Source of the DNA: Oxalobacter sp.
GTDB taxonomy: Bacteria; Pseudomonadota; Gammaproteobacteria; Burkholderiales; Burkholderiaceae_D
Reading direction: 5' to 3'
DNA: 64,000 bases
Assembly: GCA_017524145.1 (NCBI GenBank)
Contig: JAFWUI010000043.1
Span: 87,683 to 151,682 of the forward strand
Part shown: piece after piece, positions 1 through 64,000 of the stretch
How positions within the stretch are numbered: position 1 is the first letter of the stretch
How the letters are laid out: the number at the start of each line of letters is the position of its first letter
The notes under the pieces: generated by a model
Database searches by the model: none
What the model was told of the DNA's origin: nothing
What the model saw: only the letters and a program-made list of their open reading frames with translations
Made by a program: the position numbers and the translations under genes

Positions 1-1679
1 TGAAAGTCCGCAATCTCCGGGTTTCATTCAGGACCGGCAAGACCACTTTCACCGATGCAGTGAAGGGCATCTCTTTTGATGTCCCGCTCAGCCGGACAGT
101 GGCTTTGGTCGGGGAATCAGGCAGTGGCAAATCGGTCAGTGCTTTGGCTGTGATGGGACTTCTGCCACCAGAAGTTGCCCGGATTGATGATGCATCGTCC
201 ATTGTCTTCAATGGACAGGAATTGCTGTCAATGAAGATGGCAGACCGCCGCAAGCTCTGTGGTACAGAGGTGTCCATGGTTTTCCAGGATCCGATGTCTT
301 CACTGAATCCGGTTTTTACGGTGGGTTATCAGATTGGTGAAGTCCTGCGGCTGCATAAGGGATTGACAGAAGGGCAGGCGAGGGAACGTGCAGTTGAATT
401 GCTGGCAGAAGTCGGTATCCCGGAACCGGAACGGCGTATTGATGCCTATCCGCATCAGCTGTCTGGTGGTCAGCAGCAAAGGGTGATGATTGCCATGGCA
501 ATTGCCTGTGAACCGAAACTGTTGATTGCTGATGAACCGACCACCGCATTGGATGTCACTGTCCAGCGGCAGATCATCCGTCTGATCCAGGATCTGCAGA
601 AGCGGCACCTGATGTCCGTGCTGTTCATCACCCATGACCTGCAGCTGGTCTCAGAAATGGCGGATGATGTCATTGTCATGCGCTATGGTGAAGTCAAGGA
701 ACAGGCTTCTGCTGAACAGGTGTTCACCCATCCTGCCAATCCTTATACCCGGGCATTGATGCTGTGCCGTCCCCCGATGGACAGCCGTCCTGTCCATCTA
801 CCGGTGATTGATGACATCATCGCAGCAGGCGGTAAAGCACCTGCATCAACCCGGGAACGTCTCAGGGGTTATCAACCTGATGATGAAGTGGTGCTTGAGG
901 CGAAACATATCTGCAAGGATTTCGTGGTGAAGACAGGGCTTTTCCAGAAAAAGGTCTTCCATGCGGTGAAAGACGTTTCTTTCATCCTGCCCCGTCAGAA
1001 GACGCTTGGCATTGTCGGGGAGTCAGGTTCAGGCAAGACAACCTTGGGACTGACAGTGATGCGTCTGCATCAGGCGACTGCCGGTGAGGTCATCTATGAT
1101 GGCAAAGACATCCTTGCCTTGTCTGAGCAGGCATACCTGCCTTATAAACGGCGGATCCAGGTTGTTTTCCAGAACCCCTATGCATCATTGAACCCCCGTT
1201 TCACTGTTGGACAGATTCTGATGGAACCGATGAAACTGCATGATATCGGGGACAGTGCAGCTGACAGGCGGGAGCTTGCCTATGACTGGTTGAAGCGGGT
1301 AGGGCTGCCATCAGAAGCATTCAAACGTTATCCACATGAATTTTCCGGCGGACAGCGTCAGCGGATAGCCATCGCCCGTTGCCTGACCATGCGTCCTGAG
1401 GTCCTGCTCTGCGATGAGTCGGTTTCTGCGCTGGACGTTTCGGTACAGGCGCAGATCCTCAATCTGCTGCAGGACCTTCAGGATGAATTCGGACTTTCTT
1501 ACCTTTTCATTTCCCATGACCTCTCGGTTGTGAGATATATGGCTGACCAGGTCATGGTCATGAAGAATGGTGGAATGGTCGAGATGGGCGATGCCGATGA
1601 AATTTACCGTAATCCACAGAATGCTTATACCCGGGAATTGATGGCGGCCATTCCGCAGGACCGGTATGCACGTGGGTAG
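1..1679 (+). CDS. yejF: Peptide ABC transporter, duplicated ATP-binding protein (YejF type), 5' end cut by window
   Basis: Two complete ABC ATPase domains in one chain, the arrangement of YejF-type ATPases that power uptake of peptides and microcin-C-like compounds. Domain 1 shows Walker A GESGSGKS, signature LSGGQQQR and Walker B LLIADEP. Domain 2 shows GESGSGKTT, FSGGQRQR and LLCDES, where Ser follows the usual Asp-Glu. Each domain ends in the oligopeptide-type tail (HPANPYTRAL, NPQNAYTREL). The reading frame is open back to base 3, and bases 1-2 are TG, so the true start is probably an ATG one base outside the window; the GTG at 60 would remove the first beta strand. Permease and binding-protein genes should lie upstream. 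The family is secure; the substrate is not visible. Confidence 0.9.
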   Translation, partial: KVRNLRVSFRTGKTTFTDAVKGISFDVPLSRTVALVGESGSGKSVSALAVMGLLPPEVARIDDASSIVFNGQELLSMKMADRRKLCGTEVSMVFQDPMSSLNPVFTVGYQIGEVLRLHKGLTEGQARERAVELLAEVGIPEPERRIDAYPHQLSGGQQQRVMIAMAIACEPKLLIADEPTTALDVTVQRQIIRLIQDLQKRHLMSVLFITHDLQLVSEMADDVIVMRYGEVKEQASAEQVFTHPANPYTRALMLCRPPMDSRPVHLPVIDDIIAAGGKAPASTRERLRGYQPDDEVVLEAKHICKDFVVKTGLFQKKVFHAVKDVSFILPRQKTLGIVGESGSGKTTLGLTVMRLHQATAGEVIYDGKDILALSEQAYLPYKRRIQVVFQNPYASLNPRFTVGQILMEPMKLHDIGDSAADRRELAYDWLKRVGLPSEAFKRYPHEFSGGQRQRIAIARCLTMRPEVLLCDESVSALDVSVQAQILNLLQDLQDEFGLSYLFISHDLSVVRYMADQVMVMKNGGMVEMGDADEIYRNPQNAYTRELMAAIPQDRYARG

Positions 1680-1751
1680 CTGTTCTGGAAAAGTGAATCA
1701 TGCTATTGTTGCCAGACGGATCGGCACTATCCAAGAGAAGGGATTTTTTCA

Positions 1752-2699
1752 ATGCTTCATTCTGATAAGGAAATTGACAGGATTATCTGGGAAGCCATCG
1801 CAGACAGCGATGCCAGAAGTGATTTCATCTGTTACATCATCCATAGTCCCAATGGGGCAGCGCATCTGGCAGAAGCCCGTGAAAAGATGATGAAGGCTAC
1901 CCAGGCAATGACGCCGGCGGTGAAATACCTGAAAGCGGTGATGGCAATCCGTGACTTGGCGGACAAAGGGGATCCCTGTGCCACTTTCCATATGGGCAAA
2001 ATCTATTCGTTGGGTATCGGGGTCGTGCGGGATGTCGCTCAGGCCGTTGAATGGTATGAGAAAGCGATGAAGCTGGATGAGGCCCGGGCATTCAGCAATA
2101 TGGGCTGGTTCTATCAGGAAGGTACTGGCGTAGAGAAAGATCCGGTCAAGGCATTTGAGTTGTTGACCCATGCAGGCAATGATGGCGTCCAGTCGGCAAA
2201 AACTGCTTCCGGCACGATGCTGCTCAAAGGGGAAGGTTGTGAAAAAGATGTCGAAACAGGCATCAAACGGATTGAGGAAGCCTTTGAGGCGGGGTATCTG
2301 AATGCCGGCAACCATCTGGCGGACATCTATTTTGAGGGGACTTGGGTGCCGAAAGACGTGGAGAAAAGCCACGCTTGGCTCCAGAGAGTGGCAGAAGCCG
2401 GGGATGAGAAATCCATGGCAATGCTCGGATACCGGCTGATTGCAGGCACCCATGGCAAGCAGGACATTGATGCCGGGAAAATGTGGATGCAGAAAGCGGT
2501 TGACCGGCAGTACCATCCGGCTTTCCTCTGGTTTGCTTCCCTGTACCGTAAAGGCTTGGGCGTTCCGCAGGATACTGGCAGAATGATTGCTTTGTTGCAG
2601 CAGGGTGTTGCCGCAGGCAGTGCAGAATGTGGACAGGCGCTGGAACAGGTCTTGAAAGAACGGGGAGTGGCAACAAACCGTCCATCCACCTTGCAGTAA
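1752..2699 (+). CDS. Sel1-like repeat protein
   Basis: A 315-residue protein made mainly of about six consecutive Sel1-type TPR units from about residue 70 to 300. Each carries the pattern of small residues, G-x-G-V-x-x-D and A-x-x-W, as in YSLGIGVVRDVAQAVEWY and YRKGLGVPQDTGRMIALL. Such repeats form alpha-solenoid scaffolds for protein contacts. No signal peptide or membrane segment is apparent, so it is probably cytoplasmic. The ATG at 1752 follows a good ribosome site (AGAAGGGA) by nine bases. It stands between the ABC ATPase and lrgA with short gaps and could be co-transcribed with either. Partner and exact role are unknown. Confidence 0.8.
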   Translation: MLHSDKEIDRIIWEAIADSDARSDFICYIIHSPNGAAHLAEAREKMMKATQAMTPAVKYLKAVMAIRDLADKGDPCATFHMGKIYSLGIGVVRDVAQAVEWYEKAMKLDEARAFSNMGWFYQEGTGVEKDPVKAFELLTHAGNDGVQSAKTASGTMLLKGEGCEKDVETGIKRIEEAFEAGYLNAGNHLADIYFEGTWVPKDVEKSHAWLQRVAEAGDEKSMAMLGYRLIAGTHGKQDIDAGKMWMQKAVDRQYHPAFLWFASLYRKGLGVPQDTGRMIALLQQGVAAGSAECGQALEQVLKERGVATNRPSTLQ

Positions 2700-2738
2700 C
2701 AGTTTGAGGGATAACGTTTAAAAGGATGGTTAAGGAAA

Positions 2739-3080
2739 ATGCTGCTTCGTCAATGCGCCATTATTTTCGGCTGTCTGGCAGTTGCTGAACTGTTTGTATA
2801 TGTTTTTGACATCAATTTCCCTGCGCCATTGATTGGGATGCTGCTGCTGACTGTCCTGCTGAAGGTAAAAGTCATCAAGTTGGAATGGGTTAAAGGGTTT
2901 GCGGATTTCCTGATAGCCCATATGGGGCTTTTCTTTGTGCCGCCAGGTGTTGCACTGATGCTCTATCTGGACATCATCGAAGCACAACTGCTGCCGATTG
3001 TGGCAGCAACCGTCATCAGTACCTTGTTGGTGCTGGTATCAACGGGTTGGGTCTATCAACTGGTCAGGGGACGGAAATGA
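2739..3080 (+). CDS. lrgA: LrgA/CidA-family holin-like membrane protein
   Basis: A 113-residue hydrophobic protein with four predicted membrane spans and the family pattern INFPAPLIGMLLL near residue 26 and a conserved FFVPPGVALM stretch. LrgA/CidA proteins are holin-like and act with LrgB; they have been linked to control of murein hydrolase activity and, in some bacteria, to pyruvate or glycolate movement. The stop overlaps the lrgB start (ATGA at 3077-3080), so the two are translationally coupled. Only AAGGA very near the ATG serves as ribosome site. The physiological role in this organism is not visible. Confidence 0.85.
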   Translation: MLLRQCAIIFGCLAVAELFVYVFDINFPAPLIGMLLLTVLLKVKVIKLEWVKGFADFLIAHMGLFFVPPGVALMLYLDIIEAQLLPIVAATVISTLLVLVSTGWVYQLVRGRK

Positions 3081-3772
3081 TGGATTTCCTCCATAGTGAA
3101 CTGTTTGCAATCACCCTGACCATCGTTGTGTTCTGGATAGGTATGCTGATCCAGCAGAAAACCCGGTTGGTAGCCCTCAATCCCATCCTGATTGCCATTG
3201 TGGTCATTATCCTGCTTTTGAAAGTCTCCGGCACTTCTTACGAAACCTATAACGCAGGCGGTAAATACATCGCTTTCCTGTTGAAGCCAGCAATTGTCGC
3301 ATTGGGGATCCCTCTGTATATGCAGATAGAACAGATCCGGAAACAGACATTGCCAATCTTGGCCTGTCAGTTGACAGCCTGTGTTGTTGGCGCTGTCTCT
3401 GCATTTCTGATTGCGGGATATCTGGGAGCTTCACAGGAAGTTGCCATTTCATTGGCACCGAAATCAGCGACAACACCGCTGGCGATGGAAGTTGCCAAGA
3501 TAACCGGCGGTATTCCTTCCTTGACCGCCATCATCGTCATCCTGACCGGTATCCTCGGTGCTGTCATCGGGCTTCCTTTCCTGAGGCTGGTCGGCATCAG
3601 GAGCCCGATTGCCCAGGGGCTTTCAATGGGAGCTGCTGCCCATGCGGTCGGTACCTCCCATTGCATGGGCAGGAATATCCATCTGGGAACCTATTCTGGT
3701 CTGGGGCTGATTGTGAACGGTACCCTGACCGGTGTCCTGACACCTTATATCCTCCAGTTGCTGGGCGTTTGA
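3077..3772 (+). CDS. lrgB: LrgB/CidB-family membrane protein
   Basis: A 231-residue integral membrane protein with the LrgB/YohK signature: LAPKSATTPLAMEVA in the middle and AAAHAVGTSHCM near the C-terminus. I start it at ATG 3077, which shares ATGA with the lrgA stop and follows GGGGACGGA; a GTG-initiated longer form from 3047 would lie inside lrgA and lacks such a site. It works with LrgA as the second half of a two-component membrane system. Its TGA faces the stop of the reverse-strand hydrolase across TGACGTCA (3770-3777), so the two convergent genes have no room for a terminator between them. Confidence 0.88.
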   Translation: MMDFLHSELFAITLTIVVFWIGMLIQQKTRLVALNPILIAIVVIILLLKVSGTSYETYNAGGKYIAFLLKPAIVALGIPLYMQIEQIRKQTLPILACQLTACVVGAVSAFLIAGYLGASQEVAISLAPKSATTPLAMEVAKITGGIPSLTAIIVILTGILGAVIGLPFLRLVGIRSPIAQGLSMGAAAHAVGTSHCMGRNIHLGTYSGLGLIVNGTLTGVLTPYILQLLGV

Positions 3773-3774
3773 CG

Positions 3775-4806
3775 TCAGGGTTGAGTCCGTTGGTAGTAGA
3801 GGATGCCGTTTTTCTCCATCGGTTTAACCAGCGATTGCTGTTCCAGGTAATTCAGGTGGGCAATGGCTTCTCCCATTGCAAACTGGCACTGATGGGCATC
3901 GGTGATATCCCGTTCAAAAAGGCGCGGCATGATGCCGCAAGCTGTCTGCGGCTGTCTGCAGAGGGACAGGACCAGGTCACAACGGTCCTGATGGTGGCGT
4001 TCCAGGAAATCAACCCGTTCGTGGATGCCGATGAATGGCCGTCCATGGGAAGGCAGGACCAATGTATTGTCCGGCAGTTTTCGGAACTTCTGCAATGAAT
4101 CCAGGAAATCCTTCAACGGATTGCCGTCAGGACAGCAGGCGGCAACAGGAACATTGGTGGAGATGCTGGGCAACAGCATATCGCCTGAAATCAGGATATT
4201 CAGGCCATTACAGTAAAAAGCGGCATGTTCATAGGCATGCCCGAATCCAATAATGACTTCCCAAGAAAATCCCCCGATATTGATCCGGTCACCTTCCCGC
4301 ATCTGATGGTAGGTCTCCGGCAGGACAGGACAACCCGCTTTCATCGCATTGCCACGTTTCTGGAGTGCAGCCAAACGGGTATCGTCCAAGCCATGGCGTT
4401 TGAAAAGCGACAGCATTGCAGGAATCGAACAATTGCCGATTTGGTTGATATGTGCTTGGGCAGAAAGATATTCCCCCTGAGTCATCCATAATGGCGCACC
4501 GGTCTGCTGTTGCAGCCACCCAGACAGTCCAACATGGTCTGGATGGCAATGGGTGACAATCTGGCGGTTTAATGGATGGGTTTTAAGGACTTCTTTCCAG
4601 ATGGCTTTGCCTTTATCCCAAGTAACCCCGGTGTCAATGCATGACCAGCCGTGTCCATCTTCAATGAGCCAAAGATTGACATGGTTCAAGACAAAAGGCA
4701 GGGGCATCCGCAACCACCGGATTCCCTGCATGACAGAAGCAACCAGCCCGTCATCGGGCGTGTTTTTCCCAAATGGATAACGGATTCCCTGCATCATGCC
4801 TGTCAC
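3775..4806 (-). CDS. MBL-fold metallo-hydrolase
   Basis: A 343-residue metallo-beta-lactamase-fold protein. The metal motif [12 protein letters not shown] (H-x-H-x-D-H) lies near residue 86, and later ligands are seen in [23 protein letters not shown] and PSHGRPF. The C-terminal 70 residues resemble the winged-helix tail of LACTB2-like hydrolases. The substrate cannot be read from sequence; thioesters, glyoxalase-type substrates or nucleic acid are possible. The start at 4806 overlaps the rsgA stop by four bases, making it the last gene of an M48 protease-rsgA-hydrolase operon on the reverse strand. Confidence 0.82.
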
Positions 4807-5696
4807 CAGACCTTCTGTGCGGATTCGTGCACCAGTTGACGGTAAAGGTCATGGCGCATCTGGCTGATGCTGCCTTCTGCAACGGCTTCAAGGATTGCGC
4901 AGCCTGGTTCAGTCAGATGATGGCAATTATAGAAGCGGCATTTGCCCAAATAAGGGCGGAACTCACGGAAAGCCCGTTCCAGCCTGCCTTCGGTGAGATG
5001 GTATAGCCCGAATTCTTGGAAACCTGGCGAGTCGATGATGGCAGTGGTCTCATCAAGACGGTACAGGTGGGTGTATGTTGTGGTATGCCGTCCTGAATTC
5101 AAGGCGGTTGAGATTTCACGGGTGGCAATTTTCACATCTGGAACCAGCAGCTGGATCAGGGTGGATTTACCCATGCCAGATTGACCGATGAGGATGGATG
5201 TCTTGCCTTTTATCAGGCCAGACAGCAGATTCAAGGCATTTCCGGAATCTGCAGTGGCAGAAACTTCATGGACTGGATAGCCCAGCGAAGCATAGAAACC
5301 AATCCGTTTCCTGGTTTTTTCCAGTTGGTCAGGAACATCCACTTTGTTCAGGATGAGATGGACTTCGATGTTTTCAGCTTCAGCGGCAATCAGGGCACGG
5401 GAGACAAGGTCATCGGAGAAAGTCGGTTCCACAGCAACCACAATAATCAACAGGTCAATGTTGGCAGCCAGGAATTTCGATTTGTACTGGTCAGACCGGT
5501 AAAGCAGTGAGCGGCGCTCTTCGATGGATTCAATGACGGCCTGTCCACGGGCCATCGGCTTGATTTGGACAATATCTCCGACAGCGACATTGCTTTTCTT
5601 GCCCCGTGTCATGCATTGCAGGGTTTCGCCATCATGTTCAGCGACATAGTGGCGTCCATGGGCAGAGATGATTTGTGCGGTCAGCAGTTCTTTCAT
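4803..5696 (-). CDS. rsgA: Ribosome small-subunit GTPase RsgA (YjeQ)
   Basis: Circularly permuted GTPase that acts late in 30S subunit maturation. The 297 residues show an N-terminal OB fold, then G4 NKVD (117-120) before G1 GQSGMGKST (171-179) and G3 DSPG (222-225), the permuted order typical of the family. A C-terminal zinc knuckle follows with Cys253, Cys258, His260 and Cys266. Length matches the family. Start and stop both overlap neighbours by four bases (M48 protease upstream, MBL hydrolase downstream), indicating one transcript. Confidence 0.96.
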
Positions 5697-6988
5697 AGGT
5701 TTTTCAGTCGGGTCAGATGTGCAATGCGGATGCTGGCAGGGGGATGGGAATCATAAAACGCCGAATAAAGGGCATCAGGTGTCAGCGTCGCTGCATTGTC
5801 TTGGTACATTTTGACGAGGGCACTGATGAGGTATTGTGCATCGGTGTACTGTGCTGAGAAGGCATCGGCTTCAAATTCATGTTTGCGGGAACTCATCGAC
5901 AGGATGGGCGACAGGAAAAAGGAGAAGACCGGCAGAGTCAGTGCAAACAGGATCAATGCGGTCATGTCGGTTGCCATGGCAGCATCTGTGCCCAGTCCTG
6001 CATAGAACCATGGTTGTGTTTTCAACCATCCCAACAGTGCGAGGAAGCCCAGTGAGATAAGGAACGATACGCCAATCCGCTTGGTGATGTGCCTGAGTTT
6101 GAAATGACCCAGCTCATGTCCCAGGACAGCTTCAATTTCTTCTGCTGTCAGCTGCTTGATGAGGGTGTCAAAGAAGACAACCCGTTTGGCTGACCCCATG
6201 CCGGTGAAATAGGCGTTGCCATGGGCGCTCCTTTTTGAACCGTCCATGACAAACAACCCTTTTGCCTTGAATCCGGTGCGTTGCATCAACTGTTCAATCT
6301 TCGTTTTCAGGGTTTCATCTTCCAATGGCTGGAATTTGTTGAACAGGGGAGCAATGAAGGTTGGATACAGGAACAGCATCAGGAACTGGAATGCACACCA
6401 TAAGAACCATGCATAGAGCCACCAGAAATCCCCGGTTTTGCCCATGACCAGCAGAAGCACCCAGAGCAGTGGCAGTCCAATCAAGATACCGAGGAGGGTA
6501 CTCTTGACTAAATCGTTGAAAAAAAGGCCGGGTGTCATTTTATTGAAACCAAACCGTTCTTCAACCACGAATTGCCGGTAATAATCAAAAGGGATGCTGA
6601 TGATGCCTGAAATGGCGAAGACAGCTGCTGCCAGTGCAATCTGGTAAACCATGCCATCTCCCAGCCAGCGGGATAGGGTGTTGCTGATGAATTGGAGACC
6701 GCCACCAAGAGTGAACCCAAGCAGGATTGCCGTATCTACAGCAAGGGAGAAAAAGCCGAACCGCAGTTTGGCAGTGGTGTAATCCCCCGCTTTCTGGTGT
6801 GCGGCAAGGGAGATGGAATTGGCAAATTGCTCGGGGACTTGGTTGCGGTGAGTCTGGACAGCATGGAGTTGACGCATTGCCAGCCAGCAACGGGCAATGA
6901 CGGTGGTTGCCAGAAAGCAAACAAAAAGGATGGTAAAAGCAGACGCTGGCATTTTGTCTGTGAGAAAATGTGCCTGTATCGTTAACAT
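5693..6988 (-). CDS. M48-family zinc metalloprotease (Ste24/CAAX prenyl protease type)
   Basis: A 431-residue membrane protease with several hydrophobic spans, zinc site HELGH within [13 protein letters not shown] and the downstream glutamate in EFEADAF, as in Ste24/HtpX-related M48 peptidases. In bacteria such proteins degrade or process membrane proteins. Neither candidate start has a good ribosome site: ATG at 6988 gives 12 extra residues, while ATG at 6952 (MPASAFT) looks more like homologues. Only 16 bases separate the longer form from the start of divergent orn, which would put both promoters inside opposite coding regions. Heads the rsgA operon. Confidence 0.87.
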
Positions 6989-7004
6989 CGGTAAGGAAAG
7001 GATT

Positions 7005-7604
7005 ATGTCACAACCTGAAGGAGTACAGGCAGCGTCTGTCGAAAATAAACCTGTGGAAAAAGGGTCAAAGGATATGAATCTGGTCTGGGTTGATATGGAG
7101 ATGTCAGGCCTGGATCCTGAGAAGGAGCGTATCCTTGAGGTGGCGCTGATTGTGACTGATCCCGAACTGAATGTGATTGCTGAAGCACCGGTCTATGTCA
7201 TCCATCAGAGTGATGAACTGCTGGATAAGATGGATGCCTGGAACAAAGGGACCCATGGCAGATCAGGGCTGATTGACCGTGTGAAAGCCTCGCATGTCAC
7301 GGAAGAAATGGCTGAGGCGGCATTGATCAAGTTCCTGCGTCCTTATGTGAGCAAGGGCAAGTCACCTTTATGCGGCAATACGATTGGCCAAGACCGCCGT
7401 TTCATGGTCAAGTATATGCCGAAGCTGGAGGCGTTCCTGCATTACCGTAATATTGATGTTTCTACATTGAAGGAACTGGCACGCCGTTGGCGTCCTGAAT
7501 TGGTGGATGGTTTCAAGAAAGCCCAGAAACATACCGCTTTGGCTGATATCCTCGAATCTGTTGAAGAACTGAAATATTACCGGGAGCATTTCCTGAAGGC
7601 ATGA
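7005..7604 (+). CDS. orn: Oligoribonuclease
   Basis: 3'-5' exoribonuclease of the DEDDh family that removes two- to five-nucleotide RNAs and linear pGpG at the end of RNA and c-di-GMP breakdown. Motifs are [33 protein letters not shown] and HTALADI. ATG 7005 has AAGGAAAGGA upstream and gives 199 residues; an internal ATG at 7074, also after AAGGAT, would give 176, close to E. coli Orn. The extra 23 residues are low in complexity and probably disordered. Converges on waaA. Confidence 0.93.
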
Positions 7605-7607
7605 TTG

Positions 7608-7625
7608 CACAGGAAATTTCCTGTG
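7608..7625. terminator. 18-bp perfect palindrome between convergent orn and waaA
   Basis: CACAGGAAATTTCCTGTG reads the same on both strands and lies between the stops of orn and waaA, beginning three bases after orn. It could fold as a hairpin with an AATT loop in either transcript. There is no long T-tract, so a role as terminator is a guess from position; a protein-binding palindrome is the alternative. Confidence 0.45.
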
Positions 7626-7638
7626 TCTGTGGCAGGGG

Positions 7639-8922
7639 TTACCGGGGTTTTACCAAAGGAGCCAGCAAACGGACAGTCCGTTCTGTTGCGCCATGCTGCT
7701 GTTCAGCAAATTGATGGGCAGCTTTACCCATTGCCAGCCGTCTATCCGGGTCAGTCAGCAGGGCATTTGCCTGTTCCATCAATTCTTGGGCGGATTGGAT
7801 GCGGATAGCAGCACCAGCCTTGATGGCATCTTCCGTAATGGCTTCAAAGTTGAAGGTATGGGGACCGGTCAACACGGGTTTTTCAACAGCACAGGGTTCA
7901 ATCAGGTTCTGCCCGCCCAGTTTCTCCAGGCTGCCACCGATAAAGGCAATGTCACATGCAGCATAGTACATGAACATCTCACCCATTGAGTCTCCTAACA
8001 GGATACGGGTCCCAACAGGGATATCTTCCGGAAACCCTTCCCTTAAAACTGAGCGTCTGACCATCGGAATCTTGCGCGTTTCCGCCATCTGGGCAACCTC
8101 ATCGAACCGTTGGGGATGGCGGGGGACAAGCAGCAGCAAGGCATCTTCCCGAAGCATCGGCAATGCATCCAACAGCTGAGGTTCTTCACCAAGCCGTGTG
8201 CTGGCACACATCAGGACAGGCCGGTTGCCGATAGCGTGGCGTAAACGCAGGCCTTTCTGTAACTTGTCTTCAGGAGGACGGACATCGAATTTCACACTTC
8301 CTGTCACAGAAATCTGGTTGGCTCCAAATTCACTTAACCGGTCAGCATCGGTCTGGGTCTGGGCAGCAACTGCGGAAAATCCCTTTGCGGCTTCTTCCAT
8401 GATGGATCTGAATTTCTTGCCTTTACGCAGAGAACGTTCGGAAAGACGGGCATTCACCAATGCCAAGGGTACCTGATGTTTGGCACATTGATGGATCAGG
8501 TTTGGCCAGATTTCAGTTTCCATCAGCACACATAGGCTAGGCCTGAAATGGTTGATAAAACGCGACATCATAAGCCCCGTATCATAAGGCAGGAAAGACT
8601 GGATGAGTTTCCCAGACTGTATTTCTTCAGAAAACAGTCCTGCACCGGTTTCACGTCCGGTCGGTGTCATGCAGGTCAGCAGGATCTGGCTGTCAGGAAA
8701 GGCAGCCATCAGTCCCCTGACCAGCGGTTCCGCAGCGCGGGTTTCCCCCACCGAAACAGCATGGACCCAAAGCCGCTGTGCGGCAGGTGGGATAGCAGGG
8801 TAAAACCCAAGCCGTTCAGGAACATGCTGGCGGTAACCCGGTTCACGCTTTCCCCGCCAGTAAATACGGAGCAGGACAAACGGCAGGGCAAACCACCAGA
8901 GAAAGGAATACAGGTAACGCAT
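7639..8922 (-). CDS. waaA: 3-deoxy-D-manno-octulosonic acid (Kdo) transferase
   Basis: Transfers Kdo from CMP-Kdo to lipid A precursor at the inner membrane, joining lipid A to the LPS core. The 427 residues begin with a membrane anchor (FLWWFALPFVLLRIYW), then the glycosyltransferase N-terminal domain with WVHAVSVGETRA, where the Glu is the expected catalytic base, LMETEIWPN and LVNARLSERS. The C-terminal domain shows GDSMGEMFMYYAACDIAFIG and GGQNLIEPCA. Length and motifs are normal. It stands alone on the reverse strand, divergent from the phosphatase-family gene at 9.1 kb. Confidence 0.95.
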   Translation of the reverse strand: MRYLYSFLWWFALPFVLLRIYWRGKREPGYRQHVPERLGFYPAIPPAAQRLWVHAVSVGETRAAEPLVRGLMAAFPDSQILLTCMTPTGRETGAGLFSEEIQSGKLIQSFLPYDTGLMMSRFINHFRPSLCVLMETEIWPNLIHQCAKHQVPLALVNARLSERSLRKGKKFRSIMEEAAKGFSAVAAQTQTDADRLSEFGANQISVTGSVKFDVRPPEDKLQKGLRLRHAIGNRPVLMCASTRLGEEPQLLDALPMLREDALLLLVPRHPQRFDEVAQMAETRKIPMVRRSVLREGFPEDIPVGTRILLGDSMGEMFMYYAACDIAFIGGSLEKLGGQNLIEPCAVEKPVLTGPHTFNFEAITEDAIKAGAAIRIQSAQELMEQANALLTDPDRRLAMGKAAHQFAEQQHGATERTVRLLAPLVKPR

Positions 8923-9120
8923 GGCAGGATTTCTTATACAACTGCCGATATTATCACTGAATTGCCCAGTTCCTGTCTTGAAGCACTCTTGAAAAATTGG
9001 TTTGCCATCCTCATAAAATCAATATAACCGCAGTAGAATGGACAAATGACCAGCTGGACTGTGATGACCGGTGTTGTCACAGGAAAGGCTCTTCTTCATG
9101 CTGATTGGAAAGAGGTTGGT

Positions 9121-9858
9121 TTGGAACTCCGTATAGCCACATACAATATCCACAAAGGGGAATCATTTGCCCATCGTCCGATTATCCGGGAATTGAAACG
9201 GGCAATCTGTTCATTGGATGCAGATATTGTTTTCCTGCAGGAAGTGCAGGGGCGGCATGACCACAAAGGGACATTGTTTGCTCCAGACTGGCATCACAAA
9301 GGCCAAGAAGCCTATCTGGCGGATATGACACAGTATTCTGCCTACGGCAAGAATGCCGTCTATGAATTCGGGCATCATGGCAATGCATTGCTGAGCGTCT
9401 ATCCCATTGTCAGCCAGAGAAACACGGATGTTTCAGACCATTCGCTTGAACAGCGGGGAATATTGCATTGCAATATCCAGGTAGGACCCATCCGGATTTA
9501 CTGTTATGTCGTGCATCTTGGACTGTTCAAAGGCAGCCGTATCCGTCAGACAAAAGCACTGATTGAGACAGTGAAGCGGTCGGCACCACCTGAATCCCCC
9601 GTCATCATTGCTGGTGATTTCAATGACTGGCAGGTCAACCTGTCCGGTATGCTGCGGGAAGGGCTGGGGGTCAGAGAAGTGTTTGACGACCTGGATTCAG
9701 GTCCTGCAAAGACTTTTCCGGCGATTTTCCCTTTTTTCAGGTTGGACCGGATTTACACCCGGGGGTTCAACATTACCAGTGCCCGTGTGTTGCGTGGACA
9801 TCCATGGACACAGCTTTCCGACCATGCTCCGTTGTTTGCCACCCTCGAAATCGGTTGA
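9121..9858 (+). CDS. Endonuclease/exonuclease/phosphatase-family protein
   Basis: EEP-fold metal-dependent hydrolase with all family motifs: ATYNIHKGE, FLQEVQGRH, HGNALLS, HLGLF, AGDFNDW, LDRIYTRG and SDHAPL. Relatives cleave DNA, RNA or phosphodiesters, and in bacteria are often near cardiolipin or LPS genes; the substrate here is not evident. I place the start at TTG 9121 because GGAAAGAGG precedes it by five bases and the fold begins right after; an upstream in-frame ATG at 9046 adds 25 poorly conserved residues. A TAGAAT box at 9034 would put transcription start near 9046, which also favours the later start. Product 245 residues. Confidence 0.85.
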   Translation: MELRIATYNIHKGESFAHRPIIRELKRAICSLDADIVFLQEVQGRHDHKGTLFAPDWHHKGQEAYLADMTQYSAYGKNAVYEFGHHGNALLSVYPIVSQRNTDVSDHSLEQRGILHCNIQVGPIRIYCYVVHLGLFKGSRIRQTKALIETVKRSAPPESPVIIAGDFNDWQVNLSGMLREGLGVREVFDDLDSGPAKTFPAIFPFFRLDRIYTRGFNITSARVLRGHPWTQLSDHAPLFATLEIG

Positions 9859-9874
9859 TGAGCCAAGATTTCGC

Positions 9875-9902
9875 TTGGTGAATCAACTGCTTATGATAGA
9901 AT
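9875..9902 (+). promoter_or_regulatory. Likely rnpB promoter
   Basis: TTGGTG at 9875-9880 and TAGAAT at 9897-9902 are separated by 16 bases, placing the start of transcription within a few bases of the 5' end of RNase P RNA. Read by eye; no other good pair lies nearer. Confidence 0.55.
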
Positions 9903-9910
9903 AGCGCGCT

Positions 9911-10236
9911 GGAAGCAGACCAGACAGCCGCTGGTTTTCCGCTTTGGCGGAAAACGGGAGGAAGGTCCGGACACCATAGGACAGGATGACGGCTAACGGC
10001 CGTCCGTCGAAACCCGCAAGGGATAAGGCGAGGAATAGGGCCACAGAGACGAGCGTATTCAGTTACGGTGAAACGCGGTAACCTCCATCCGGTGCAATTC
10101 CAAGTAGGCATGCATTGACGTGGTCCGCGGAGCGTGCGGGTAGGAAGCTTGAGCCCATGGGCAACCATGGGTCTAGATGAATGGCTGTCATAGCGCTTCG
10201 GCGCCGTAACAGAATCCGGCCTACCGGTCTGCTTTT
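9911..10236 (+). ncRNA. rnpB: RNase P RNA (bacterial type A)
   Basis: Catalytic RNA of RNase P, which trims the 5' ends of tRNA precursors. The ends pair perfectly as helix P1: 9913-9921 with 10226-10234 (AAGCAGACC with GGTCTGCTT). Inside are conserved elements of the catalytic core: GGAGGAAGGTCCGGACACC near 9957, GAAACCCGCAAGGG near 10009, AATAGGGCCACAGAGACGAG near 10034, GGTGAAACGCGGTAACCTCC near 10068 and ACAGAATCCGGCCTACCGG near 10209. Length about 325 nt is normal. A T-rich stretch follows at once and may end transcription. Confidence 0.97.
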
Positions 10237-10255
10237 TCTTTTCTCCACCCTTTTT

Positions 10256-10301
10256 CAGGTTTTTTGCCAAAAACAGCCTTGTTTGGCAGGCAAAAAACCT
10301 G
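10256..10301. terminator. Long hairpin after rnpB
   Basis: 10256-10268 (CAGGTTTTTTGCC) is the exact reverse complement of 10289-10301, with a 20-base loop that itself contains GCCAAA...TTTGGC. It sits between rnpB and the dcw promoter. There is no run of T after it, so its efficiency is uncertain. The 10302-10482 stretch beyond is AT-rich with no gene I can support. Confidence 0.55.
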
Positions 10302-10482
10302 TTGTCTTTCCGTGATTTCCTGCCTTTTTTTGACGGAAAAATTCCTGAATTTGATATGTTGCTTTCAGTGTATTTTCTAAGTGTGTGATTTATTTCGTTT
10401 TTTACTTTTGTAAATCACTAAAAATGAGTCTCTAAGTCATTGAGTTCATTGAAAAAAATTCTTAAAAACTGTCAAAAACCGC

Positions 10483-10511
10483 TTGACCATGCCTGATGTA
10501 TCCCATAAAGT
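10483..10511 (+). promoter_or_regulatory. Promoter of the division/cell-wall cluster
   Basis: TTGACC (10483-10488) and TAAAGT (10506-10511) are spaced by exactly 17 bases. The -10 box runs into the first MraZ box (10510), so MraZ binding would block the promoter. The expected start point near 10518 gives a short leader before mraZ (ATG 10585). Confidence 0.72.
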
Positions 10512-10545
10512 GGGAATAAGTGTAGATTTGTGTCGTTTTGTGGGA
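10510..10545 (+). promoter_or_regulatory. Four MraZ-binding boxes, 10-bp period
   Basis: GTGGGA (10510), GTGTAG (10520), GTGTCG (10530) and GTGGGA (10540) repeat every ten bases with four-base A/T spacers ATAA, ATTT and TTTT. MraZ is known to bind direct repeats of about GTGGG with this spacing and to repress its own operon. The outer two boxes are perfect and the inner two keep only GTG. Confidence 0.8.
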
Positions 10546-10584
10546 AAAATGGTAACGGATACCACAACACAAAAAGGTATCAGG

Positions 10585-11013
10585 ATGTTCCAAGGGATTT
10601 CATTAATCAGTCTGGATGCAAAAGGGAGGATGACCATTCCTTCCCGGCATCGTGAAGCGTTGCTTGAGCAGTGCGGAGGGCGGGTCACCATTACCCGCCA
10701 TCCTGACGGCTGCCTGCTGTTTTTCCCGCGTCCGGTTTGGGAAGACCATCGAAAGAAGATTGCGGCTTGGCCAATGTCTGCACGTGCCTGGCAGCGTATT
10801 TTCCTCGGTAATGCATTGGATGTGGAAATCGATTCCGCAGGACGTATCCTGATTTCCCCTGAACTCAGGGAAGCAGTCGGACTGTCCCGGAAAGTCAAGT
10901 TCGTCGGAATGGGCGGTTACTTTGAAATCTGGGATCCTTCCAGACTTGAAGCCAATGAAGCCGAGGCCGTCGCTGCTGGTACCCCGGATGTCTTGCAGGA
11001 ATTTTCTTTTTAA
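10585..11013 (+). CDS. mraZ: Transcriptional regulator MraZ
   Basis: First gene of the dcw cluster; a double SpoVT-AbrB-fold DNA-binding protein that forms rings and represses the cluster through repeats upstream. The 142 residues carry two copies of the fold: [20 protein letters not shown] at the start and [18 protein letters not shown] near residue 75. ATG 10585 follows AAAAAGG by seven bases and matches the family start; a longer reading from 10483 would cover the promoter itself. The binding boxes lie 40-75 bases upstream of this start, consistent with autoregulation. Confidence 0.95.
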
Positions 11014-11033
11014 AAATCAGAAACAGCATCGGG

Positions 11034-11993
11034 GTGAGCCAATTGACTGCCGACGGACATCAGACGGTACTGCTATCAGAAGCGGTGGATGCACTGGATA
11101 TTTCCGGTGACCGTGCTGACGGCGTGTACTTGGATGGCACTTTCGGGCGCGGTGGACACAGCCGCCTGATCCTCGAACGGCTGGGCAGGGCAGGCAGGCT
11201 GATTGCATTCGACAAGGATCCTGAAGCCATCAGGGTTGCAGACACTGTCAAAGATTCCCGTTTTGAAATTGTCCATGGCAGTTTTGCCAGCCTGGGGCAG
11301 GTACTTGACCAGAAGGGTATTGCCCTGATTGATGGCATCCTGCTTGATCTGGGGATTTCATCCCCACAGGTTGATGATGCTGGCCGGGGATTCAGTTTCA
11401 GGCAGGATGGCCCTTTGGATATGCGCATGGATCCTTCCAGTGGCATATCTGCAGAGGAATGGCTGGCAACCGAGACAGAAGAAAAAATTGCGGAGGTGAT
11501 TCGTCAATATGGGGAAGAACGGTTTGCTGTTCAGATTGCAAAGGAGATTGTTGCTCGCCGCGCCCATGGCGCCATCAACAGTACGAAGCAGCTTGCTGAA
11601 ATCGTGGCAGGGGCAGTCAAGACCCGTGAAAAGGGCAAGAATCCAGCCACCCGTACGTTTCAGGCTTTACGGATTTTCATCAACCGAGAGCTTGAGGACC
11701 TGGAGGTAGCCCTTGAGCAGGCATGGCGCCGCCTTGCCTTGCATGGGAGGATGGCAGTCATCAGTTTCCATTCACTCGAAGACCGTATCGTGAAACGGTT
11801 CTTCACAGACAGGTCAAAAGTGCAGATGCCTGACAGGCGTTTGCCGATCCGTGCGGATGACCTGCCCCAACCAGAGATGGAACTGCGGGGCAGGGTCAGA
11901 CCCTCCACCCGGGAAGTTGAGGGAAATGCCCGGGCACGTTCAGCCATCCTCAGGGTAGCAGAACGGGTAGCGGTTGCAGGAGGGCTGCAATGA
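11034..11993 (+). CDS. rsmH: 16S rRNA m4C1402 methyltransferase RsmH
   Basis: Methylates N4 of C1402 in 16S rRNA, tuning decoding in the P site. Residues 1-319 include the SAM site [13 protein letters not shown] near residue 32, FDKDPEAI, the acceptor region [16 protein letters not shown] and the C-terminal NRELEDLE and [12 protein letters not shown] blocks. It starts with GTG at 11034, twenty bases after mraZ, with GGGG as a weak ribosome site. The stop overlaps ftsL by ATGA. Confidence 0.96.
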
Positions 11994-12256
11994 AAGCGCA
12001 GATTCCTTGGGTATTGGCCATCATATTGATAGTTTCTGCCTTGGGACTCATCAATTCACAGTACCGTGCGCGCAAGATTTTCACCCAACTGGAAAAAGCC
12101 CAGGCAGAAACCCGGCAGCTTGAATTGGAATGGGGACAACTGCAGCTCAGGCAGTCCTCTGCCAGCAAACATTCGTTGGTGGAAAGCAAAGCGGAATCCG
12201 ATGGGAATATGGTCCGCATCACCAAATCCAACACAGAATACTTAAGGACGGAGTAA
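11990..12256 (+). CDS. ftsL: Cell division protein FtsL
   Basis: An 88-residue bitopic membrane protein: a single N-terminal span ([15 protein letters not shown]) followed by a periplasmic heptad region ([16 protein letters not shown]) that pairs with FtsB in the FtsQLB divisome complex. Sequence is poorly conserved in this family, and identification rests on size, topology and its place between rsmH and ftsI. Translation is coupled to rsmH through the overlapping ATGA at 11990-11993. Confidence 0.92.
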
Positions 12257-12259
12257 GCC

Positions 12260-14011
12260 ATGATGAAACGTCTGACAGATTTCTGTAAGGATTTTCTCAA
12301 GAGTGTGCATCATGGCAATGACCATGAAACAGCAGGCAGCCCTGTTTCCTTCTCTTCCATCCGTCCCCGTGCAGCGCTGTCGCCGATGCGCTCCAAGATT
12401 GTGCTGGGACTGCTGTTTGCAGCCTTCATTGCTTTGGGGATCCGTGCGTTATGGCTTCAGGTGCTTTCTACTGACTTCCTCCAGAAACAGGGGGAAAACC
12501 GCTATGCCAGAAGGTTGGAAATGCCAGCCATCCGTGGCCGGATCCTTGACCGTAACGGCAAGGTGCTGGCATCCAGTATGCAGGTGAAGGCCATCTGGGC
12601 GATTCCTGAAGATGCTGCAACTGCGCCGAAAGAAAAGCTCCGCCAGTTGGCAGAACTGCTGGAAATGCCGGAAGACACCCTGATGTCCAAACTGAACTCT
12701 GAAAAGAGTTTTGTCTACCTGAAGCGTCAGGTTGACCTTGAGACCGCAGACAAGATCAAGGCATTGGAAATCCCTGGCATCCAGTCGAAGAAGGAATACA
12801 AACGGTACTATCCAGAAGGTGAAGTCATGGCACATGTTGTCGGATTCACCAACATCGAGGATAAAGGCCAGGAAGGGATTGAGCTGGCATCCCAAGACCT
12901 GCTGGCTGGTGAAAATGGCAGCCGCCGGGTCGTCAAGGACCGTCTGGGGAACATTGTCGATGACCTTCAGGAAACCAAGGATCCGATTGATGGCCAAGAC
13001 CTGATGCTGTCCATTGACAGCCAGTTGCAGTACATCGCCTATAAATGCCTGAAAGAAGCGATTTCAGAACATCAGGCAAAGGCGGGCAGTGTCGTTGTGC
13101 TGGATACCCATACCGGTGAAGTACTGGCAATGGTCAATATGCCGGTTTTCAATCCAAATGACCGTAAGGGGCTGACCGGTGCCCAGCTGCGCAACCGGGC
13201 AATGACCGATGCCTTTGAACCGGGTTCCATCATGAAACCGTTTGCAGTGGCAATGGGACTGGACCGTGGCAAGGTGACACCGAACACAGTCATTGGCACC
13301 AATGGCGGCAAAATGACCATCGGCACCGCCACCATCGGTGATTCCCATGCACATGGTGCCTTGTCCGTCAATCAGATCATCGAGAAATCCTCCAATATCG
13401 GTACCGCCAAGATTGCCTTGATGTTCCCGCCACAGGAAATGTGGGAAATGCTGTCTTCAGTCGGTTTTGGCCAGCAGCCCCAGTTCGGTTTCCCAGGGGC
13501 GACACCGGGACGCCTGCGCCCTTACAAGTCTTGGGTGCCGGTCGAGCAGGCAACGATGAGTTATGGCCACGGTGTTTCTGTTTCCCTGTTCCAGATTGCA
13601 CGGGCTTATATGATTTTTGCGCGTGATGGCGACATGATTCCGTTGACCTTCATGAAACGCGATGAAACCCCTGAAGGGCAGCAGGTCATTTCTCCGAAGA
13701 CTGCCGCCCAGATGCGCCACATGCTGGAACTTGTGGTTGGTCCTGGCGGTACAGCAAAACTCGCCCATGTCCCAGGCTACCGGGTCGGTGGCAAGACAGG
13801 GACTGCCTACAAGATCGAACACGGGCGTTATGTCAAGAAATATGTGGGTTCGTTTGTTGGGCTGGCACCGATTTCCGATCCCAAGGTCATCATCGCCGTC
13901 ATGATTGATGAACCGATTGCAGGGCATTTCGGCGGTACAGTCGCTGCACCGGTATTTGCGAAACTGGCAGCAGAAATCATGCGTGCCATGAACATTCCAC
14001 CAGATGCGTGA
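12260..14011 (+). CDS. ftsI: Peptidoglycan transpeptidase FtsI (PBP3)
   Basis: Septal class B penicillin-binding protein that cross-links peptidoglycan with FtsW. After a cytoplasmic tail of about 45 residues comes one membrane span (IVLGLLFAAFIALGIRAL), a pedestal domain opening with IRGRILDRNG, and the transpeptidase domain with catalytic Ser in GSIMKPF (about residue 322), SSN (about 377) and KTGTAY (about 511). Length 583 is usual. GGAG lies six bases before ATG 12260. The stop falls inside the ribosome site region of murE-murF. Confidence 0.97.
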   Translation: MMKRLTDFCKDFLKSVHHGNDHETAGSPVSFSSIRPRAALSPMRSKIVLGLLFAAFIALGIRALWLQVLSTDFLQKQGENRYARRLEMPAIRGRILDRNGKVLASSMQVKAIWAIPEDAATAPKEKLRQLAELLEMPEDTLMSKLNSEKSFVYLKRQVDLETADKIKALEIPGIQSKKEYKRYYPEGEVMAHVVGFTNIEDKGQEGIELASQDLLAGENGSRRVVKDRLGNIVDDLQETKDPIDGQDLMLSIDSQLQYIAYKCLKEAISEHQAKAGSVVVLDTHTGEVLAMVNMPVFNPNDRKGLTGAQLRNRAMTDAFEPGSIMKPFAVAMGLDRGKVTPNTVIGTNGGKMTIGTATIGDSHAHGALSVNQIIEKSSNIGTAKIALMFPPQEMWEMLSSVGFGQQPQFGFPGATPGRLRPYKSWVPVEQATMSYGHGVSVSLFQIARAYMIFARDGDMIPLTFMKRDETPEGQQVISPKTAAQMRHMLELVVGPGGTAKLAHVPGYRVGGKTGTAYKIEHGRYVKKYVGSFVGLAPISDPKVIIAVMIDEPIAGHFGGTVAAPVFAKLAAEIMRAMNIPPDA

Positions 14012-14024
14012 GGAGGGCATGGAG

Positions 14025-16889
14025 ATGAACAAGACAGTCCAGGCAACCGTGGAATGGCTCAGGGAAAACTGCCCTGATGGGGAAATTTTTTCGGATTCCC
14101 GTTCCATCACTGCAGATGGACCTCAAGGGATCTTCTTTGCTTATGAAGGCGATTCTGCAGATGGCAGGGACTATATTGCTTCTGCTATCCGGAATGGTGC
14201 TGTTGCCGTGGTCTATGAATCCGAAGGGTTCACATGGCATCCGGAATGGCAGGTACGGCATCTTGGAGTGGCAGGGTTGAAGGAAAACGCAGGTCCGATT
14301 GCTTCTGCTTTCTATGGTAGACCGGCGGAAACCATGCAGGTGATTGCCGTAACCGGTACCAATGGCAAGACATCCTGTACCCAGTGGATAGGACAGTCAC
14401 TGTCCAGGTTGGGCAGGAAAACCACTGTCATCGGGACGCTGGGCATCACGGTTTTTGAAAATGGTGTGGGAGGCAAGCCGGAAGAGACTGGCTATACGAC
14501 ACCAGACCAGGTACAGCTGCAACGCCATCTGGCACATCTGCGGGCGGATGGCGTGACCTGTGTCGCAATGGAAGCCTCTTCCATCGGTATTGACCAAGGA
14601 CGCCTGAACGGTCTCCGGATTGATGTGGTCATGTTCACCAATTTCACCCGCGACCATCTGGATTACCACCATGACATGGCTTCTTACCGCGAGGCAAAAC
14701 GCCGTCTCTTTGATTGGCCGGGGCTTAAACAGGCGGTGCTGAACCTGGATGATGCGATGGGGCGCGGATTGGCAGAAGAACTGGCAGGCAAGCTTTCCCT
14801 GACAGGCTATACATTGGAAAACGTCGATGCCGGCATTCCAACCCTGTCGGCAACAGATATCCAGAACCGCGACGATGGCGTTGACTTCACCATCCATTTC
14901 AATGGGCAGTCTATGCGGGTCAGTCCGAAACTGGTCGGACGTTTCAACATCAGCAACGTCTTGGGTGTGCTGGGCGTCCTGTTGGCATCCGGTGCAGATT
15001 GGCAGGATGCAGTGGCTTCAGTGAATGGGCTGCAGCCCCCTCCTGGGCGTATGCAGCGGATGGGTGGCAAGGATGCGCCATTGGTTGTCATTGATTTTGC
15101 GCATACCCCGGATGCCATGGAAAAAGGATTGGAAACCCTGCGTCAGGTCGCTGATGCCCGTCAGGGGAAACTCTGGTGTGTCTTCGGTTGCGGTGGTGAC
15201 CGGGACCCAGGCAAACGTCCTCAGATGGGAACTGTAGCAGAACAGGCAGACAAGGTCGTGGTGACCAGTGACAATCCCCGCAGTGAAGACCCTGCCGCGA
15301 TCATCCAGCAGATTGTCGCGGGCATGGAACATGAACCCATCATGATTCCAGACCGTGCGGCAGCCATCCAGCAGGTGGTTACAGAAGCATCCGTCAACGA
15401 TGTGGTGTTCCTCGCAGGCAAAGGGCACGAAACCTATCAGGAAATCAAAGGGAAGAAATATCCATTCCTGGATGCAGACCATGTCCAGAGGGCATTGGAC
15501 AGCCGTCAGGCAGCTGGCAGGTCAGGCATAAAGGCATCCTTGTCACAGATCCTGCCATGGGTTGATGGTGGAAAGATTACAGCTGATGCTGCATTCAGTG
15601 GCATCAGCACAGATACCCGCAGGTTGGTTCCAGGCAGCCTGTTTGTCGCACTCAAAGGCGAAAACTTTGATGCACATACTTTCCTGCCTGAACTGGTTGG
15701 CAAAGGTGTTGCCGCAGTCGTCGCAGAACGGCTGCCAGACAATTACCCATTACCGGCCTTGCTTGTCCCTGATACCCGTCTGGCGTTGAGCCAGATTGCC
15801 GCAGGATGGCGCCGTCAGTTTGACATTCCAGTCATCGGGGTGACAGGCAGCAATGGGAAGACAACCACCAAAGAAATGACAGCCTCAATCCTCCGTGCAG
15901 CATTCGACGGAGACTTCCTGGCGACAGCAGGCAACCTCAACAACGATATCGGTGTACCGCTTACCCTGTTCAAATTGGATAGCCATCATCAAGCCGCCGT
16001 AATCGAAATGGGTGTCAACCATCCTGGGGAAATGACTGGATTGACCAAGACTGCCTGTCCGACTGTGGCATTGGTCAACAATGCCCAGCGCGAACACCAG
16101 GAATTCTTTGATGGCATTGAAGCCTCTGCCCGTGAAAACGGGACAGCCATCAGCCTGTTGCCGGAAGATGGGGTAGCGGTTTTCCCGGCGGATGAAGATT
16201 ATGCAGGCCTGTGGCGTGGGATGGCAGGCAACCGGAAGGTAGTGACATTCGGTTTCAGTGAAGGGGCGGATGTTTCGGCAACCTACCGGATACAGGATGG
16301 TATGACCGTAATGGACCTGACGGTTGCCGGAGAGACAGTGGCCGTCAGGCTGGCTGCACAGGGACGCCATAACGTCCGCAATGCCATGGCAGCAGCGGCA
16401 AGTGCCTATGCAGCCGGGATGGGATTGGATGAAATTGTCCGGGGACTGGAAGCATTCCGTCCTGTCAAGGGACGGCTTGAAAGGAAGCAGGCGTTCAATG
16501 GTGCGCTGTTGATTGATGACACATACAACGCCAACCCAGATTCTGTCCGTGCAGCACTCGATGTGCTGGCAGAACTGGGGAAACGCAGCATCCTCATCTT
16601 GGGAGATATGGGCGAAGTTGGCAAAGATGGCAGCCGTTTCCATGAAGAAGTCGGCGCTTATGCCAAACAACGGGGCATCAGCCGCCTGCTTGGATTCGGT
16701 GGAATGACCAAGGCATCAGTCCAGGCATATGGGCAGGGAGCCCAGCATTTTGACAGTCTGGACGGTCTGGTCCGCGTATTGAAGGATGAAATCACACCAG
16801 ACACCGTCGTACTGGTGAAAGGGTCCCGGTTCATGCAGATGGAAAGGGTGGTGGAAGCATTGATGGCTACTAAGAAGGAAGGTTGTTGA
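14025..16889 (+). CDS. murE/murF: Fused MurE-MurF ligase
   Basis: Two successive Mur ligases in one 954-residue chain. Residues 1 to about 490 are MurE, adding meso-diaminopimelate to UDP-MurNAc-Ala-Glu: ATP loop GTNGKTS (about 110) and DNPRSEDP (about 415), the DNPR motif of DAP-specific enzymes. From about 502 ([10 protein letters not shown]) begins MurF, adding D-Ala-D-Ala: [10 protein letters not shown] (about 605) and [10 protein letters not shown]. There is no stop, internal start with ribosome site or frameshift at the junction. I chose ATG 14025 because AGGAGG lies eight bases before it; ATGs at 14004 and 14019 are poorly placed. Similar fusions are known in some Burkholderiales. Confidence 0.95.
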
Positions 16890-16890
16890 A

Positions 16891-18057
16891 ATGCTGCTGT
16901 GGTTGGCAAATATTATCAGCGGTATCAGTGAACAGTGCATCATCGGCAGTGTACCTGTCCGGGGTGTCATGGCGGCATTGACGGCGTTGGCCATCGGGCT
17001 CGTTGCAGGTCCTGCCGTAATCCGGATGCTGACCCGGTTGAAGGTTGGGCAGGCAGTCCGTACGGATGGTCCACAGACCCATCTGGTCAAATCTGGCACA
17101 CCGACCATGGGTGGCATCCTGATCATGATTGCCATTGCTACCGGTACCCTGCTCTGGTGCGACTGGTCCAACCGTTTCATCTGGGTCATCCTGCTGGTGA
17201 CCTTGGGGTACGGCGCCATCGGTTGGGTCGATGACTACCGGAAGGTTGTCTATAAAGACCCCAACGGCATGCGTTCCCGTGAAAAATATTTCTGGCAGTC
17301 CCTGATTGGCATCTTCTCCGCCATCTACCTGGCATTCTGTCTGATGGGGCATTCCAATGCGGAAGTCTGGTCACTCTTCAAGACCTGGATTTCAACAGGT
17401 TTCAGCTCCAGCCTGCCGGAACAGATGGACATAGTCCTGCCCTGTATCACAACCTTTGGTTATCCGTTGGGCATCTGGGGATTCATGATCCTGACCTATT
17501 TTGTGATTGTCGGCACCAGCAATGCCGTCAACCTGACCGACGGACTGGATGGCCTGACGATTGTACCGACCATCTTGGTCGGGGGTGCTTTGGGCGTCTT
17601 TGCTTATGTTTCCGGCAATCCGGATGCCTCCACCATTTTTGTAGTGCCGCATATCGCAGGCACCGATGAACTGGTGATTTTCTGCGGTGCCATGGCAGGT
17701 GCCGGGCTCGCTTTCCTCTGGTTCAACGCCCACCCTGCCCAGATGTTCATGGGGGATGTCGGGGCACTTGCATTGGGCGGAGCCTTGGGCACCCTGGCTG
17801 TCATCGTCCGTCAGGAAATCCTGCTGGCGATCATGGGTGGGGTATTCGTAGCAGAAACCATTTCGGTCATGCTGCAGGTCTCCTGGTTCAAGTATACGAA
17901 AAAGAAATATGGCGAAGGCCGCCGTATTTTCCTGATGGCTCCCCTTCACCATCATTTTGAACAGAAGGGATGGAAAGAAACAAAAGTGGTGATCCGTTTC
18001 TGGATCATCACCATTGTCTTGGTCTTGATCGGTTTGGCGACATTGAAGATGAAATGA
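16891..18057 (+). CDS. mraY: Phospho-MurNAc-pentapeptide translocase MraY
   Basis: Polytopic enzyme (about ten spans, 388 residues) that moves phospho-MurNAc-pentapeptide from UDP to undecaprenyl phosphate, forming lipid I. Diagnostic motifs are [28 protein letters not shown] (Mg-binding aspartates), [12 protein letters not shown] and [15 protein letters not shown] 16891 starts one base after the murE-murF stop, with AAGGAAGG upstream. It feeds MurG four genes later. Confidence 0.98.
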
Positions 18058-18058
18058 T

Positions 18059-19501
18059 ATGAGACTGACTGGTAAAAAAGTACTTGTCCTGGGATTGGGC
18101 GAATCCGGCCTCGCCATGGCGCGCTGGAGCGCATGGTGCGGTGCACAAGTGACTGTTGCCGATACCCGTGAGCATCCCGACAGGCTGCCGCAGCTCAGGG
18201 AAAGGATTCCTGACGCCAGATTCATCAGCGGGGCTTTTGATGCACTGGATCTCAACGGCATTGATGTGATTGCCGTCAGTCCAGGACTGAGGCCTGATGT
18301 CGAACTGAAGGCAGTGCTTGCCTGGTCTGCGGAAAAAGGCGTACCCGTCTGGAGTGAAATTGAACTGTTTGCCCAGGCACTGAAAGGCTTGGAAGCCAGC
18401 AGGGGATACAAACCTGCTGTCATTGCCGTTACCGGCACCAATGGCAAGACCACGACGACCAGCCTGACAGGCCATATGTGCCGTACCGCAGGAAAGACAG
18501 TCCGCTTGGCGGGCAACATCAGTCCTGCTGCCTTGGATGTCCTGCTTGAAGTCATTGAAAAAGAAGAACTGCCGGAAGTCTGGGTGCTGGAACTCTCCAG
18601 TTTCCAGCTGTTCACGACAGAATCCCTTGAACCGGATGCAGCCACCGTACTGAACGTCACCCAGGACCATCTGGACTGGCATGGCGGCATGCAGGCCTAT
18701 GCCGATGCCAAGGCAAAAGTCTTTGGCGCCAGGACAGTCCGTGTCCTCAACCGTGAAGATGCGTGGGTCATGGCGATGCAGTCCCAGGGTGATGCCGTAG
18801 TGACATTCGGCACAGACAGCACCACAGCAGAAGGGCATTTCGGACTGCATGAAGCCAACGGCATGGAATGGCTCTCGGTCGGTACCGGTGCTGGCATCCG
18901 AGACCTGATGCCTGCCAATGCCCTGCGGATCCAGGGGCGGCATAACGCCAGCAATGCCCTGGCGGCACTGGCGCTCTGCCGGGCAATCGGACTGCCATTC
19001 GAACCATTGCTCCAATCCTTGCGCGACTACCAAGGCGAACCCCACCGTGTTGAACTGATTGCCACCGTCAAAGGGGTCCAGTACATCGATGACAGCAAAG
19101 GCACCAATGTCGGGGCGACATTGGCAGCTGTCCAAGGACTTGGCAAAGGGGCATCCGGCAGGAAGAACATCATCCTGATTGCTGGGGGACTTGGCAAAGG
19201 ACAGGATTTTTCACCGTTGTGTGGAGCAGTAGCCGCTAATGTCAGGGCGGTACTGCTGATAGGAAAAGATGCAGGCATCATCCATGACGCATTGAAAGTT
19301 ACAGGGGTCCAGCAGATTTACTGCGACAGCCTTGAACAGGCTGTGGACCGTGGTGCAGCACTGGCAGGGGAAAGCGACATCGTCCTGCTCTCACCGGCCT
19401 GTGCCAGCATGGATATGTTCCGGAGTTATGCGCACCGCTCACAGGTGTTTGTGGCAGAGGTGCAGAAAATTGCTGAGAAAGTTGGAGAGGTCCAGATATG
19501 A
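18059..19501 (+). CDS. murD: UDP-MurNAc-L-alanine:D-glutamate ligase
   Basis: Cytoplasmic Mur ligase adding D-glutamate to UDP-MurNAc-Ala. The 480 residues have the N-terminal nucleotide-binding fold (VLVLGLGESGLAMARW), the ATP loop TGTNGKTTTT near residue 127, LELSSFQL, NVTQDHLDWH, QGRHNASNALAA and YIDDSKGTN. It begins one base after mraY with little ribosome site of its own, suggesting coupled translation, and its stop overlaps ftsW by ATGA. Confidence 0.97.
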   Translation: MRLTGKKVLVLGLGESGLAMARWSAWCGAQVTVADTREHPDRLPQLRERIPDARFISGAFDALDLNGIDVIAVSPGLRPDVELKAVLAWSAEKGVPVWSEIELFAQALKGLEASRGYKPAVIAVTGTNGKTTTTSLTGHMCRTAGKTVRLAGNISPAALDVLLEVIEKEELPEVWVLELSSFQLFTTESLEPDAATVLNVTQDHLDWHGGMQAYADAKAKVFGARTVRVLNREDAWVMAMQSQGDAVVTFGTDSTTAEGHFGLHEANGMEWLSVGTGAGIRDLMPANALRIQGRHNASNALAALALCRAIGLPFEPLLQSLRDYQGEPHRVELIATVKGVQYIDDSKGTNVGATLAAVQGLGKGASGRKNIILIAGGLGKGQDFSPLCGAVAANVRAVLLIGKDAGIIHDALKVTGVQQIYCDSLEQAVDRGAALAGESDIVLLSPACASMDMFRSYAHRSQVFVAEVQKIAEKVGEVQI

Positions 19502-20760
19502 GGAGCTTGATTCACAACCTGATGAACATCAACCTGGCTGCCTTCAAGCCACAGGTATTGCGGGAGTCATTCAATGCATGGCTTTATGCGCCGGTGGCAA
19601 AACCGTCGCCAGCCCGTGAAGCCCAGTCAATGCGTTGGGACAAACCACTGCTGTTTGTTGCATTGGCATTGATGCTGCTGGGCGTCATCATGGTGTATTC
19701 CGCCTCCATCGCATTGCCGGATTCTCCAAAGTATGCCAGCTACTGGGGTGAACACTTCTTTGGGCGCCAGCTGTTTTTTGTGGTTACAGGGCTGATTGCA
19801 GGCTGGTTTGCCTTCCGGGTCAATATCGACAAATGGCAGAAATGGTCATGGTGGCTCTTTGTCGGTGCAATGGTCCTGTTGGTACTGGTATTGGTCCCTG
19901 GCATCGGTAAAGGGGTCAATGGTGCACACCGTTGGATTTCGCTGAAAGTCTTCAACATCCAGCCATCTGAAATCATGAAACTGGCGATGGTGCTTTTCGT
20001 AGCGAATTTCACCGTCCGGAACCAGCAGTACATGCACCGTCTGACCAAAGGCTTCTTCCCCGTCGCTTTCTTCTTGGGGATAGTCGGCATCCTGCTGATG
20101 ATGGAACCGGATATGGGGGCGTTGGGCGTTGTCGTCTGCATTGCGATGGGCATCCTGTTCCTGGGAGGGTTCAACCGGGTCTGGTTTGCAGGCATGGCAG
20201 GGGTGCTCGTGTCGCTGTTCACCATGATGATCGTCTTCTCGCCATGGCGCCGTGCACGTTTCTTCGCCTATCTGGATCCATGGGATGAAGTCAATGCATT
20301 GGGCAAAGGCTACCAGCTGTCCCATTCATTGATTGCCTTTGGACGGGGAGGTTTCACCGGTGTCGGGCTGGGAGGCAGTGTTGAAAAACTGCACTACCTG
20401 CCAGAAGCCCATACCGACTTCATCATGGCGGTCGTCGGTGAAGAACTGGGGCTGGTCGGCGTGCTGGTCGTCATCTGCATGTTCTACTGGATCGTCAAAC
20501 GTGCTTTCAAGATTGGCAGGCAGTGCATCGCAATGGACCGGATGTATTCCGGGCTGGTTGCCCAGGGCATCGGAATCTGGATCGGAGTCCAGACATTCAT
20601 CAACATGGGCGTGAACCTGGGACTGCTGCCAACCAAAGGGCTGACCCTACCACTGATGAGTTACGGTGGGTCAGGCATTGTGCTGAACTGTATTGCATTG
20701 GCAATCCTGCTCCGGATTGACTATGAGAACCGGAAAATCCTGCGTGGAGGCAAGTGCTGA
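19498..20760 (+). CDS. ftsW: Septal peptidoglycan polymerase FtsW
   Basis: SEDS-family glycosyltransferase that polymerises lipid II at the septum with FtsI. It has about ten membrane spans in 420 residues, after a cytoplasmic N-terminus of about 45 residues that is longer than in E. coli. Family landmarks are VYSASI, GAHRWISL, QPSEIMKL, EPDMGALGV, SHSLIAFGRGGFTGVGLG, EAHTDFI and GLTLPLMSYGGSG. The ATG overlaps the murD stop; an internal ATG at 19519 is a possible alternative. Confidence 0.97.
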   Translation: MRSLIHNLMNINLAAFKPQVLRESFNAWLYAPVAKPSPAREAQSMRWDKPLLFVALALMLLGVIMVYSASIALPDSPKYASYWGEHFFGRQLFFVVTGLIAGWFAFRVNIDKWQKWSWWLFVGAMVLLVLVLVPGIGKGVNGAHRWISLKVFNIQPSEIMKLAMVLFVANFTVRNQQYMHRLTKGFFPVAFFLGIVGILLMMEPDMGALGVVVCIAMGILFLGGFNRVWFAGMAGVLVSLFTMMIVFSPWRRARFFAYLDPWDEVNALGKGYQLSHSLIAFGRGGFTGVGLGGSVEKLHYLPEAHTDFIMAVVGEELGLVGVLVVICMFYWIVKRAFKIGRQCIAMDRMYSGLVAQGIGIWIGVQTFINMGVNLGLLPTKGLTLPLMSYGGSGIVLNCIALAILLRIDYENRKILRGGKC

Positions 20761-21843
20761 ATGGCAGCCAAGAAACTGATTATCATGGCAGCAGGCACGG
20801 GAGGACATATCTTCCCGGGGCTGGCGATTGCCGCCACCATGCAGAAAGAAGGCTGGGAAGTCTCCTGGCTGGGCACCGACCATGGCATGGAAGGCAGGAT
20901 TGTGCCGGAACATGGGCTGGAACTCGACACCATCAACTTTGCAGGGTTACGGGGTAAAGGGCTGGGCCATATGATCAGCGGCGGCTTCAAACTGATTGGT
21001 GGGTTCCTGTCCTGCCTTGGCATCATGGGGCGCCGCAAACCCGACCTTGTGGTTGGGATGGGAGGCTATGTCACTGTGCCTGGAGGGATGGCAGCGGAAA
21101 TGAAAGGGATTCCGGTTGTCGTGGTCAATGCCGATGCGGCATTGCTGCTGTCAAACAAGGCACTGGCGTCTTCAGCGAAATATGTGCTGTTCGGCTTCCC
21201 TGGGAATTATGGTGAAGTTGCCGCCAAAGCCATCTGTACCGGCAATCCGGTCAGGGATGCCATCAAGGCAGTGCCGGTGCCCTCCCAGCGTTATCCGCAG
21301 CGCACAGGCAGGTTAAGGATATTATTGGTCGGTGGCAGCCTGGGTGCCCAGGCGCTCAACGAAAACATGCCGGCAGCCTTGGCATTGCTGCCGGAAGAAA
21401 AACGGCCGGAAGTCATCCATCAGACCGGCCGTCAGCATATTGCCATGACCAAGGCATTGTATGGAAAAGCAGGTGTTGACGCTGAAGTGGTTGACTTCAT
21501 CGACAACATGCATGAACGCTACGCAGAAGCCGATCTGGTGATCTGCCGTGCGGGCGCCATTACCGTATCGGAACTAACGGTGGCTGGGGTTGCCAGCATC
21601 CTGGTGCCTTTCATTGCATCCAGCACATCGCATCAGCGTGACAATGCTGTTTTTATGGACAAGGAAGGGGCAGCGGTCCACCTGCCCCAGAAAGAAATGA
21701 CGCCACAGCGGCTGGCTGAACTGATTGCAGGCATGACCCGTCAGAAGTGCTTTGAAATGGCTGAAAAAGCCTATGCCTTGGGAAGACGGGATGCTAATGA
21801 AAAAATCGCTGAAATTCTGAAAAAGGTTGCAGGCGGGGATTGA
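20761..21843 (+). CDS. murG: UDP-GlcNAc:lipid I transferase MurG
   Basis: Peripheral membrane glycosyltransferase (GT28) that adds GlcNAc to lipid I to give lipid II. The 360 residues include the N-terminal loop MAAGTGGHIFPGLAIA, GMGGYVTVPGG, LLVGGSLGAQALN and the UDP-GlcNAc site CRAGAITVSEL followed by PFIASSTSHQRDNA. It starts directly after the ftsW stop. Confidence 0.97.
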   Translation: MAAKKLIIMAAGTGGHIFPGLAIAATMQKEGWEVSWLGTDHGMEGRIVPEHGLELDTINFAGLRGKGLGHMISGGFKLIGGFLSCLGIMGRRKPDLVVGMGGYVTVPGGMAAEMKGIPVVVVNADAALLLSNKALASSAKYVLFGFPGNYGEVAAKAICTGNPVRDAIKAVPVPSQRYPQRTGRLRILLVGGSLGAQALNENMPAALALLPEEKRPEVIHQTGRQHIAMTKALYGKAGVDAEVVDFIDNMHERYAEADLVICRAGAITVSELTVAGVASILVPFIASSTSHQRDNAVFMDKEGAAVHLPQKEMTPQRLAELIAGMTRQKCFEMAEKAYALGRRDANEKIAEILKKVAGGD

Positions 21844-21846
21844 GAA

Positions 21847-23253
21847 ATGAAACATAAGGTTAGGAAAATCCATTTTGTCGGTATCGGTGGCAGTGGGATG
21901 AGCGGTATTGCAGAAGTACTGCTGAACCTCGGCTATACAATTACAGGATCTGACCTGTCCAGCAATGCCACCACCCGTCATCTGGCGGCATTGGGTGCCA
22001 CAGTGATGCGTGGCCACAGGGCAGAAAACATTGAAGGGGCGGATGCGATTGTCGTCTCCACCGCCATCAAGGAAGACAATCCAGAAGTGCTGGCTGGCAG
22101 GAAGAAAAACATCCCGATTGTGCCCCGTGCCGTCATGCTGGCAGAACTGATGCGCCTGAAAAAAGGGATTGCCATTGCAGGGACCCACGGCAAGACCACC
22201 ACAACCAGCCTTGTCGCAAGCGTGCTGGCAGAAGGTGGCATGGACCCGACCTTTGTCATTGGGGGGCGGCTGAACAGCGCAGGGGCAAATGCCGGTCTGG
22301 GCACCGGTGAATACATTGTCGCAGAAGCCGACGAATCCGATGCATCGTTCCTGAACCTGACCCCCGTCATTGAAGTCATCACCAATATCGATGCAGACCA
22401 TATGGACACATATGGGCATGACTTCGCCCGGTTGAAACAGGCATTCATCTCCTTTACACAGAACCTGCCGTTCTATGGCCGGGCCATGCTCTGTATCGAT
22501 GACCCGAATGTCCGGGAAATCCTGCCGTTGGTTTCCAAGCCCGTGACCACCTACGGTTTCCATGAAGATGCCGATGTCCGGGCGGTCGATGCACGGGCAG
22601 AAGGCACCATGATGGTATTCACCGCCTTGCAGCAGGGGCATGACCCTTTGCCGGTCAGGCTGAACCAGCCAGGGATGCACAATGTCCAGAACGCCTGTGC
22701 TGTGATAGCGATTGCCCGTGAACTCGGCGTTGATGATGCCGCCATCCAGCGGGCAATGGAAAACTTTACCGGAGTCAACCGCCGCTTTACCCGTCTGGGC
22801 AGGATCAAACTGCCGAAGAGTGACGGCACCACCGCAGAAGTCGATTTGGTTGATGATTATGGCCATCATCCAGCAGAAATGACTGCAACCATCGCAGCGG
22901 CGAGGGGAGCGTATCCTGGCAGGCGCCTGGTGCTCGCATTCCAGCCCCACCGCTATACCCGGACACGCGACCTGTTTGAAGATTTTGTCAGGGTGCTTTC
23001 CCGGGCAGACATCCTGCTGTTGGGCGAAGTCTATGCAGCAGGGGAACAGCCGATTGTTGCAGCAGACGGCAGGACACTGGCAAGGACAATCCGGCTGGCA
23101 GGCAAGGTCAATCCCGTTTTTGTTGAAGACATCAACGAAATGCCCAAGGTATTGCTGAACATCGTCGAGGATGATGATGTGGTGATGACCATGGGGGCAG
23201 GATCGATCACCTCGGTGGCAGGCATCCTGAAAGACAAGGCATTGGACGAGTGA
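21847..23253 (+). CDS. murC: UDP-MurNAc:L-alanine ligase
   Basis: First Mur ligase of the stem peptide pathway, joining L-Ala to UDP-MurNAc. The 468 residues show [17 protein letters not shown] at the N-terminus, ATP loop [11 protein letters not shown] near residue 113, [40 protein letters not shown] and QPHRYTRT. The gap to murG is three bases. The order murG-murC-ddlB-ftsQ is the usual one for this cluster. Confidence 0.97.
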
Positions 23254-23283
23254 TCCAGGCAGGGCAGATAGGAAGAAAAGGCA

Positions 23284-24237
23284 ATGAAGGAAATGGATTT
23301 TGGAAAAGTAGGCGTCCTGTATGGGGGCAAAGCAGCAGAACGTAAAGTGTCACTGGTTTCCGGGGCGGCAGTCTGTGAAGCATTGAAAAGCAAAGGGGTG
23401 GATGCCCACCTGTTTGACACCGGCACACAAGATGTCGCAAGCCTCCAGCAGGAAAATTTCGACAGGGTTTTCATTGCACTGCATGGCAGGTATGGTGAAG
23501 ACGGCTGTGTCCAGGGACTGCTCGAACAGATGCAGGTACCTTATACCGGTTCCGGTGTCATGGCATCTGCCATTGCCATGGACAAGGTCATGACCAAACG
23601 CGTATGGCTGGCAGAAGGGCTGCCAACGCCACGCTATATGGTACTGAAGGCTGATTCAGACCCCCTGGAAGTCGTCGAATATCTGGGACTGCCATTGATT
23701 GTCAAGCCAGCCCATGAAGGATCGACAATCGGGTTGACCAAAGTCACCGCTCCGGACCAATTGGCTGCCGCCTATCAGAAAGCTGCAGAACTGGACAGCT
23801 CTGTCCTGGCGGAAGAATTCATCGCCGGCATGGAACTGACCTGTGCCGTGCTTGACCGGAATGGCGTGCCGGAAGCGCTGCCGCTGATCCGCATCATTGC
23901 GCCAGGCGCAAACTATGATTACCACAACAAATATTTCAGCAATGAAACACAGTACCTGTGCCCTTGCGGGTTGGATGCGGCAGTCGAGAAAACCATCCAG
24001 GATTATGTCCTGAAAGCTTACAAGGCATTGGGGTGCCGCGGTTGGGGACGCATTGATGTCATGCTGCGCGAAAGCGATGGGCAGCCTTTCCTCCTGGAAC
24101 TGAATTCATCACCGGGCATGACAGGACATTCTCTGGTGCCGATGGCAGCCAAACAGGTTGGTTTGGGTTATGAAGACCTCTGTGTGACCCTGCTGAAAGG
24201 AGCAACATTGGATTACATCCAGCATAAGAAAGATTGA
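23284..24237 (+). CDS. ddlB: D-alanine-D-alanine ligase
   Basis: ATP-grasp enzyme making the D-Ala-D-Ala dipeptide used by the MurF half of the fused ligase. The 317 residues show [16 protein letters not shown] (the usual Glu-Val-Ser stretch here reads RKVSL), [48 protein letters not shown] and [26 protein letters not shown]-type context precedes the start; an ATG four codons in (MDFGK) is also possible. Confidence 0.95.
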
Positions 24238-24261
24238 AGATAAGAAGGACTGGAAACAGTT

Positions 24262-25062
24262 ATGTGGCATAACATCCAGCTGTTGAAGAAACTGTCGAAC
24301 TGCTTCTTCTGCCTGTTTTTCCTGGCAGTGGTGGCAGGGGTTGGCGCCTGGCTGCTCAAAAAGCCGGTCTACGCCCTGCAGCTGGTCAAGGTCCAGTCCA
24401 TGGATGGCAAACCATTGAACCATGTCAATGACATGACGGTCAGGAATATTGCCGTTCCTGAAATCAAGGGCAATTTCTTCACGGCGGACCTTGAAGAAAT
24501 CCGCCAGGCATTTGAATCGGTTCCCTGGGTGCATAAGGCGAGTGTCCGCAGGGAATGGCCAGACAAACTGATTGTATCGCTGGAAGAGCATCAGCCTTTG
24601 GGCAGCTGGCGGGATGATGGCAAACTCCTGTCAACGAAAGGGGAAGTCTTCACCGTCAATATGGCGGAAGCAGAAGTGGACAACAAGCTCAAACGGTTTT
24701 ATGGGCCGGATGGGAGCGGGAAAGAAGTCCTGGAACATTATTGGGAATTCCGTGAACGGCTTGCAGAAGCCAATCTGGTACCGGTCGAGGTCCGGCTCTC
24801 AGACCTGTACTCCTGGTCTGTCCGGATGGATAACGGCATGCTGGTGATATTCGGGCGTGACAGGGAACCCCGTCCATTGGACAAGATGATGGACCGTTTC
24901 CTGAAGATTTATCCCCGCCTTGTCCAGAAATTCGGGAACCGGATTGACCGCATTGACATGCGGTATGCCAATGGGGTGGCGGTCCGGTTGAAAGGCTCGG
25001 CTTCCGCAGCTGACAAGGCGGCAGACAGAGAAACAGAACAGACAGAAGAAGCAACACAGTAG
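24262..25062 (+). CDS. ftsQ: Cell division protein FtsQ
   Basis: Bitopic divisome protein linking FtsLB to the rest of the machine. Residues 20-45 form the membrane span (FFCLFFLAVVAGVGAWLL). A POTRA-like domain follows (VNDMTVRNI, LEEIRQAFESVPWVHKASVRREWPD) and then the beta domain (WRDDGKLLSTKGEVF, MRYANGVAVRL). The last 20 residues are rich in Ala, Asp and Glu and probably disordered. Length 266 is typical; position between ddlB and ftsA supports the call. Confidence 0.95.
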   Translation: MWHNIQLLKKLSNCFFCLFFLAVVAGVGAWLLKKPVYALQLVKVQSMDGKPLNHVNDMTVRNIAVPEIKGNFFTADLEEIRQAFESVPWVHKASVRREWPDKLIVSLEEHQPLGSWRDDGKLLSTKGEVFTVNMAEAEVDNKLKRFYGPDGSGKEVLEHYWEFRERLAEANLVPVEVRLSDLYSWSVRMDNGMLVIFGRDREPRPLDKMMDRFLKIYPRLVQKFGNRIDRIDMRYANGVAVRLKGSASAADKAADRETEQTEEATQ

Positions 25063-25077
25063 CAGGTGGCGTGCATT

Positions 25078-26310
25078 ATGGCGAAAGAAGAGAAAAAAAT
25101 AATTGTCGGACTGGATATCGGGACATCCAAGATTGTTGCAATCATTGCTGAAGTGCAGCCTGATGGACAGCATCAGATCATCGGGATTGGCCAGAGTGAA
25201 TCCAAAGGGCTGAAAAAAGGGGTGGTCGTCAACCTGGACCAGACCGTCAACTCCATTGAAGCGGCGTTGAGCGAGGCTGAGACCATGGCAGGTGTCAAGG
25301 CTGAAGTCGTCTGTGTCGGCATTGCTGGCGGGCATATCCGGAGCTTCAATTCCCCGGGCATGGTCACCCTCAAGAACAAGGAAATCACCCAATGGGACTT
25401 GGACCGGGTATTGGAAATGGCGAAATCCATCAACCTGCCAGAAGGACAGCAGTTCATCCATGCAGTGACCCAGGAATATGTCGTGGATGGGCAGGAAGGG
25501 GTTCATGAACCGGTCGGGATGAGCGGGATGCGTCTGGAAGTCAGGGCGCACATCGTGACCGGGGCGGTTTCTGCGGTGGACAACATCGTCAAATGTATCC
25601 GCCGTTGCCATCTGGATGTCGCTGACCTGATGCTCCAGCCGATTGCATCGGCGGAAGCTGTACTGAGCCAGGATGAGAAGAACATGGGGGCAGTCGTGAT
25701 TGATATCGGAGGGGGGACAACCGACATCGCCATCTTCACGGATGGGGTCGTCCGCCATACCGAAGTGATACCGATTGCCGGAGACCAGGTCACCAATGAC
25801 ATCGCGATGATTTTCCGGACACCGGTTGCCGATGCTGAAGAAATCAAGATGCGCTATGGCGTGGCGCTGCAGTCACTGGTCAGTCCTGAAGAACAGGTTG
25901 AGGCGCCAGGTATCGGTGACCGGCCGCCATCACGTTATTCACGCCAGATGCTGGCAGCCATCATTGAGGCACGCATGGAAGAACTGTTCGGCCAGGCGAA
26001 AAAAGCGGTTGAGGATTCCGGTTACAGCCGGCAGATTGCTTCCGGCATTGTCCTGACAGGAGGCACCATGCTGCTGCCAGGGATGCTGCAGTTGGCGGAA
26101 AAGGTTTTTGACAGGCCTGTCCGTCTGGGACTGCCGCAGTACACAGGGCATCTGGCGGAAGTCGTCAAGAGCCCCCGCTATTCGACAGTCCACGGGTTGC
26201 TGATAGAAGCCAAGCGGCAGCATGAAAAAGGCTTGGTGCCGGTTACACAGCAGACAACGACAAATGCATTCATCGGCAAGGTGAAAAGCTGGTTCTGGGG
26301 AAATATTTGA
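25078..26310 (+). CDS. ftsA: Cell division protein FtsA
   Basis: Actin-like ATPase that tethers FtsZ to the membrane. Visible are phosphate-1 GLDIGTSKI, the 1C domain, VIDIGGGTTDIAIF (phosphate 2), VLTGGTMLLPGM (adenosine site) and a C-terminal amphipathic tail ending KVKSWFWGNI, the membrane anchor. I start at ATG 25078, eight bases after AGGTGG; the GTG at 25066 is the core of that ribosome site. Product 410 residues. Confidence 0.96.
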   Translation: MAKEEKKIIVGLDIGTSKIVAIIAEVQPDGQHQIIGIGQSESKGLKKGVVVNLDQTVNSIEAALSEAETMAGVKAEVVCVGIAGGHIRSFNSPGMVTLKNKEITQWDLDRVLEMAKSINLPEGQQFIHAVTQEYVVDGQEGVHEPVGMSGMRLEVRAHIVTGAVSAVDNIVKCIRRCHLDVADLMLQPIASAEAVLSQDEKNMGAVVIDIGGGTTDIAIFTDGVVRHTEVIPIAGDQVTNDIAMIFRTPVADAEEIKMRYGVALQSLVSPEEQVEAPGIGDRPPSRYSRQMLAAIIEARMEELFGQAKKAVEDSGYSRQIASGIVLTGGTMLLPGMLQLAEKVFDRPVRLGLPQYTGHLAEVVKSPRYSTVHGLLIEAKRQHEKGLVPVTQQTTTNAFIGKVKSWFWGNI

Positions 26311-26365
26311 TTAGGGTTGAGCAGGTTCCGTCATAAGGACGGAAAAGCATTACAGGAGCGAAAAT

Positions 26366-27544
26366 ATGGAATTTGATATGGTTGAAGATAACATCAATCT
26401 TGGTACGGTCATCAAGGTTGTTGGGGTCGGGGGCGCAGGCGGCAATGCTGTCCAGCACATGATCAACAAAGGGGTGTCTGGTGTGGAATTCATCGCTGCC
26501 AACACCGATGCGCAGGCACTGTCCCATTCCAGTGCGGACAACATCATCCAGATTGGTGATTCCGGCCTGGGAGCCGGTATGCGCCCGGATATCGGCAGGA
26601 AACTGGCGGAAGAATCCCGTTCCCGCATTGAGGATGCTTTGCGTGGTGCGCATATGGTCTTCATCGCAGCCGGTATGGGCGGCGGTACCGGCACCGGTGC
26701 ATCCCCGGTCATTGCAGAAGTGGCGAAATCCTTGGGAGCACTCACCGTTGCAGTCGTCTCAAAGCCTTTCTCCTATGAAGGTGCCAAGTGCATGGAAATG
26801 GCGGAAGCAGGCCTTGAGCAGCTGGGGCAGCATGTCGATTCCCTGATTGTCATCCTCAATGAAAAACTCGAAGAAATCTACGAAGATGACAGCATGGTGG
26901 AATGGTTCCAGCATGCGGATGATGTTTTGAACAATGCGGTGGCAGGCATTGCAGAAATCATCAACGTCCGTGGCCATATCAACGTCGACTTCAACGACGT
27001 GAAGACCATCATGGCGGAACAGGGCAAGGCAATGATGGGTACCGCCGTTGCAACCGGTTCCGACCGTGCCGTCACCGCGGCACAGGAAGCGGTTTCCTCC
27101 CCATTGCTCGATGGCATCAACCTGTCAGGTGCCCGTGGCGTTCTGGTCAATGTCACCGCAAGCAAGAGCCTCAAGGGTAAGGAAATCCGGCAGGTCATGG
27201 CGGTTGTCCGTGAATTCGCTTCACCGGAAGCCACCATCGTCCAAGGCGTTGCCTTCGATGATTCCATGGGCGATGACCTCCGTGTCACGGTCGTTGCCAC
27301 CGGCCTGGACAAGCCTGTAGCTGCAAAGGCATCCAAACAGGCAGAAGCACCAGAAACCACTGCGGTTGCCGGAACGGCTGCGCCTGCTGCTGAACCGGCA
27401 GCCCAGCAGCCTGCTGCGGAGGCGCCAGCTGAAGTGCCGTCGGTTGATATCGGGAAATCTGTCGGAGATGTTGTCCAGCAGCTGAAAGAAGGCGGCATGG
27501 ATACCTATGACATTCCTGCGTTCCTCCGTAATCAGATGAAATGA
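26366..27544 (+). CDS. ftsZ: Cell division GTPase FtsZ
   Basis: Tubulin-like GTPase forming the Z ring. The 392 residues show VGVGGAGGNAVQHM, the tubulin signature GGGTGTGASP near residue 106, NVDFNDVKTIM (T7 loop) and, after an Ala/Pro/Glu-rich linker of about 75 residues, the C-terminal peptide DIPAFLRNQ that binds FtsA and ZipA. ATG 26366 follows AGGAGC. It is the last division gene; a hairpin lies 10-45 bases after the stop. Confidence 0.98.
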   Translation: MEFDMVEDNINLGTVIKVVGVGGAGGNAVQHMINKGVSGVEFIAANTDAQALSHSSADNIIQIGDSGLGAGMRPDIGRKLAEESRSRIEDALRGAHMVFIAAGMGGGTGTGASPVIAEVAKSLGALTVAVVSKPFSYEGAKCMEMAEAGLEQLGQHVDSLIVILNEKLEEIYEDDSMVEWFQHADDVLNNAVAGIAEIINVRGHINVDFNDVKTIMAEQGKAMMGTAVATGSDRAVTAAQEAVSSPLLDGINLSGARGVLVNVTASKSLKGKEIRQVMAVVREFASPEATIVQGVAFDDSMGDDLRVTVVATGLDKPVAAKASKQAEAPETTAVAGTAAPAAEPAAQQPAAEAPAEVPSVDIGKSVGDVVQQLKEGGMDTYDIPAFLRNQMK

Positions 27545-27554
27545 TTGATGTTTC

Positions 27555-27589
27555 AGGAAGATACAGGGTGCTCCGCCTGTATCTTTCCT
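27555..27589 (+). terminator. Hairpin after ftsZ
   Basis: 27555-27567 (AGGAAGATACAGG) pairs with 27576-27589 (CCTGTATCTTTCCT) with one bulged T and an eight-base loop. No T-tract follows, so termination may be partial. A second inverted repeat, GTCACAG at 27600 with CTGTGAC at 27622, follows closely. Confidence 0.55.
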
Positions 27590-27681
27590 GTTACAGACGG
27601 TCACAGTTTTCCGTTTGATTTCTGTGACAGGTTCTGCAAGAATTTCCAAGGAAGCGTAGAATAATACAGTTTATGGGAACC

Positions 27682-27704
27682 AAAGGTGCAGGAAGCACCT
27701 TTTA
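27682..27704 (+). terminator. Terminator-like hairpin just upstream of lpxC
   Basis: AAAGGTGC (27682-27689) pairs with GCACCTTT (27695-27702) around loop AGGAA, followed by TTATTT. It ends nine bases before the lpxC ATG (27713), so it would lie in the leader of any transcript reading into lpxC. It could act as an attenuator or shape ribosome access; function is inferred only from structure. Confidence 0.5.
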
Positions 27705-27712
27705 TTTCGATT

Positions 27713-28648
27713 ATGTTGAAACAGAGGACAATTCAACGGGCCACCACCACGGTTGGTATCGGTCTGCATTCAGGTTACAAGGTCAAGCTCACCCTCCGTC
27801 CGGCACCACCGGATACCGGCATCGTCTTCCACCGGACAGACCTGGACCCTCAGGTCACGATTCCAGTCAGTGCAGAAGCCATCGGTGAAACCATGATGGC
27901 ATCAACCCTGGTCCAGAACGGTGTCCGGATTTCCACCATTGAACACCTGATGTCTGCCTGCTGCGGTCTGGGTATCGACAACCTGCATATCGATGTCAGT
28001 GCCGAAGAAATCCCTATTATGGATGGTTCCGCTTCTACATTTGTTTTCCTGCTCCAGCAGGCGGGCCTGAAAGAACAGGATGCCCCTAAAAAATATATCC
28101 GTCTGAAACAGAAAGTCGAGGTCACTGAAGGGAAAGGTGATGACCTGAAATGGGCAAGGCTGGAACCCTACAATGGCTTCAAGCTCGACTTCTTCATTGA
28201 ATTCGACCATCCTGCCATCAACTCGACCCATCAGCGTGCAGTGGTTGATTTCGGCAAGGATTCTTATGTCAGGGACGTATCCCGCGCCCGTACCTTCGGC
28301 TTTGTCAAGGATGTTGAACTGCTCCGCAGCATGGGACTGGCACGGGGAGGCTCTTTGGAAAACGCCATCGTGATGGACGAATACCATATCCTCAATGCCT
28401 ATGGCCTGCGTTATGAAGATGAATTTGTCCGCCATAAGATCCTGGATGCCATCGGTGACCTCTATAACATCGGAATGCCGATGCTGGCTTCCTACACTGC
28501 GCACAAATCCGGCCATGCGCTGAACAACCAGTTGATCCGGGCATTGCTGGCGCAGCCAGAAGCCTTTGAGGTGGTCAGTTTTGAAGACCACGAAAAGGCA
28601 CCGGCTGACTTGGTGGAACAGTCCAACCTGGAATGGGTCCCTGCCTGA
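27713..28648 (+). CDS. lpxC: UDP-3-O-acyl-GlcNAc deacetylase LpxC
   Basis: Zinc deacetylase for the committed step of lipid A synthesis. The 311 residues begin [20 protein letters not shown], aligning with the E. coli start. Zinc and catalytic residues are in [23 protein letters not shown] (His and Asp ligands) and [13 protein letters not shown] at 27686 would add nine residues but lies within the hairpin described above; homology favours ATG 27713, which has only a poor ribosome site. Location after ftsZ is common in proteobacteria. Confidence 0.96.
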
Positions 28649-28654
28649 GCAGGC

Positions 28655-29107
28655 TTAACGGTGGCGCAGCAGCCTTTTCAGTGAGTTCCGCAGGTCTGAC
28701 GGGCTGTTGCTTTCTTCCAGTTTCCGGTAAAGGGCTTCGAAAGAAGCCCTTGCTTTTTCGGAGAACTGCCTGGGCTTGGCCGTTGGTTTTGACGGTCCGG
28801 CAGGTCTCTGGTCCAGGCTGACCTTCAACCGGACCTGGCTGATTTCCCAACCCCTGTTCCTGAGCCCCTGCAGCAGCATCCCCGTATTCTGACGGACCCT
28901 GGCTGCCAGTGTCTGGTTCGGGGCGCCGATGGAAAGGACACCGTTTTCCAAGCGCAGGATGCGGCATGAGCTGAACCAAGGCGGCATCAGCCGCCGGCAG
29001 TCTGCCAGGATGGCGGCATACTGCTGGGCCGTCTTGAAAAGCCGGGTCATATGTTCCTGTCCGTTCAGATAATCGGAAGGAGAAGAAAAAGTACCTGTTC
29101 TGTTCAT
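28655..29107 (-). CDS. dciA: DciA-family (DUF721) protein, probable helicase loader
   Basis: A 150-residue DUF721 protein. DciA helps load the replicative helicase DnaB in bacteria that lack DnaC. The DUF721 core spans SSPSDYLNGQEHMTRLF through ILRLENGVLSIGAPNQTLAARVRQ and GWEISQVRLKV, and the C-terminal tail is basic and likely unstructured. ATG 29107 keeps the first conserved helix; ATG 29050, which has a better ribosome site (AGGAA), would cut it. The lpxC-dciA-secA arrangement recurs in betaproteobacteria. The 29108-29372 spacer before secA holds no gene I can support, and I see no SecM-like arrest peptide. Confidence 0.8.
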   Translation of the reverse strand: MNRTGTFSSPSDYLNGQEHMTRLFKTAQQYAAILADCRRLMPPWFSSCRILRLENGVLSIGAPNQTLAARVRQNTGMLLQGLRNRGWEISQVRLKVSLDQRPAGPSKPTAKPRQFSEKARASFEALYRKLEESNSPSDLRNSLKRLLRHR

Positions 29108-29372
29108 GCTGGAATAACCGGAGTGCCCCAAAAGGAAAGTGGAACTACTGGAACCATACCCACAGTGGCTGGAAAAAACAACCATTCCCTTGAAAAACGC
29201 CTCTTGGTCCCCATTGTCTGCCTGTATTGGAACGATGTTGCCCGAAAGCCGTTACGGGGCAAAAATCGCATGATAAAATGTCATATTACGGTATTTGCGC
29301 CCTGAGTTTTGAGACAGGGCTTGTTGTCATGCAGTATGCGGATGTCATGCTGCTTAATTTAATGGATGTGTC

Positions 29373-32150
29373 ATGTCCTTTTTCACCAGCATATTTGGTA
29401 GCCGGAATTCCCGGTTGTTGAAAAGCTATGGGAAAACCGTAGCACAGATCAACGCATTGGAACCCGCCATGGAAGCGCTTTCAGATGAAGCGCTCCAGGC
29501 AAAAACCCCTGAATTCAAGCAACGCCTTGCCAATGGCGAATCCTTGGACAACCTGCTGCCGGAAGCCTTTGCCGTCTGCCGTGAAGCCAGCAGGCGCGTC
29601 CTGAAAATGCGCCACTTCGACGTGCAGCTGCTTGGTGGGATGGCGCTCCATTACGGCAAGATTGCAGAAATGGCGACGGGTGAAGGCAAGACACTGGTTG
29701 CGACATTGCCCGCTTACCTGAACGGCCTGACCGGTCAGGGTGTCCATGTGGTGACCGTCAATGACTACCTGGCACAGCGTGACGCAGAATGGATGTCCCG
29801 CCTTTATGGCTGGCTGGGACTGAGCACAGGCGTCAACCTGCCATCCATGAGCCATGAAGAGAAACAGCAGGCCTACGCCGCTGACATCACTTATGGCACC
29901 AACAACGAATATGGTTTCGACTACCTGCGTGACAACATGGTTTACCGCGTCAGCGACCGGGTCCAGCGTGGGTTGGCGTATGGCATCGTCGACGAAGTGG
30001 ACTCCATCCTGATTGACGAAGCCCGTACCCCATTGATCATCTCCGGTCAGGCGGAAGACTCCAACGACCTGTACGAACGCATCAACGAAATCCCGCCGAA
30101 ACTGACACTGCAGATCGGTGAAGAAACCAAAGACGGCAAGGGCAAGATCGAAGTTCCCGGTGACTACACCAAGGACGAAAAGACCCGTCAGGTCTATCTG
30201 ACCGATGCCGGATACGAAAAGGCTGAAAAGATCCTGGCAGAAATGGGGCTGCTGCAGAAAGGCGCATCCCTGTATGATGCCGCCCATATCATCCTGGTCC
30301 ATCATCTGTATGCGGCACTGCGTGCCCATGCACTGTACCACCGGGACCAGCATTATGTCGTCCAGAATGATGAAATCGTCATTGTCGATGAATTCACCGG
30401 GCGTCTGATGGAAGGGCGGCGCTGGTCTGAAGGCCTGCACCAGGCGATTGAGGCGAAAGAACACGTCACCATCCAGAACGAAAACCAGACACTGGCCTCC
30501 ATCACGTTCCAGAACTACTTCCGTATGTACAACAAACTGTCCGGCATGACCGGTACAGCCGATACCGAAGCATACGAATTCCAGGACATCTATGGTCTGG
30601 AAACCGTGGTCATCCCGACCAACCGCCCGAACCAGCGTAAGGATGCCCCAGACCTGGTTTACCGCTCTGAAGAAGAAAAATACGAAGCCGTCCTGGGCGA
30701 CATCAAGGACTGCTATGACCGTGGCCAGCCGGTGCTGGTCGGTACCACCTCGATTGAAAACTCTGAACGGCTGTCGGCTTACCTGACCAAGATGCACATT
30801 CCCCATAACGTGCTGAATGCAAAACAGCATGCTAGAGAAGCGCAGATCGTTGCCCAGGCAGGCCGTCCAAAAATGATCACCATCGCCACCAACATGGCAG
30901 GCCGTGGGACCGATATCGTGCTCGGCGGCAATGTCGAGAAACAGGTTGAGTTCATCCAGGCGGACGACAAGATTCCAGAAGAAGAAAAGGCGGCGAAGAT
31001 CAAACAGCTCCAGGACGAATGGCAGTCCCTGCATGACTTTGTGCTGGCACAGGGCGGGCTGCATATCATCGGTACCGAACGCCATGAATCCCGCCGCGTG
31101 GACAACCAGTTGAGGGGGCGTTCCGCCCGTCAGGGCGACCCGGGTTCTTCCCGTTTCTACCTCTCGCTGGATGATGAGCTGCTGCGTATTTTCGCCGGTG
31201 ACACGATGCGTGCCGTCATGAACCGCCTGAACATGCCTCGTGGTGAAGCCATTGAATCCAAACTGGTTTCCCGGTCGATTGAATCTGCCCAGCGCAAGGT
31301 TGAAGGCCATAACTTCGATATGCGTAAGCAGCTGCTGAAATACGATGACGTCGCCAACGAACAGCGCAAGGTGCTTTACCAGCAGCGTAATGAACTGCTG
31401 GAAATGGCAGACACCACCGAACTTGCCAGGGACCTCCGCCATGGCACCTTCACCGACCTGTTCCGTGCCTATTTCCCGGAAGAATCCATCGAAGAACAAT
31501 GGGACATCGCCGGTCTTGAAAAAGAACTGAAGAGCGTCTGGCAGGTTGAGATGCCCGTCCCGATGGCGCAGATGCTCGAAGAAAACAAGACGATGACCGA
31601 TGATGACCTGCTGGAAGAACTCCTGCGGATCACCGATGAACGCTATGAAGCGAAAATCGAGATGGTCGACCGTGAAGCCTGGATTGAATACGAACGGGGC
31701 GTCATCCTGCAGAGCATGGACAACTTCTGGCGGGAACACCTGTCCTCGCTGGACCATCTGCGCAAAGGCATCCATCTGCGTGGCTATGCCCATAAGAATC
31801 CAGAGCAGGAATACAAGTTTGAATCATTCAAGCTGTTTGACCAGATGCTCCGGATGATCCGTGATGATGCCACCAAAGTCCTGTTCCTGGTCCAGATCCG
31901 TACCCGGGAAGAAGTCGAGGCAGAACAGCGGGCAATAGCAGAACGGGCTGAAGCCGAAAGGCGGGCGCTGGAAGAAGCCATGGCGGCAGCCGCCCAGCAG
32001 GACCAGAAAATCACCATCAAGACCACCATCAGTGATGCAGACAGTGAAAGTGGCAATAAAGGTGGCGGAATTCCCCGTGTTGGCCGCAACGAACCCTGCC
32101 CATGTGGCAGTGGCAAGAAATACAAGCATTGCCATGGCAAGCTCAAATGA
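29373..32150 (+). CDS. secA: Preprotein translocase ATPase SecA
   Basis: Motor that pushes preproteins through SecYEG. The 925 residues contain Walker [12 protein letters not shown] near residue 105, [24 protein letters not shown] (Walker B), the preprotein cross-linking domain, [14 protein letters not shown] and [15 protein letters not shown] in the second motor domain, and the C-terminal zinc motif [16 protein letters not shown] that contacts SecB and lipid. Length and motifs are complete. GGATG serves as the ribosome site before ATG 29373. Confidence 0.98.
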
Positions 32151-32195
32151 GCCTTGACCGGTGGCAAGTGAAGGTTTTTTAGAAAGGATGGAAAA

Positions 32196-33434
32196 ATGGC
32201 TGTGAATCTCCCTGCCCCAGTGGCGTCTGAACTCAAGCCTGTTGCCGGGCTCGAACTGGGTTACGCCATGGCGGCGATCAAGAAAGAAAACCGGAAAGAC
32301 CTGCTGGTGGTCCGTCTGTCAGAAGGCGCAGCAGTCGCCGGAGTCTTCACCAAGAACCGCTTCTGTGCAGCACCCGTGCAGATCTGCCGGGACAACCTGG
32401 CGAAGGTCAAGGCCTCCGGCAAGTCCATCCGTGCATTGATGGTCAACACCGGCAACGCCAATGCGGGCACCGGCGAATCCGGTTACCGTGATGCCGTCAA
32501 CACCAGCAAGGCGCTGGCAGACCTGCTGGGGATTGCGCCTGAACAGGTCCTGCCGTTTTCCACCGGCGTCATCCTCGAACCCCTGCCTGCCGACCGCCTG
32601 ATTGCCGGACTGCCGGCTGCGGTCGCCGACCTCAAGGCAGACAACTGGCTGAATGCGGCAGAAGCCATCATGACCACCGACACCACGCCAAAGGCTGCCT
32701 CCCGCACCCTCCAGCTGGATGGCAAGACCGTCACGGTCACAGGCATCTGCAAAGGCGCTGGCATGATCCATCCGAACATGGCGACCATGCTGGGTTTCAT
32801 GGCAACCGATGCCGCTGTCCCGCAGGATGTCCTGGAAGGCATGCTTGAATATGCCGTCAACAAGTCCTTCAACTGCATCACCGTGGACGGAGACACCTCC
32901 ACCAACGATTCCCTGATCCTGATGGCGACCGGCAAAGTTGATGCCGGCATCACCGGAACCGCTTCCGCCAACTACCAGGCACTGCAGGATGCGGTCACCA
33001 GCCTGGCGCAGGAACTGGCGCAGAAAATCATCCGCGATGGGGAAGGGGCTTCCAAATTCATCACCATCACCGTCGAACAGGGCAAGACTGAAGAAGAATG
33101 CCGCAAGGTCGCTTATGCCATCGCCCATTCACCACTGGTCAAGACAGCTTTCTTCGCCTCTGACCCGAACCTGGGGCGTATCCTGGCTGCCATCGGCTAT
33201 GCCGGGGTGGAAGACCTGGATGTCGGCAAGCTGGAACTCTATCTCGATGATGTCCTCGTTGCCAAAGATGGCGGCAGGAACCCAGCTTATCGGGAAGAAG
33301 ACGGCCAGCGTGTCATGGGCAAGCCAGAAATCCTCGTCCGTGTCGTGCTGGCACGTGGTGATGCCACCGCCACCGTCTGGACCTGTGACCTCTCACATGA
33401 CTACGTTTCCATCAACGCAGACTACCGTTCATGA
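32196..33434 (+). CDS. argJ: Bifunctional ornithine acetyltransferase / N-acetylglutamate synthase ArgJ
   Basis: Cytoplasmic enzyme of arginine synthesis that recycles the acetyl group from N-acetylornithine to glutamate. The 412 residues contain the self-cleavage site in [11 protein letters not shown] (cut before Thr to give alpha and beta chains), [20 protein letters not shown] and [10 protein letters not shown]. The C-terminus [16 protein letters not shown] matches family ends. AAAGGATGG precedes ATG 32196. Coupled by ATGA to the following ATPase. Confidence 0.96.
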
Positions 33435-34330
33435 CCGGACTGGAGAAACTGCCTATGATGGCCAAACTGGAGAAACTGCTTGAACATGCCGATGTGGTGC
33501 TGACCCGCCTTGAAGCCGTCTTGCCGACAGCACAGGGCATTGCCCCGATTGACTGGAACACCCCCAGTGCCGCCTACCGCTGGCGGCGGAAAAACGGTGT
33601 CGGTACCCTCAAGGCAATCGCCCATATCTCCCCGGTCGCCATGACCGACCTGTTTTTCCTCGACCGTCAGAAAGCACTGCTCGAACAGAACACCCAGCAG
33701 TTCATCGAAGGGAAACCCGCAAACAACGTATTGATGACCGGTGCAAGGGGCACCGGCAAATCATCCCTTGTCCGGGCCTGCCTGAACCGTTTTGCTGACC
33801 AAGGGCTCCGCCTGATTGAGGTGGACAAGAACGACCTGATGGACCTGGACGACATCTCAGACCTGGTTGCTTCCCGGCCTGAGAAATTCATCCTCTACTG
33901 CGATGACCTTTCCTTTGATGAAGGTGATGACAGTTACAAGACGCTGAAAGCTGCCTTGGATGGCAGCCTGTCTGCCCAGCCGGACAACGTGCTGATCTAT
34001 GCAACCTCCAACCGCCGCCATCTGCTGGCGGAAAAACAGTCTGACAACACAGGTTACCATCTCGATGAAAACGGAGACCTCCATCCGGGCGAAACCTCCG
34101 ACGAGAAGATTTCCCTCTCTGACCGTTTCGGGCTCTGGCTGTCGTTCTATTCCTATTCGCAGGACGAATACCTCGCCATCTGCAACCATTGGCTCAAGTC
34201 GCTTGGCTGTTCCGATGCATTGATTGAACAGTCCCGTACGGATGCGCTGCAATGGGCATTGCAGCGGGGTTCACGGACAGGCAGGACAGCCTACCAGTTT
34301 GCCCGTGACTACGCGGGCAGGCATCTGTAA
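33431..34330 (+). CDS. AAA+ ATPase of the DUF815 family
   Basis: A 299-residue ATP-binding protein: Walker [14 protein letters not shown] near residue 100, Walker [10 protein letters not shown], sensor-1-like [10 protein letters not shown] and arginine-rich C-terminal part ([20 protein letters not shown]). DUF815 ATPases often sit next to argJ in betaproteobacteria; their target is unknown. Translation is coupled to argJ by the overlapping ATGA at 33431-33434. A later ATG (MMAKLEK, 33455) is a weaker start option. Confidence 0.85.
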
Positions 34331-34350
34331 CCAGCGCTGGAAACACCAGA

Positions 34351-34385
34351 AACAACAGCGGCAACCGGTTAGACGGTTGCCGTTG
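34351..34385. terminator. Bidirectional terminator hairpin
   Basis: GGCAACCG (34359-34366) pairs with CGGTTGCC (34373-34380) around GTTAGA, and outer ACAAC and GTTGT extend the stem. It lies between the convergent DUF815 gene and the secreted-protein gene. Confidence 0.7.
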
Positions 34386-34400
34386 TCCTGTCAGCAGGCA

Positions 34401-34838
34401 TTACCGGGCGACTTTTCCGCGGATGTCCAGCCTGTCGAGGCGCTCTTCCTGCGAAGTGCTGAATTCAACCCGATGGATCCGCTGCCAGTTCCGGCATTCC
34501 CAACCATAAGAAGAATCCAGGGTGCAGTCCCTGCCGAGTGACCCGTATCCGCCATCGGAGACAGCAATCCAGCTGGCACGGTTGCTGTGCCGGCTGTACT
34601 GGCAGACACCGACTTCATGCCGCCTGTCATGGCGCCCCATGGCGAACATCCTGCCATGGTCATGGCATTTCAGTTTTTCCTTTGAGGCACCGTCATAGTA
34701 TTTCACTTTCGACATGTTGTATTTGAACTGGGTGCCACCATCATGACCGCCATGACGGTGATGATGGTACGGCTGCGCCTGGGCAGACATTGCGGCACAT
34801 GCCAGGATGGCTGCCAGCGGGAAGAGTTTCTTGGTCAT
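34401..34838 (-). CDS. Secreted His-rich protein of unknown function
   Basis: A 145-residue protein with a clear Sec signal peptide (KKLFPLAAILACAAMSAQAQ, cleavage probably after AQA), so periplasmic or secreted. The mature N-terminus is PYHHHRHGGHDGG, a potential metal-binding tag. Four cysteines remain in the mature part, enough for two disulfides. I do not recognise the family. ATG 34838 follows GGAGC on the reverse strand. It is isolated between the housekeeping block and the defence genes. Confidence 0.7.
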   Translation of the reverse strand: MTKKLFPLAAILACAAMSAQAQPYHHHRHGGHDGGTQFKYNMSKVKYYDGASKEKLKCHDHGRMFAMGRHDRRHEVGVCQYSRHSNRASWIAVSDGGYGSLGRDCTLDSSYGWECRNWQRIHRVEFSTSQEERLDRLDIRGKVAR

Positions 34839-35034
34839 GATGGGCTCCTTTATCGGTGGGTACTGTCATGATTCTAGCAAATTTTATGAAGACAATTGTC
34901 GACAAATGTTTCAAACGCCTCCGTTTCCCAAGGGCGCAGTCATGGGATGTTTCGGTTATACTTTCAGAATCGGTTGCCCATTCCCCAGATGGGGAAGGGA
35001 TGCGTTTCTGACAGTCATTTAGGGGAACAAGACG

Positions 35035-38000
35035 ATGGCGGTGAATCTGAAAGACAAGCTGGAGAAATGGAAAACCAAGCTGCTTGACCTGAGTAAACGG
35101 AATCCCTTGCTGAACTTCCGGTTCCGTAAAGGGACAAACCTGAAGATCATTGACCCCCCTTTACTGGAACTCTGGGACAGCTTCGTCCAGAAAGAACAGA
35201 AAATCACCTTCCCGTTGGTGACTGAAGAAGCAGCCGGAGTCACGGCAGCAGCTGAAAAGCCCACCGCAAAGACCAAGGCGAAACTGGATACCGTCACCGA
35301 CGACACCCCTGGGGAACGCCAGCGTGCCCTGCGCAACCTCAAGAAAAAAGCCCAGCTCTTCCAGGAAGAACAGGGCATCAATGTCCTCTATATGGCGTTC
35401 GGTTTCCTGCGCTGGAACGAGAAAACCGGAGCCAAAGACTTCTTTGAAGCGCCGCTGATCCTGGTGCCAGTCACCATCTCATGGGAAAACATCCGCGCCC
35501 CGTTCGTCCTGGGGCTGCATGAAGATGAAATCGTCTTCAACCCGACACTGAAATTCATGCTCGAAGACACCTATGGGCTGAAAATCCCCGAATTCGAGCA
35601 CGAGGCAGACCTGAAGGACTATATCCAGAAACTCCGGGAAGTCCTGGACAACAAAGAATGGAGCATCCAGGAAGAAGTCGGTGTCGGCCTGTTCCACTTC
35701 CTGAAGCTCAGCATGTATGACGACCTCACGAAAAACGAGGAAGCCATCCTCAACAGCAAGCTCATCCGCGCGATTGCCGGTGACAGTTCCGCCATCGACT
35801 TCGCCATTCCAGACTTCAGCAACCTCGACACATCAGATGAACTGTCTCCGATGAAGACCTTCCAGGTGGTTGATGCCGACTCCAGCCAGCAGGAAGCCGT
35901 CCTCTGTGCGAAAAAAGGCATCAGCTTCATCCTGCAGGGACCACCGGGTACCGGCAAGAGCCAGACCATCACCAACATCATCGCTGAATGCCTTGCCAAC
36001 GGGAAAAAAGTCCTGTTCGTGGCTGAGAAGATGGCGGCGCTTGAAGTCGTTTACCGCCGCCTTGCCAGCGTCGGGCTTGGAGACTTCTGCCTGATCATGC
36101 ACAGCCATAAGGCGAACAAGAAATCAGTGATGAACCAGTTTGAACAGGTTTTGCACCGTTCAGAACAGAAAATCACCATCAAGAATGATGCCTATCAGGA
36201 ACTCGTCCGCCTCGACAGCTACAAACAGATCCTGAACAACTATTCGCGCGACATCTACACCGAAATCAAACCGCTGAACAAGACCATCTATGATGCCTAT
36301 GGTGAACTGACGAAACTGGAAAAAGTCCCGGACCTGCCGTTTTCCATCGCTGATGTCCGCCAGATGTCTGATACCCGGTTGCTGGAACTGACCGAAACGC
36401 TCCAGACACTGGTCCGCTCCCTGCAGGGGACAGATGGCGATTTCAGCAGCAACCCCTGGTATGGCGCCAACAGGATTCCGGTGCTGACCAATGAACTGCG
36501 CCAGGGCATCGCGATGAACCTGCAGAACCTCCAGTCCGCTTCACGTAAGATGACTGCACTTGGCAATGAGGTCAAGTCACAGTTGGGGCTGGACATCACC
36601 GGAACCCATGCCGGTTTCGATGCCGCCCAGGGGATGCTGGCATCCATCCAGCAGTCCCAGCCGGTGCCCGCCAGCTGGCTGTTGGAGGAAGGAGTTACAG
36701 CACCGCTCGCAGAAGAGATTTCCTACTGCAGGGACACCCAGAAGATGTTCACCAACACCAGGCAGGAAATCATTGGGCTGCATGAAGTCCTGCGTGCCGC
36801 TGACCCACGGGCAGATTTCGCCGGTTTCGAAGGCCTTGCCACGATGGCAGCCATCCAGGAACATCAGGATGCGCTGCAGTCATTCATTGAGGCTGCCCCG
36901 GCTTATAAGTCCCTTAAGGATGCCAATGACCTGCCGATGGTTGAAAAGACCCTGGCAATGCTGCGTGAACGGGCAGACGGCTATGCCGCCCTCAAGGAAA
37001 CCGTGCTCGGTGAATTCGAGAAAGACATCCTGACCCTCGACTGCGACACGCTGTACCGGAAATTCCGGACCGATTATGACTCGATGTTCAAGCTCTTCAA
37101 TTCCGACTACCGCAACGACAAGAAACTGATTGAAAGCATGAGCATCAAGGTCGGCGTAGAGCTCTCCGATGAACATATCATCGATGTCTTGGGCAAACTG
37201 CGCCAGATGAAGGAACACCAGGCATTCCTTCAGGAAAAGGAACCGATGGCATCACAGCTCTTCGGGGCGGAGTATCAAGGCATCGACACCGACTTCAATG
37301 CGTTGAACAGCCATATCGCCGTCTTCAAGACATTGCAGTCATGCCAGCAGAAACTGACTGCCCTGCAGACTTATGTCGGCATCATCGATGACCAGGACGC
37401 CACCCTGAAACAGCACTACGAAGGGCTCTATACCGGCATGGAAACCGACTGGGATGCTGTCCGTAGCGCATTGGACTGGGCAGACAGCTTCAGGCAGGCC
37501 ATCCAGCCGATGGAAGATAAAGGGACCCTTGTCCAGAAAGTCTGCACCGACAATGAAGCCACCAAGGCACAGGCAGGCACCTACCTGACCCGGCTCAACG
37601 AAGAAATGGCGGCATACAACGCCTACAACACCGGCTTCACCCAGTTCTTCGACAACCCAGACAGCTTCTACACCGTGCCGTTCAATGAGCTTGACCAGCG
37701 TTATGAAGCCTGCCTCAACGGCATGATGCAGCTTCAGGACTGGATCGATTACCGGGGAGCGGTCGCCAAGTGTGCCCAGTCAGGGCTTGATGACTTCATG
37801 AAACAGTATGAAGCCGCCAGGCTGCCGACCGACCAGATTGTCCCGACCTTCCAGAAACGGTTCTACAACCTCTGGCTCGACAGCGTCATGCCCGAATATC
37901 CATCCGTGGCGACCTTCCGGCGCAAACAGCAGGATGCCCTCATCAGCGAATTCAAGGCGCTCGACAAGAAACAGTTCGAGGTCGCCCGCAACCGCATCAG

Positions 38001-40089
38001 CGCTGAACTGACCAACAGGCTGCCGGCTTTCAGCTCCTTCACCTCTGGAGGGGATGAAATCAGCATCCTCAAGCGTGAACTCGCCAAACAGCGCCGGATT
38101 ATGCCGGTCCGCCGCCTGTTCCAGAAAATCCCGAACCTTGTCCGGATGCTGAAACCCTGCCTGATGATGTCACCGCTGACCGTCAGCCTCTTCCTCGAAT
38201 CCAAGGACTTCATCTTCGATACCGTCATCTTCGATGAAGCCTCCCAGGTCTGCACAGAAAACGCCCTTGGCGCCATCGTCCGTGGCAAACAGGTCATCAT
38301 CGTCGGTGACAGCAAGCAGATGCCGCCGACCAGCTTCTTCAATGTTTCCGCTGACGGCAACTTCGACGAATACGATGAAGAGAACGAAGAAGCCAACGAT
38401 GTCTTCGAATCGCTGCTTGATGAAGCCTCGCTGCTGCCGGAAAAGACACTGCTCTGGCATTACCGCAGCCGCCATGAACACCTGATTGCCTTCTCGAATG
38501 CCGAAATCTACCAGAACCGGCTGGTCACCTTCCCCTCCTGGATGGCAGACATGCCCGACATCGGGGTCGAATACGTCCATGTCCCGGATGGCGTCTATGA
38601 CCGTGGCGGACGCAAAGGCAACGTCAACGAAGCCCAGAAAATCGCTGAGATGGTGTTCGAGCACTTTGAAGCCTGCAGGCAGGGAAGGTTCAACCGCTCA
38701 CTGGGCGTCATCGCCTTCGGGGTTGTCCAGCAGCAGGCGATTGAAGCCGCCCTCCGGCGGATGCGCACAGAACGGCCGGAATACGAAGAATACTTCAACG
38801 AAGGGCTTGAAGAACCGTTCTTCATCAAGAGCCTTGAAAACGTCCAGGGCGATGAACGCGACACCATCATCTTCAGCATCGGCTATGCAAAAGGGGCGGA
38901 CGGCAAGATGGTCATGAACTTCGGCCCGTTGGGGCAGCAGGGCGGTGAACGTCGCCTGAACGTCGCCATCACCCGTGCGAAATTCAACATCAAGCTCGTC
39001 GGTTCCATCCTGCCGACCGACATCGATGTCAACCGCATCTCCACCGATGGGCCGAAACTCCTGAAAGCCTACATGGAATTCGCCATCCAGGGTCAGCAGG
39101 CACTGCCGCCAGCCGCCAAGGCAGACGCCAGCCAGGAAGAACCGCTGGAAACCGCCATCCATGACCTGCTCGTCTCGAAAGGCTATCAGGTCGATACCCG
39201 GATTGGCTGTTCCGGTTACCGCATCGACCTCGCGGTCAGGCATCCAGACCATCCGGGCTGCTATGCCATCGCCATCGAATGTGACGGCGCCTCTTACCAT
39301 GCCGCCAAGACCGCCCGTGAAAGGGACCGCATCCGTCCTGATGTGCTCCAGGGCATGGGCTGGAAGACCTACCGCGTCTGGTCACCGGACTGGGTCAAAG
39401 ACCCACAGTCAGAAGGGCAGCGCCTGATCGAGGCGGTGGAAGACGCCATCAAGAACTTCAGGCTGGATGTTGCGCCACAGGCCACACCGGCACCGAAGGC
39501 CGGAAAAGCTGAAGAACCGAAAGAAGAAATGGTCGTCGTCACTGCGGCTGAAGAAGTTGATGCCGGCAACCCCTACCATTTCGACCCTGCCCCTGAGGTC
39601 GCCGTGCCATCCACCATGTCACCGAAAGGGCCTTTCGGCAGGCAGACCTGCCTGAAATACCTGATCACCACCTATTTCCCGGTCCATGTCGATGTGCTCA
39701 CCAAAGCCATCTATGCCGGCACACCGAAAATCACCCCTGCCATGAAGGCGGAACTCCAGGCGGATATGGTGCAGATTGAGAAAAACGACCTGTACAAACG
39801 CAAAGGCGACTTCTTCTATCCGCCGGTCATCAAGGAAATGCCGGTCAGGCTGAAAGGCAGCCGCACCATCGACCAGATTGCCCAGGATGAAATCCAGGCG
39901 GCATTGCTCAAGGTCGCCAAAACGCGGGTCGGCATCAACCAGGCAGCCCTGATCACCGAGGCGATGCACGGTTTTGGCTTCACCCGCAAGAACCCGAAAC
40001 TCAACGAAGCCTTCTCCGCCGCCTTTGATGACCTGCTCGCAAGGGGCAAAGTCAGCAAAGACGCCGAAGAGGTTGTTTCCGTGCTTTGA
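35035..40089 (+). CDS. DUF4011-helicase-nuclease, candidate antiphage protein (Hhe-like)
   Basis: A 1684-residue multidomain protein. Residues 1 to about 250 resemble DUF4011 (KWKTKLLDLSKRNPLLNFR). A superfamily 1 helicase follows: GPPGTGKSQT near residue 303, then a long alpha-helical insertion, and FDEASQ (about 1066), VGDSKQMPPT, WHYRSRHEHLI, VQGDERDTI and VAITRAKF. About 1390-1450 is a Vsr/DUF559-like nuclease fold (YRIDLAVRHPD, AIAIECDGASYH, WKTYRVWSPDW). The C-terminal 150 residues resemble DUF3320. My unverified recollection is that this DUF4011-helicase-Vsr layout is listed among antiphage genes as Hhe. Its position beside toxin-antitoxin and restriction genes fits. It is intact, with its own promoter region. 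Confidence 0.85.
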   Translation: MAVNLKDKLEKWKTKLLDLSKRNPLLNFRFRKGTNLKIIDPPLLELWDSFVQKEQKITFPLVTEEAAGVTAAAEKPTAKTKAKLDTVTDDTPGERQRALRNLKKKAQLFQEEQGINVLYMAFGFLRWNEKTGAKDFFEAPLILVPVTISWENIRAPFVLGLHEDEIVFNPTLKFMLEDTYGLKIPEFEHEADLKDYIQKLREVLDNKEWSIQEEVGVGLFHFLKLSMYDDLTKNEEAILNSKLIRAIAGDSSAIDFAIPDFSNLDTSDELSPMKTFQVVDADSSQQEAVLCAKKGISFILQGPPGTGKSQTITNIIAECLANGKKVLFVAEKMAALEVVYRRLASVGLGDFCLIMHSHKANKKSVMNQFEQVLHRSEQKITIKNDAYQELVRLDSYKQILNNYSRDIYTEIKPLNKTIYDAYGELTKLEKVPDLPFSIADVRQMSDTRLLELTETLQTLVRSLQGTDGDFSSNPWYGANRIPVLTNELRQGIAMNLQNLQSASRKMTALGNEVKSQLGLDITGTHAGFDAAQGMLASIQQSQPVPASWLLEEGVTAPLAEEISYCRDTQKMFTNTRQEIIGLHEVLRAADPRADFAGFEGLATMAAIQEHQDALQSFIEAAPAYKSLKDANDLPMVEKTLAMLRERADGYAALKETVLGEFEKDILTLDCDTLYRKFRTDYDSMFKLFNSDYRNDKKLIESMSIKVGVELSDEHIIDVLGKLRQMKEHQAFLQEKEPMASQLFGAEYQGIDTDFNALNSHIAVFKTLQSCQQKLTALQTYVGIIDDQDATLKQHYEGLYTGMETDWDAVRSALDWADSFRQAIQPMEDKGTLVQKVCTDNEATKAQAGTYLTRLNEEMAAYNAYNTGFTQFFDNPDSFYTVPFNELDQRYEACLNGMMQLQDWIDYRGAVAKCAQSGLDDFMKQYEAARLPTDQIVPTFQKRFYNLWLDSVMPEYPSVATFRRKQQDALISEFKALDKKQFEVARNRISAELTNRLPAFSSFTSGGDEISILKRELAKQRRIMPVRRLFQKIPNLVRMLKPCLMMSPLTVSLFLESKDFIFDTVIFDEASQVCTENALGAIVRGKQVIIVGDSKQMPPTSFFNVSADGNFDEYDEENEEANDVFESLLDEASLLPEKTLLWHYRSRHEHLIAFSNAEIYQNRLVTFPSWMADMPDIGVEYVHVPDGVYDRGGRKGNVNEAQKIAEMVFEHFEACRQGRFNRSLGVIAFGVVQQQAIEAALRRMRTERPEYEEYFNEGLEEPFFIKSLENVQGDERDTIIFSIGYAKGADGKMVMNFGPLGQQGGERRLNVAITRAKFNIKLVGSILPTDIDVNRISTDGPKLLKAYMEFAIQGQQALPPAAKADASQEEPLETAIHDLLVSKGYQVDTRIGCSGYRIDLAVRHPDHPGCYAIAIECDGASYHAAKTARERDRIRPDVLQGMGWKTYRVWSPDWVKDPQSEGQRLIEAVEDAIKNFRLDVAPQATPAPKAGKAEEPKEEMVVVTAAEEVDAGNPYHFDPAPEVAVPSTMSPKGPFGRQTCLKYLITTYFPVHVDVLTKAIYAGTPKITPAMKAELQADMVQIEKNDLYKRKGDFFYPPVIKEMPVRLKGSRTIDQIAQDEIQAALLKVAKTRVGINQAALITEAMHGFGFTRKNPKLNEAFSAAFDDLLARGKVSKDAEEVVSVL

Positions 40090-40114
40090 GGGAGAAACCA
40101 GCCTGGAGGTTGAG

Positions 40115-40609
40115 ATGAAGATTTTTGAAGCGTTTTTAGCCATGATACTTTCGATATTCCCTGCCTTTGCAACAGGCGGTGCCGTCAGTGACAGGCTGGA
40201 AGGCACCTGGACCGAAACGAGGCAGTACAAAGACTACCCCAGGGCAGTCCTGCATTTCGAGGGGCAGAACCTCCGTTTGGAACACGTGTTTGATGAAGAC
40301 GTGACTGTTGAATACAAGGTCACGGAGCAGAAGGATCCTGATGACTTCACCATCACCTTCGAATACTGGCATAAGGTCAAAAGGGGCAACGGCCGGATCA
40401 TCGATAGGAAAGAATCACGGGATTACCGCTACCACGTCGAGAACGGACGCCCCATCCTGTCAGAAATGGTCTTTGAATACGATGGGCGCGGGCTGATTGT
40501 CTTCGGGGAATTCCTGAAGAAAGATGATTTCACCGATGGCTTCGAGTCCGAGCTCCGGAAGAAGCTGAACAACCGGGAAGCAGTCCCAACCATGATGAAG
40601 ATGGAATAG
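40115..40609 (+). CDS. Secreted protein of unknown function, paralogue 1
   Basis: A 164-residue protein with an N-terminal signal peptide (IFEAFLAMILSIFPAFATGG) and a mature domain opening SDRLEGTWTETRQYKDYPR. It is closely similar along its whole length to the next gene, sharing YKDYPRAVLHF, RGNGRIIDRKES and DYRYHVE, so the pair arose by tandem duplication. The size and beta-rich pattern suggest a lipocalin-like barrel, but this is only a guess. ATG 40115 follows GGAGG. I do not recognise the family. Confidence 0.72.
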   Translation: MKIFEAFLAMILSIFPAFATGGAVSDRLEGTWTETRQYKDYPRAVLHFEGQNLRLEHVFDEDVTVEYKVTEQKDPDDFTITFEYWHKVKRGNGRIIDRKESRDYRYHVENGRPILSEMVFEYDGRGLIVFGEFLKKDDFTDGFESELRKKLNNREAVPTMMKME

Positions 40610-40629
40610 GCATGGGGTTGGAGTGAGAT

Positions 40630-41118
40630 ATGAGGAAAACCGGATTATTGGCAGCAGCACTGCTCGCTGCACTGCCTGTTTTTGCCTATGCCGATGCCTT
40701 CAGTGACAGGCTGGACGGCACCTGGATTGCAACGAAACAGTTCAAAGACTACCCCAGGGCAGTCCTGCATTTTGATGGGCAGAAGCTCCATTTTGAAAAC
40801 CTCTTTGCCACTGCTGCAACCGTTGAATACAAGGTGATTGAACAGGGCAAGGAAGACTTTGTCATCAACTTTGAATACCATCATCAGGTCGAGCGGGGCA
40901 ACGGGCGGATCATCGACAGGAAGGAATCACAGGATTACCGTTACCACGTCGAGGATGGGATTCCCATCCTGTCAGAAAGGGTTTACGAACTTGACGGGCG
41001 GGGCGAGATTATCTGGAAAGAATACCTGCGCAAGGAAAACTTCACCGATGGCTTTGAGTCCCAGCTCAGCAAGAAGCTGAACAGCACCAAACCTGTGCCG
41101 ACGGTTATGGGGGAATGA
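40630..41118 (+). CDS. Secreted protein of unknown function, paralogue 2
   Basis: A 162-residue exported protein with a standard signal peptide (LLAAALLAALPVFAYA) and mature start DAFSDRLDGTW. Tandem copy of the preceding gene: both end in a helical stretch DGFESxLxKKLN. Twenty bases separate them, with GGAGTGAG before ATG 40630, so they are co-transcribed. It differs most in the signal peptide and in the first strand pair. Neither copy has cysteines in the mature part that would suggest a lipoprotein. Confidence 0.74.
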   Translation: MRKTGLLAAALLAALPVFAYADAFSDRLDGTWIATKQFKDYPRAVLHFDGQKLHFENLFATAATVEYKVIEQGKEDFVINFEYHHQVERGNGRIIDRKESQDYRYHVEDGIPILSERVYELDGRGEIIWKEYLRKENFTDGFESQLSKKLNSTKPVPTVMGE

Positions 41119-41131
41119 AACCTTTGCTTAG

Positions 41132-41392
41132 TCAATCATCATAGTGGTCACGGCAGGCAACGACATATACAATGCCATCCTCGACATAATAGACAATGCG
41201 GTTGGTATCATCGATGCGCCTGCTTCATAAGCCGCTCAGATTGTACTTCAGTGGCTCAGGTTTCCCCATACCGTCAAAAGGGCTTCGTTTGATGTCTTGG
41301 ATGAGCGAATTGATTCTTTTCAGCGTTTTCTTGTCCTGTTTCTGCCAATACAGGTAATCATCCCACGCCCTGTCTTCCCATAACAACCGCAT
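41132..41392 (-). pseudogene. yoeB: YoeB/Txe-type toxin, inactivated by an in-frame TGA
   Basis: Reading the reverse strand from ATG at 41392 gives a YoeB-like mRNA interferase: MRLLWEDRAWDDYLYWQKQD, RSPFDGMGKPEPLKYNLSG, and after the break SRRIDDTNRIVYYV and VACRDHYDD. Codon 56 is TGA (41225-41227) where YoeB proteins have the Trp of LSGFWSRRI, so one TGG-to-TGA change explains the break. The lost part contains the catalytic Arg, His and Tyr. The start overlaps the antitoxin stop by one base (TGATG), the usual arrangement. Without readthrough the 55-residue product should be inactive. Confidence 0.85.
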
Positions 41393-41658
41393 CAGTCCAC
41401 CTCTATCAGGTCATGTTCCTGAAAATGGGCTTTGCCTTCTTTGATGTCCTTCATAATCTTTGCCAGATGGCGCATATTGCTATCGGAATAGAATGGATCA
41501 ACCGACACCTCAAACGGTATCCTTCTTTCCCTGCCGACCTTTTTGGCAAAAATCGTAAAAGCAGCACTCATGGAAAGTCCCAGGTCAGCACAGGCCTGCT
41601 CCATGCTTTTTTTGACATCGGCATCCAATTTGAAATTCACACTGACTGTCCGGGGCAT
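41392..41658 (-). CDS. RelB/DinJ-family antitoxin
   Basis: An 88-residue ribbon-helix-helix antitoxin: VSVNFKLDADVKKSMEQACA and LGLSMSAAFTIFAKKVGRE at the N-terminus (operator binding), and a flexible C-terminus with FYSDSNMRHLAKIMKD that would wrap the toxin. AAGGAAG lies just before ATG 41658. The gene is intact while its partner toxin is broken. Antitoxins of this family repress their own promoter; a matching inverted repeat is upstream. Confidence 0.9.
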   Translation of the reverse strand: MPRTVSVNFKLDADVKKSMEQACADLGLSMSAAFTIFAKKVGRERRIPFEVSVDPFYSDSNMRHLAKIMKDIKEGKAHFQEHDLIEVD

Positions 41659-41699
41659 CTTCCTTCTCCATCAAAATACTTTTAAGGACTATCATTCAT

Positions 41700-41749
41700 A
41701 AAGAAATATTACAGCATTTTACTATAAATATTCTTTACAATAGCTGCAA
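41700..41749 (-). promoter_or_regulatory. Antitoxin promoter with overlapping inverted repeat
   Basis: On the reverse strand TTGCAG (41749-41744) and TATAGT (41726-41721) are 17 bases apart. AAAGAAATATT (41700-41710) and AATATTCTTT (41727-41736) form an imperfect inverted repeat around the -10 box, a fitting operator for the ribbon-helix-helix antitoxin. Confidence 0.6.
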
Positions 41750-41842
41750 ATATTGAAAGGTTGATGGTTCTTGAGTCTTAAGACTTTTTGAGTCATTGAA
41801 GCAGTACGGCGGATGATGACTGAAGGATAGCTACTGACTTCC

Positions 41843-41871
41843 ATGACATTGCGTCTGTTTTTGGATATAGT
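41843..41871 (+). promoter_or_regulatory. Probable hsdM promoter
   Basis: ATGACA (41843-41848) and TATAGT (41866-41871) are separated by 17 bases, 46 bases before the hsdM ATG. A 12-bp palindrome AGTCTTAAGACT at 41774-41785 lies upstream and could bind a regulator. Confidence 0.55.
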
Positions 41872-41916
41872 CTATTTAGTTCAGCAACATGGCTAATAAT
41901 CTGAGTCAGGAACGTT

Positions 41917-43443
41917 ATGGCAACAAAGAAAGCAAAGCAGAAAACAGAAGCCAACATTGGGTTCGAGAAACAGATTTGGGATGCAGCCTGCGTCCTTTGG
42001 GGACATATCCCGGCGGCAGAATACCGGAAGGTCATCGTTGGGCTGATTTTCCTGCGTTACATCTCAACCGCTTTCAAGAAAAAATATGACGAGCTGGTTG
42101 CTGAAGGCGATGGTTTTGAAAATGAACCTGACGAATACCTTGCTGATAACATCTTCTTTGTTCCTGAGAAAGCACGTTGGGAAACCATTGCCAAAGCAGC
42201 GCATACCCCTGAAATCGGTATCGTGATTGATGATGCAATGCGGGCGATTGAAGAGGACAACAAGAACCTGAAAAATGTCCTGCCTAAAAACTATGCCAGC
42301 CCTGACTTGGATAAGCGTGTTTTGGGAGATGTTGTTGACTTGTTTACCAACATGGACATGCATGCTACCTCGGAAACCCAAGATTTGTTGGGGCGTGTTT
42401 ATGAATACTGTATCGCCCAGTTTGCCGCTTATGAAGGCGTAAAAGGCGGAGAGTTCTATACACCTTCCAGTATCGTCAAAACCTTGGTTGCTGTGTTGAA
42501 ACCGACAGAAAACTCGCGGCTTTACGATCCGTGTTGCGGATCGGGCGGCATGTTTGTCCAGTCCGTGAAATTCATCCAAGAACATCATGGGCGTCGTGAT
42601 AGGGTTTCTGTCTATTGCCAAGAATCCAATGCAGATACATGGAAAATGGCGAAGATGAACATGGCAATCCGTGGCATTGATGCGGATTTTGGTCCCTATC
42701 AGGCAGATACTTTCCATAATGATTTGCATAAGACCCTGAAAGCAGACTTCATCCTCGCCAACCCGCCTTTCAATCTCTCCAACTATGGCATTGACAAGCT
42801 CAAGGATGATGTCCGCTGGAAATATGGTGTACCACCAGCAGGCAATGCCAACTTTGCATGGATCCAGCATATGATCCATCACCTTGCTCCCAACGGCAAA
42901 ATCGGGCTGGTTTTGGCAAATGGCGCATTATCATCGCAGTCCAGCGGTGAAGGTGAAATCCGTAAGAAGATTATTGAAGATGACCTGATTGAAGGCATCA
43001 TCGCCATGCCGACACAGCTTTTCTACAGTGTCACCATTCCTGTCACACTCTGGTTCATTTCGAGGAATAAAAAACAGAAAGGCAAAACCCTATTTATTGA
43101 TGCCCGTGAAATGGGCTATATGGTGGATCGAAAACACCGAGATTTTGATGACGAAAAGGATATCCAGAAAATTGCAGATACATTCACTGCTTTCCAGGAA
43201 GGCACTTTAGAAGATGTCAAAGGTTTCTGTGCCGTTGTTTCTACAGAAGACATTGCCAAACAAGACTATATCCTGACACCTGGACGGTATGTCGGTATCG
43301 CTGAGCAAGAAGAAGACAGTGAACCATTTGACGAAAAAATGAAACGGCTGACTTCCGAACTGTCAGATTTGTTCAAGCAGTCACATGAACTGCAAGAAAA
43401 AATCCGTAAGAATCTGGGGGCGATTGGTTATGAAATCAAATAA
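41917..43443 (+). CDS. hsdM: Type I restriction-modification methyltransferase subunit HsdM
   Basis: N6-adenine methyltransferase subunit. The 508 residues start with the helical HsdM N-terminal domain (FEKQIWDAACVLWGHIPAAE), then GEFYTPSSIVKTLV, SAM motif I YDPCCGSGGMF near residue 205, catalytic motif IV NPPF near 281 and the late motif LIEGIIAMPTQLFYSVTIP. It is complete. It modifies the site chosen by HsdS and forms the M2S1 core of type I enzymes. Its stop overlaps the start of a half-length hsdS at 43430. Confidence 0.97.
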   Translation: MATKKAKQKTEANIGFEKQIWDAACVLWGHIPAAEYRKVIVGLIFLRYISTAFKKKYDELVAEGDGFENEPDEYLADNIFFVPEKARWETIAKAAHTPEIGIVIDDAMRAIEEDNKNLKNVLPKNYASPDLDKRVLGDVVDLFTNMDMHATSETQDLLGRVYEYCIAQFAAYEGVKGGEFYTPSSIVKTLVAVLKPTENSRLYDPCCGSGGMFVQSVKFIQEHHGRRDRVSVYCQESNADTWKMAKMNMAIRGIDADFGPYQADTFHNDLHKTLKADFILANPPFNLSNYGIDKLKDDVRWKYGVPPAGNANFAWIQHMIHHLAPNGKIGLVLANGALSSQSSGEGEIRKKIIEDDLIEGIIAMPTQLFYSVTIPVTLWFISRNKKQKGKTLFIDAREMGYMVDRKHRDFDDEKDIQKIADTFTAFQEGTLEDVKGFCAVVSTEDIAKQDYILTPGRYVGIAEQEEDSEPFDEKMKRLTSELSDLFKQSHELQEKIRKNLGAIGYEIK

Positions 43444-43954
43444 CGGTTCAGAGGGATACAGCTTTGAGGAAAAATTGCTAGGCGAAGTAATTAATTGCTT
43501 TGACCATAAGCGGATACCTCTCTCAAGTATGGAAAGGTCTAAACGGCAGGGCGTCTATCCATACTATGGTGCCCAAGGCATCATCGATTACGTTAATGAT
43601 TATCTGTTTGATGGAGATTATATTCTTATTGCAGAGGATGGTGAGAATTTAAAGTCACGAAAGAAAGAAATTGCTTCCCTAGTGGATGGTCAGTTCTGGG
43701 TCAATAATCATGCTCATATCATTCAAGCGAATAAGCAAGCTGATAATAAATATCTTTATTATTTATTAAATTTTCTAGATTTGACTCCTTATATTACAGG
43801 TTCAGCCCAACCTAAGTTAAATCAGGCGAGCCTAAAGAATATACAGATTAGATTACCAAATATATCGATTCAAGAAAAAATTGCAGGTTTTCTATCAGAC
43901 TTGGATTCGAAAATTAGGATTAATAATCGCATAAACAGGAATTTACTTCACTAA
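43430..43954 (+). CDS. hsdS: HsdS 5' half (target domain A), truncated at recombination site
   Basis: A 174-residue N-terminal half of a type I specificity subunit: one target-recognition domain (GEVINCFDHKRIPLSS through QFWVNNHAHII and GSAQPKLNQASL) followed by the start of the central conserved helix (IQEKIAGFLSDLDSKIRINNRINRN). It stops three codons into or past the repeat at 43931, LLH then TAA, where a full HsdS would continue. Translation is coupled to hsdM (start 14 bases inside it). Half-subunits can sometimes pair to form a symmetric specificity unit, so it may be functional as it stands. Inversion with either copy on the other strand would complete it in frame. Confidence 0.88.
   Translation: MKSNNGSEGYSFEEKLLGEVINCFDHKRIPLSSMERSKRQGVYPYYGAQGIIDYVNDYLFDGDYILIAEDGENLKSRKKEIASLVDGQFWVNNHAHIIQANKQADNKYLYYLLNFLDLTPYITGSAQPKLNQASLKNIQIRLPNISIQEKIAGFLSDLDSKIRINNRINRNLLH
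43931..43950 (+). repeat. hsdS recombination repeat, left copy (L)
   Basis: ATAAACAGGAATTTACTTCA, coding for INRNLL in the conserved central helix. It is repeated exactly in inverted orientation at 46953-46972. A shorter inverted copy is at 44662-44676, where the shared region extends on the 5' side through ATTAATAATC with two mismatches. It abuts the stop of the opposite-strand hsdS (43951). Confidence 0.88.
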
Positions 43955-45210
43955 ATATTAAGTCTTGACACCTCTAATTCTCCGGACATAAGTTTTGGAA
44001 GTAGCGTATCGAGACATAGTTGCAACCTTTTATTTTCTTCAATATTATTTGCAATTTGCATCCTATAAGTTTCAAGTTGGGGAGCAATCTTTATTTGCTC
44101 TGACATTGGAGGAAGAACAAAAGTAAACTTCTTGAAGTCTTTTAAAACAATTCTTGGCAATGCAGAACCAGAAACATAGTTATCCTTGACATCTTTCATA
44201 ACTGAAGGATGTTTCAATAGATTCAAAAGTATGTCTGGATTTATTATTTCTACATCAGGTCTAAAAATTGCAATTGACGAAAGGATTGCTTCATCACGTT
44301 GTTCATTGCAAATGAATATTTCTTTTAGGTAACTGCCATCTTTTGCCACAAGGATATCATTAACTTTTGGAACACAATCATTTTTTTGCATTTTTAGAAA
44401 ATCATCCAAACTGATGTGTTTGCAGTTAGTATCATTGAACCCATATTTACCCATATCTTTTACCGAAAACATTGGATAAATCGATTTTGGTGAATCTTTT
44501 GGGCTAAAATGAGAACCATCAGTAATTTTTGAACAAACATCATTCAATGAGACAATAGACCAACCTTTTGGAATTGAACGACTGCCAACCTTAACAAGGT
44601 TCTCCTTGTATGGTGTAAAAGCAATAAAATTCTCGTGAAAAAGTGTTTTTGCTTGTTCCTCTAAATTCCTGTTTATCTGATTATTAATAGAGATTTTTTT
44701 CTGTATAGAATCAAGAATATTAGTTACCTTGGATTGGTATGAGGTATTTGGTAATTCTATCTCAATATCTTCAATCATCTCCTTAGTAAGTGCATTTCGA
44801 GTTGCTCCTCCCCCAGCGATAGAGAGCAGATGACGTTTTTTCATTTGCAGGAAATAAAGCAAATATGAAGGCAGCAAATTGGATGAATCTGGTCTTATTA
44901 TTGCTACATGTTGATTGACCCGGGCAGGAAGTACTCTATTGTCAACTTTACAGGTTCTTGCCACAGAATCTCCTGTAATGTTCAATAAGATATCATCTTT
45001 CTCAAGAATCACATTCTTTAATTTTTCTGCTTGTTCATCATTGATAAAAACAAGACCATCATACGAAAAATTAAAGTCTCTGACATTTTGACTTCTGATA
45101 AGAGCAATCCCTTTTTTGCTATAAACTTCTTTCCCTCCTTTGGGGGTTGCACCACTACCAATTTTGGTACAAACTTCCTTTAATGTTGTATTTACCATTA
45201 GATAATTCAT
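43951..45210 (-). CDS. hsdS: Complete HsdS specificity subunit (target domains B and C)
   Basis: A 419-residue full-length specificity subunit on the strand opposite to hsdM. Target domain B (about 5-150, TLKEVCTKIGSGATPKGG, VNQHVAIIRPDSS) is followed by central helix SINNQINRNLEEQAKTL, target domain C (about 205-370, WSIVSLNDVCSKITDGS, ISLDDFL, SGSALPRIVLKDF) and the terminal helix ending LLPKLMSGELEVSRLNI. Base composition is clearly AT-richer than the core genes. ATG 45210 overlaps the recombinase stop (ATGA), so it is expressed with the recombinase, not with hsdM. With HsdM it could form an active methyltransferase in the present orientation. Confidence 0.92.
   Translation of the reverse strand: MNYLMVNTTLKEVCTKIGSGATPKGGKEVYSKKGIALIRSQNVRDFNFSYDGLVFINDEQAEKLKNVILEKDDILLNITGDSVARTCKVDNRVLPARVNQHVAIIRPDSSNLLPSYLLYFLQMKKRHLLSIAGGGATRNALTKEMIEDIEIELPNTSYQSKVTNILDSIQKKISINNQINRNLEEQAKTLFHENFIAFTPYKENLVKVGSRSIPKGWSIVSLNDVCSKITDGSHFSPKDSPKSIYPMFSVKDMGKYGFNDTNCKHISLDDFLKMQKNDCVPKVNDILVAKDGSYLKEIFICNEQRDEAILSSIAIFRPDVEIINPDILLNLLKHPSVMKDVKDNYVSGSALPRIVLKDFKKFTFVLPPMSEQIKIAPQLETYRMQIANNIEENKRLQLCLDTLLPKLMSGELEVSRLNI
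44662..44688 (-). repeat. hsdS recombination repeat, middle copy (M)
   Basis: On the reverse strand: ATTAATAATC, two bases, then ATAAACAGGAATTTA. It matches the left copy over 27 positions with two mismatches, and lies in the central conserved helix of the complete hsdS between target domains B and C. Inverted relative to L. Confidence 0.8.
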
Positions 45211-46193
45211 CCAATAAATTTCTTATGTGCCAGTTTGACATTACTTTGCTTGACCATCGCATACTGCAATGTCGTATCAATCCGTTTGTGTCCCAATAAC
45301 TGTTGCAGTTGTTCGATTGGCATTCCTTTATCGATTGCCATCGTTGCCAGTGTCCGCCGGAATTTATGCGGATGCACCTTGTTAATGGCAAGTTGTCTGC
45401 CGAGTTTCCTTAGTCGGGTTTCGATGCCTCCAATGGTGATACGTTCATGAGGTGAACGCAATCCGACAAACAAGGCAGGGTTGATGTCTTGCCGAGAAGC
45501 CAAATACCCTTGCAGATGCAACTTAGTCCGTGCATCAAAATATACCACACGTTCTTTGTCGCCTTTACCTAAGACTGTACATTCCCGTTCATTGAAACGG
45601 ATATCATCTCTGTTCAATTTGACCATTTCACCGATACGCATACCGGTCGATGCCAGCATATCAATGATAGCGAGATCACGAAGTTCAAGGCAGCTGTCGC
45701 GCATCTGTTCAAGTTCTTCATCGGTGTAGGTTTCTTTGATATTAAGGATGGTTTTTACCTTGTGGATGCGCCTGACAGGGCTTTTGAGGATGTAATCCTC
45801 ATCTTCTAGCCAAGCAAAGAAACTGGACAGGATTCTACGGATGTTATCAATCGTGACACGACTGGATTGATGCTCTTCTTGGTAATCAGTAAGGTACTGA
45901 CGCAGGTCTTCTGTTCTTATCTGTCGGACACCTTTGGCGATACCTGACAGCATCTTGAGGATGGTTGTTCTGTAATAGTGAAGGCTTTTTTTTGAACAGC
46001 CTTCTATGCGTTTGGCAGCGATGAAAGACTGCAATAACTGGATACTGTCATCTGCCTGACTACTGACAGGTTCGGCAATGACCTGATACTGAAAGAGGGT
46101 ATATTCCAGTGTCTGTTGAAGTAGCTTTATCTGGTTGTTGTCTAGGTGGGGCAGCATCTGTTGCACCACATCTGTTATCAGGCGTTGTTTCAT
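45207..46193 (-). CDS. Tyrosine recombinase, probable hsdS invertase
   Basis: A 328-residue tyrosine recombinase with an N-terminal core-binding domain (LLQSFIAAKRIEGCSKKSLHYYR) and a catalytic domain with Arg in LASTGMRIGEMV, Lys in GKGDKERVV, HKFRRTLAT (His-x-x-Arg), LLGHKRIDTTLQYA (His and the Tyr nucleophile). All catalytic residues are present. It resembles XerC/D-type integrases that accompany inverting hsdS loci in other bacteria. AAGGAG lies eight bases before ATG 46193. It sits between two hsdS segments and within the region bounded by the outer inverted repeats, and is followed by hsdS with overlapping ATGA. Confidence 0.93.
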   Translation of the reverse strand: MKQRLITDVVQQMLPHLDNNQIKLLQQTLEYTLFQYQVIAEPVSSQADDSIQLLQSFIAAKRIEGCSKKSLHYYRTTILKMLSGIAKGVRQIRTEDLRQYLTDYQEEHQSSRVTIDNIRRILSSFFAWLEDEDYILKSPVRRIHKVKTILNIKETYTDEELEQMRDSCLELRDLAIIDMLASTGMRIGEMVKLNRDDIRFNERECTVLGKGDKERVVYFDARTKLHLQGYLASRQDINPALFVGLRSPHERITIGGIETRLRKLGRQLAINKVHPHKFRRTLATMAIDKGMPIEQLQQLLGHKRIDTTLQYAMVKQSNVKLAHKKFIG

Positions 46194-46284
46194 AACACAT
46201 TCTCCTTGGATGGTTGTTGGTATCCGGAAGAATGGCTGATGATGGCGTTCTTGTGTAGGGAAAGTATGAGGTTTGGCTAACAGC

Positions 46285-46297
46285 TAAACAGGAATTT
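46285..46297 (+). repeat. hsdS recombination repeat, fourth partial copy
   Basis: TAAACAGGAATTT, 13 bases identical to the core of the other copies, lies just beyond the stop of the right-hand hsdS half and points the same way as L. The right-hand 3' half is thus bracketed by inverted copies, as the domain C half is bracketed by M and L. Confidence 0.65.
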
Positions 46298-46303
46298 TGC
46301 AGC

Positions 46304-46927
46304 TTAGGAGATTAAGTCGGAGAGGTCAATTTCGCCAGACATTAAACGTGGTAGCAGGCCATCTCTCATCTCCGCAAGAGAATCATTTTCAAGCTGATTG
46401 TTAAGAATCTGCTTGAACATTGGAGCAGTCAAACAGTGGAAACGAGAAATCTCGTCATCAGTAGGAATAACAAACGGCATAGCCTTTATGATTTTTGAAT
46501 TGACCGCAGTTGCTATTGAAGATGTACTCCCCATTGTTTGGTAGTTAAAATCCTTCAGATAGCAGTACAGATACTCGTTGATGTAAGGATTATCCGTTTT
46601 GAAATGAGCAATAGCCTCATTTGTGGTCATTTCACCGTGGGTGATAGCAATTCGACCTACCGTGAGTTTGAAACTCAAAAGGACTGTGTTGTTGGGTATA
46701 ACTTTGATGTTGAACTTGTTGACAGCTTCTTGCGTAAGTTGCTCAGAGCTCCTGCGGATATAGGTACCACAGCTGCCCATATCCGAAATGGACACCCAAG
46801 TAACATCAGACGAATCGGTCGTAAACCACTGATGTTCTTTACGGGGAGGAGTTTTGCCGATAGCGATATCAAAATATTCTTCTGCCCGACAAGTTCGATG
46901 CTGATTATTCGCTGTATTGACGAACAT
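46304..46927 (-). CDS. hsdS: HsdS 3' half (target domain D), silent cassette
   Basis: C-terminal half of a specificity subunit: target domain D (FDIAIGKTPPRKEHQWFTT, WVSISDMGSCGTYI, MGSTSSIATAVNSKII) and terminal helix LLPRLMSGEIDLSDLIS. An ATG at 46927 could start a 207-residue product, but the homologous frame runs on upstream through SINRNLLQQAQALYREMF to 46981, directly against the hsdR stop and in the same frame. No promoter or ribosome site of its own is evident, so it looks like a stored cassette. Joined at the repeat to the half after hsdM it would give an HsdS of about 389 residues. Confidence 0.85.
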   Translation of the reverse strand: MFVNTANNQHRTCRAEEYFDIAIGKTPPRKEHQWFTTDSSDVTWVSISDMGSCGTYIRRSSEQLTQEAVNKFNIKVIPNNTVLLSFKLTVGRIAITHGEMTTNEAIAHFKTDNPYINEYLYCYLKDFNYQTMGSTSSIATAVNSKIIKAMPFVIPTDDEISRFHCLTAPMFKQILNNQLENDSLAEMRDGLLPRLMSGEIDLSDLIS

Positions 46928-46952
46928 CTCACGATACAGAGCCTGTGCTTGC

Positions 46953-46972
46953 TGAAGTAAATTCCTGTTTAT
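46953..46972 (-). repeat. hsdS recombination repeat, right copy (R)
   Basis: Exact reverse complement of the 20-bp left copy at 43931-43950, lying ten bases beyond the end of hsdR and opening the domain D cassette. Identity stops abruptly on both sides, as expected of a recombination site rather than of general homology. A palindrome GACTTAAGTC is at 46974-46983. Confidence 0.86.
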
Positions 46973-46981
46973 CGACTTAAG

Positions 46982-49900
46982 TCACTCAACATCCATTACA
47001 TTATCAGTCCAAAGTTCACACTGTGACATGACGGTCTGCATGGCATCTTCCATGCCTTCAGGCGGGTATTTGTGTTTCTTGAGCAGCCTGCGGATCATCC
47101 GGCGCATGGAGGCTCGAGCACTTTCTCGTTTCTGCCAGTCAATGGATTTGTTCTTGCGGAGGGTTTCTGTCAGTTCCTTTGTGAGGGTAATCAGCTCATC
47201 GTGTTCGTAAAAATCCTTGATAGCTTGTGGTTTGGTCAGGGCATCATAAAAAGCCAGTTCATCTTCGGTCAGTCCCAGTTCCTGTCCAGCGTCTTTAGCG
47301 GCTTCAATCTGTCTTGCCAGTTTGATTAGTTCTTGAATGACTTCTTCATTGGTCAGTAAGCCATTGAGATAGCGGTTCAATGATTTCTGGAGGAGTTCAC
47401 TGAATTTTTCAGACTGGACAACATTGGTCCTACGGTAGGTGGAAACTTGGTCTGCGATGAGTTTCTTCAATAATTCAATCGCCAGGTTCTTTTCTTTCAT
47501 CTTGGCGATTTCACTCAAGAAAGCAGGGTCAAACAGTGAGAATTTTTCCTTGGCATCAGAGAACAGGTTGAGGACACCTTCACTCTTGATGCTGGCTTTC
47601 AGCAGATTGTTGATTTGCTCATTGATTTCTTTCAAAGACAGTTTCTTTCCGGTACCTGATGCAGTCAGTTTCACCAGCATGGAACGGACAGCCTCAAAGT
47701 AAGCCGCTTCAAGGCGTTTTTCGGTAGGAACCAATGTTGAGCAGAGTGACAGTGCCTGACGGAGCATCAGTGCTTCTTTGATGAAGGATTCTTTGGTGTC
47801 TTGCTTCTTGGGTGCCACCAAGAAGTTGACCCCGCCGGTAATGGTCTTTGCCCGTTCGAGGTCGGATTTGCCAAAGAAGGCTGAATAGTCGTAGCCGTGG
47901 AAAAGATTCTGACAGATTTCCAGTTTTTCCTGGAATTTCGGCAATGCGACTTTGGCGACATCGGTATCACCATAATTCTTGCGGTCGCGGATGGTGTAGT
48001 CATTCATTGCCTGTTTGAGGGCAGAGGCAATACCGACATAATCCACAACCAGACCGCCTTCTTTCTCTCCAAAGACACGGTTGACACGGGCAATCGCCTG
48101 CATGAGGTTATGTCCTGCCATCGGCTTATAGATATACATGGTGGCAAGGGAAGGCACATCAAAGCCTGTCAGTCACATATCGACAACGATGGCAATTTTC
48201 AACGGTGAATCATTGTCCTTGAATTTGTTTGCCAGTTCGGTCTTATGGGTCTTGTTGCCGATAATCTTGTGCCATTCTTCGGGGTCATTGTTGCCGGATG
48301 TCATGACAACCGCTACTTTCTCCTGCCAGTTTGGACGCAGTGCAAGGATGCGTTTGTAGATTTTCATGGCAATGGGACGGGAGTACGCCACAATCATGGC
48401 TTTGCCGGTAAGCAGGTTGGCACGGTGGTTTTCATAATGGTCAAGGATGTCATCGACAAGGGATTCGATGGTTTTGTCTGCGCCAAGGATGGCTTCCATC
48501 TGCCCCATTTCTTTTTTGCTCTGTTCAATGACATAGGGTTCGGTTTCTTCGGCAAGCTGGTCGTATTTCTGGTCAATCAGTTTCAAGGTAGCTTGGTCAA
48601 GCTTGAGCCTGATGACCCTGCTTTCATAATAGACCGGGCGGGTTGCACCATCTTCCACAGCTTGGGTCATGTCATAGATGTCAATGTAGTTGCCAAAGAC
48701 TTCACGGGTGCTTCTGTCTTTGGCAGATATCGGTGTGCCGGTGAAACCGATATAGGTAGCGTTAGGCAGGCTATTACGGATGATTTGCGCTGTGCCTTTG
48801 ATGATTCTTGCAATATCGTGTCCGCCTTTGTCTTTTTGGATGGATGTCCGTTCAAATCCATAGTGGCCACGATGGGCTTCATCTGCCATCACCACGATGT
48901 TCCTGCGTTCCGAGAGGGCTTCTTCAGATTCCTCGAATTTCTGCATGGTGGTGAAGATGATGCCATTGGCGGTCCTGCCAGCCAGCAGGGATTTCAGGTG
49001 TTCCCGACTGTCTGCCTGAATGGGCGTCTGTCTCAGGAATGCCCGGCATTTGGCGAATTGTCCATAAAGCTGGTCATCTAAGTCATTGCGGTCGGTGATG
49101 ACTACAATGGTTGGGCTTTCAAGTTTTTCTTGGAGCAGGTGAGCGTAGAAAACCATTGACAGTGACTTGCCACTACCTTGGGTATGCCAGAAAACCCCGC
49201 CTTTGCCATCCGTTTTGGTTGCCTTTGCTGTGGATTCAATGGCTTTCCTGACTGCAAAGTACTGATGATAGCCTGCCATAATCTTGAAGGTGTTCGTTCC
49301 TTCATCAGAAAAACAGACAAAATTCTTGATGATGTCGAGTAGCCGTTCTTTTTGATAAATGCCTTGGAAGAACGTGTCAAACTGGGCGAATTGGGTATTT
49401 TCATAGCTGCCGTCCACCGTCTTCCATTCCATATAACGGTCTTCATTGGAAGTGATGGTTCCTGCCTTGGAGATGAGCTGGTCACTCATCACGCAGTTGA
49501 CGTTGTAAATGAAAAGGGAAGGGATTTCCTGCATATAGTTCCGCAACTGGCGGTAGGCTGCTGAGGCATCAGCTTCTTCCCTGGATGGTGATTTCAGCTC
49601 AGCGATGACAATCGGGATGCCGTTCAGGAACAGGACAATATCAGGACGTTTCTCACTGTGTTCAATGAATGTCCACTGATTGGCAATGATGAAGGAATTG
49701 TTTTCTGGTCTCCGGTAATCGGCGAGGTAAATGCGGGTTGTCCGTTCACCATCCTTTTCATGGTAACGGGCTTCTATGCCATTCTGAAGATAATCCATGA
49801 AGAGCTGGTTTTTCTGGACAAGTGAGGCGTTCTCAAAATTTTTCAGTTTGTCCAAAGCATTGGTCAGGGCCTCTTCCGGAGCTCCCTTATTGATCCGCTG

Positions 49901-50044
49901 GATGCTGTCTTCCAGAACATCCATATAAAGCGGGTTCCGATAATCCCTTTCGATGTCAGGACCATAAACATGGTCATATCCCATATTGATGAAAAGTTCT
50001 ATCAGGGAATTCTCATAGGATGCTTCCGTAAAGGCTGATGTCAT
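46982..50044 (-). pseudogene. hsdR: Type I restriction subunit HsdR, interrupted by an in-frame TGA
   Basis: Reads as a normal HsdR of about 1020 codons except for TGA at 48173-48175 (codon 624). N-terminal nuclease residues RPDIVLF and IAELKS, helicase Walker A HTQGSGKS, DEAHRGHYG and, after the stop, [22 protein letters not shown] are all kept in one frame. The break falls in the conserved [12 protein letters not shown] motif, with TGA replacing TGG, so the upstream piece is 623 residues and ends before the last helicase motifs. I start at ATG 50044 (AAGGAT six bases before). With C following the TGA, some readthrough is possible. Otherwise the system cannot cut DNA. Confidence 0.88.
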
Positions 50045-50065
50045 AGCGGTATCCTTATATGGCAA

Positions 50066-50700
50066 TCCGACTTGATAATTTTACATGACTATTCCAGTGA
50101 CCAATGCTTGGTTGATAGTTACCGCAGGGCATATTTCTGCTTAAGAAATCATCTGTACTAGCTCTTGATGGTTGGAACCAGAGGTATTTGGAGTTCGTTA
50201 GGGAATGGGCTGATTCTGTCGAGAAGAGGATTGCAGAATGTCGAATTGGACTGAGAAGAAAATCGACCATGCCAGTATTTCTTCACCCGCAGAGGTGGCT
50301 CAGGTGGGCAGCGGTTTTTCCAGACAGCTTTCTGGCAGTCAATTTGCCCTGGCAGGGCAGGACTGTTATAATACGACCATACTCCGGTACTGGTTCCGGG
50401 AAGCCCGCCCAGCGACATTCGATGATTGCCTTGGCCATCCAAGGTGCAGCGCTGAAGGCAGACCAATCAGGATAGATTCCGGACTGATAAAGAGTCAAAC
50501 CTCATCCTGGATGATGAGCAATCCCTCTTTCCGATGCCTGTAGGCAGGCTTTATTGCGCCTGCCCGCGATGAACTGACAGAGCAAAACATTCTTGTTTAG
50601 AATTTATTTTGCACGTCGGTTCCTAAAAAGTTGGTTTAGAGGTGTAACCGACCAGTCCGTGCTGGCGGTTATGGTTCTCAATAAATACTGAAAGAAGATT
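50066..50700. other. Intergenic stretch upstream of hsdR, no supported gene
   Basis: Only overlapping short frames without recognisable similarity or good ribosome sites. I see two hairpins: GGCAGGC (50543-50549) with GCCTGCC (50558-50564), and TAACCG...CCAG with CTGG...CGGTTA (50645-50671), the second just ahead of the small gene at 50701. Presumably holds the hsdR promoter on the reverse strand and that of the next genes on the forward strand. Confidence 0.4.
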
Positions 50701-50880
50701 ATGGATAAAGATATTTTTAAAAAAATTTCACGTATCCGTACCAGAATGAGACGTATTTCTCTTGCGTTGCGTCAGGTTGGAGGTCAGCGGGACACACGGA
50801 TAGATTCTGAACATTCGGGACTTAGTAAATCCGAAAACAGGAGTGATTTCTATGAAGAAATTAGATTCAAAGAATTTTGA
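50701..50880 (+). CDS. Small basic protein, 59 residues, overlapping the next gene
   Basis: ATG 50701 is preceded by AAAGAAGA and opens MDKDIFKKISRIRTRMRRIS, rich in Lys and Arg. The frame ends at 50880, 28 bases inside the next gene, so translation of one could affect the other, in the manner of a coupling leader. No family recognised. It may be a true small protein or a leader peptide; I cannot tell which. Confidence 0.45.
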   Translation: MDKDIFKKISRIRTRMRRISLALRQVGGQRDTRIDSEHSGLSKSENRSDFYEEIRFKEF

Positions 50881-52741
50881 GGATAAACTCCAGCGATGTT
50901 TTCCTAGGGACCGGTTCTATACGGCTCCAGTATGTGCCCGTCGTTCGGTTGACATGCAGCTTGAACCTAGGGTTATTGCAACGGAATTTTTGGCTTATGC
51001 ATATGCCCGCAAGAAAAATGAGCTTAATAAGATAGAAAAATTATCTCTTGAGATTATTTTGGATGAGTACGCTGAAGAATACCCTGTCTTCGGATATATC
51101 CGAAAGGCATATTGGTTGAGAGAAGCCATATCGAAACAGGAATTGGGCAAACCGACGCTTTCTTATCTGGAGATCAACGAGAACGCAACAGACGAGGAAA
51201 TTGGTTTAAGTGCCTGCTTGGAATTTTTTAGGGGGGATTCGTACTTTTGCCAAGGAACCAACTACATCCCTAACTTGGGAGACATTGTTTCCGACTGGCG
51301 TGACGGCGATGCTCCGGTTCTTCTGCTGATGCCCGAAATGGGTTTTCTTCCATATCAATTGGCGATGAATGGCATCAACAGTGTTGTCCGGTGCCCCTAT
51401 TTGCCAGATGTTGAATTGGCAGGGCTTCTAAGTCCTTTGGTCGAGGGGCGTATTCAGTTTGAGCTGACCAAGAAAGAGGATATTTATAAAGCATACACGG
51501 GACCCATATCGTCAGTCATCTGCCTGGCAACGCCCCAACTGATGCTAAGGAATACGAACAAGCGTGCCAAAAGACAAAGGTTGGGTGTTTTAGAAAAACT
51601 GCATAGATGGCATTCTGGGAAAGTTGTACTTTGCACGATGCAAGACAGGCTTCTGGATAAGCAGGAGGAAGCAGAGGAACTGAAGATTCGTGAAAAAATG
51701 GTGAAATCTGGCTGGGTGCGTAAGATTGTCCAGATTCCTGCCAAGATTCCTTCTGATGGCTATAGACAGCCGGTTATGCTGTATGTCGATTTTGCCGCGC
51801 AGCGGTTCACTGGTGTACAGATGGTTAACCTCTCTGACGACCGGTTTACAGAAAAGGACGGTCCGTATCGCTGGCTCAAAATTGAAGTGGTGAAGCCACT
51901 ACTGTTCACGCATAAGGGATCCGGTGACCCTTCCAATGTGGATTTTTCACGGTTACTGGAACGCCCTATTGCCTTGGAAATGACCGATGCGTTGAGCGGT
52001 GTGTCTGAGTATGCAGACTATACTTGCATCTGTTCCTTGGACGAAATGCGGGAAAACGGGTTCAGTCTTGATGTCTTGCGCTATCTGATTGGTTCAAGGA
52101 ACCGTATGTGGTTCCAGCTTGCGTCGGAAAGTAGGGTTGTTTTACCGGATATTGACGATTTGATTGCTTTTCAGGATCTGCCGCTGGCATCGGCGGATGA
52201 AGATGGCATAGACTGCCTGATGGTAGAGCCGGAAGACTTGGAGGTTGATGGTGGTGTGCGTCAGCCGACCAGACAGGTCAGGGTCACGCGGGAAGGATTT
52301 GCCCAATGTCGGGTGCAGCGGAACGATATCCTGTTGGCACGGCATGGGAGCAAGGAACAGCTGGGCAAAATCGCTTTGCTGGTCGAGAAATGCCCGGATA
52401 ATTGGGTTGCCAGCCCATCGCTGATGATTATCCGTCAGAAAAAGACTGAAAGAGTCGGAGACTGGCAGGAAAAACCATGGTATTGGTCTCAAGAACAGGT
52501 TTACCGCTACCTGACTTCTGATGCAGTGACAGCCTATCTGAAAAGCAAGATGTGGAATCCTCATGCCAGTGCTTTCCCGACCCGTTACCTGGAGAGCCTG
52601 CCAATGGTGATGGCTGATAATTATGCCGTTGCAGCAGAAATATTCAGGTTCAGGCAACGCATGGAAATCCTGCTGGAAAACAGGAAGAACAGTACCCCGA
52701 ATCCATATATGACCAAAAATCAGGTCAAAAGATTGATCTAA
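50852..52741 (+). CDS. HsdM-HsdS-like fusion with missing methyltransferase motifs
   Basis: A 629-residue protein whose plan resembles an N6-adenine methyltransferase joined to a specificity domain. Where motif I should be, near residue 157, it has LLLMPEMGFLPYQLA; where NPPF should be, near 220, it has ICLATPQLML. The following LHRWHSGKVVLCTMQDRLLD and IREKMVKSGWVRKIVQIPAK mirror the late strands of HsdM. Residues 475-620 (CRVQRNDILLARHGSKEQLGK, VASPSLMIIRQ, AFPTRYLESLPM) resemble an HsdS target domain. I infer a catalytically dead, DNA-binding relative; this rests on reading by eye. ATG 50852 has AGGAG eight bases before it. No restriction gene is next to it. Confidence 0.6.
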   Translation: MKKLDSKNFEDKLQRCFPRDRFYTAPVCARRSVDMQLEPRVIATEFLAYAYARKKNELNKIEKLSLEIILDEYAEEYPVFGYIRKAYWLREAISKQELGKPTLSYLEINENATDEEIGLSACLEFFRGDSYFCQGTNYIPNLGDIVSDWRDGDAPVLLLMPEMGFLPYQLAMNGINSVVRCPYLPDVELAGLLSPLVEGRIQFELTKKEDIYKAYTGPISSVICLATPQLMLRNTNKRAKRQRLGVLEKLHRWHSGKVVLCTMQDRLLDKQEEAEELKIREKMVKSGWVRKIVQIPAKIPSDGYRQPVMLYVDFAAQRFTGVQMVNLSDDRFTEKDGPYRWLKIEVVKPLLFTHKGSGDPSNVDFSRLLERPIALEMTDALSGVSEYADYTCICSLDEMRENGFSLDVLRYLIGSRNRMWFQLASESRVVLPDIDDLIAFQDLPLASADEDGIDCLMVEPEDLEVDGGVRQPTRQVRVTREGFAQCRVQRNDILLARHGSKEQLGKIALLVEKCPDNWVASPSLMIIRQKKTERVGDWQEKPWYWSQEQVYRYLTSDAVTAYLKSKMWNPHASAFPTRYLESLPMVMADNYAVAAEIFRFRQRMEILLENRKNSTPNPYMTKNQVKRLI

Positions 52742-52875
52742 GGTGTTCTTCCTTGCCGGAAGACCGGCAGTCAAGGCTGCACCTGGCAATTCCGGCCAGG
52801 GGCGGTTTTGTTTCTGGAAGGCAAACTGGTAATATCTTGCCAACAGGTTATTGGATTGATTGAAAGGAGGTAGGC

Positions 52876-53079
52876 GTGAGTGCCCAGGTTTATGTCAAGG
52901 CGATTAAGAAACTGGAAGAGGTGAAGGCGATGCTTCAGGCTGAGATGGAACAGTCCAGCAGTTCGCTGCTTGACCGGATGGATGATATCGACCGGTTGCA
53001 GTCTTCCCTGCTGTGGAACCTTTTCCTGGCTTCCCAGCAGAGATATTCGCTGGAGGATGTGCTGAAGCTGCCTGATTGA
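52876..53079 (+). CDS. Small hypothetical protein, 67 residues
   Basis: Starts with GTG 52876 after a very strong ribosome site (AAAGGAGG, five bases before). The product is acidic and helical: a heptad-like stretch KAIKKLEEVKAMLQAEMEQ, then LLDRMDDIDRLQSSLLW, with coiled-coil character and no membrane span. It lies 134 bases after the HsdM-HsdS-like gene on the same strand and ends at a strong terminator. No family recognised. Confidence 0.6.
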   Translation: MSAQVYVKAIKKLEEVKAMLQAEMEQSSSSLLDRMDDIDRLQSSLLWNLFLASQQRYSLEDVLKLPD

Positions 53080-53086
53080 GGTTCTT

Positions 53087-53138
53087 GATAACGGAAAAAG
53101 CCGGCAGAAGTTGTTTTCTGCCGGCTTTTTCCGTTATC
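53087..53138. terminator. Strong bidirectional terminator, 23-bp perfect stem
   Basis: 53087-53109 is the exact reverse complement of 53116-53138 around a six-base loop, with the GC-rich part (GCCGGC) flanked by A5 and T5 runs so that it can work on both strands. It separates the small gene at 52876 from the convergent MBL hydrolase and marks the right edge of the accessory island. Confidence 0.9.
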
Positions 53139-53147
53139 TTGCTGTCA

Positions 53148-53999
53148 TCATGCACTGAATTCGATGATTCTGCCTGCACCAAGGGGTTGGATGGCTTGGT
53201 CGCCGAAGGCCTGCCTGAAGTAGTCCAGTGCATGGGTGCCGGTGCAGTGCCCGCCATAGAAAACGAAGTCATCGGATTTGAGTTGCCGGGTCAGGGCAAC
53301 GCAGTCGGCGAGGACGGCTTCACTGGCGTTGAGCAGGTGAAGCCCGCCGATGATGGCGGTGATTTTCTCGTCCGGGAATTCTTTGTGTACGGCTTCAAGG
53401 ATGTTGGTGTAACCGGCATGGGCACAGCCGACGATGACAACGATGCCTTTGGATGTCCTGACTGCCATGGAGGCGTCATCGATGAGGGGGACAGGACCTG
53501 TTGCATCTTCGTTGAAGAAGTTGCCGGCGGTTGGGGCATAGCTGCCGGGCTTGTGCGGGATGTCGGTCATCAGGTAGAAGCCGTCGTCCAGCTGGACGGT
53601 ATGGTTCACCGGATGGAAATGGGGGGCGATGTTTTTCCGCGCATGGAACGGGATGCCGGTGACGCGGACTGGCTGCCCGTTCCTGAACTGGTAGGATTTG
53701 TGCCAGATGTAGGGATGGGCATAGACTGGGGGATCGGTCTTGATGCGGTTGTAGAAGGCAAGGCCACCGGTGTGGTCATCATGGCCATGGGTGATGGTGA
53801 TGCCTTTGAGCCCTTCAAGGCTGATGCCCATCCGCCTGGCGTTTTCCAGGTAGATGTCGCTGGTGCCGGTGTCCATGAGCCAGCGGTTGCCGTTGGGCAG
53901 TTCGATCAATACGGAAAGCCCGTGTTCACAGAGGCAGGTTTCTGAGGCAACGGTGTCGTCTGTGAGGATGGTGATTTTCAGGTTGTTTGCAGTGGTCAT
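53148..53999 (-). CDS. MBL-fold hydrolase, COG1237-like
   Basis: A 283-residue metallo-beta-lactamase-fold protein with metal motif THGHDDHTGG near residue 70 and later GCAHAGYTNIL and IGGLHLL. The pattern of CEHGLSVLIE at the N-terminus and YGGHCTGTHAL near the end is that of COG1237, annotated from archaea as a dihydropterin-related synthase; in bacteria the substrate is unknown. Unrelated in detail to the other MBL protein at 3.8-4.8 kb. Stands alone; the 54000-54208 spacer has no gene I can support. Confidence 0.8.
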   Translation of the reverse strand: MTTANNLKITILTDDTVASETCLCEHGLSVLIELPNGNRWLMDTGTSDIYLENARRMGISLEGLKGITITHGHDDHTGGLAFYNRIKTDPPVYAHPYIWHKSYQFRNGQPVRVTGIPFHARKNIAPHFHPVNHTVQLDDGFYLMTDIPHKPGSYAPTAGNFFNEDATGPVPLIDDASMAVRTSKGIVVIVGCAHAGYTNILEAVHKEFPDEKITAIIGGLHLLNASEAVLADCVALTRQLKSDDFVFYGGHCTGTHALDYFRQAFGDQAIQPLGAGRIIEFSA

Positions 54000-54208
54000 G
54001 GCAGTTGGTGGATTATGGAGCCCGCTTCATTTTAGTCAATCTGTACAGGACATGTCAGTAAAATCATGCAGTACGTTTTGGAAAATCTGTATGGTTGCTG
54101 TGCGTTTTCAGCAGTAGGACCTGATGTTTGCCTGTATTGCCGCTGGTACATGGACATCAAGTGTTTTTGCTTGCCTGGTAACGGACAGGCGGTTCTTTTA
54201 TCCGAAAA

Positions 54209-54236
54209 AACGGCAACCTTTTTGAAGGTTGCCGTT
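54209..54236 (-). terminator. valS terminator
   Basis: AACGGCAACCTT (54209-54220) pairs with AAGGTTGCCGTT (54225-54236) around a four-base loop; on the reverse strand it is followed by a run of T (A-run at 54205-54210). A classic rho-independent terminator 22 bases after the valS stop. Confidence 0.9.
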
Positions 54237-54258
54237 TGGTCAGCCGGAGCCTGCCGGG

Positions 54259-57045
54259 TTACATGGCGGCGAGTTTCGCCAGCTGGTCGTTGAGTTTTTC
54301 CAGGGTGGCGGTGTAGTCCTGCAGACGGGTGCGTTCTTGGGCAACGACTTTTTCAGGCGCTTTGGAAACGAAGTTCTGGTTGGCGAGCTTGCCGTTGATT
54401 TTCCGGATTTCGTTTTCGATGCGGGTTTTTTCTTTGTTCAGCCGTTCGGTTTCTGCCGCGACATCGATCTCGACCTTGAGCATGAGCTTGAGGGTGCCGA
54501 CGACGGAGACGGGTGCCGGGGACTGTGGCAGTGCCGGCATGATGCTGACGTCTTCGAGTTTGCCCAATGCTTTCAGGTGCGGGATGAAGGACGGGATGTT
54601 GCCGGCTTCAGGGGCTTCGATGTACAGCGGTACCCGTTTTGCCGGGGAGAGCTGCATTTCACCGCGCAGGTTGCGGGTGCTGTCAACCAGTGCCTTGCAC
54701 TGTGCCATCCACTGGTCGGCTTCTCCGTCAATCAGGGACTGGTCGGCTTCAGGGTAAGGCTGGAGCATGATGGTTTCGCCGGAGATGCCTGCCATCGGTG
54801 CAACGATCTGCCAGAGTTCTTCGGTGATGTACGGGATGATTGGGTGTGCCAGCCGCAGGATTTTCTCAAGGACGTTGAGCAGGGTGTAGCGGGTGGCGCG
54901 CTGCTGGGCTTCGTTGCCTTCCTGGATCTGGACTTTCGCCATTTCGACATACCAGTCGCAGTATTCATCCCAGATGTAGCGGTAGATGGCGTTGGCGATG
55001 TTGTCGAAGCGGTATTCGGCATAGCCTTTTTCGGTTTCTGCGGAGGTGCGCTGGAACAGGGACTGGATCCAGCGGTCTGCCAGCGAGAATTCCATGTCTT
55101 TGTTGTCCCCGAATCCGCAGTCCTGGCCTTCGGTGTTCATGAGGACGAAGCGGGTGGCGTTCCACAGTTTGTTGCAGAAGTTGCGGTAGCCTTCGCAGCG
55201 GTTCATGTCGAAGTTGATGTTGCGCCCAAGGGAAGCATAGCTTGCCATGGTGAAGCGCAGTGCATCGGCGCCGAAGGATGGGATGCCTTTGGCGAATTCT
55301 TTGCGTGTCGCCTTGGCGATGGCTTCGGCTTTCTTGGGGTTCATCAGGTTCTGGGTACGGCCCTTGACCAGGGATTCGACATCGATGCCGTCGATGAGGT
55401 CGATCGGGTTCAGGGTGTTGCCCTTGGATTTGGACATTTTCTGGCCCTGTGCGTCACGGACAAGCCCATGGACATAGACAATCTTGAACGGGATCTTGCC
55501 GGTGAAGTGCAGTGTCATGACGATCATGCGGGCGACCCAGAAGAAGATGATGTCGAACCCGGTGACCAGCACGGAGGATGGCAGGAACAGGCGGGATTCA
55601 ACGGTGTCTTCCGGCCAGCCAAGGGTGGAGAACGGCACCAGGGCGGATGAGAACCAGGTGTCGAGGACATCCGGGTCGCGGCGGAGGGCCTTGCCACCGG
55701 CTTTTGCCTGGGCTTCTGCTTCGTCATGGGCGACATAGATGTTGCCTTCGTCGTCGTACCAGGCAGGGATCTGGTGTCCCCACCAGAGCTGGCGGGAGAT
55801 GCACCAGTCCTGGATGTTGTTGAGCCACTGGTTGTAGGTGTTGGTCCAGTTTTCAGGCAGGAACTTGATTTCCCCGTTGGCGACTTTTTCCAGTGCAACT
55901 TCGGTCAGGGACCTGCCGGGGAAATGGGGGCTGTCTGCAGGCGCCGGTTTGCTCATGGCGACGAACCATTGGTCGGTGAGCATCGGTTCGATGATGACGC
56001 CGGTGCGGTCACCACGTGGCACCATGAGTTTGTGCGGGTCGATGCGGACAAGGTAGCCTTGGTCTTCAAGGTCGGCGACGATCTGTTTGCGGGCGGCGAA
56101 GCGGTCCATGCCACGGTAGGCTTCTGGTCCGTTTTCATTGATTTTCGCATCCAGGGTGAAGATGTTGATCGGTTCCATGCTGTGGCGCATGCCGACGGCA
56201 TAGTCGTTGAAGTCGTGCGCCGGGGTGATTTTCACGCAGCCGGTCCCGAAGTCTTTGTCAACGTATTCGTCTGCGATGACGGGGATCTGGCGTCCGGTCA
56301 GTGGCAGGATGAGCATTTTGCCAACGAGGCTGGTGTAGCGTTCATCCTCTGGGTTGACGGCAACGGCGACGTCGCCCAGCATGGTTTCTGGACGGGTGGT
56401 GGCGACGGTGACGGAACCGGAGCCATCGGCGAACGGGTAGCGGATATGCCACATGGAGCCGTTTTCTTCTTCTGAGACGACTTCAAGGTCAGAGACGGCG
56501 GTGCCGAGCACAGGGTCCCAGTTGACAAGGCGTTTGCCGCGGTAGATCAGGCCTTCTTCATAGAGGCGGACGAAGACGTCGGCGACCAGCTTGGAGCGGG
56601 TGGCATCCATGGTGAAGTATTCTCGGTCCCAGTCCGGTGAGGTGCCCATGCGGCGCATCTGGCCGGTGATGGTGGAGCCGGAATGTTCTTTCCATTCCCA
56701 GACTTTCTCGAGGAATTTTTCACGGCCAAGGTCGTGGCGGGAGATTTTCTGGGCATCAAGCTGGCGTTCAACAACAATCTGGGTGGCGATGCCGGCATGG
56801 TCTGTGCCGGGGATCCAGGCGGTGCTGTAGCCTTTCATACGGTGGTAGCGTACCAGGCCGTCCATGATGGTCTGGTTGAAGGCATGCCCCATGTGCAGGG
56901 TGCCGGTGACGTTCGGTGGTGGCAGCTGGATGGCGAATGCGGGTTTGCTTTCATCGAGTGTCGCACGGAAGTATCCGTTCTTTTCCCATGTGTCGCGCCA
57001 GCGTTTTTCAATTTCTAAAGGTTCAAAAGACTTGGCCAGTTCCAT
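54259..57045 (-). CDS. valS: Valyl-tRNA synthetase
   Basis: Class I aminoacyl-tRNA synthetase charging tRNA-Val. The 928 residues show the HIGH-type motif [14 protein letters not shown] near residue 40, editing domain signatures ([35 protein letters not shown]), KMSKSKGN near 530 and the C-terminal coiled arm ([19 protein letters not shown]) that holds tRNA. Full length. Divergent from thiC across about 270 bases. Confidence 0.98.
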
Positions 57046-57162
57046 AATACAAAGCTGATTCTGCTGAAAATCGGTGATATCGTTGAAAAAAGTCTATTAT
57101 AATGGGTGGTTGATGGAGACGCATCTGAAAGATGCCGTTATAATTTCTCCGTACAAATCAGA

Positions 57163-57243
57163 ATGCTAGGGGTTCTGGCCAGGAGGCCGGGCGAGATTAC
57201 ACCCTCTGAACCTGATCTGGGCAATGCCAGCGAAGGGAAGCGT
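57163..57243 (+). promoter_or_regulatory. TPP riboswitch (THI element)
   Basis: Thiamine pyrophosphate-sensing leader ahead of thiC. Helix P1 pairs ATGCT (57163-57167) with AGCGT (57239-57243). The conserved segments are AGGGG at 57168, ACCCTCTGAACCTGATCTGG near 57201 and CAATGCCAGCGAAGGGA near 57222. The helper P3 hairpin is short (GGCCAGGAGGCC). It lies 75 bases before the thiC ATG. In such leaders bound TPP usually hides the ribosome site or forms a terminator; I see no clear terminator, so translational control is more likely. TATAAT-like boxes at 57098 and 57139 may belong to its promoter. Confidence 0.93.
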
Positions 57244-57308
57244 CAACATGGTGCAGTGTGGCCATGCCATAAGCCAAGGTTCCCGATGCTGGTTCTAAGT
57301 AAAGTTGA

Positions 57309-59195
<1,887 letters not shown>

Positions 59196-59208
59196 GCAGG
59201 GTCTGGCA

Positions 59209-59409
59209 ATGGAAATCAGATTGAATGGTGAGGACCGTCAGGTGGCTGACGGCATCACCCTGCAGGCATTGATCGATGAGCTGAAGGTGCCGAACCGCGC
59301 GATGGCGATTGCTGTGAACCGCCGGGTCGTCACCAAGACGAAATGGGCTGAGCATGTCCTGCAGGCGGGTGATGTTGTCGAGCTGGTGCGTGCCATCGGC
59401 GGGGGGTGA
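59209..59409 (+). CDS. thiS: Sulfur carrier protein ThiS
   Basis: A 66-residue ubiquitin-fold carrier that brings sulfur as a C-terminal thiocarboxylate to thiazole synthase. Landmarks are MEIRLNGEDRQV, NRAMAIAVNRRVV and DVVELVRAIGGG; the ending Gly-Gly is followed by one more Gly, as often seen. Sits between thiC and thiG. No thiO or thiH (source of the glycine imine) is in this cluster. Confidence 0.95.
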   Translation: MEIRLNGEDRQVADGITLQALIDELKVPNRAMAIAVNRRVVTKTKWAEHVLQAGDVVELVRAIGGG

Positions 59410-59484
59410 CCTGCTGGAAGGGATGTTATGGGAGGCAGGTGCCCCAGCATCTGCCGGAAGTCTGGATTGGAAAGAGGACTTGCA

Positions 59485-60276
59485 ATGAATAAAGAAGATA
59501 CTGGCTTGACGATTGCCGGCAAGACTTATAAATCACGTCTGCTGGTTGGCAGTGGCAAATACAAGGACCTGGAAGAAACCCGTGTTGCAACTGAAGCGAG
59601 TGGCGCAGAAATCATTACGGTCGCCATCCGCCGTGTGAATATCGGTCAGGATCCGAACCAGCCGAACCTGCTGGATGTCGTACCGCCGACCAAATATACG
59701 ATCCTGCCGAATACCGCAGGCTGCTTCAATGCGGAAGATGCGGTCTATACACTGCAGCTGGCACGTGAACTGCTGGATGGCCATAAGCTGGTGAAACTGG
59801 AAGTGCTGGGCGATCCGAAGACGCTGTTCCCGAATATGCCTGAAACCCTGAAAGCCGCTGAGATGCTGGTGAAGGATGGTTTTGATGTGATGGTTTACTG
59901 CAGCGATGACCCGATCCAGGCAAAGATGCTGGAAGACATCGGCTGTGCCGCCATCATGCCGCTGGCTTCGCTGATCGGTTCTGGCATGGGTATCCTGAAT
60001 CCTTGGAACCTGTCCCTGATCATCGAACAGTCGAAGGTTCCTGTCATTGTGGACGCTGGTGTCGGCACTGCTTCTGATGCAGCGATTGCGATGGAACTGG
60101 GGTGTGACGGCATCCTGATGAACAGCGCGATTGCATTGGCACAGGATCCAGTCCGTATGGCACGTGCGATGAAGGCTGCTGTTGAAGCAGGCCGTGATGC
60201 GTTCCTGGCTGGCCGTATCCCACGGAAGTTTGCGGCTTCCCCATCTTCCCCGATGGCAGGCCGTATCGTTTCTTAA
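59485..60276 (+). CDS. thiG: Thiazole synthase ThiG
   Basis: TIM-barrel enzyme that forms the thiazole phosphate of thiamine from deoxyxylulose phosphate, ThiS thiocarboxylate and glycine imine. The 263 residues show [24 protein letters not shown] (Schiff-base Lys), [31 protein letters not shown] and [12 protein letters not shown] 59485 with AAAGAGGA upstream fits; the upstream ATG at 59428 adds 19 unlikely residues. A strong terminator follows, ending the thiCSG unit. Confidence 0.97.
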
Positions 60277-60286
60277 GCTTTTCCCG

Positions 60287-60314
60287 ATGCCTCCCTTTTT
60301 GGGAGGCATTTTTT
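60287..60314 (+). terminator. Rho-independent terminator of thiCSG
   Basis: ATGCCTCCC (60287-60295), loop TTTTT, GGGAGGCAT (60301-60309), then T6. It separates the riboswitch-controlled thiCSG from thiD-thiE. Confidence 0.92.
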
Positions 60315-60369
60315 CTGATGTCATGGATGCTGGATGCGGTATCCATGGCATTTCATGAGCATGGATACC

Positions 60370-61158
60370 ATGAAACAGAATCCACGTCCGTGTGTGCTGG
60401 TGTTTGCCGGCCTTGACCCGAGTGGAGGTGCCGGGATTTCGGCGGATATCGATGCAATCGGGGCTGTCGGTGCCCATGCATTGCCGGTGGTTACTGCATT
60501 GACGGTGCAGGACAATGACCGGGTCTATGCGGTGAATCCTGTGGATGCGTCTGTAATTGCCCAGCAGGCAAAGGTGCTGATGGACAAGATTCCAGTTGCG
60601 GCTGTCAAGGTCGGGATTGTCGGCAACAGGGAGAATGCATTGGCAATCCGTGATGCGGTTGTCCGTCTGCGCCAGGGGAACCCGTCGTTGCCGGTGGTGC
60701 TGGATACGGTATTGGGCAGTGGTCATGGCTTTGCCCTGACGGAGGGGGTGCCGGAATATGCGCTGTCACCGTTGGTCGGTCTGGCGACGGTCATTACACC
60801 GAACCTGCCGGAAGCCAAACGGATGTACCCGAAGTCTGATGACATCCAGGAACAGGCGGCTTACCTGATGGCGCAGGGGGCAAAAGGCGTGCTGGTCAAA
60901 GGTGGGCATGGTGATGAGCCGGATGTAGTGGTCAACCGTTGGTTCAGCAGGGATGGGGGAAAGCATTGGCAGTGGCACCGTCTGCCGGGGGAATTCCATG
61001 GCACGGGCTGTACGCTGGCTTCGGCAATCGCCGGTTTCCTGGCACAGGGCCTGCCGGAAGAGGCGGCGCTTGAAAAAGCCCAGCAGTGGTGCCAGCATAC
61101 GCTGGAACAGGCGTTTCCGATTGCTGGCGGCCAGCAGATACCCGGTCGGCATGGCTAG
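60370..61158 (+). CDS. thiD: Hydroxymethylpyrimidine (phosphate) kinase ThiD
   Basis: Ribokinase-fold kinase giving HMP pyrophosphate for ThiE. The 262 residues open MKQNPRPCVLVFAGLDPSGG and contain TALTVQDND, PVAAVKVGIVG, TPNLPEAKRM, GVLVKGGH and the phosphate loop GEFHGTGCTLASAIAGFLAQG. Start is uncertain: in-frame ATGs at 60334, 60355, 60361 and 60370 all have weak ribosome sites; homology favours the last. Begins its own transcription unit with thiE after the thiG terminator. Confidence 0.93.
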   Translation: MKQNPRPCVLVFAGLDPSGGAGISADIDAIGAVGAHALPVVTALTVQDNDRVYAVNPVDASVIAQQAKVLMDKIPVAAVKVGIVGNRENALAIRDAVVRLRQGNPSLPVVLDTVLGSGHGFALTEGVPEYALSPLVGLATVITPNLPEAKRMYPKSDDIQEQAAYLMAQGAKGVLVKGGHGDEPDVVVNRWFSRDGGKHWQWHRLPGEFHGTGCTLASAIAGFLAQGLPEEAALEKAQQWCQHTLEQAFPIAGGQQIPGRHG

Positions 61159-61199
61159 GGTGGCAGTATCGGACAGAATGTATTGAAAGGGAGGAATGG

Positions 61200-61811
61200 A
61201 TGAAAGGTCTTTATATTGTGACACCGGATTGGGACGATACCGCCAAGCTGGTTGATGTGACAGAGAAAGCGTTGAAGGGTGGTGCACAGATTGTGCAGTA
61301 CCGCCATAAGACTGCCGGTCCTGAACAGCGTCTGGAACAGGCAAAGGCCCTGCAGGAGGTCTGCCGCCGCTATGGCAGGACGTTCATTGTCAATGATTAT
61401 GTTGATCTGGCGTTGGAAATCGGGGCGGATGGCATCCATGTCGGCGGGACGGATGCGCCGGTGGCGAAGGTCCGTGCCGTGATGGGGCCGGATAAGATTG
61501 TCGGGGCTTCCTGTTATGGCAGCCTGGTGCTGGCACGCAATGCAGTCAGTGCGGGGGCAAGTTATGTGGCGTTTGGCGGGTTCTTCCCTTCCCGTGTGAA
61601 GAAATATCCGGTGACGACACCACCTGCCATCATTGCTGACTGGAAGAAGGAAAACGCTTCCATGCCGGTCTGTGTGATCGGGGGGATGACAGCGGAAAAT
61701 TCTGCGCCTTTGGTTAAGCTGGGGGCGGATATGGTGGCTGCGGTGAGCGGCGTCTATTTCCAGGATGACCCGGAAGCCGCTGCGAAAGGATATGCCGCGA
61801 TGTTTGGCTGA
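61200..61811 (+). CDS. thiE: Thiamine phosphate synthase ThiE
   Basis: Joins HMP pyrophosphate and thiazole phosphate to thiamine phosphate. The 203 residues form a TIM barrel with VQYRHKTAG, FIVNDYVDLALEIGADGIHV, GASCYGS, YVAFGGFFPS and VCVIGGMTAEN. ATG 61200 follows GGGAGG by six bases; a longer frame from 61086 overlaps thiD and is rejected. Forty-one bases after thiD; ends at a bidirectional terminator. Confidence 0.96.
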   Translation: MKGLYIVTPDWDDTAKLVDVTEKALKGGAQIVQYRHKTAGPEQRLEQAKALQEVCRRYGRTFIVNDYVDLALEIGADGIHVGGTDAPVAKVRAVMGPDKIVGASCYGSLVLARNAVSAGASYVAFGGFFPSRVKKYPVTTPPAIIADWKKENASMPVCVIGGMTAENSAPLVKLGADMVAAVSGVYFQDDPEAAAKGYAAMFG

Positions 61812-61830
61812 TTGGTTTTTGCCAGTAAGA

Positions 61831-61859
61831 AAGCCGGTTCCTGCTGCAGGAGCCGGCTT
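61831..61859. terminator. Bidirectional terminator between thiE and cls
   Basis: AAGCCGGTTCCTG (61831-61843) pairs with CAGGAGCCGGCTT (61847-61859), one G-T pair, three-base loop, with TTTTCTG after and A-rich sequence before. Suits both converging genes. Confidence 0.85.
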
Positions 61860-61865
61860 TTCTGT

Positions 61866-63335
61866 TTACAGCAGTGGCGAGAAAAGCCTTGCCAGTGCTT
61901 CGAAGAAGCGGGCAGCATAGGAGATTTTCCGGGGTTCCGGGACAAGTGTCGAGGACTTGATGTCCTCGAGGAACTGGTCTGCCAGCCTGTTGGTCAGCGC
62001 TTTTCCGTAACCGGCGACGCAGATTTCAAAGTTCAGGCGGAAACTGCGGGTGTCAAAGTTGGCGGTGCCGATAAGGCTGTACTGGTCATCAACGACAATG
62101 GTCTTGGAATGGAGCATGCGCTGGTCATATTCCCAGATTTTCACGCCGGCAGCCTTGAGTTCGCCGAAGTAGGAGCGGGCGGCATAGGTGACCAGTTTTG
62201 AGTCGCTCTGTCTGGGAACCAGCAGGCGGACATCGACACCCCGGAGTGCGGCATTGGTCAGGATGAAGAGTGTCGGTACGGTCGGTACAAAATAAGGGGT
62301 GGTGAGCCAGACCCGGTGCTTGGCTTTCTGGATGATGGTCAGGTAGAAGCGGTGGATGATTTCCCAGGAGTTGTCAGGTCCTGATGGGATGACCTGTACG
62401 GGGAAGGCACCGGCTGGCTGGATGGGGAAGTAATGCCGGATATCCGAGATGTTCCGGATCTGGGTGGCATAGAACCAGTCTTCGAGGAAAGTCATCTGAA
62501 GCCAATGGACGGCATTGCCGGTCAGTTTCAGGTGGATGTCATGGTAGGCATCGTTTGGATGGATGCGTTCGTCTTCTTCATCGGTGATGTTGAGGCCGCC
62601 GGTGAAGCCTGTCTCCCCGTCACAGACAACGATTTTGCGGTGTGTCCGGAAGTTGAGCATCGGTTTGAAGACTCTGGACAGGTGAGGCTTGTGGAAGAAG
62701 GCGAATTCTCCGCCGGCATCCAAGAGTGGTTGGATAAAGCGGCTCTTCAGTTTGGAGGAGCCCAATCCATCAACCAGCAGCCGGACATGGACCCCTGCTT
62801 CCGCCTTGCTGACCAGCAGGTCACGCAGGGCGGTGCCGATATGGTCGGGTTCGTAGATGTAGTATTCCAGGTGGACATGGTGCCTGGCGTTGGCGATGGC
62901 ATCCAGGATGGCGGTATAGGTCTGTTCCCCGTCGACCAGCAGCTGGAGGTCGCTGGCGGAGGTCAGGGGAAAACCGGTGGTTTTCCGGACGAGTTCCGCA
63001 ACCTGATGCACTTCTGCCATATGTTTGGGTTTTGCCAGCTCAAGGACACGGCCTTTCAGGTAACCGGTGTGTTCCTTGAGGGCAGTCCTGGGAGCCAGGC
63101 GTTTGAACCGTTGCTTGACCAGTCTGTGGGGACCCAGGAAGTGATAGACCAGGAAGCCGATATAGGGCAGGAAGGCCAGTGCCAGGATCCAGCTCAGGGT
63201 AGCGACCGGGGAGCGTTTCTGGAGGACAATCCAGATGACCAGGATAAGGATGTGCAGCAGCCATGCCGCACCAGCCAGTTCCAGGACGGTGGTGGTGGCA
63301 TCAGGAATCTGCAATGACCAATAAAGGTAGAACAT
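61866..63335 (-). CDS. cls: Cardiolipin synthase
   Basis: Phospholipase D-family enzyme making cardiolipin from phosphatidylglycerol at the inner membrane. The 489 residues start with two membrane spans (LLHILILVIWIVL, TLSWILALAFLPYIGFLVY), then two HKD motifs: HRKIVVCDGETGFTGGLN and HSKTIVVDDQYSLIGTANFD. These are the paired catalytic sites of ClsA-type synthases. Complete, single gene. The ribosome site at ATG 63335 is weak. Confidence 0.95.
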   Translation of the reverse strand: MFYLYWSLQIPDATTTVLELAGAAWLLHILILVIWIVLQKRSPVATLSWILALAFLPYIGFLVYHFLGPHRLVKQRFKRLAPRTALKEHTGYLKGRVLELAKPKHMAEVHQVAELVRKTTGFPLTSASDLQLLVDGEQTYTAILDAIANARHHVHLEYYIYEPDHIGTALRDLLVSKAEAGVHVRLLVDGLGSSKLKSRFIQPLLDAGGEFAFFHKPHLSRVFKPMLNFRTHRKIVVCDGETGFTGGLNITDEEDERIHPNDAYHDIHLKLTGNAVHWLQMTFLEDWFYATQIRNISDIRHYFPIQPAGAFPVQVIPSGPDNSWEIIHRFYLTIIQKAKHRVWLTTPYFVPTVPTLFILTNAALRGVDVRLLVPRQSDSKLVTYAARSYFGELKAAGVKIWEYDQRMLHSKTIVVDDQYSLIGTANFDTRSFRLNFEICVAGYGKALTNRLADQFLEDIKSSTLVPEPRKISYAARFFEALARLFSPLL

Positions 63336-63481
63336 CGGTGGGAACCCTGTCAGCCTATAGGGGGAAGACCATTGGGGATATCATACACCGATATGCCGGG
63401 TGTTGGCGGGATGGCATCCTTCTGGGGGATGGGGAGGAGAGGGATGCGGCGTGGATGCCGGGAAGCTGCCGGAGGCATGCT

Positions 63482-63610
63482 TCAGGATTTGAAATAGGCT
63501 TTGCCTAAATAGTAAAGGCCTACAATGAAGAAGAAGACGGCGATGCAGAAAAGGCCGGTGGCGACTTTGCTGCGTTTCTTGGGCTGTGGGTTGTTCCAGT
63601 TGCGGTTCAT
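63482..63610 (-). CDS. Small membrane protein, 42 residues
   Basis: Reverse-strand frame from ATG 63610 to TGA 63482: a basic, polar N-terminus (MNRNWNNPQPKKRSKVAT) and one hydrophobic span (GLFCIAVFFFIVGLYYLG). The charge pattern places the N-terminus in the cytoplasm. No strong ribosome site is visible, and I do not know a family. It lies upstream of cls on the same strand. Plausible as a real short gene because of its well-formed topology. Confidence 0.5.
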   Translation of the reverse strand: MNRNWNNPQPKKRSKVATGLFCIAVFFFIVGLYYLGKAYFKS

Positions 63611-63836
63611 GTCAGGTCGGTATCAATCAGGAAAAGGTTTCAGGAATCATCGAATCATCTAAGGGAAACATATTATCGTTTTTTCGGTGATAAAAACAGG
63701 CAGAAGGCGCTTTTTCTGATGCTTCTGAAGCGGTTTTTTGTATAATCGGGAAAACAGTCCGATAGGTATTGCAGGCTGGTGAAGGTTTCCGACATTGCCT
63801 ATTCTGCAACACTGCACAGAAAGAACGGTTTAATCG

Positions 63837-63865
63837 TTGACATCAAAAAATTGTTTCGGCATAAT
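63837..63865 (+). promoter_or_regulatory. tRNA operon promoter
   Basis: TTGACA (63837-63842), 17 bases, CATAAT (63860-63865); the expected start is near 63872, just before the tRNA. A TATAAT at 63741 further upstream lacks a good -35. Confidence 0.82.
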
Positions 63866-63878
63866 GCTGAATTCCTGC

Positions 63879-63964
63879 GGAGAGGTGGCCGAGTGGTTAA
63901 AGGCAGCAGACTGTAAATCTGCCCTCTTATGAGTACGATGGTTCGAATCCATCCCTCTCCACCA
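63879..63964 (+). tRNA. tRNA-Tyr (anticodon GUA)
   Basis: Acceptor GGAGAGG pairs with CCTCTCC followed by ACCA encoded in the DNA. The anticodon stem-loop CAGA-CTGTAAA-TCTG gives GUA. A long variable arm (CCCTCTTATGAGTACGATG) marks a class II tRNA such as tyrosine, and GGTTCGAATCC is the T arm. Confidence 0.97.
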
Positions 63965-63993
63965 CAGAATAATAAGTTGAAGTGAAAGCGAGC

Positions 63994-64000
63994 GCGGGTG
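63994..64000 (+). tRNA. Probable start of tRNA-Gly, cut by window end
   Basis: The last seven bases, GCGGGTG, match the 5' acceptor strand common to glycine tRNAs, and tRNA-Tyr is often followed by tRNA-Gly, tRNA-Thr and tuf in betaproteobacteria. Too short to prove. Confidence 0.4.

Follow-up and report, generated by a model that had tools for sequence, protein, structure and literature searches.

The closest system described so far is SsuCC20p of Streptococcus suis, whose switching, according to the accessible part of the report, depends on its recombinase (xerD) and whose methylomes are published (PMC10790761). In the available portions of the two papers on it (PMC10790761, PMC5198162), SsuCC20p combines hsdM and hsdR with four recognition domains, between which a tyrosine recombinase lies; both 3' hsdS halves are bracketed by inverted repeats of 14 bp; one complete hsdS, which may sit behind the recombinase, is found in each S. 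suis assembly in which the locus is complete; and five S. agalactiae strains carry the recombinase inverted, but have lost the repeats. A tyrosine recombinase (PsrA/CreX) also lies inside the type I locus SpnIII / Spn556II (cod) of Streptococcus pneumoniae, where, in the excerpts at hand, it uses a 15-bp repeat, one of three different repeat pairs (15, 298 and 85 bp), to invert parts of hsdS (PMC4948785, PMC7096588). In gut isolates, the accessible text on inverton group 145 gives invertons that overlap hsdS and have an excess of tyrosine recombinase genes around them, a group characterized by group statistics and resembling the locus below in these respects (PMC11892184); and a REBASE survey, in the part available, counted exact repeats of at least 20 bp only (PMC7394358), so that loci with repeats of 13-19 nt, such as those of the family discussed here, would escape it.

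The window, that is, the whole stretch of 64,000 nucleotides of Oxalobacter DNA that was analysed, holds a further shuffler of the SsuCC20p type in an uncommon configuration (Table 1). The original prediction of a half hsdS after hsdM and, on the opposite strand, a complete hsdS, a recombinase and a 3' half was confirmed for all genes and halves, and the SsuCC20p-type set is present: hsdM, hsdR, two hsdS halves of each kind (5' and 3') and, interspersed with them, a tyrosine recombinase. A single hsdS, B/C (5' half/3' half), is complete. The window differs from what the available text gives for SsuCC20p in the middle of its site (CAGGAA instead of TCATCA), in the inverted recombinase-B cassette, a state not seen there in S. 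suis, in a convergent and interrupted hsdR, and in its host, a gut-type bacterium that is probably an Oxalobacter-like betaproteobacterium (PMC10790761, PMC5198162). Among the fetched loci, its hsdM is closest to that of L070 (84.8% identical). Scans of the locus gave no clear excess of promoters (20 against 16.8 +/- 3.9 in shuffles) or of terminators (6 against 7.6 +/- 2.3).

Table 1. Features of the Oxalobacter locus, in positions of the window.
Feature	Position	Strand	Evidence or remark
Island of about 11.8 kb, missing in congener G004	41084..52863		empty site in G004
hsdM, type I DNA methyltransferase subunit	41917..43443	+	N6_Mtase 1.6e-105, HsdM_N 1.2e-23
5' hsdS half A, the first recognition domain; currently truncated	43430..43954	+	Methylase_S 8.2e-27
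Site L, TAAACAGGAATTTA	43932..43945	+	inside 20-nt exact repeat 43931-43950
Complete hsdS B/C, 419 aa	43951..45210	-	Methylase_S, two stretches, 1e-27
3' hsdS half C, currently fused to B	43951..44661	-	one of two Methylase_S stretches of the complete gene
Site M, TAAACAGGAATTTA	44662..44675	-	
XerA-like tyrosine recombinase, 328 aa	45207..46193	-	Phage_integrase 7.4e-29; NF040815 229.7 bits (cut-off 220)
Site X, TAAACAGGAATTTT	46285..46298	+	noncoding, about 92 bp upstream of recombinase start
3' hsdS half D, without 5' half	46304..46957	-	Methylase_S 1.4e-8; 5' end at site R
Site R, TAAACAGGAATTTA	46958..46971	-	10 bp from hsdR stop codon
hsdR, convergent with hsdM	46982..50065	-	HSDR_N + SWI2_SNF2 in one frame, T1RH-like_C in the next

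Four copies of a 13-14 nt site alternate in orientation across the locus (+,-,+,-), such that both 3' halves, C and D, are flanked by inverted repeats of about 14 bp; all 14 nt agree among L, M and R, and 13 nt are common to all four, X deviating at the 14th and last base, owing to which it may function less well. The exact 20-nt inverted repeat (43931-43950 and 46953-46972) and the 15-nt copy (44662-44676) on which the prediction had been built are all present, and this 20-nt pair just reaches the limit of the REBASE survey. The site follows the pattern TAAA-6 nt-TTTA, and its coding copies spell the I-N-x-N-L codons of an HsdS helix. Allowing up to three mismatches, ATAAACAGGAATTTA matches five times in the window, against 0.93 expected and with none of 100 shuffles reaching five: three matches are exact, X has two mismatches and one, at 45578, has three. 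The window contains this one site family and not several different repeat pairs of up to hundreds of bp, as in SpnIII/cod; its longest other near-repeats (36-47 nt, 72-83%) lie around the same sites. Repeats homologous well beyond the site were considered and rejected, since the 20-nt L/R match includes 'cttca' and the right flanks diverge after it.

The same quartet (+,-,+,-) surrounds the recombinase in 87 of 160 loci examined, with segment signs given in the recombinase frame, and in none of 870 shuffles, ten per positive locus. This census demanded the same word at all sites of one locus, making sameness within a locus a condition and not a finding, whereas a repeated-word search that was given no site and left the word free recovered the quartet in 63 of 75 loci. 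The loci came from the best 80 of 527 relatives, from hand-picked plasmid and phage records among the top matches and from three orders with 392-395 genomes each, a non-random sample in which related loci are not independent and for which a Fisher p is indicative at most. In a further 65 of the 160, duplicates aside, the quartet is missing; some of these are truncated by contig or stretch ends and others have more distant recombinases. Some of these distant recombinases sit between two apparently complete hsdS genes, and one unplaced quartet locus appears doubly complete. The spacing from site X to the recombinase is 104 in the window and has a median of 105 in the 87 loci (a measure that includes the 12-nt word). 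That the I-N-x-N-L codons alone keep the site conserved was likewise rejected: where the left flank is noncoding (ahead of the recombinase, and toward hsdR), the copies retain T at -1 (88-89%) and A at +12 (95-97%), two positions that the search pattern had left free.

The recombinase was also correctly predicted to retain all catalytic residues: R186, K210, H276, R279, H302 and Y311 occupy the catalytic positions of the tyrosine recombinase family, and in an alignment of eight sequences all are invariant except H302, at which L031 alone deviates. Among PHROGs it matched only integrase families and one family of unknown function, and it is 60-62% identical to the recombinases of L025, L028 and L030, loci with the published SsuCC20p repeat. 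In the accessible pneumococcal text, the tyrosine that was mutated is Y247, compared with Y311 here (PMC4948785, PMC7096588). Its stop codon overlaps the ATG of hsdS B/C as ATGA, an overlap found in 6 of 87 quartet loci. It does not lie on the hsdM strand in the window, the SsuCC20p arrangement being a state and not a strict requirement; in the window and in five more loci, 6 of the 84 quartet loci that could be placed, the recombinase-B cassette runs opposite to hsdM.

Taking these parts together, I consider it very probable that the island was acquired horizontally and encodes a type I restriction-modification system, the specificity subunit of which its resident tyrosine recombinase reshuffles. 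In the proposed mechanism, with sites flanking 3' half C, the recombinase-B cassette and 3' half D, inversions between opposite sites would swap 3' halves between A (behind hsdM) and B (behind the recombinase); a crossover within a site would make an in-frame fusion of a 5' and a 3' half, because the coding sites carry the I-N-x-N-L codons, and four HsdS proteins would be possible. The joined products are indeed all in frame: A/D of 389 aa, A/C of 408 aa, the present B/C of 419 aa and B/D of 400 aa. Inversion between L and M would yield A/C at the length and in the frame that had been foreseen, and the predicted L-R inversion would give an in-frame A/D, but A/D and B/C would then be complete simultaneously, a condition absent from all 76 common-orientation quartet loci that could be scored (a single complete hsdS in 72, none in 4). 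Likewise, there is good support for an invertible shuffler that carries its own tyrosine recombinase, but the prediction was incomplete in that it overlooked the fourth site: with L, M and R alone, inversion gives A/C, A/D and B/C and never B/D, and it is site X that would bring all four specificities within reach. I infer the activity of the window copy, the expression of every state and the methylation motifs of the states.

The hsdR gene sets the window apart. Convergent hsdR occurs in 2 of the 70 loci having both genes (duplicates included), and to this extent the layout is as unusual as suspected, but the plan itself belongs to a widespread element of which SsuCC20p is the best studied example found. 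An in-frame TGA (48173-48175) interrupts the gene, a sequencing or assembly error being possible, and the open hsdR that marks a functional type I restriction-modification system is thus absent from the window; both hsdR pieces share one open frame in 67 of 69 loci and lie in two frames in 2, an unbiased count, unlike a separate motif count (68/68) that covered open frames only. Reading TGA as an amino acid in this genome was dismissed, as the recombinase and hsdR themselves terminate in TGA. Because hsdR is interrupted, the strain may switch methylation without restricting, or the locus could be decaying. An imported shuffler, immobile in this host, with a fixed B/C HsdS and dead spare halves, would agree with the interrupted hsdR, the altered last base of site X and the single known state, but I regard such a relic as unlikely given an open recombinase frame with catalytic positions intact, the perfect 14-nt agreement of L, M and R, and four possible products that are all still in frame.

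Rearrangement itself can be followed in four Lactococcus plasmids, in which the A, recombinase-B and hsdR-side segments are 100% identical and yet three rearranged states occur; the exchange point is the 14-nt site, left flanks staying and right flanks being swapped. If the direct pairs (sites 1 and 3, sites 2 and 4) served to excise and reinsert DNA, the 3' halves would trade places uninverted; inversion fits better here, because UCCL627 and JM2 differ by an exchange with both 3' halves inverted. The near-identical pair L046/L047, from a search that again required one word per locus, differs by an inverted segment 1; near searches of L. salivarius and E. faecium plasmids and the compared L. 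salivarius loci gave no inverted twin. One 3' half is held twice by JM1 and by congener G001, each, which suggests exchange between molecules too. Repeated hsdS halves, and the two identical copies in the congener, could also be read as homologous recombination between similar hsdS genes with the recombinase as a passenger, the more so as, in the available text, pneumococcal inversions at larger repeats persist without recombinase (PMC4948785, PMC10790761), strongly reduced (PMC7096588), and the title of PMC6620402 gives spnIII recombination as independent of all known pneumococcal site-specific recombinases. This is very improbable here, where the exact shared sequence is 13-20 nt, the Lactococcus exchange falls at the site, the noncoding site copies are conserved and, in S. 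suis, switching requires xerD (PMC10790761, accessible part).

The contig is collinear with congener G004 to the left and right of the island, for which G004 has the empty site. The left edge of the island falls at 40605 or 41084 according to the choice between two similar genes in tandem, and its hsdM, hsdR and recombinase are closer to loci of mostly Bacillota than to those of a congener. That congener, G001, carries a locus (L025) with four alternating sites, the cassette inverted relative to hsdM and an equal part order, but with the core TAAATCATCATTTA, as in SsuCC20p and unlike the window; with hsdM 53%, recombinase 61% and hsdR 39-41% identical; with hsdR open and on the hsdM strand; and with one 3' half in two identical copies. 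A mixed population merged by the assembler into a mosaic absent from any cell is conceivable for a fragmented genome (55 contigs, 87% complete) whose repeats could misguide assembly, but very unlikely, since the single-contig G001 shows the same inversion of the cassette, the repeats are exact over at most 20 nt and the contig order agrees with G004 in both flanks.

In the available text, the SsuCC20p authors leave open how a pair of recognition domains is exchanged jointly (PMC10790761). It is possible, if distinctly unlikely, that coordinated recombination keeps exactly one hsdS complete throughout the family and that the window is a mirror-symmetric, pure methylation switch: the recombinase would resolve two site pairs in one synapse, turning A on as B goes off, and the flipped hsdR would make the window mirror-symmetric, with transcription running from hsdM into A at one end and, at the opposite end, from hsdR across D and the recombinase to B; either cassette orientation would then be transcribable, while the interrupted hsdR would convert the locus into a switch of methylation alone. 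The alternatives are coordinated double recombination and independent flips filtered by selection, and the census (72 of 76 with one complete hsdS) and the locus-specific site middles make the question of joint exchange directly testable. Oxalobacter is unmentioned among the literature matches listed, and a recombinase-linked specificity switch is now placed in an Oxalobacter-like bacterium, on a four-site plan that recurs in loci from several phyla: a self-rearranging locus in which a recombinase would swap gene halves, altering which DNA sequences get methylated.

The type I restriction-modification locus of the window is divided into two 5' hsdS halves (A and B) and two 3' halves (C and D), and the inverted repeats of the original prediction were found exactly where it had placed them, as copies of a 14-nt site (L, M and R) that occurs a fourth time at X, so that four sites follow one another in the order +,-,+,-, an arrangement referred to here as a quartet. 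The four possible joined HsdS proteins are all in frame, A-C with 408 residues and A-D with 389, as had been predicted after inversion, and B-C and B-D with 419 and 400. The expected maximum of four specificities holds with four sites, which allow 16 arrangements through inversion (a single complete hsdS in 12, two in two, none in two), but not with L, M and R only, where just four arrangements exist and B-D never forms. From the present state, single inversions yield A-C (L-M), no complete gene (M-X), B-C as before (X-R), or A-D and B-C together (L-R). The recombinase scores 229.7 bits against the XerA-like model NF040815, barely over the cut-off of 220, and a Methylase_S search of the whole genome (87% complete) gave four matches at E <= 0.001, every one within this locus.

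Features of the shuffler locus, in window coordinates
Feature	Position	Strand	Remark
hsdM	41917-43443	+	followed by A on the same strand
5' hsdS half A	43430-43954	+	directly after hsdM
Site L	43932-43945	+	TAAACAGGAATTTA (14 nt), copy of repeat
Complete hsdS, B-C	45210-43951	-	present state
Site M	44662-44675	-	TAAACAGGAATTTA (14 nt), copy of repeat
Tyrosine recombinase	46193-45207	-	stop codon overlaps start of B as ATGA
Site X	46285-46298	+	same 14-nt site, last base T not A; noncoding
3' hsdS half D	46957-46304	-	between recombinase and hsdR
Site R	46958-46971	-	TAAACAGGAATTTA (14 nt), copy of repeat
hsdR	50065-46982	-	opposite strand to hsdM

Relatives occur in rearranged states. Over the 599 bp compared in A, the 1583 bp of the recombinase-B segment and the 686 bp on the hsdR side, four Lactococcus plasmids show 100% identity. 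Of their two 3' halves, P and Q, JM2 and UC073 join P to A with Q reversed, UCCL627 joins Q to A with P reversed, and JM1 has B joined to P, with P in two copies and Q at neither position. In these plasmids the left flank of each site is fixed and the right flank swapped, which places the crossover within the 14-nt site or the few adjoining bases common to the flanks. Likewise, two further fetched loci (L046 and L047) share A and recombinase-B at 100% and 99.9% identity with the first segment inverted (99.8%), and their second segments do not match one another; the same comparison of three L. salivarius loci gave no inversion. Similar to the JM1 duplication, the 3' halves at 7592-8249 and 9838-10495 of the locus in congener genome G001 are identical over 658 bp.

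Among the matches listed for the 60 genomes searched at genus, family and order level (the window's included), the only close recombinase relative is that of G001 (62%), the rest being at most 39% identical. Relatives at 60-63% adjoin hsdS on Ligilactobacillus, Enterococcus and Lactococcus plasmids and in a Fusobacterium record, and one at 56% lies on a Methanosphaera plasmid without an annotated hsdS nearby. The best 80 of at least 527 relatives from a scan of named genomes comprise 70 with names taken as Bacillota and 10 others, mostly MAGs (Succinivibrionaceae, two Ruminobacter, a proteobacterium, Treponema, Spirochaetia, Bacteroidales, Prevotellaceae and two labelled Cyanobacteria or Gastranaerophilales). 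Of 77 loci oriented by their hsdM, 56 share one order of parts (hsdM, A, a 3' half, recombinase, B, the other 3' half), ending with hsdR wherever the fetched stretch extends that far. A search for repeated words, with the site not given, was applied to 75 loci: 63 returned a quartet (a single 11-16 nt word, +,-,+,-), seven no word at all, four a word in 3, 5 or 6 copies, and one a word in four copies ordered otherwise. A pattern search requiring the same word at all sites of a locus returned quartets in 87 of 160, with 13 distinct words, the remaining 73 being eight duplicates and 65 without a quartet; shuffled loci gave none in 870 trials. In the 87 loci the median distance between the recombinase and the site before it is 105 bp (104 in the window by the same measure), with 19 loci at 177 bp or more. 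Two units of one duplicated locus, L052 and L166, are counted separately among the 87; L052 carries six alternating sites (2894-8112) and a recombinase-hsdS unit that recurs at a spacing of 2274 bp, which looks like the result of unequal exchange between sites. Five loci with recombinases 53-63% identical (L145, L162, L164, L165 and L182) lack a four-site quartet; each side of their recombinase carries two specificity domains on the same strand, and they may rearrange by a different scheme.

The recombinase lies on the hsdM strand in 78 of the 87 quartet loci, is reversed in six (window included) and could not be placed in three. With L166, as a second unit, and L171, with one unscored half, left out of the 78, 41 of 76 loci have only B complete, 31 only A, four neither and none both (Fisher p 2.7e-17, or 4.8e-16 with the unplaced L123, a 3.2-kb stretch that appears complete at both; the p values are indicative only, as the loci are not a random sample). 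The rule of one complete hsdS is not general beyond the quartet set, given the five loci with domains on both sides and two others (L038 and L161) with neither hsdS complete. The census would fit selection that favours a single specificity at any time; it would also fit coordinated double recombination, a possibility named too by the authors on the Streptococcus suis locus SsuCC20p, where a single complete hsdS was seen per assembly and in long reads (PMC10790761).

The original prediction called the layout with a convergent hsdR unusual, and hsdR is indeed opposite to hsdM in only two of 70 loci with both genes (the window and L108). What it did not contain is an in-frame TGA at 48173-48175 (-) that breaks hsdR into a first piece with the nuclease and first motor domains and a second with a T1R_D3-like remnant and the C-terminal domain; these share a single open frame in 67 of 69 fetched loci having both, the window and L065 being the exceptions. 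Since TGA serves as stop for the recombinase and for hsdR itself, restriction has probably been lost in this strain, unless that base is an error. Type I methylation is independent of HsdR. With hsdR flipped, D, the recombinase and B-C lie downstream on its strand, so transcription from hsdR could reach them; a promoter scan of the window yielded no promoter evidence for this.

The window genes are nearer to other fetched loci (best identities: hsdM 85%, hsdR pieces 75-77%, recombinase 77%) than to G001 (53%, 39-41% and 61%), and the two loci were therefore, judging from these sequences, probably acquired separately. The genus is probably Oxalobacter or a near relative, since oxalyl-CoA decarboxylase scored above cut-off in 12 of 13 of its genomes vs one of 14 controls. 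In congener G004 the counterparts of window positions 40604 and 41083 are separated by 17 and 47 bp from that of 52864, so that 11.8-12.3 kb are missing there, and G+C drops as low as 34% over the hsdS genes vs 49-60% outside the island. A RelB-type antitoxin gene (41392-41658, -) lies at its edge, and tandem similar small proteins of 211 and 162 aa (open frame; 39974-41118, +) stop just short of it. Beside hsdR, within the island, a 632-aa protein (50843-52741, +) has no match in Pfam or PHROGs and weak PADLOC matches to type I specificity (4e-6, residues 451-562) and methyltransferase (6e-4), looking like a degenerate methylase-specificity fusion. A 1684-aa helicase-like protein (35035-40089, +), strongly matched by the PADLOC candidate-defence model PDC-S37 (1402.8 bits), is kept at the equivalent place in G004 and thus lies outside the recent island.

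SsuCC20p has the same parts as the window locus, and its repeat, TAAATCATCATTTA, is the exact core of the G001, Enterococcus and Lactococcus loci; in SsuCC20p itself, switching requires the recombinase, and an hsdS placed behind it is transcribed and methylates (PMC10790761). SpnIII/cod likewise works through a 15-bp repeat, but with several repeat classes and a single functional hsdS position (PMC4948785, PMC7096588). No publication on such a shuffler in Oxalobacter appeared among the papers listed by searches of a largely open-access literature, and the locus is therefore filed under the SsuCC20p kind. What is new is its host, a site specific to the locus, the inversion of the recombinase-B cassette together with an hsdR that is convergent and interrupted, and the comparison of states over the loci.
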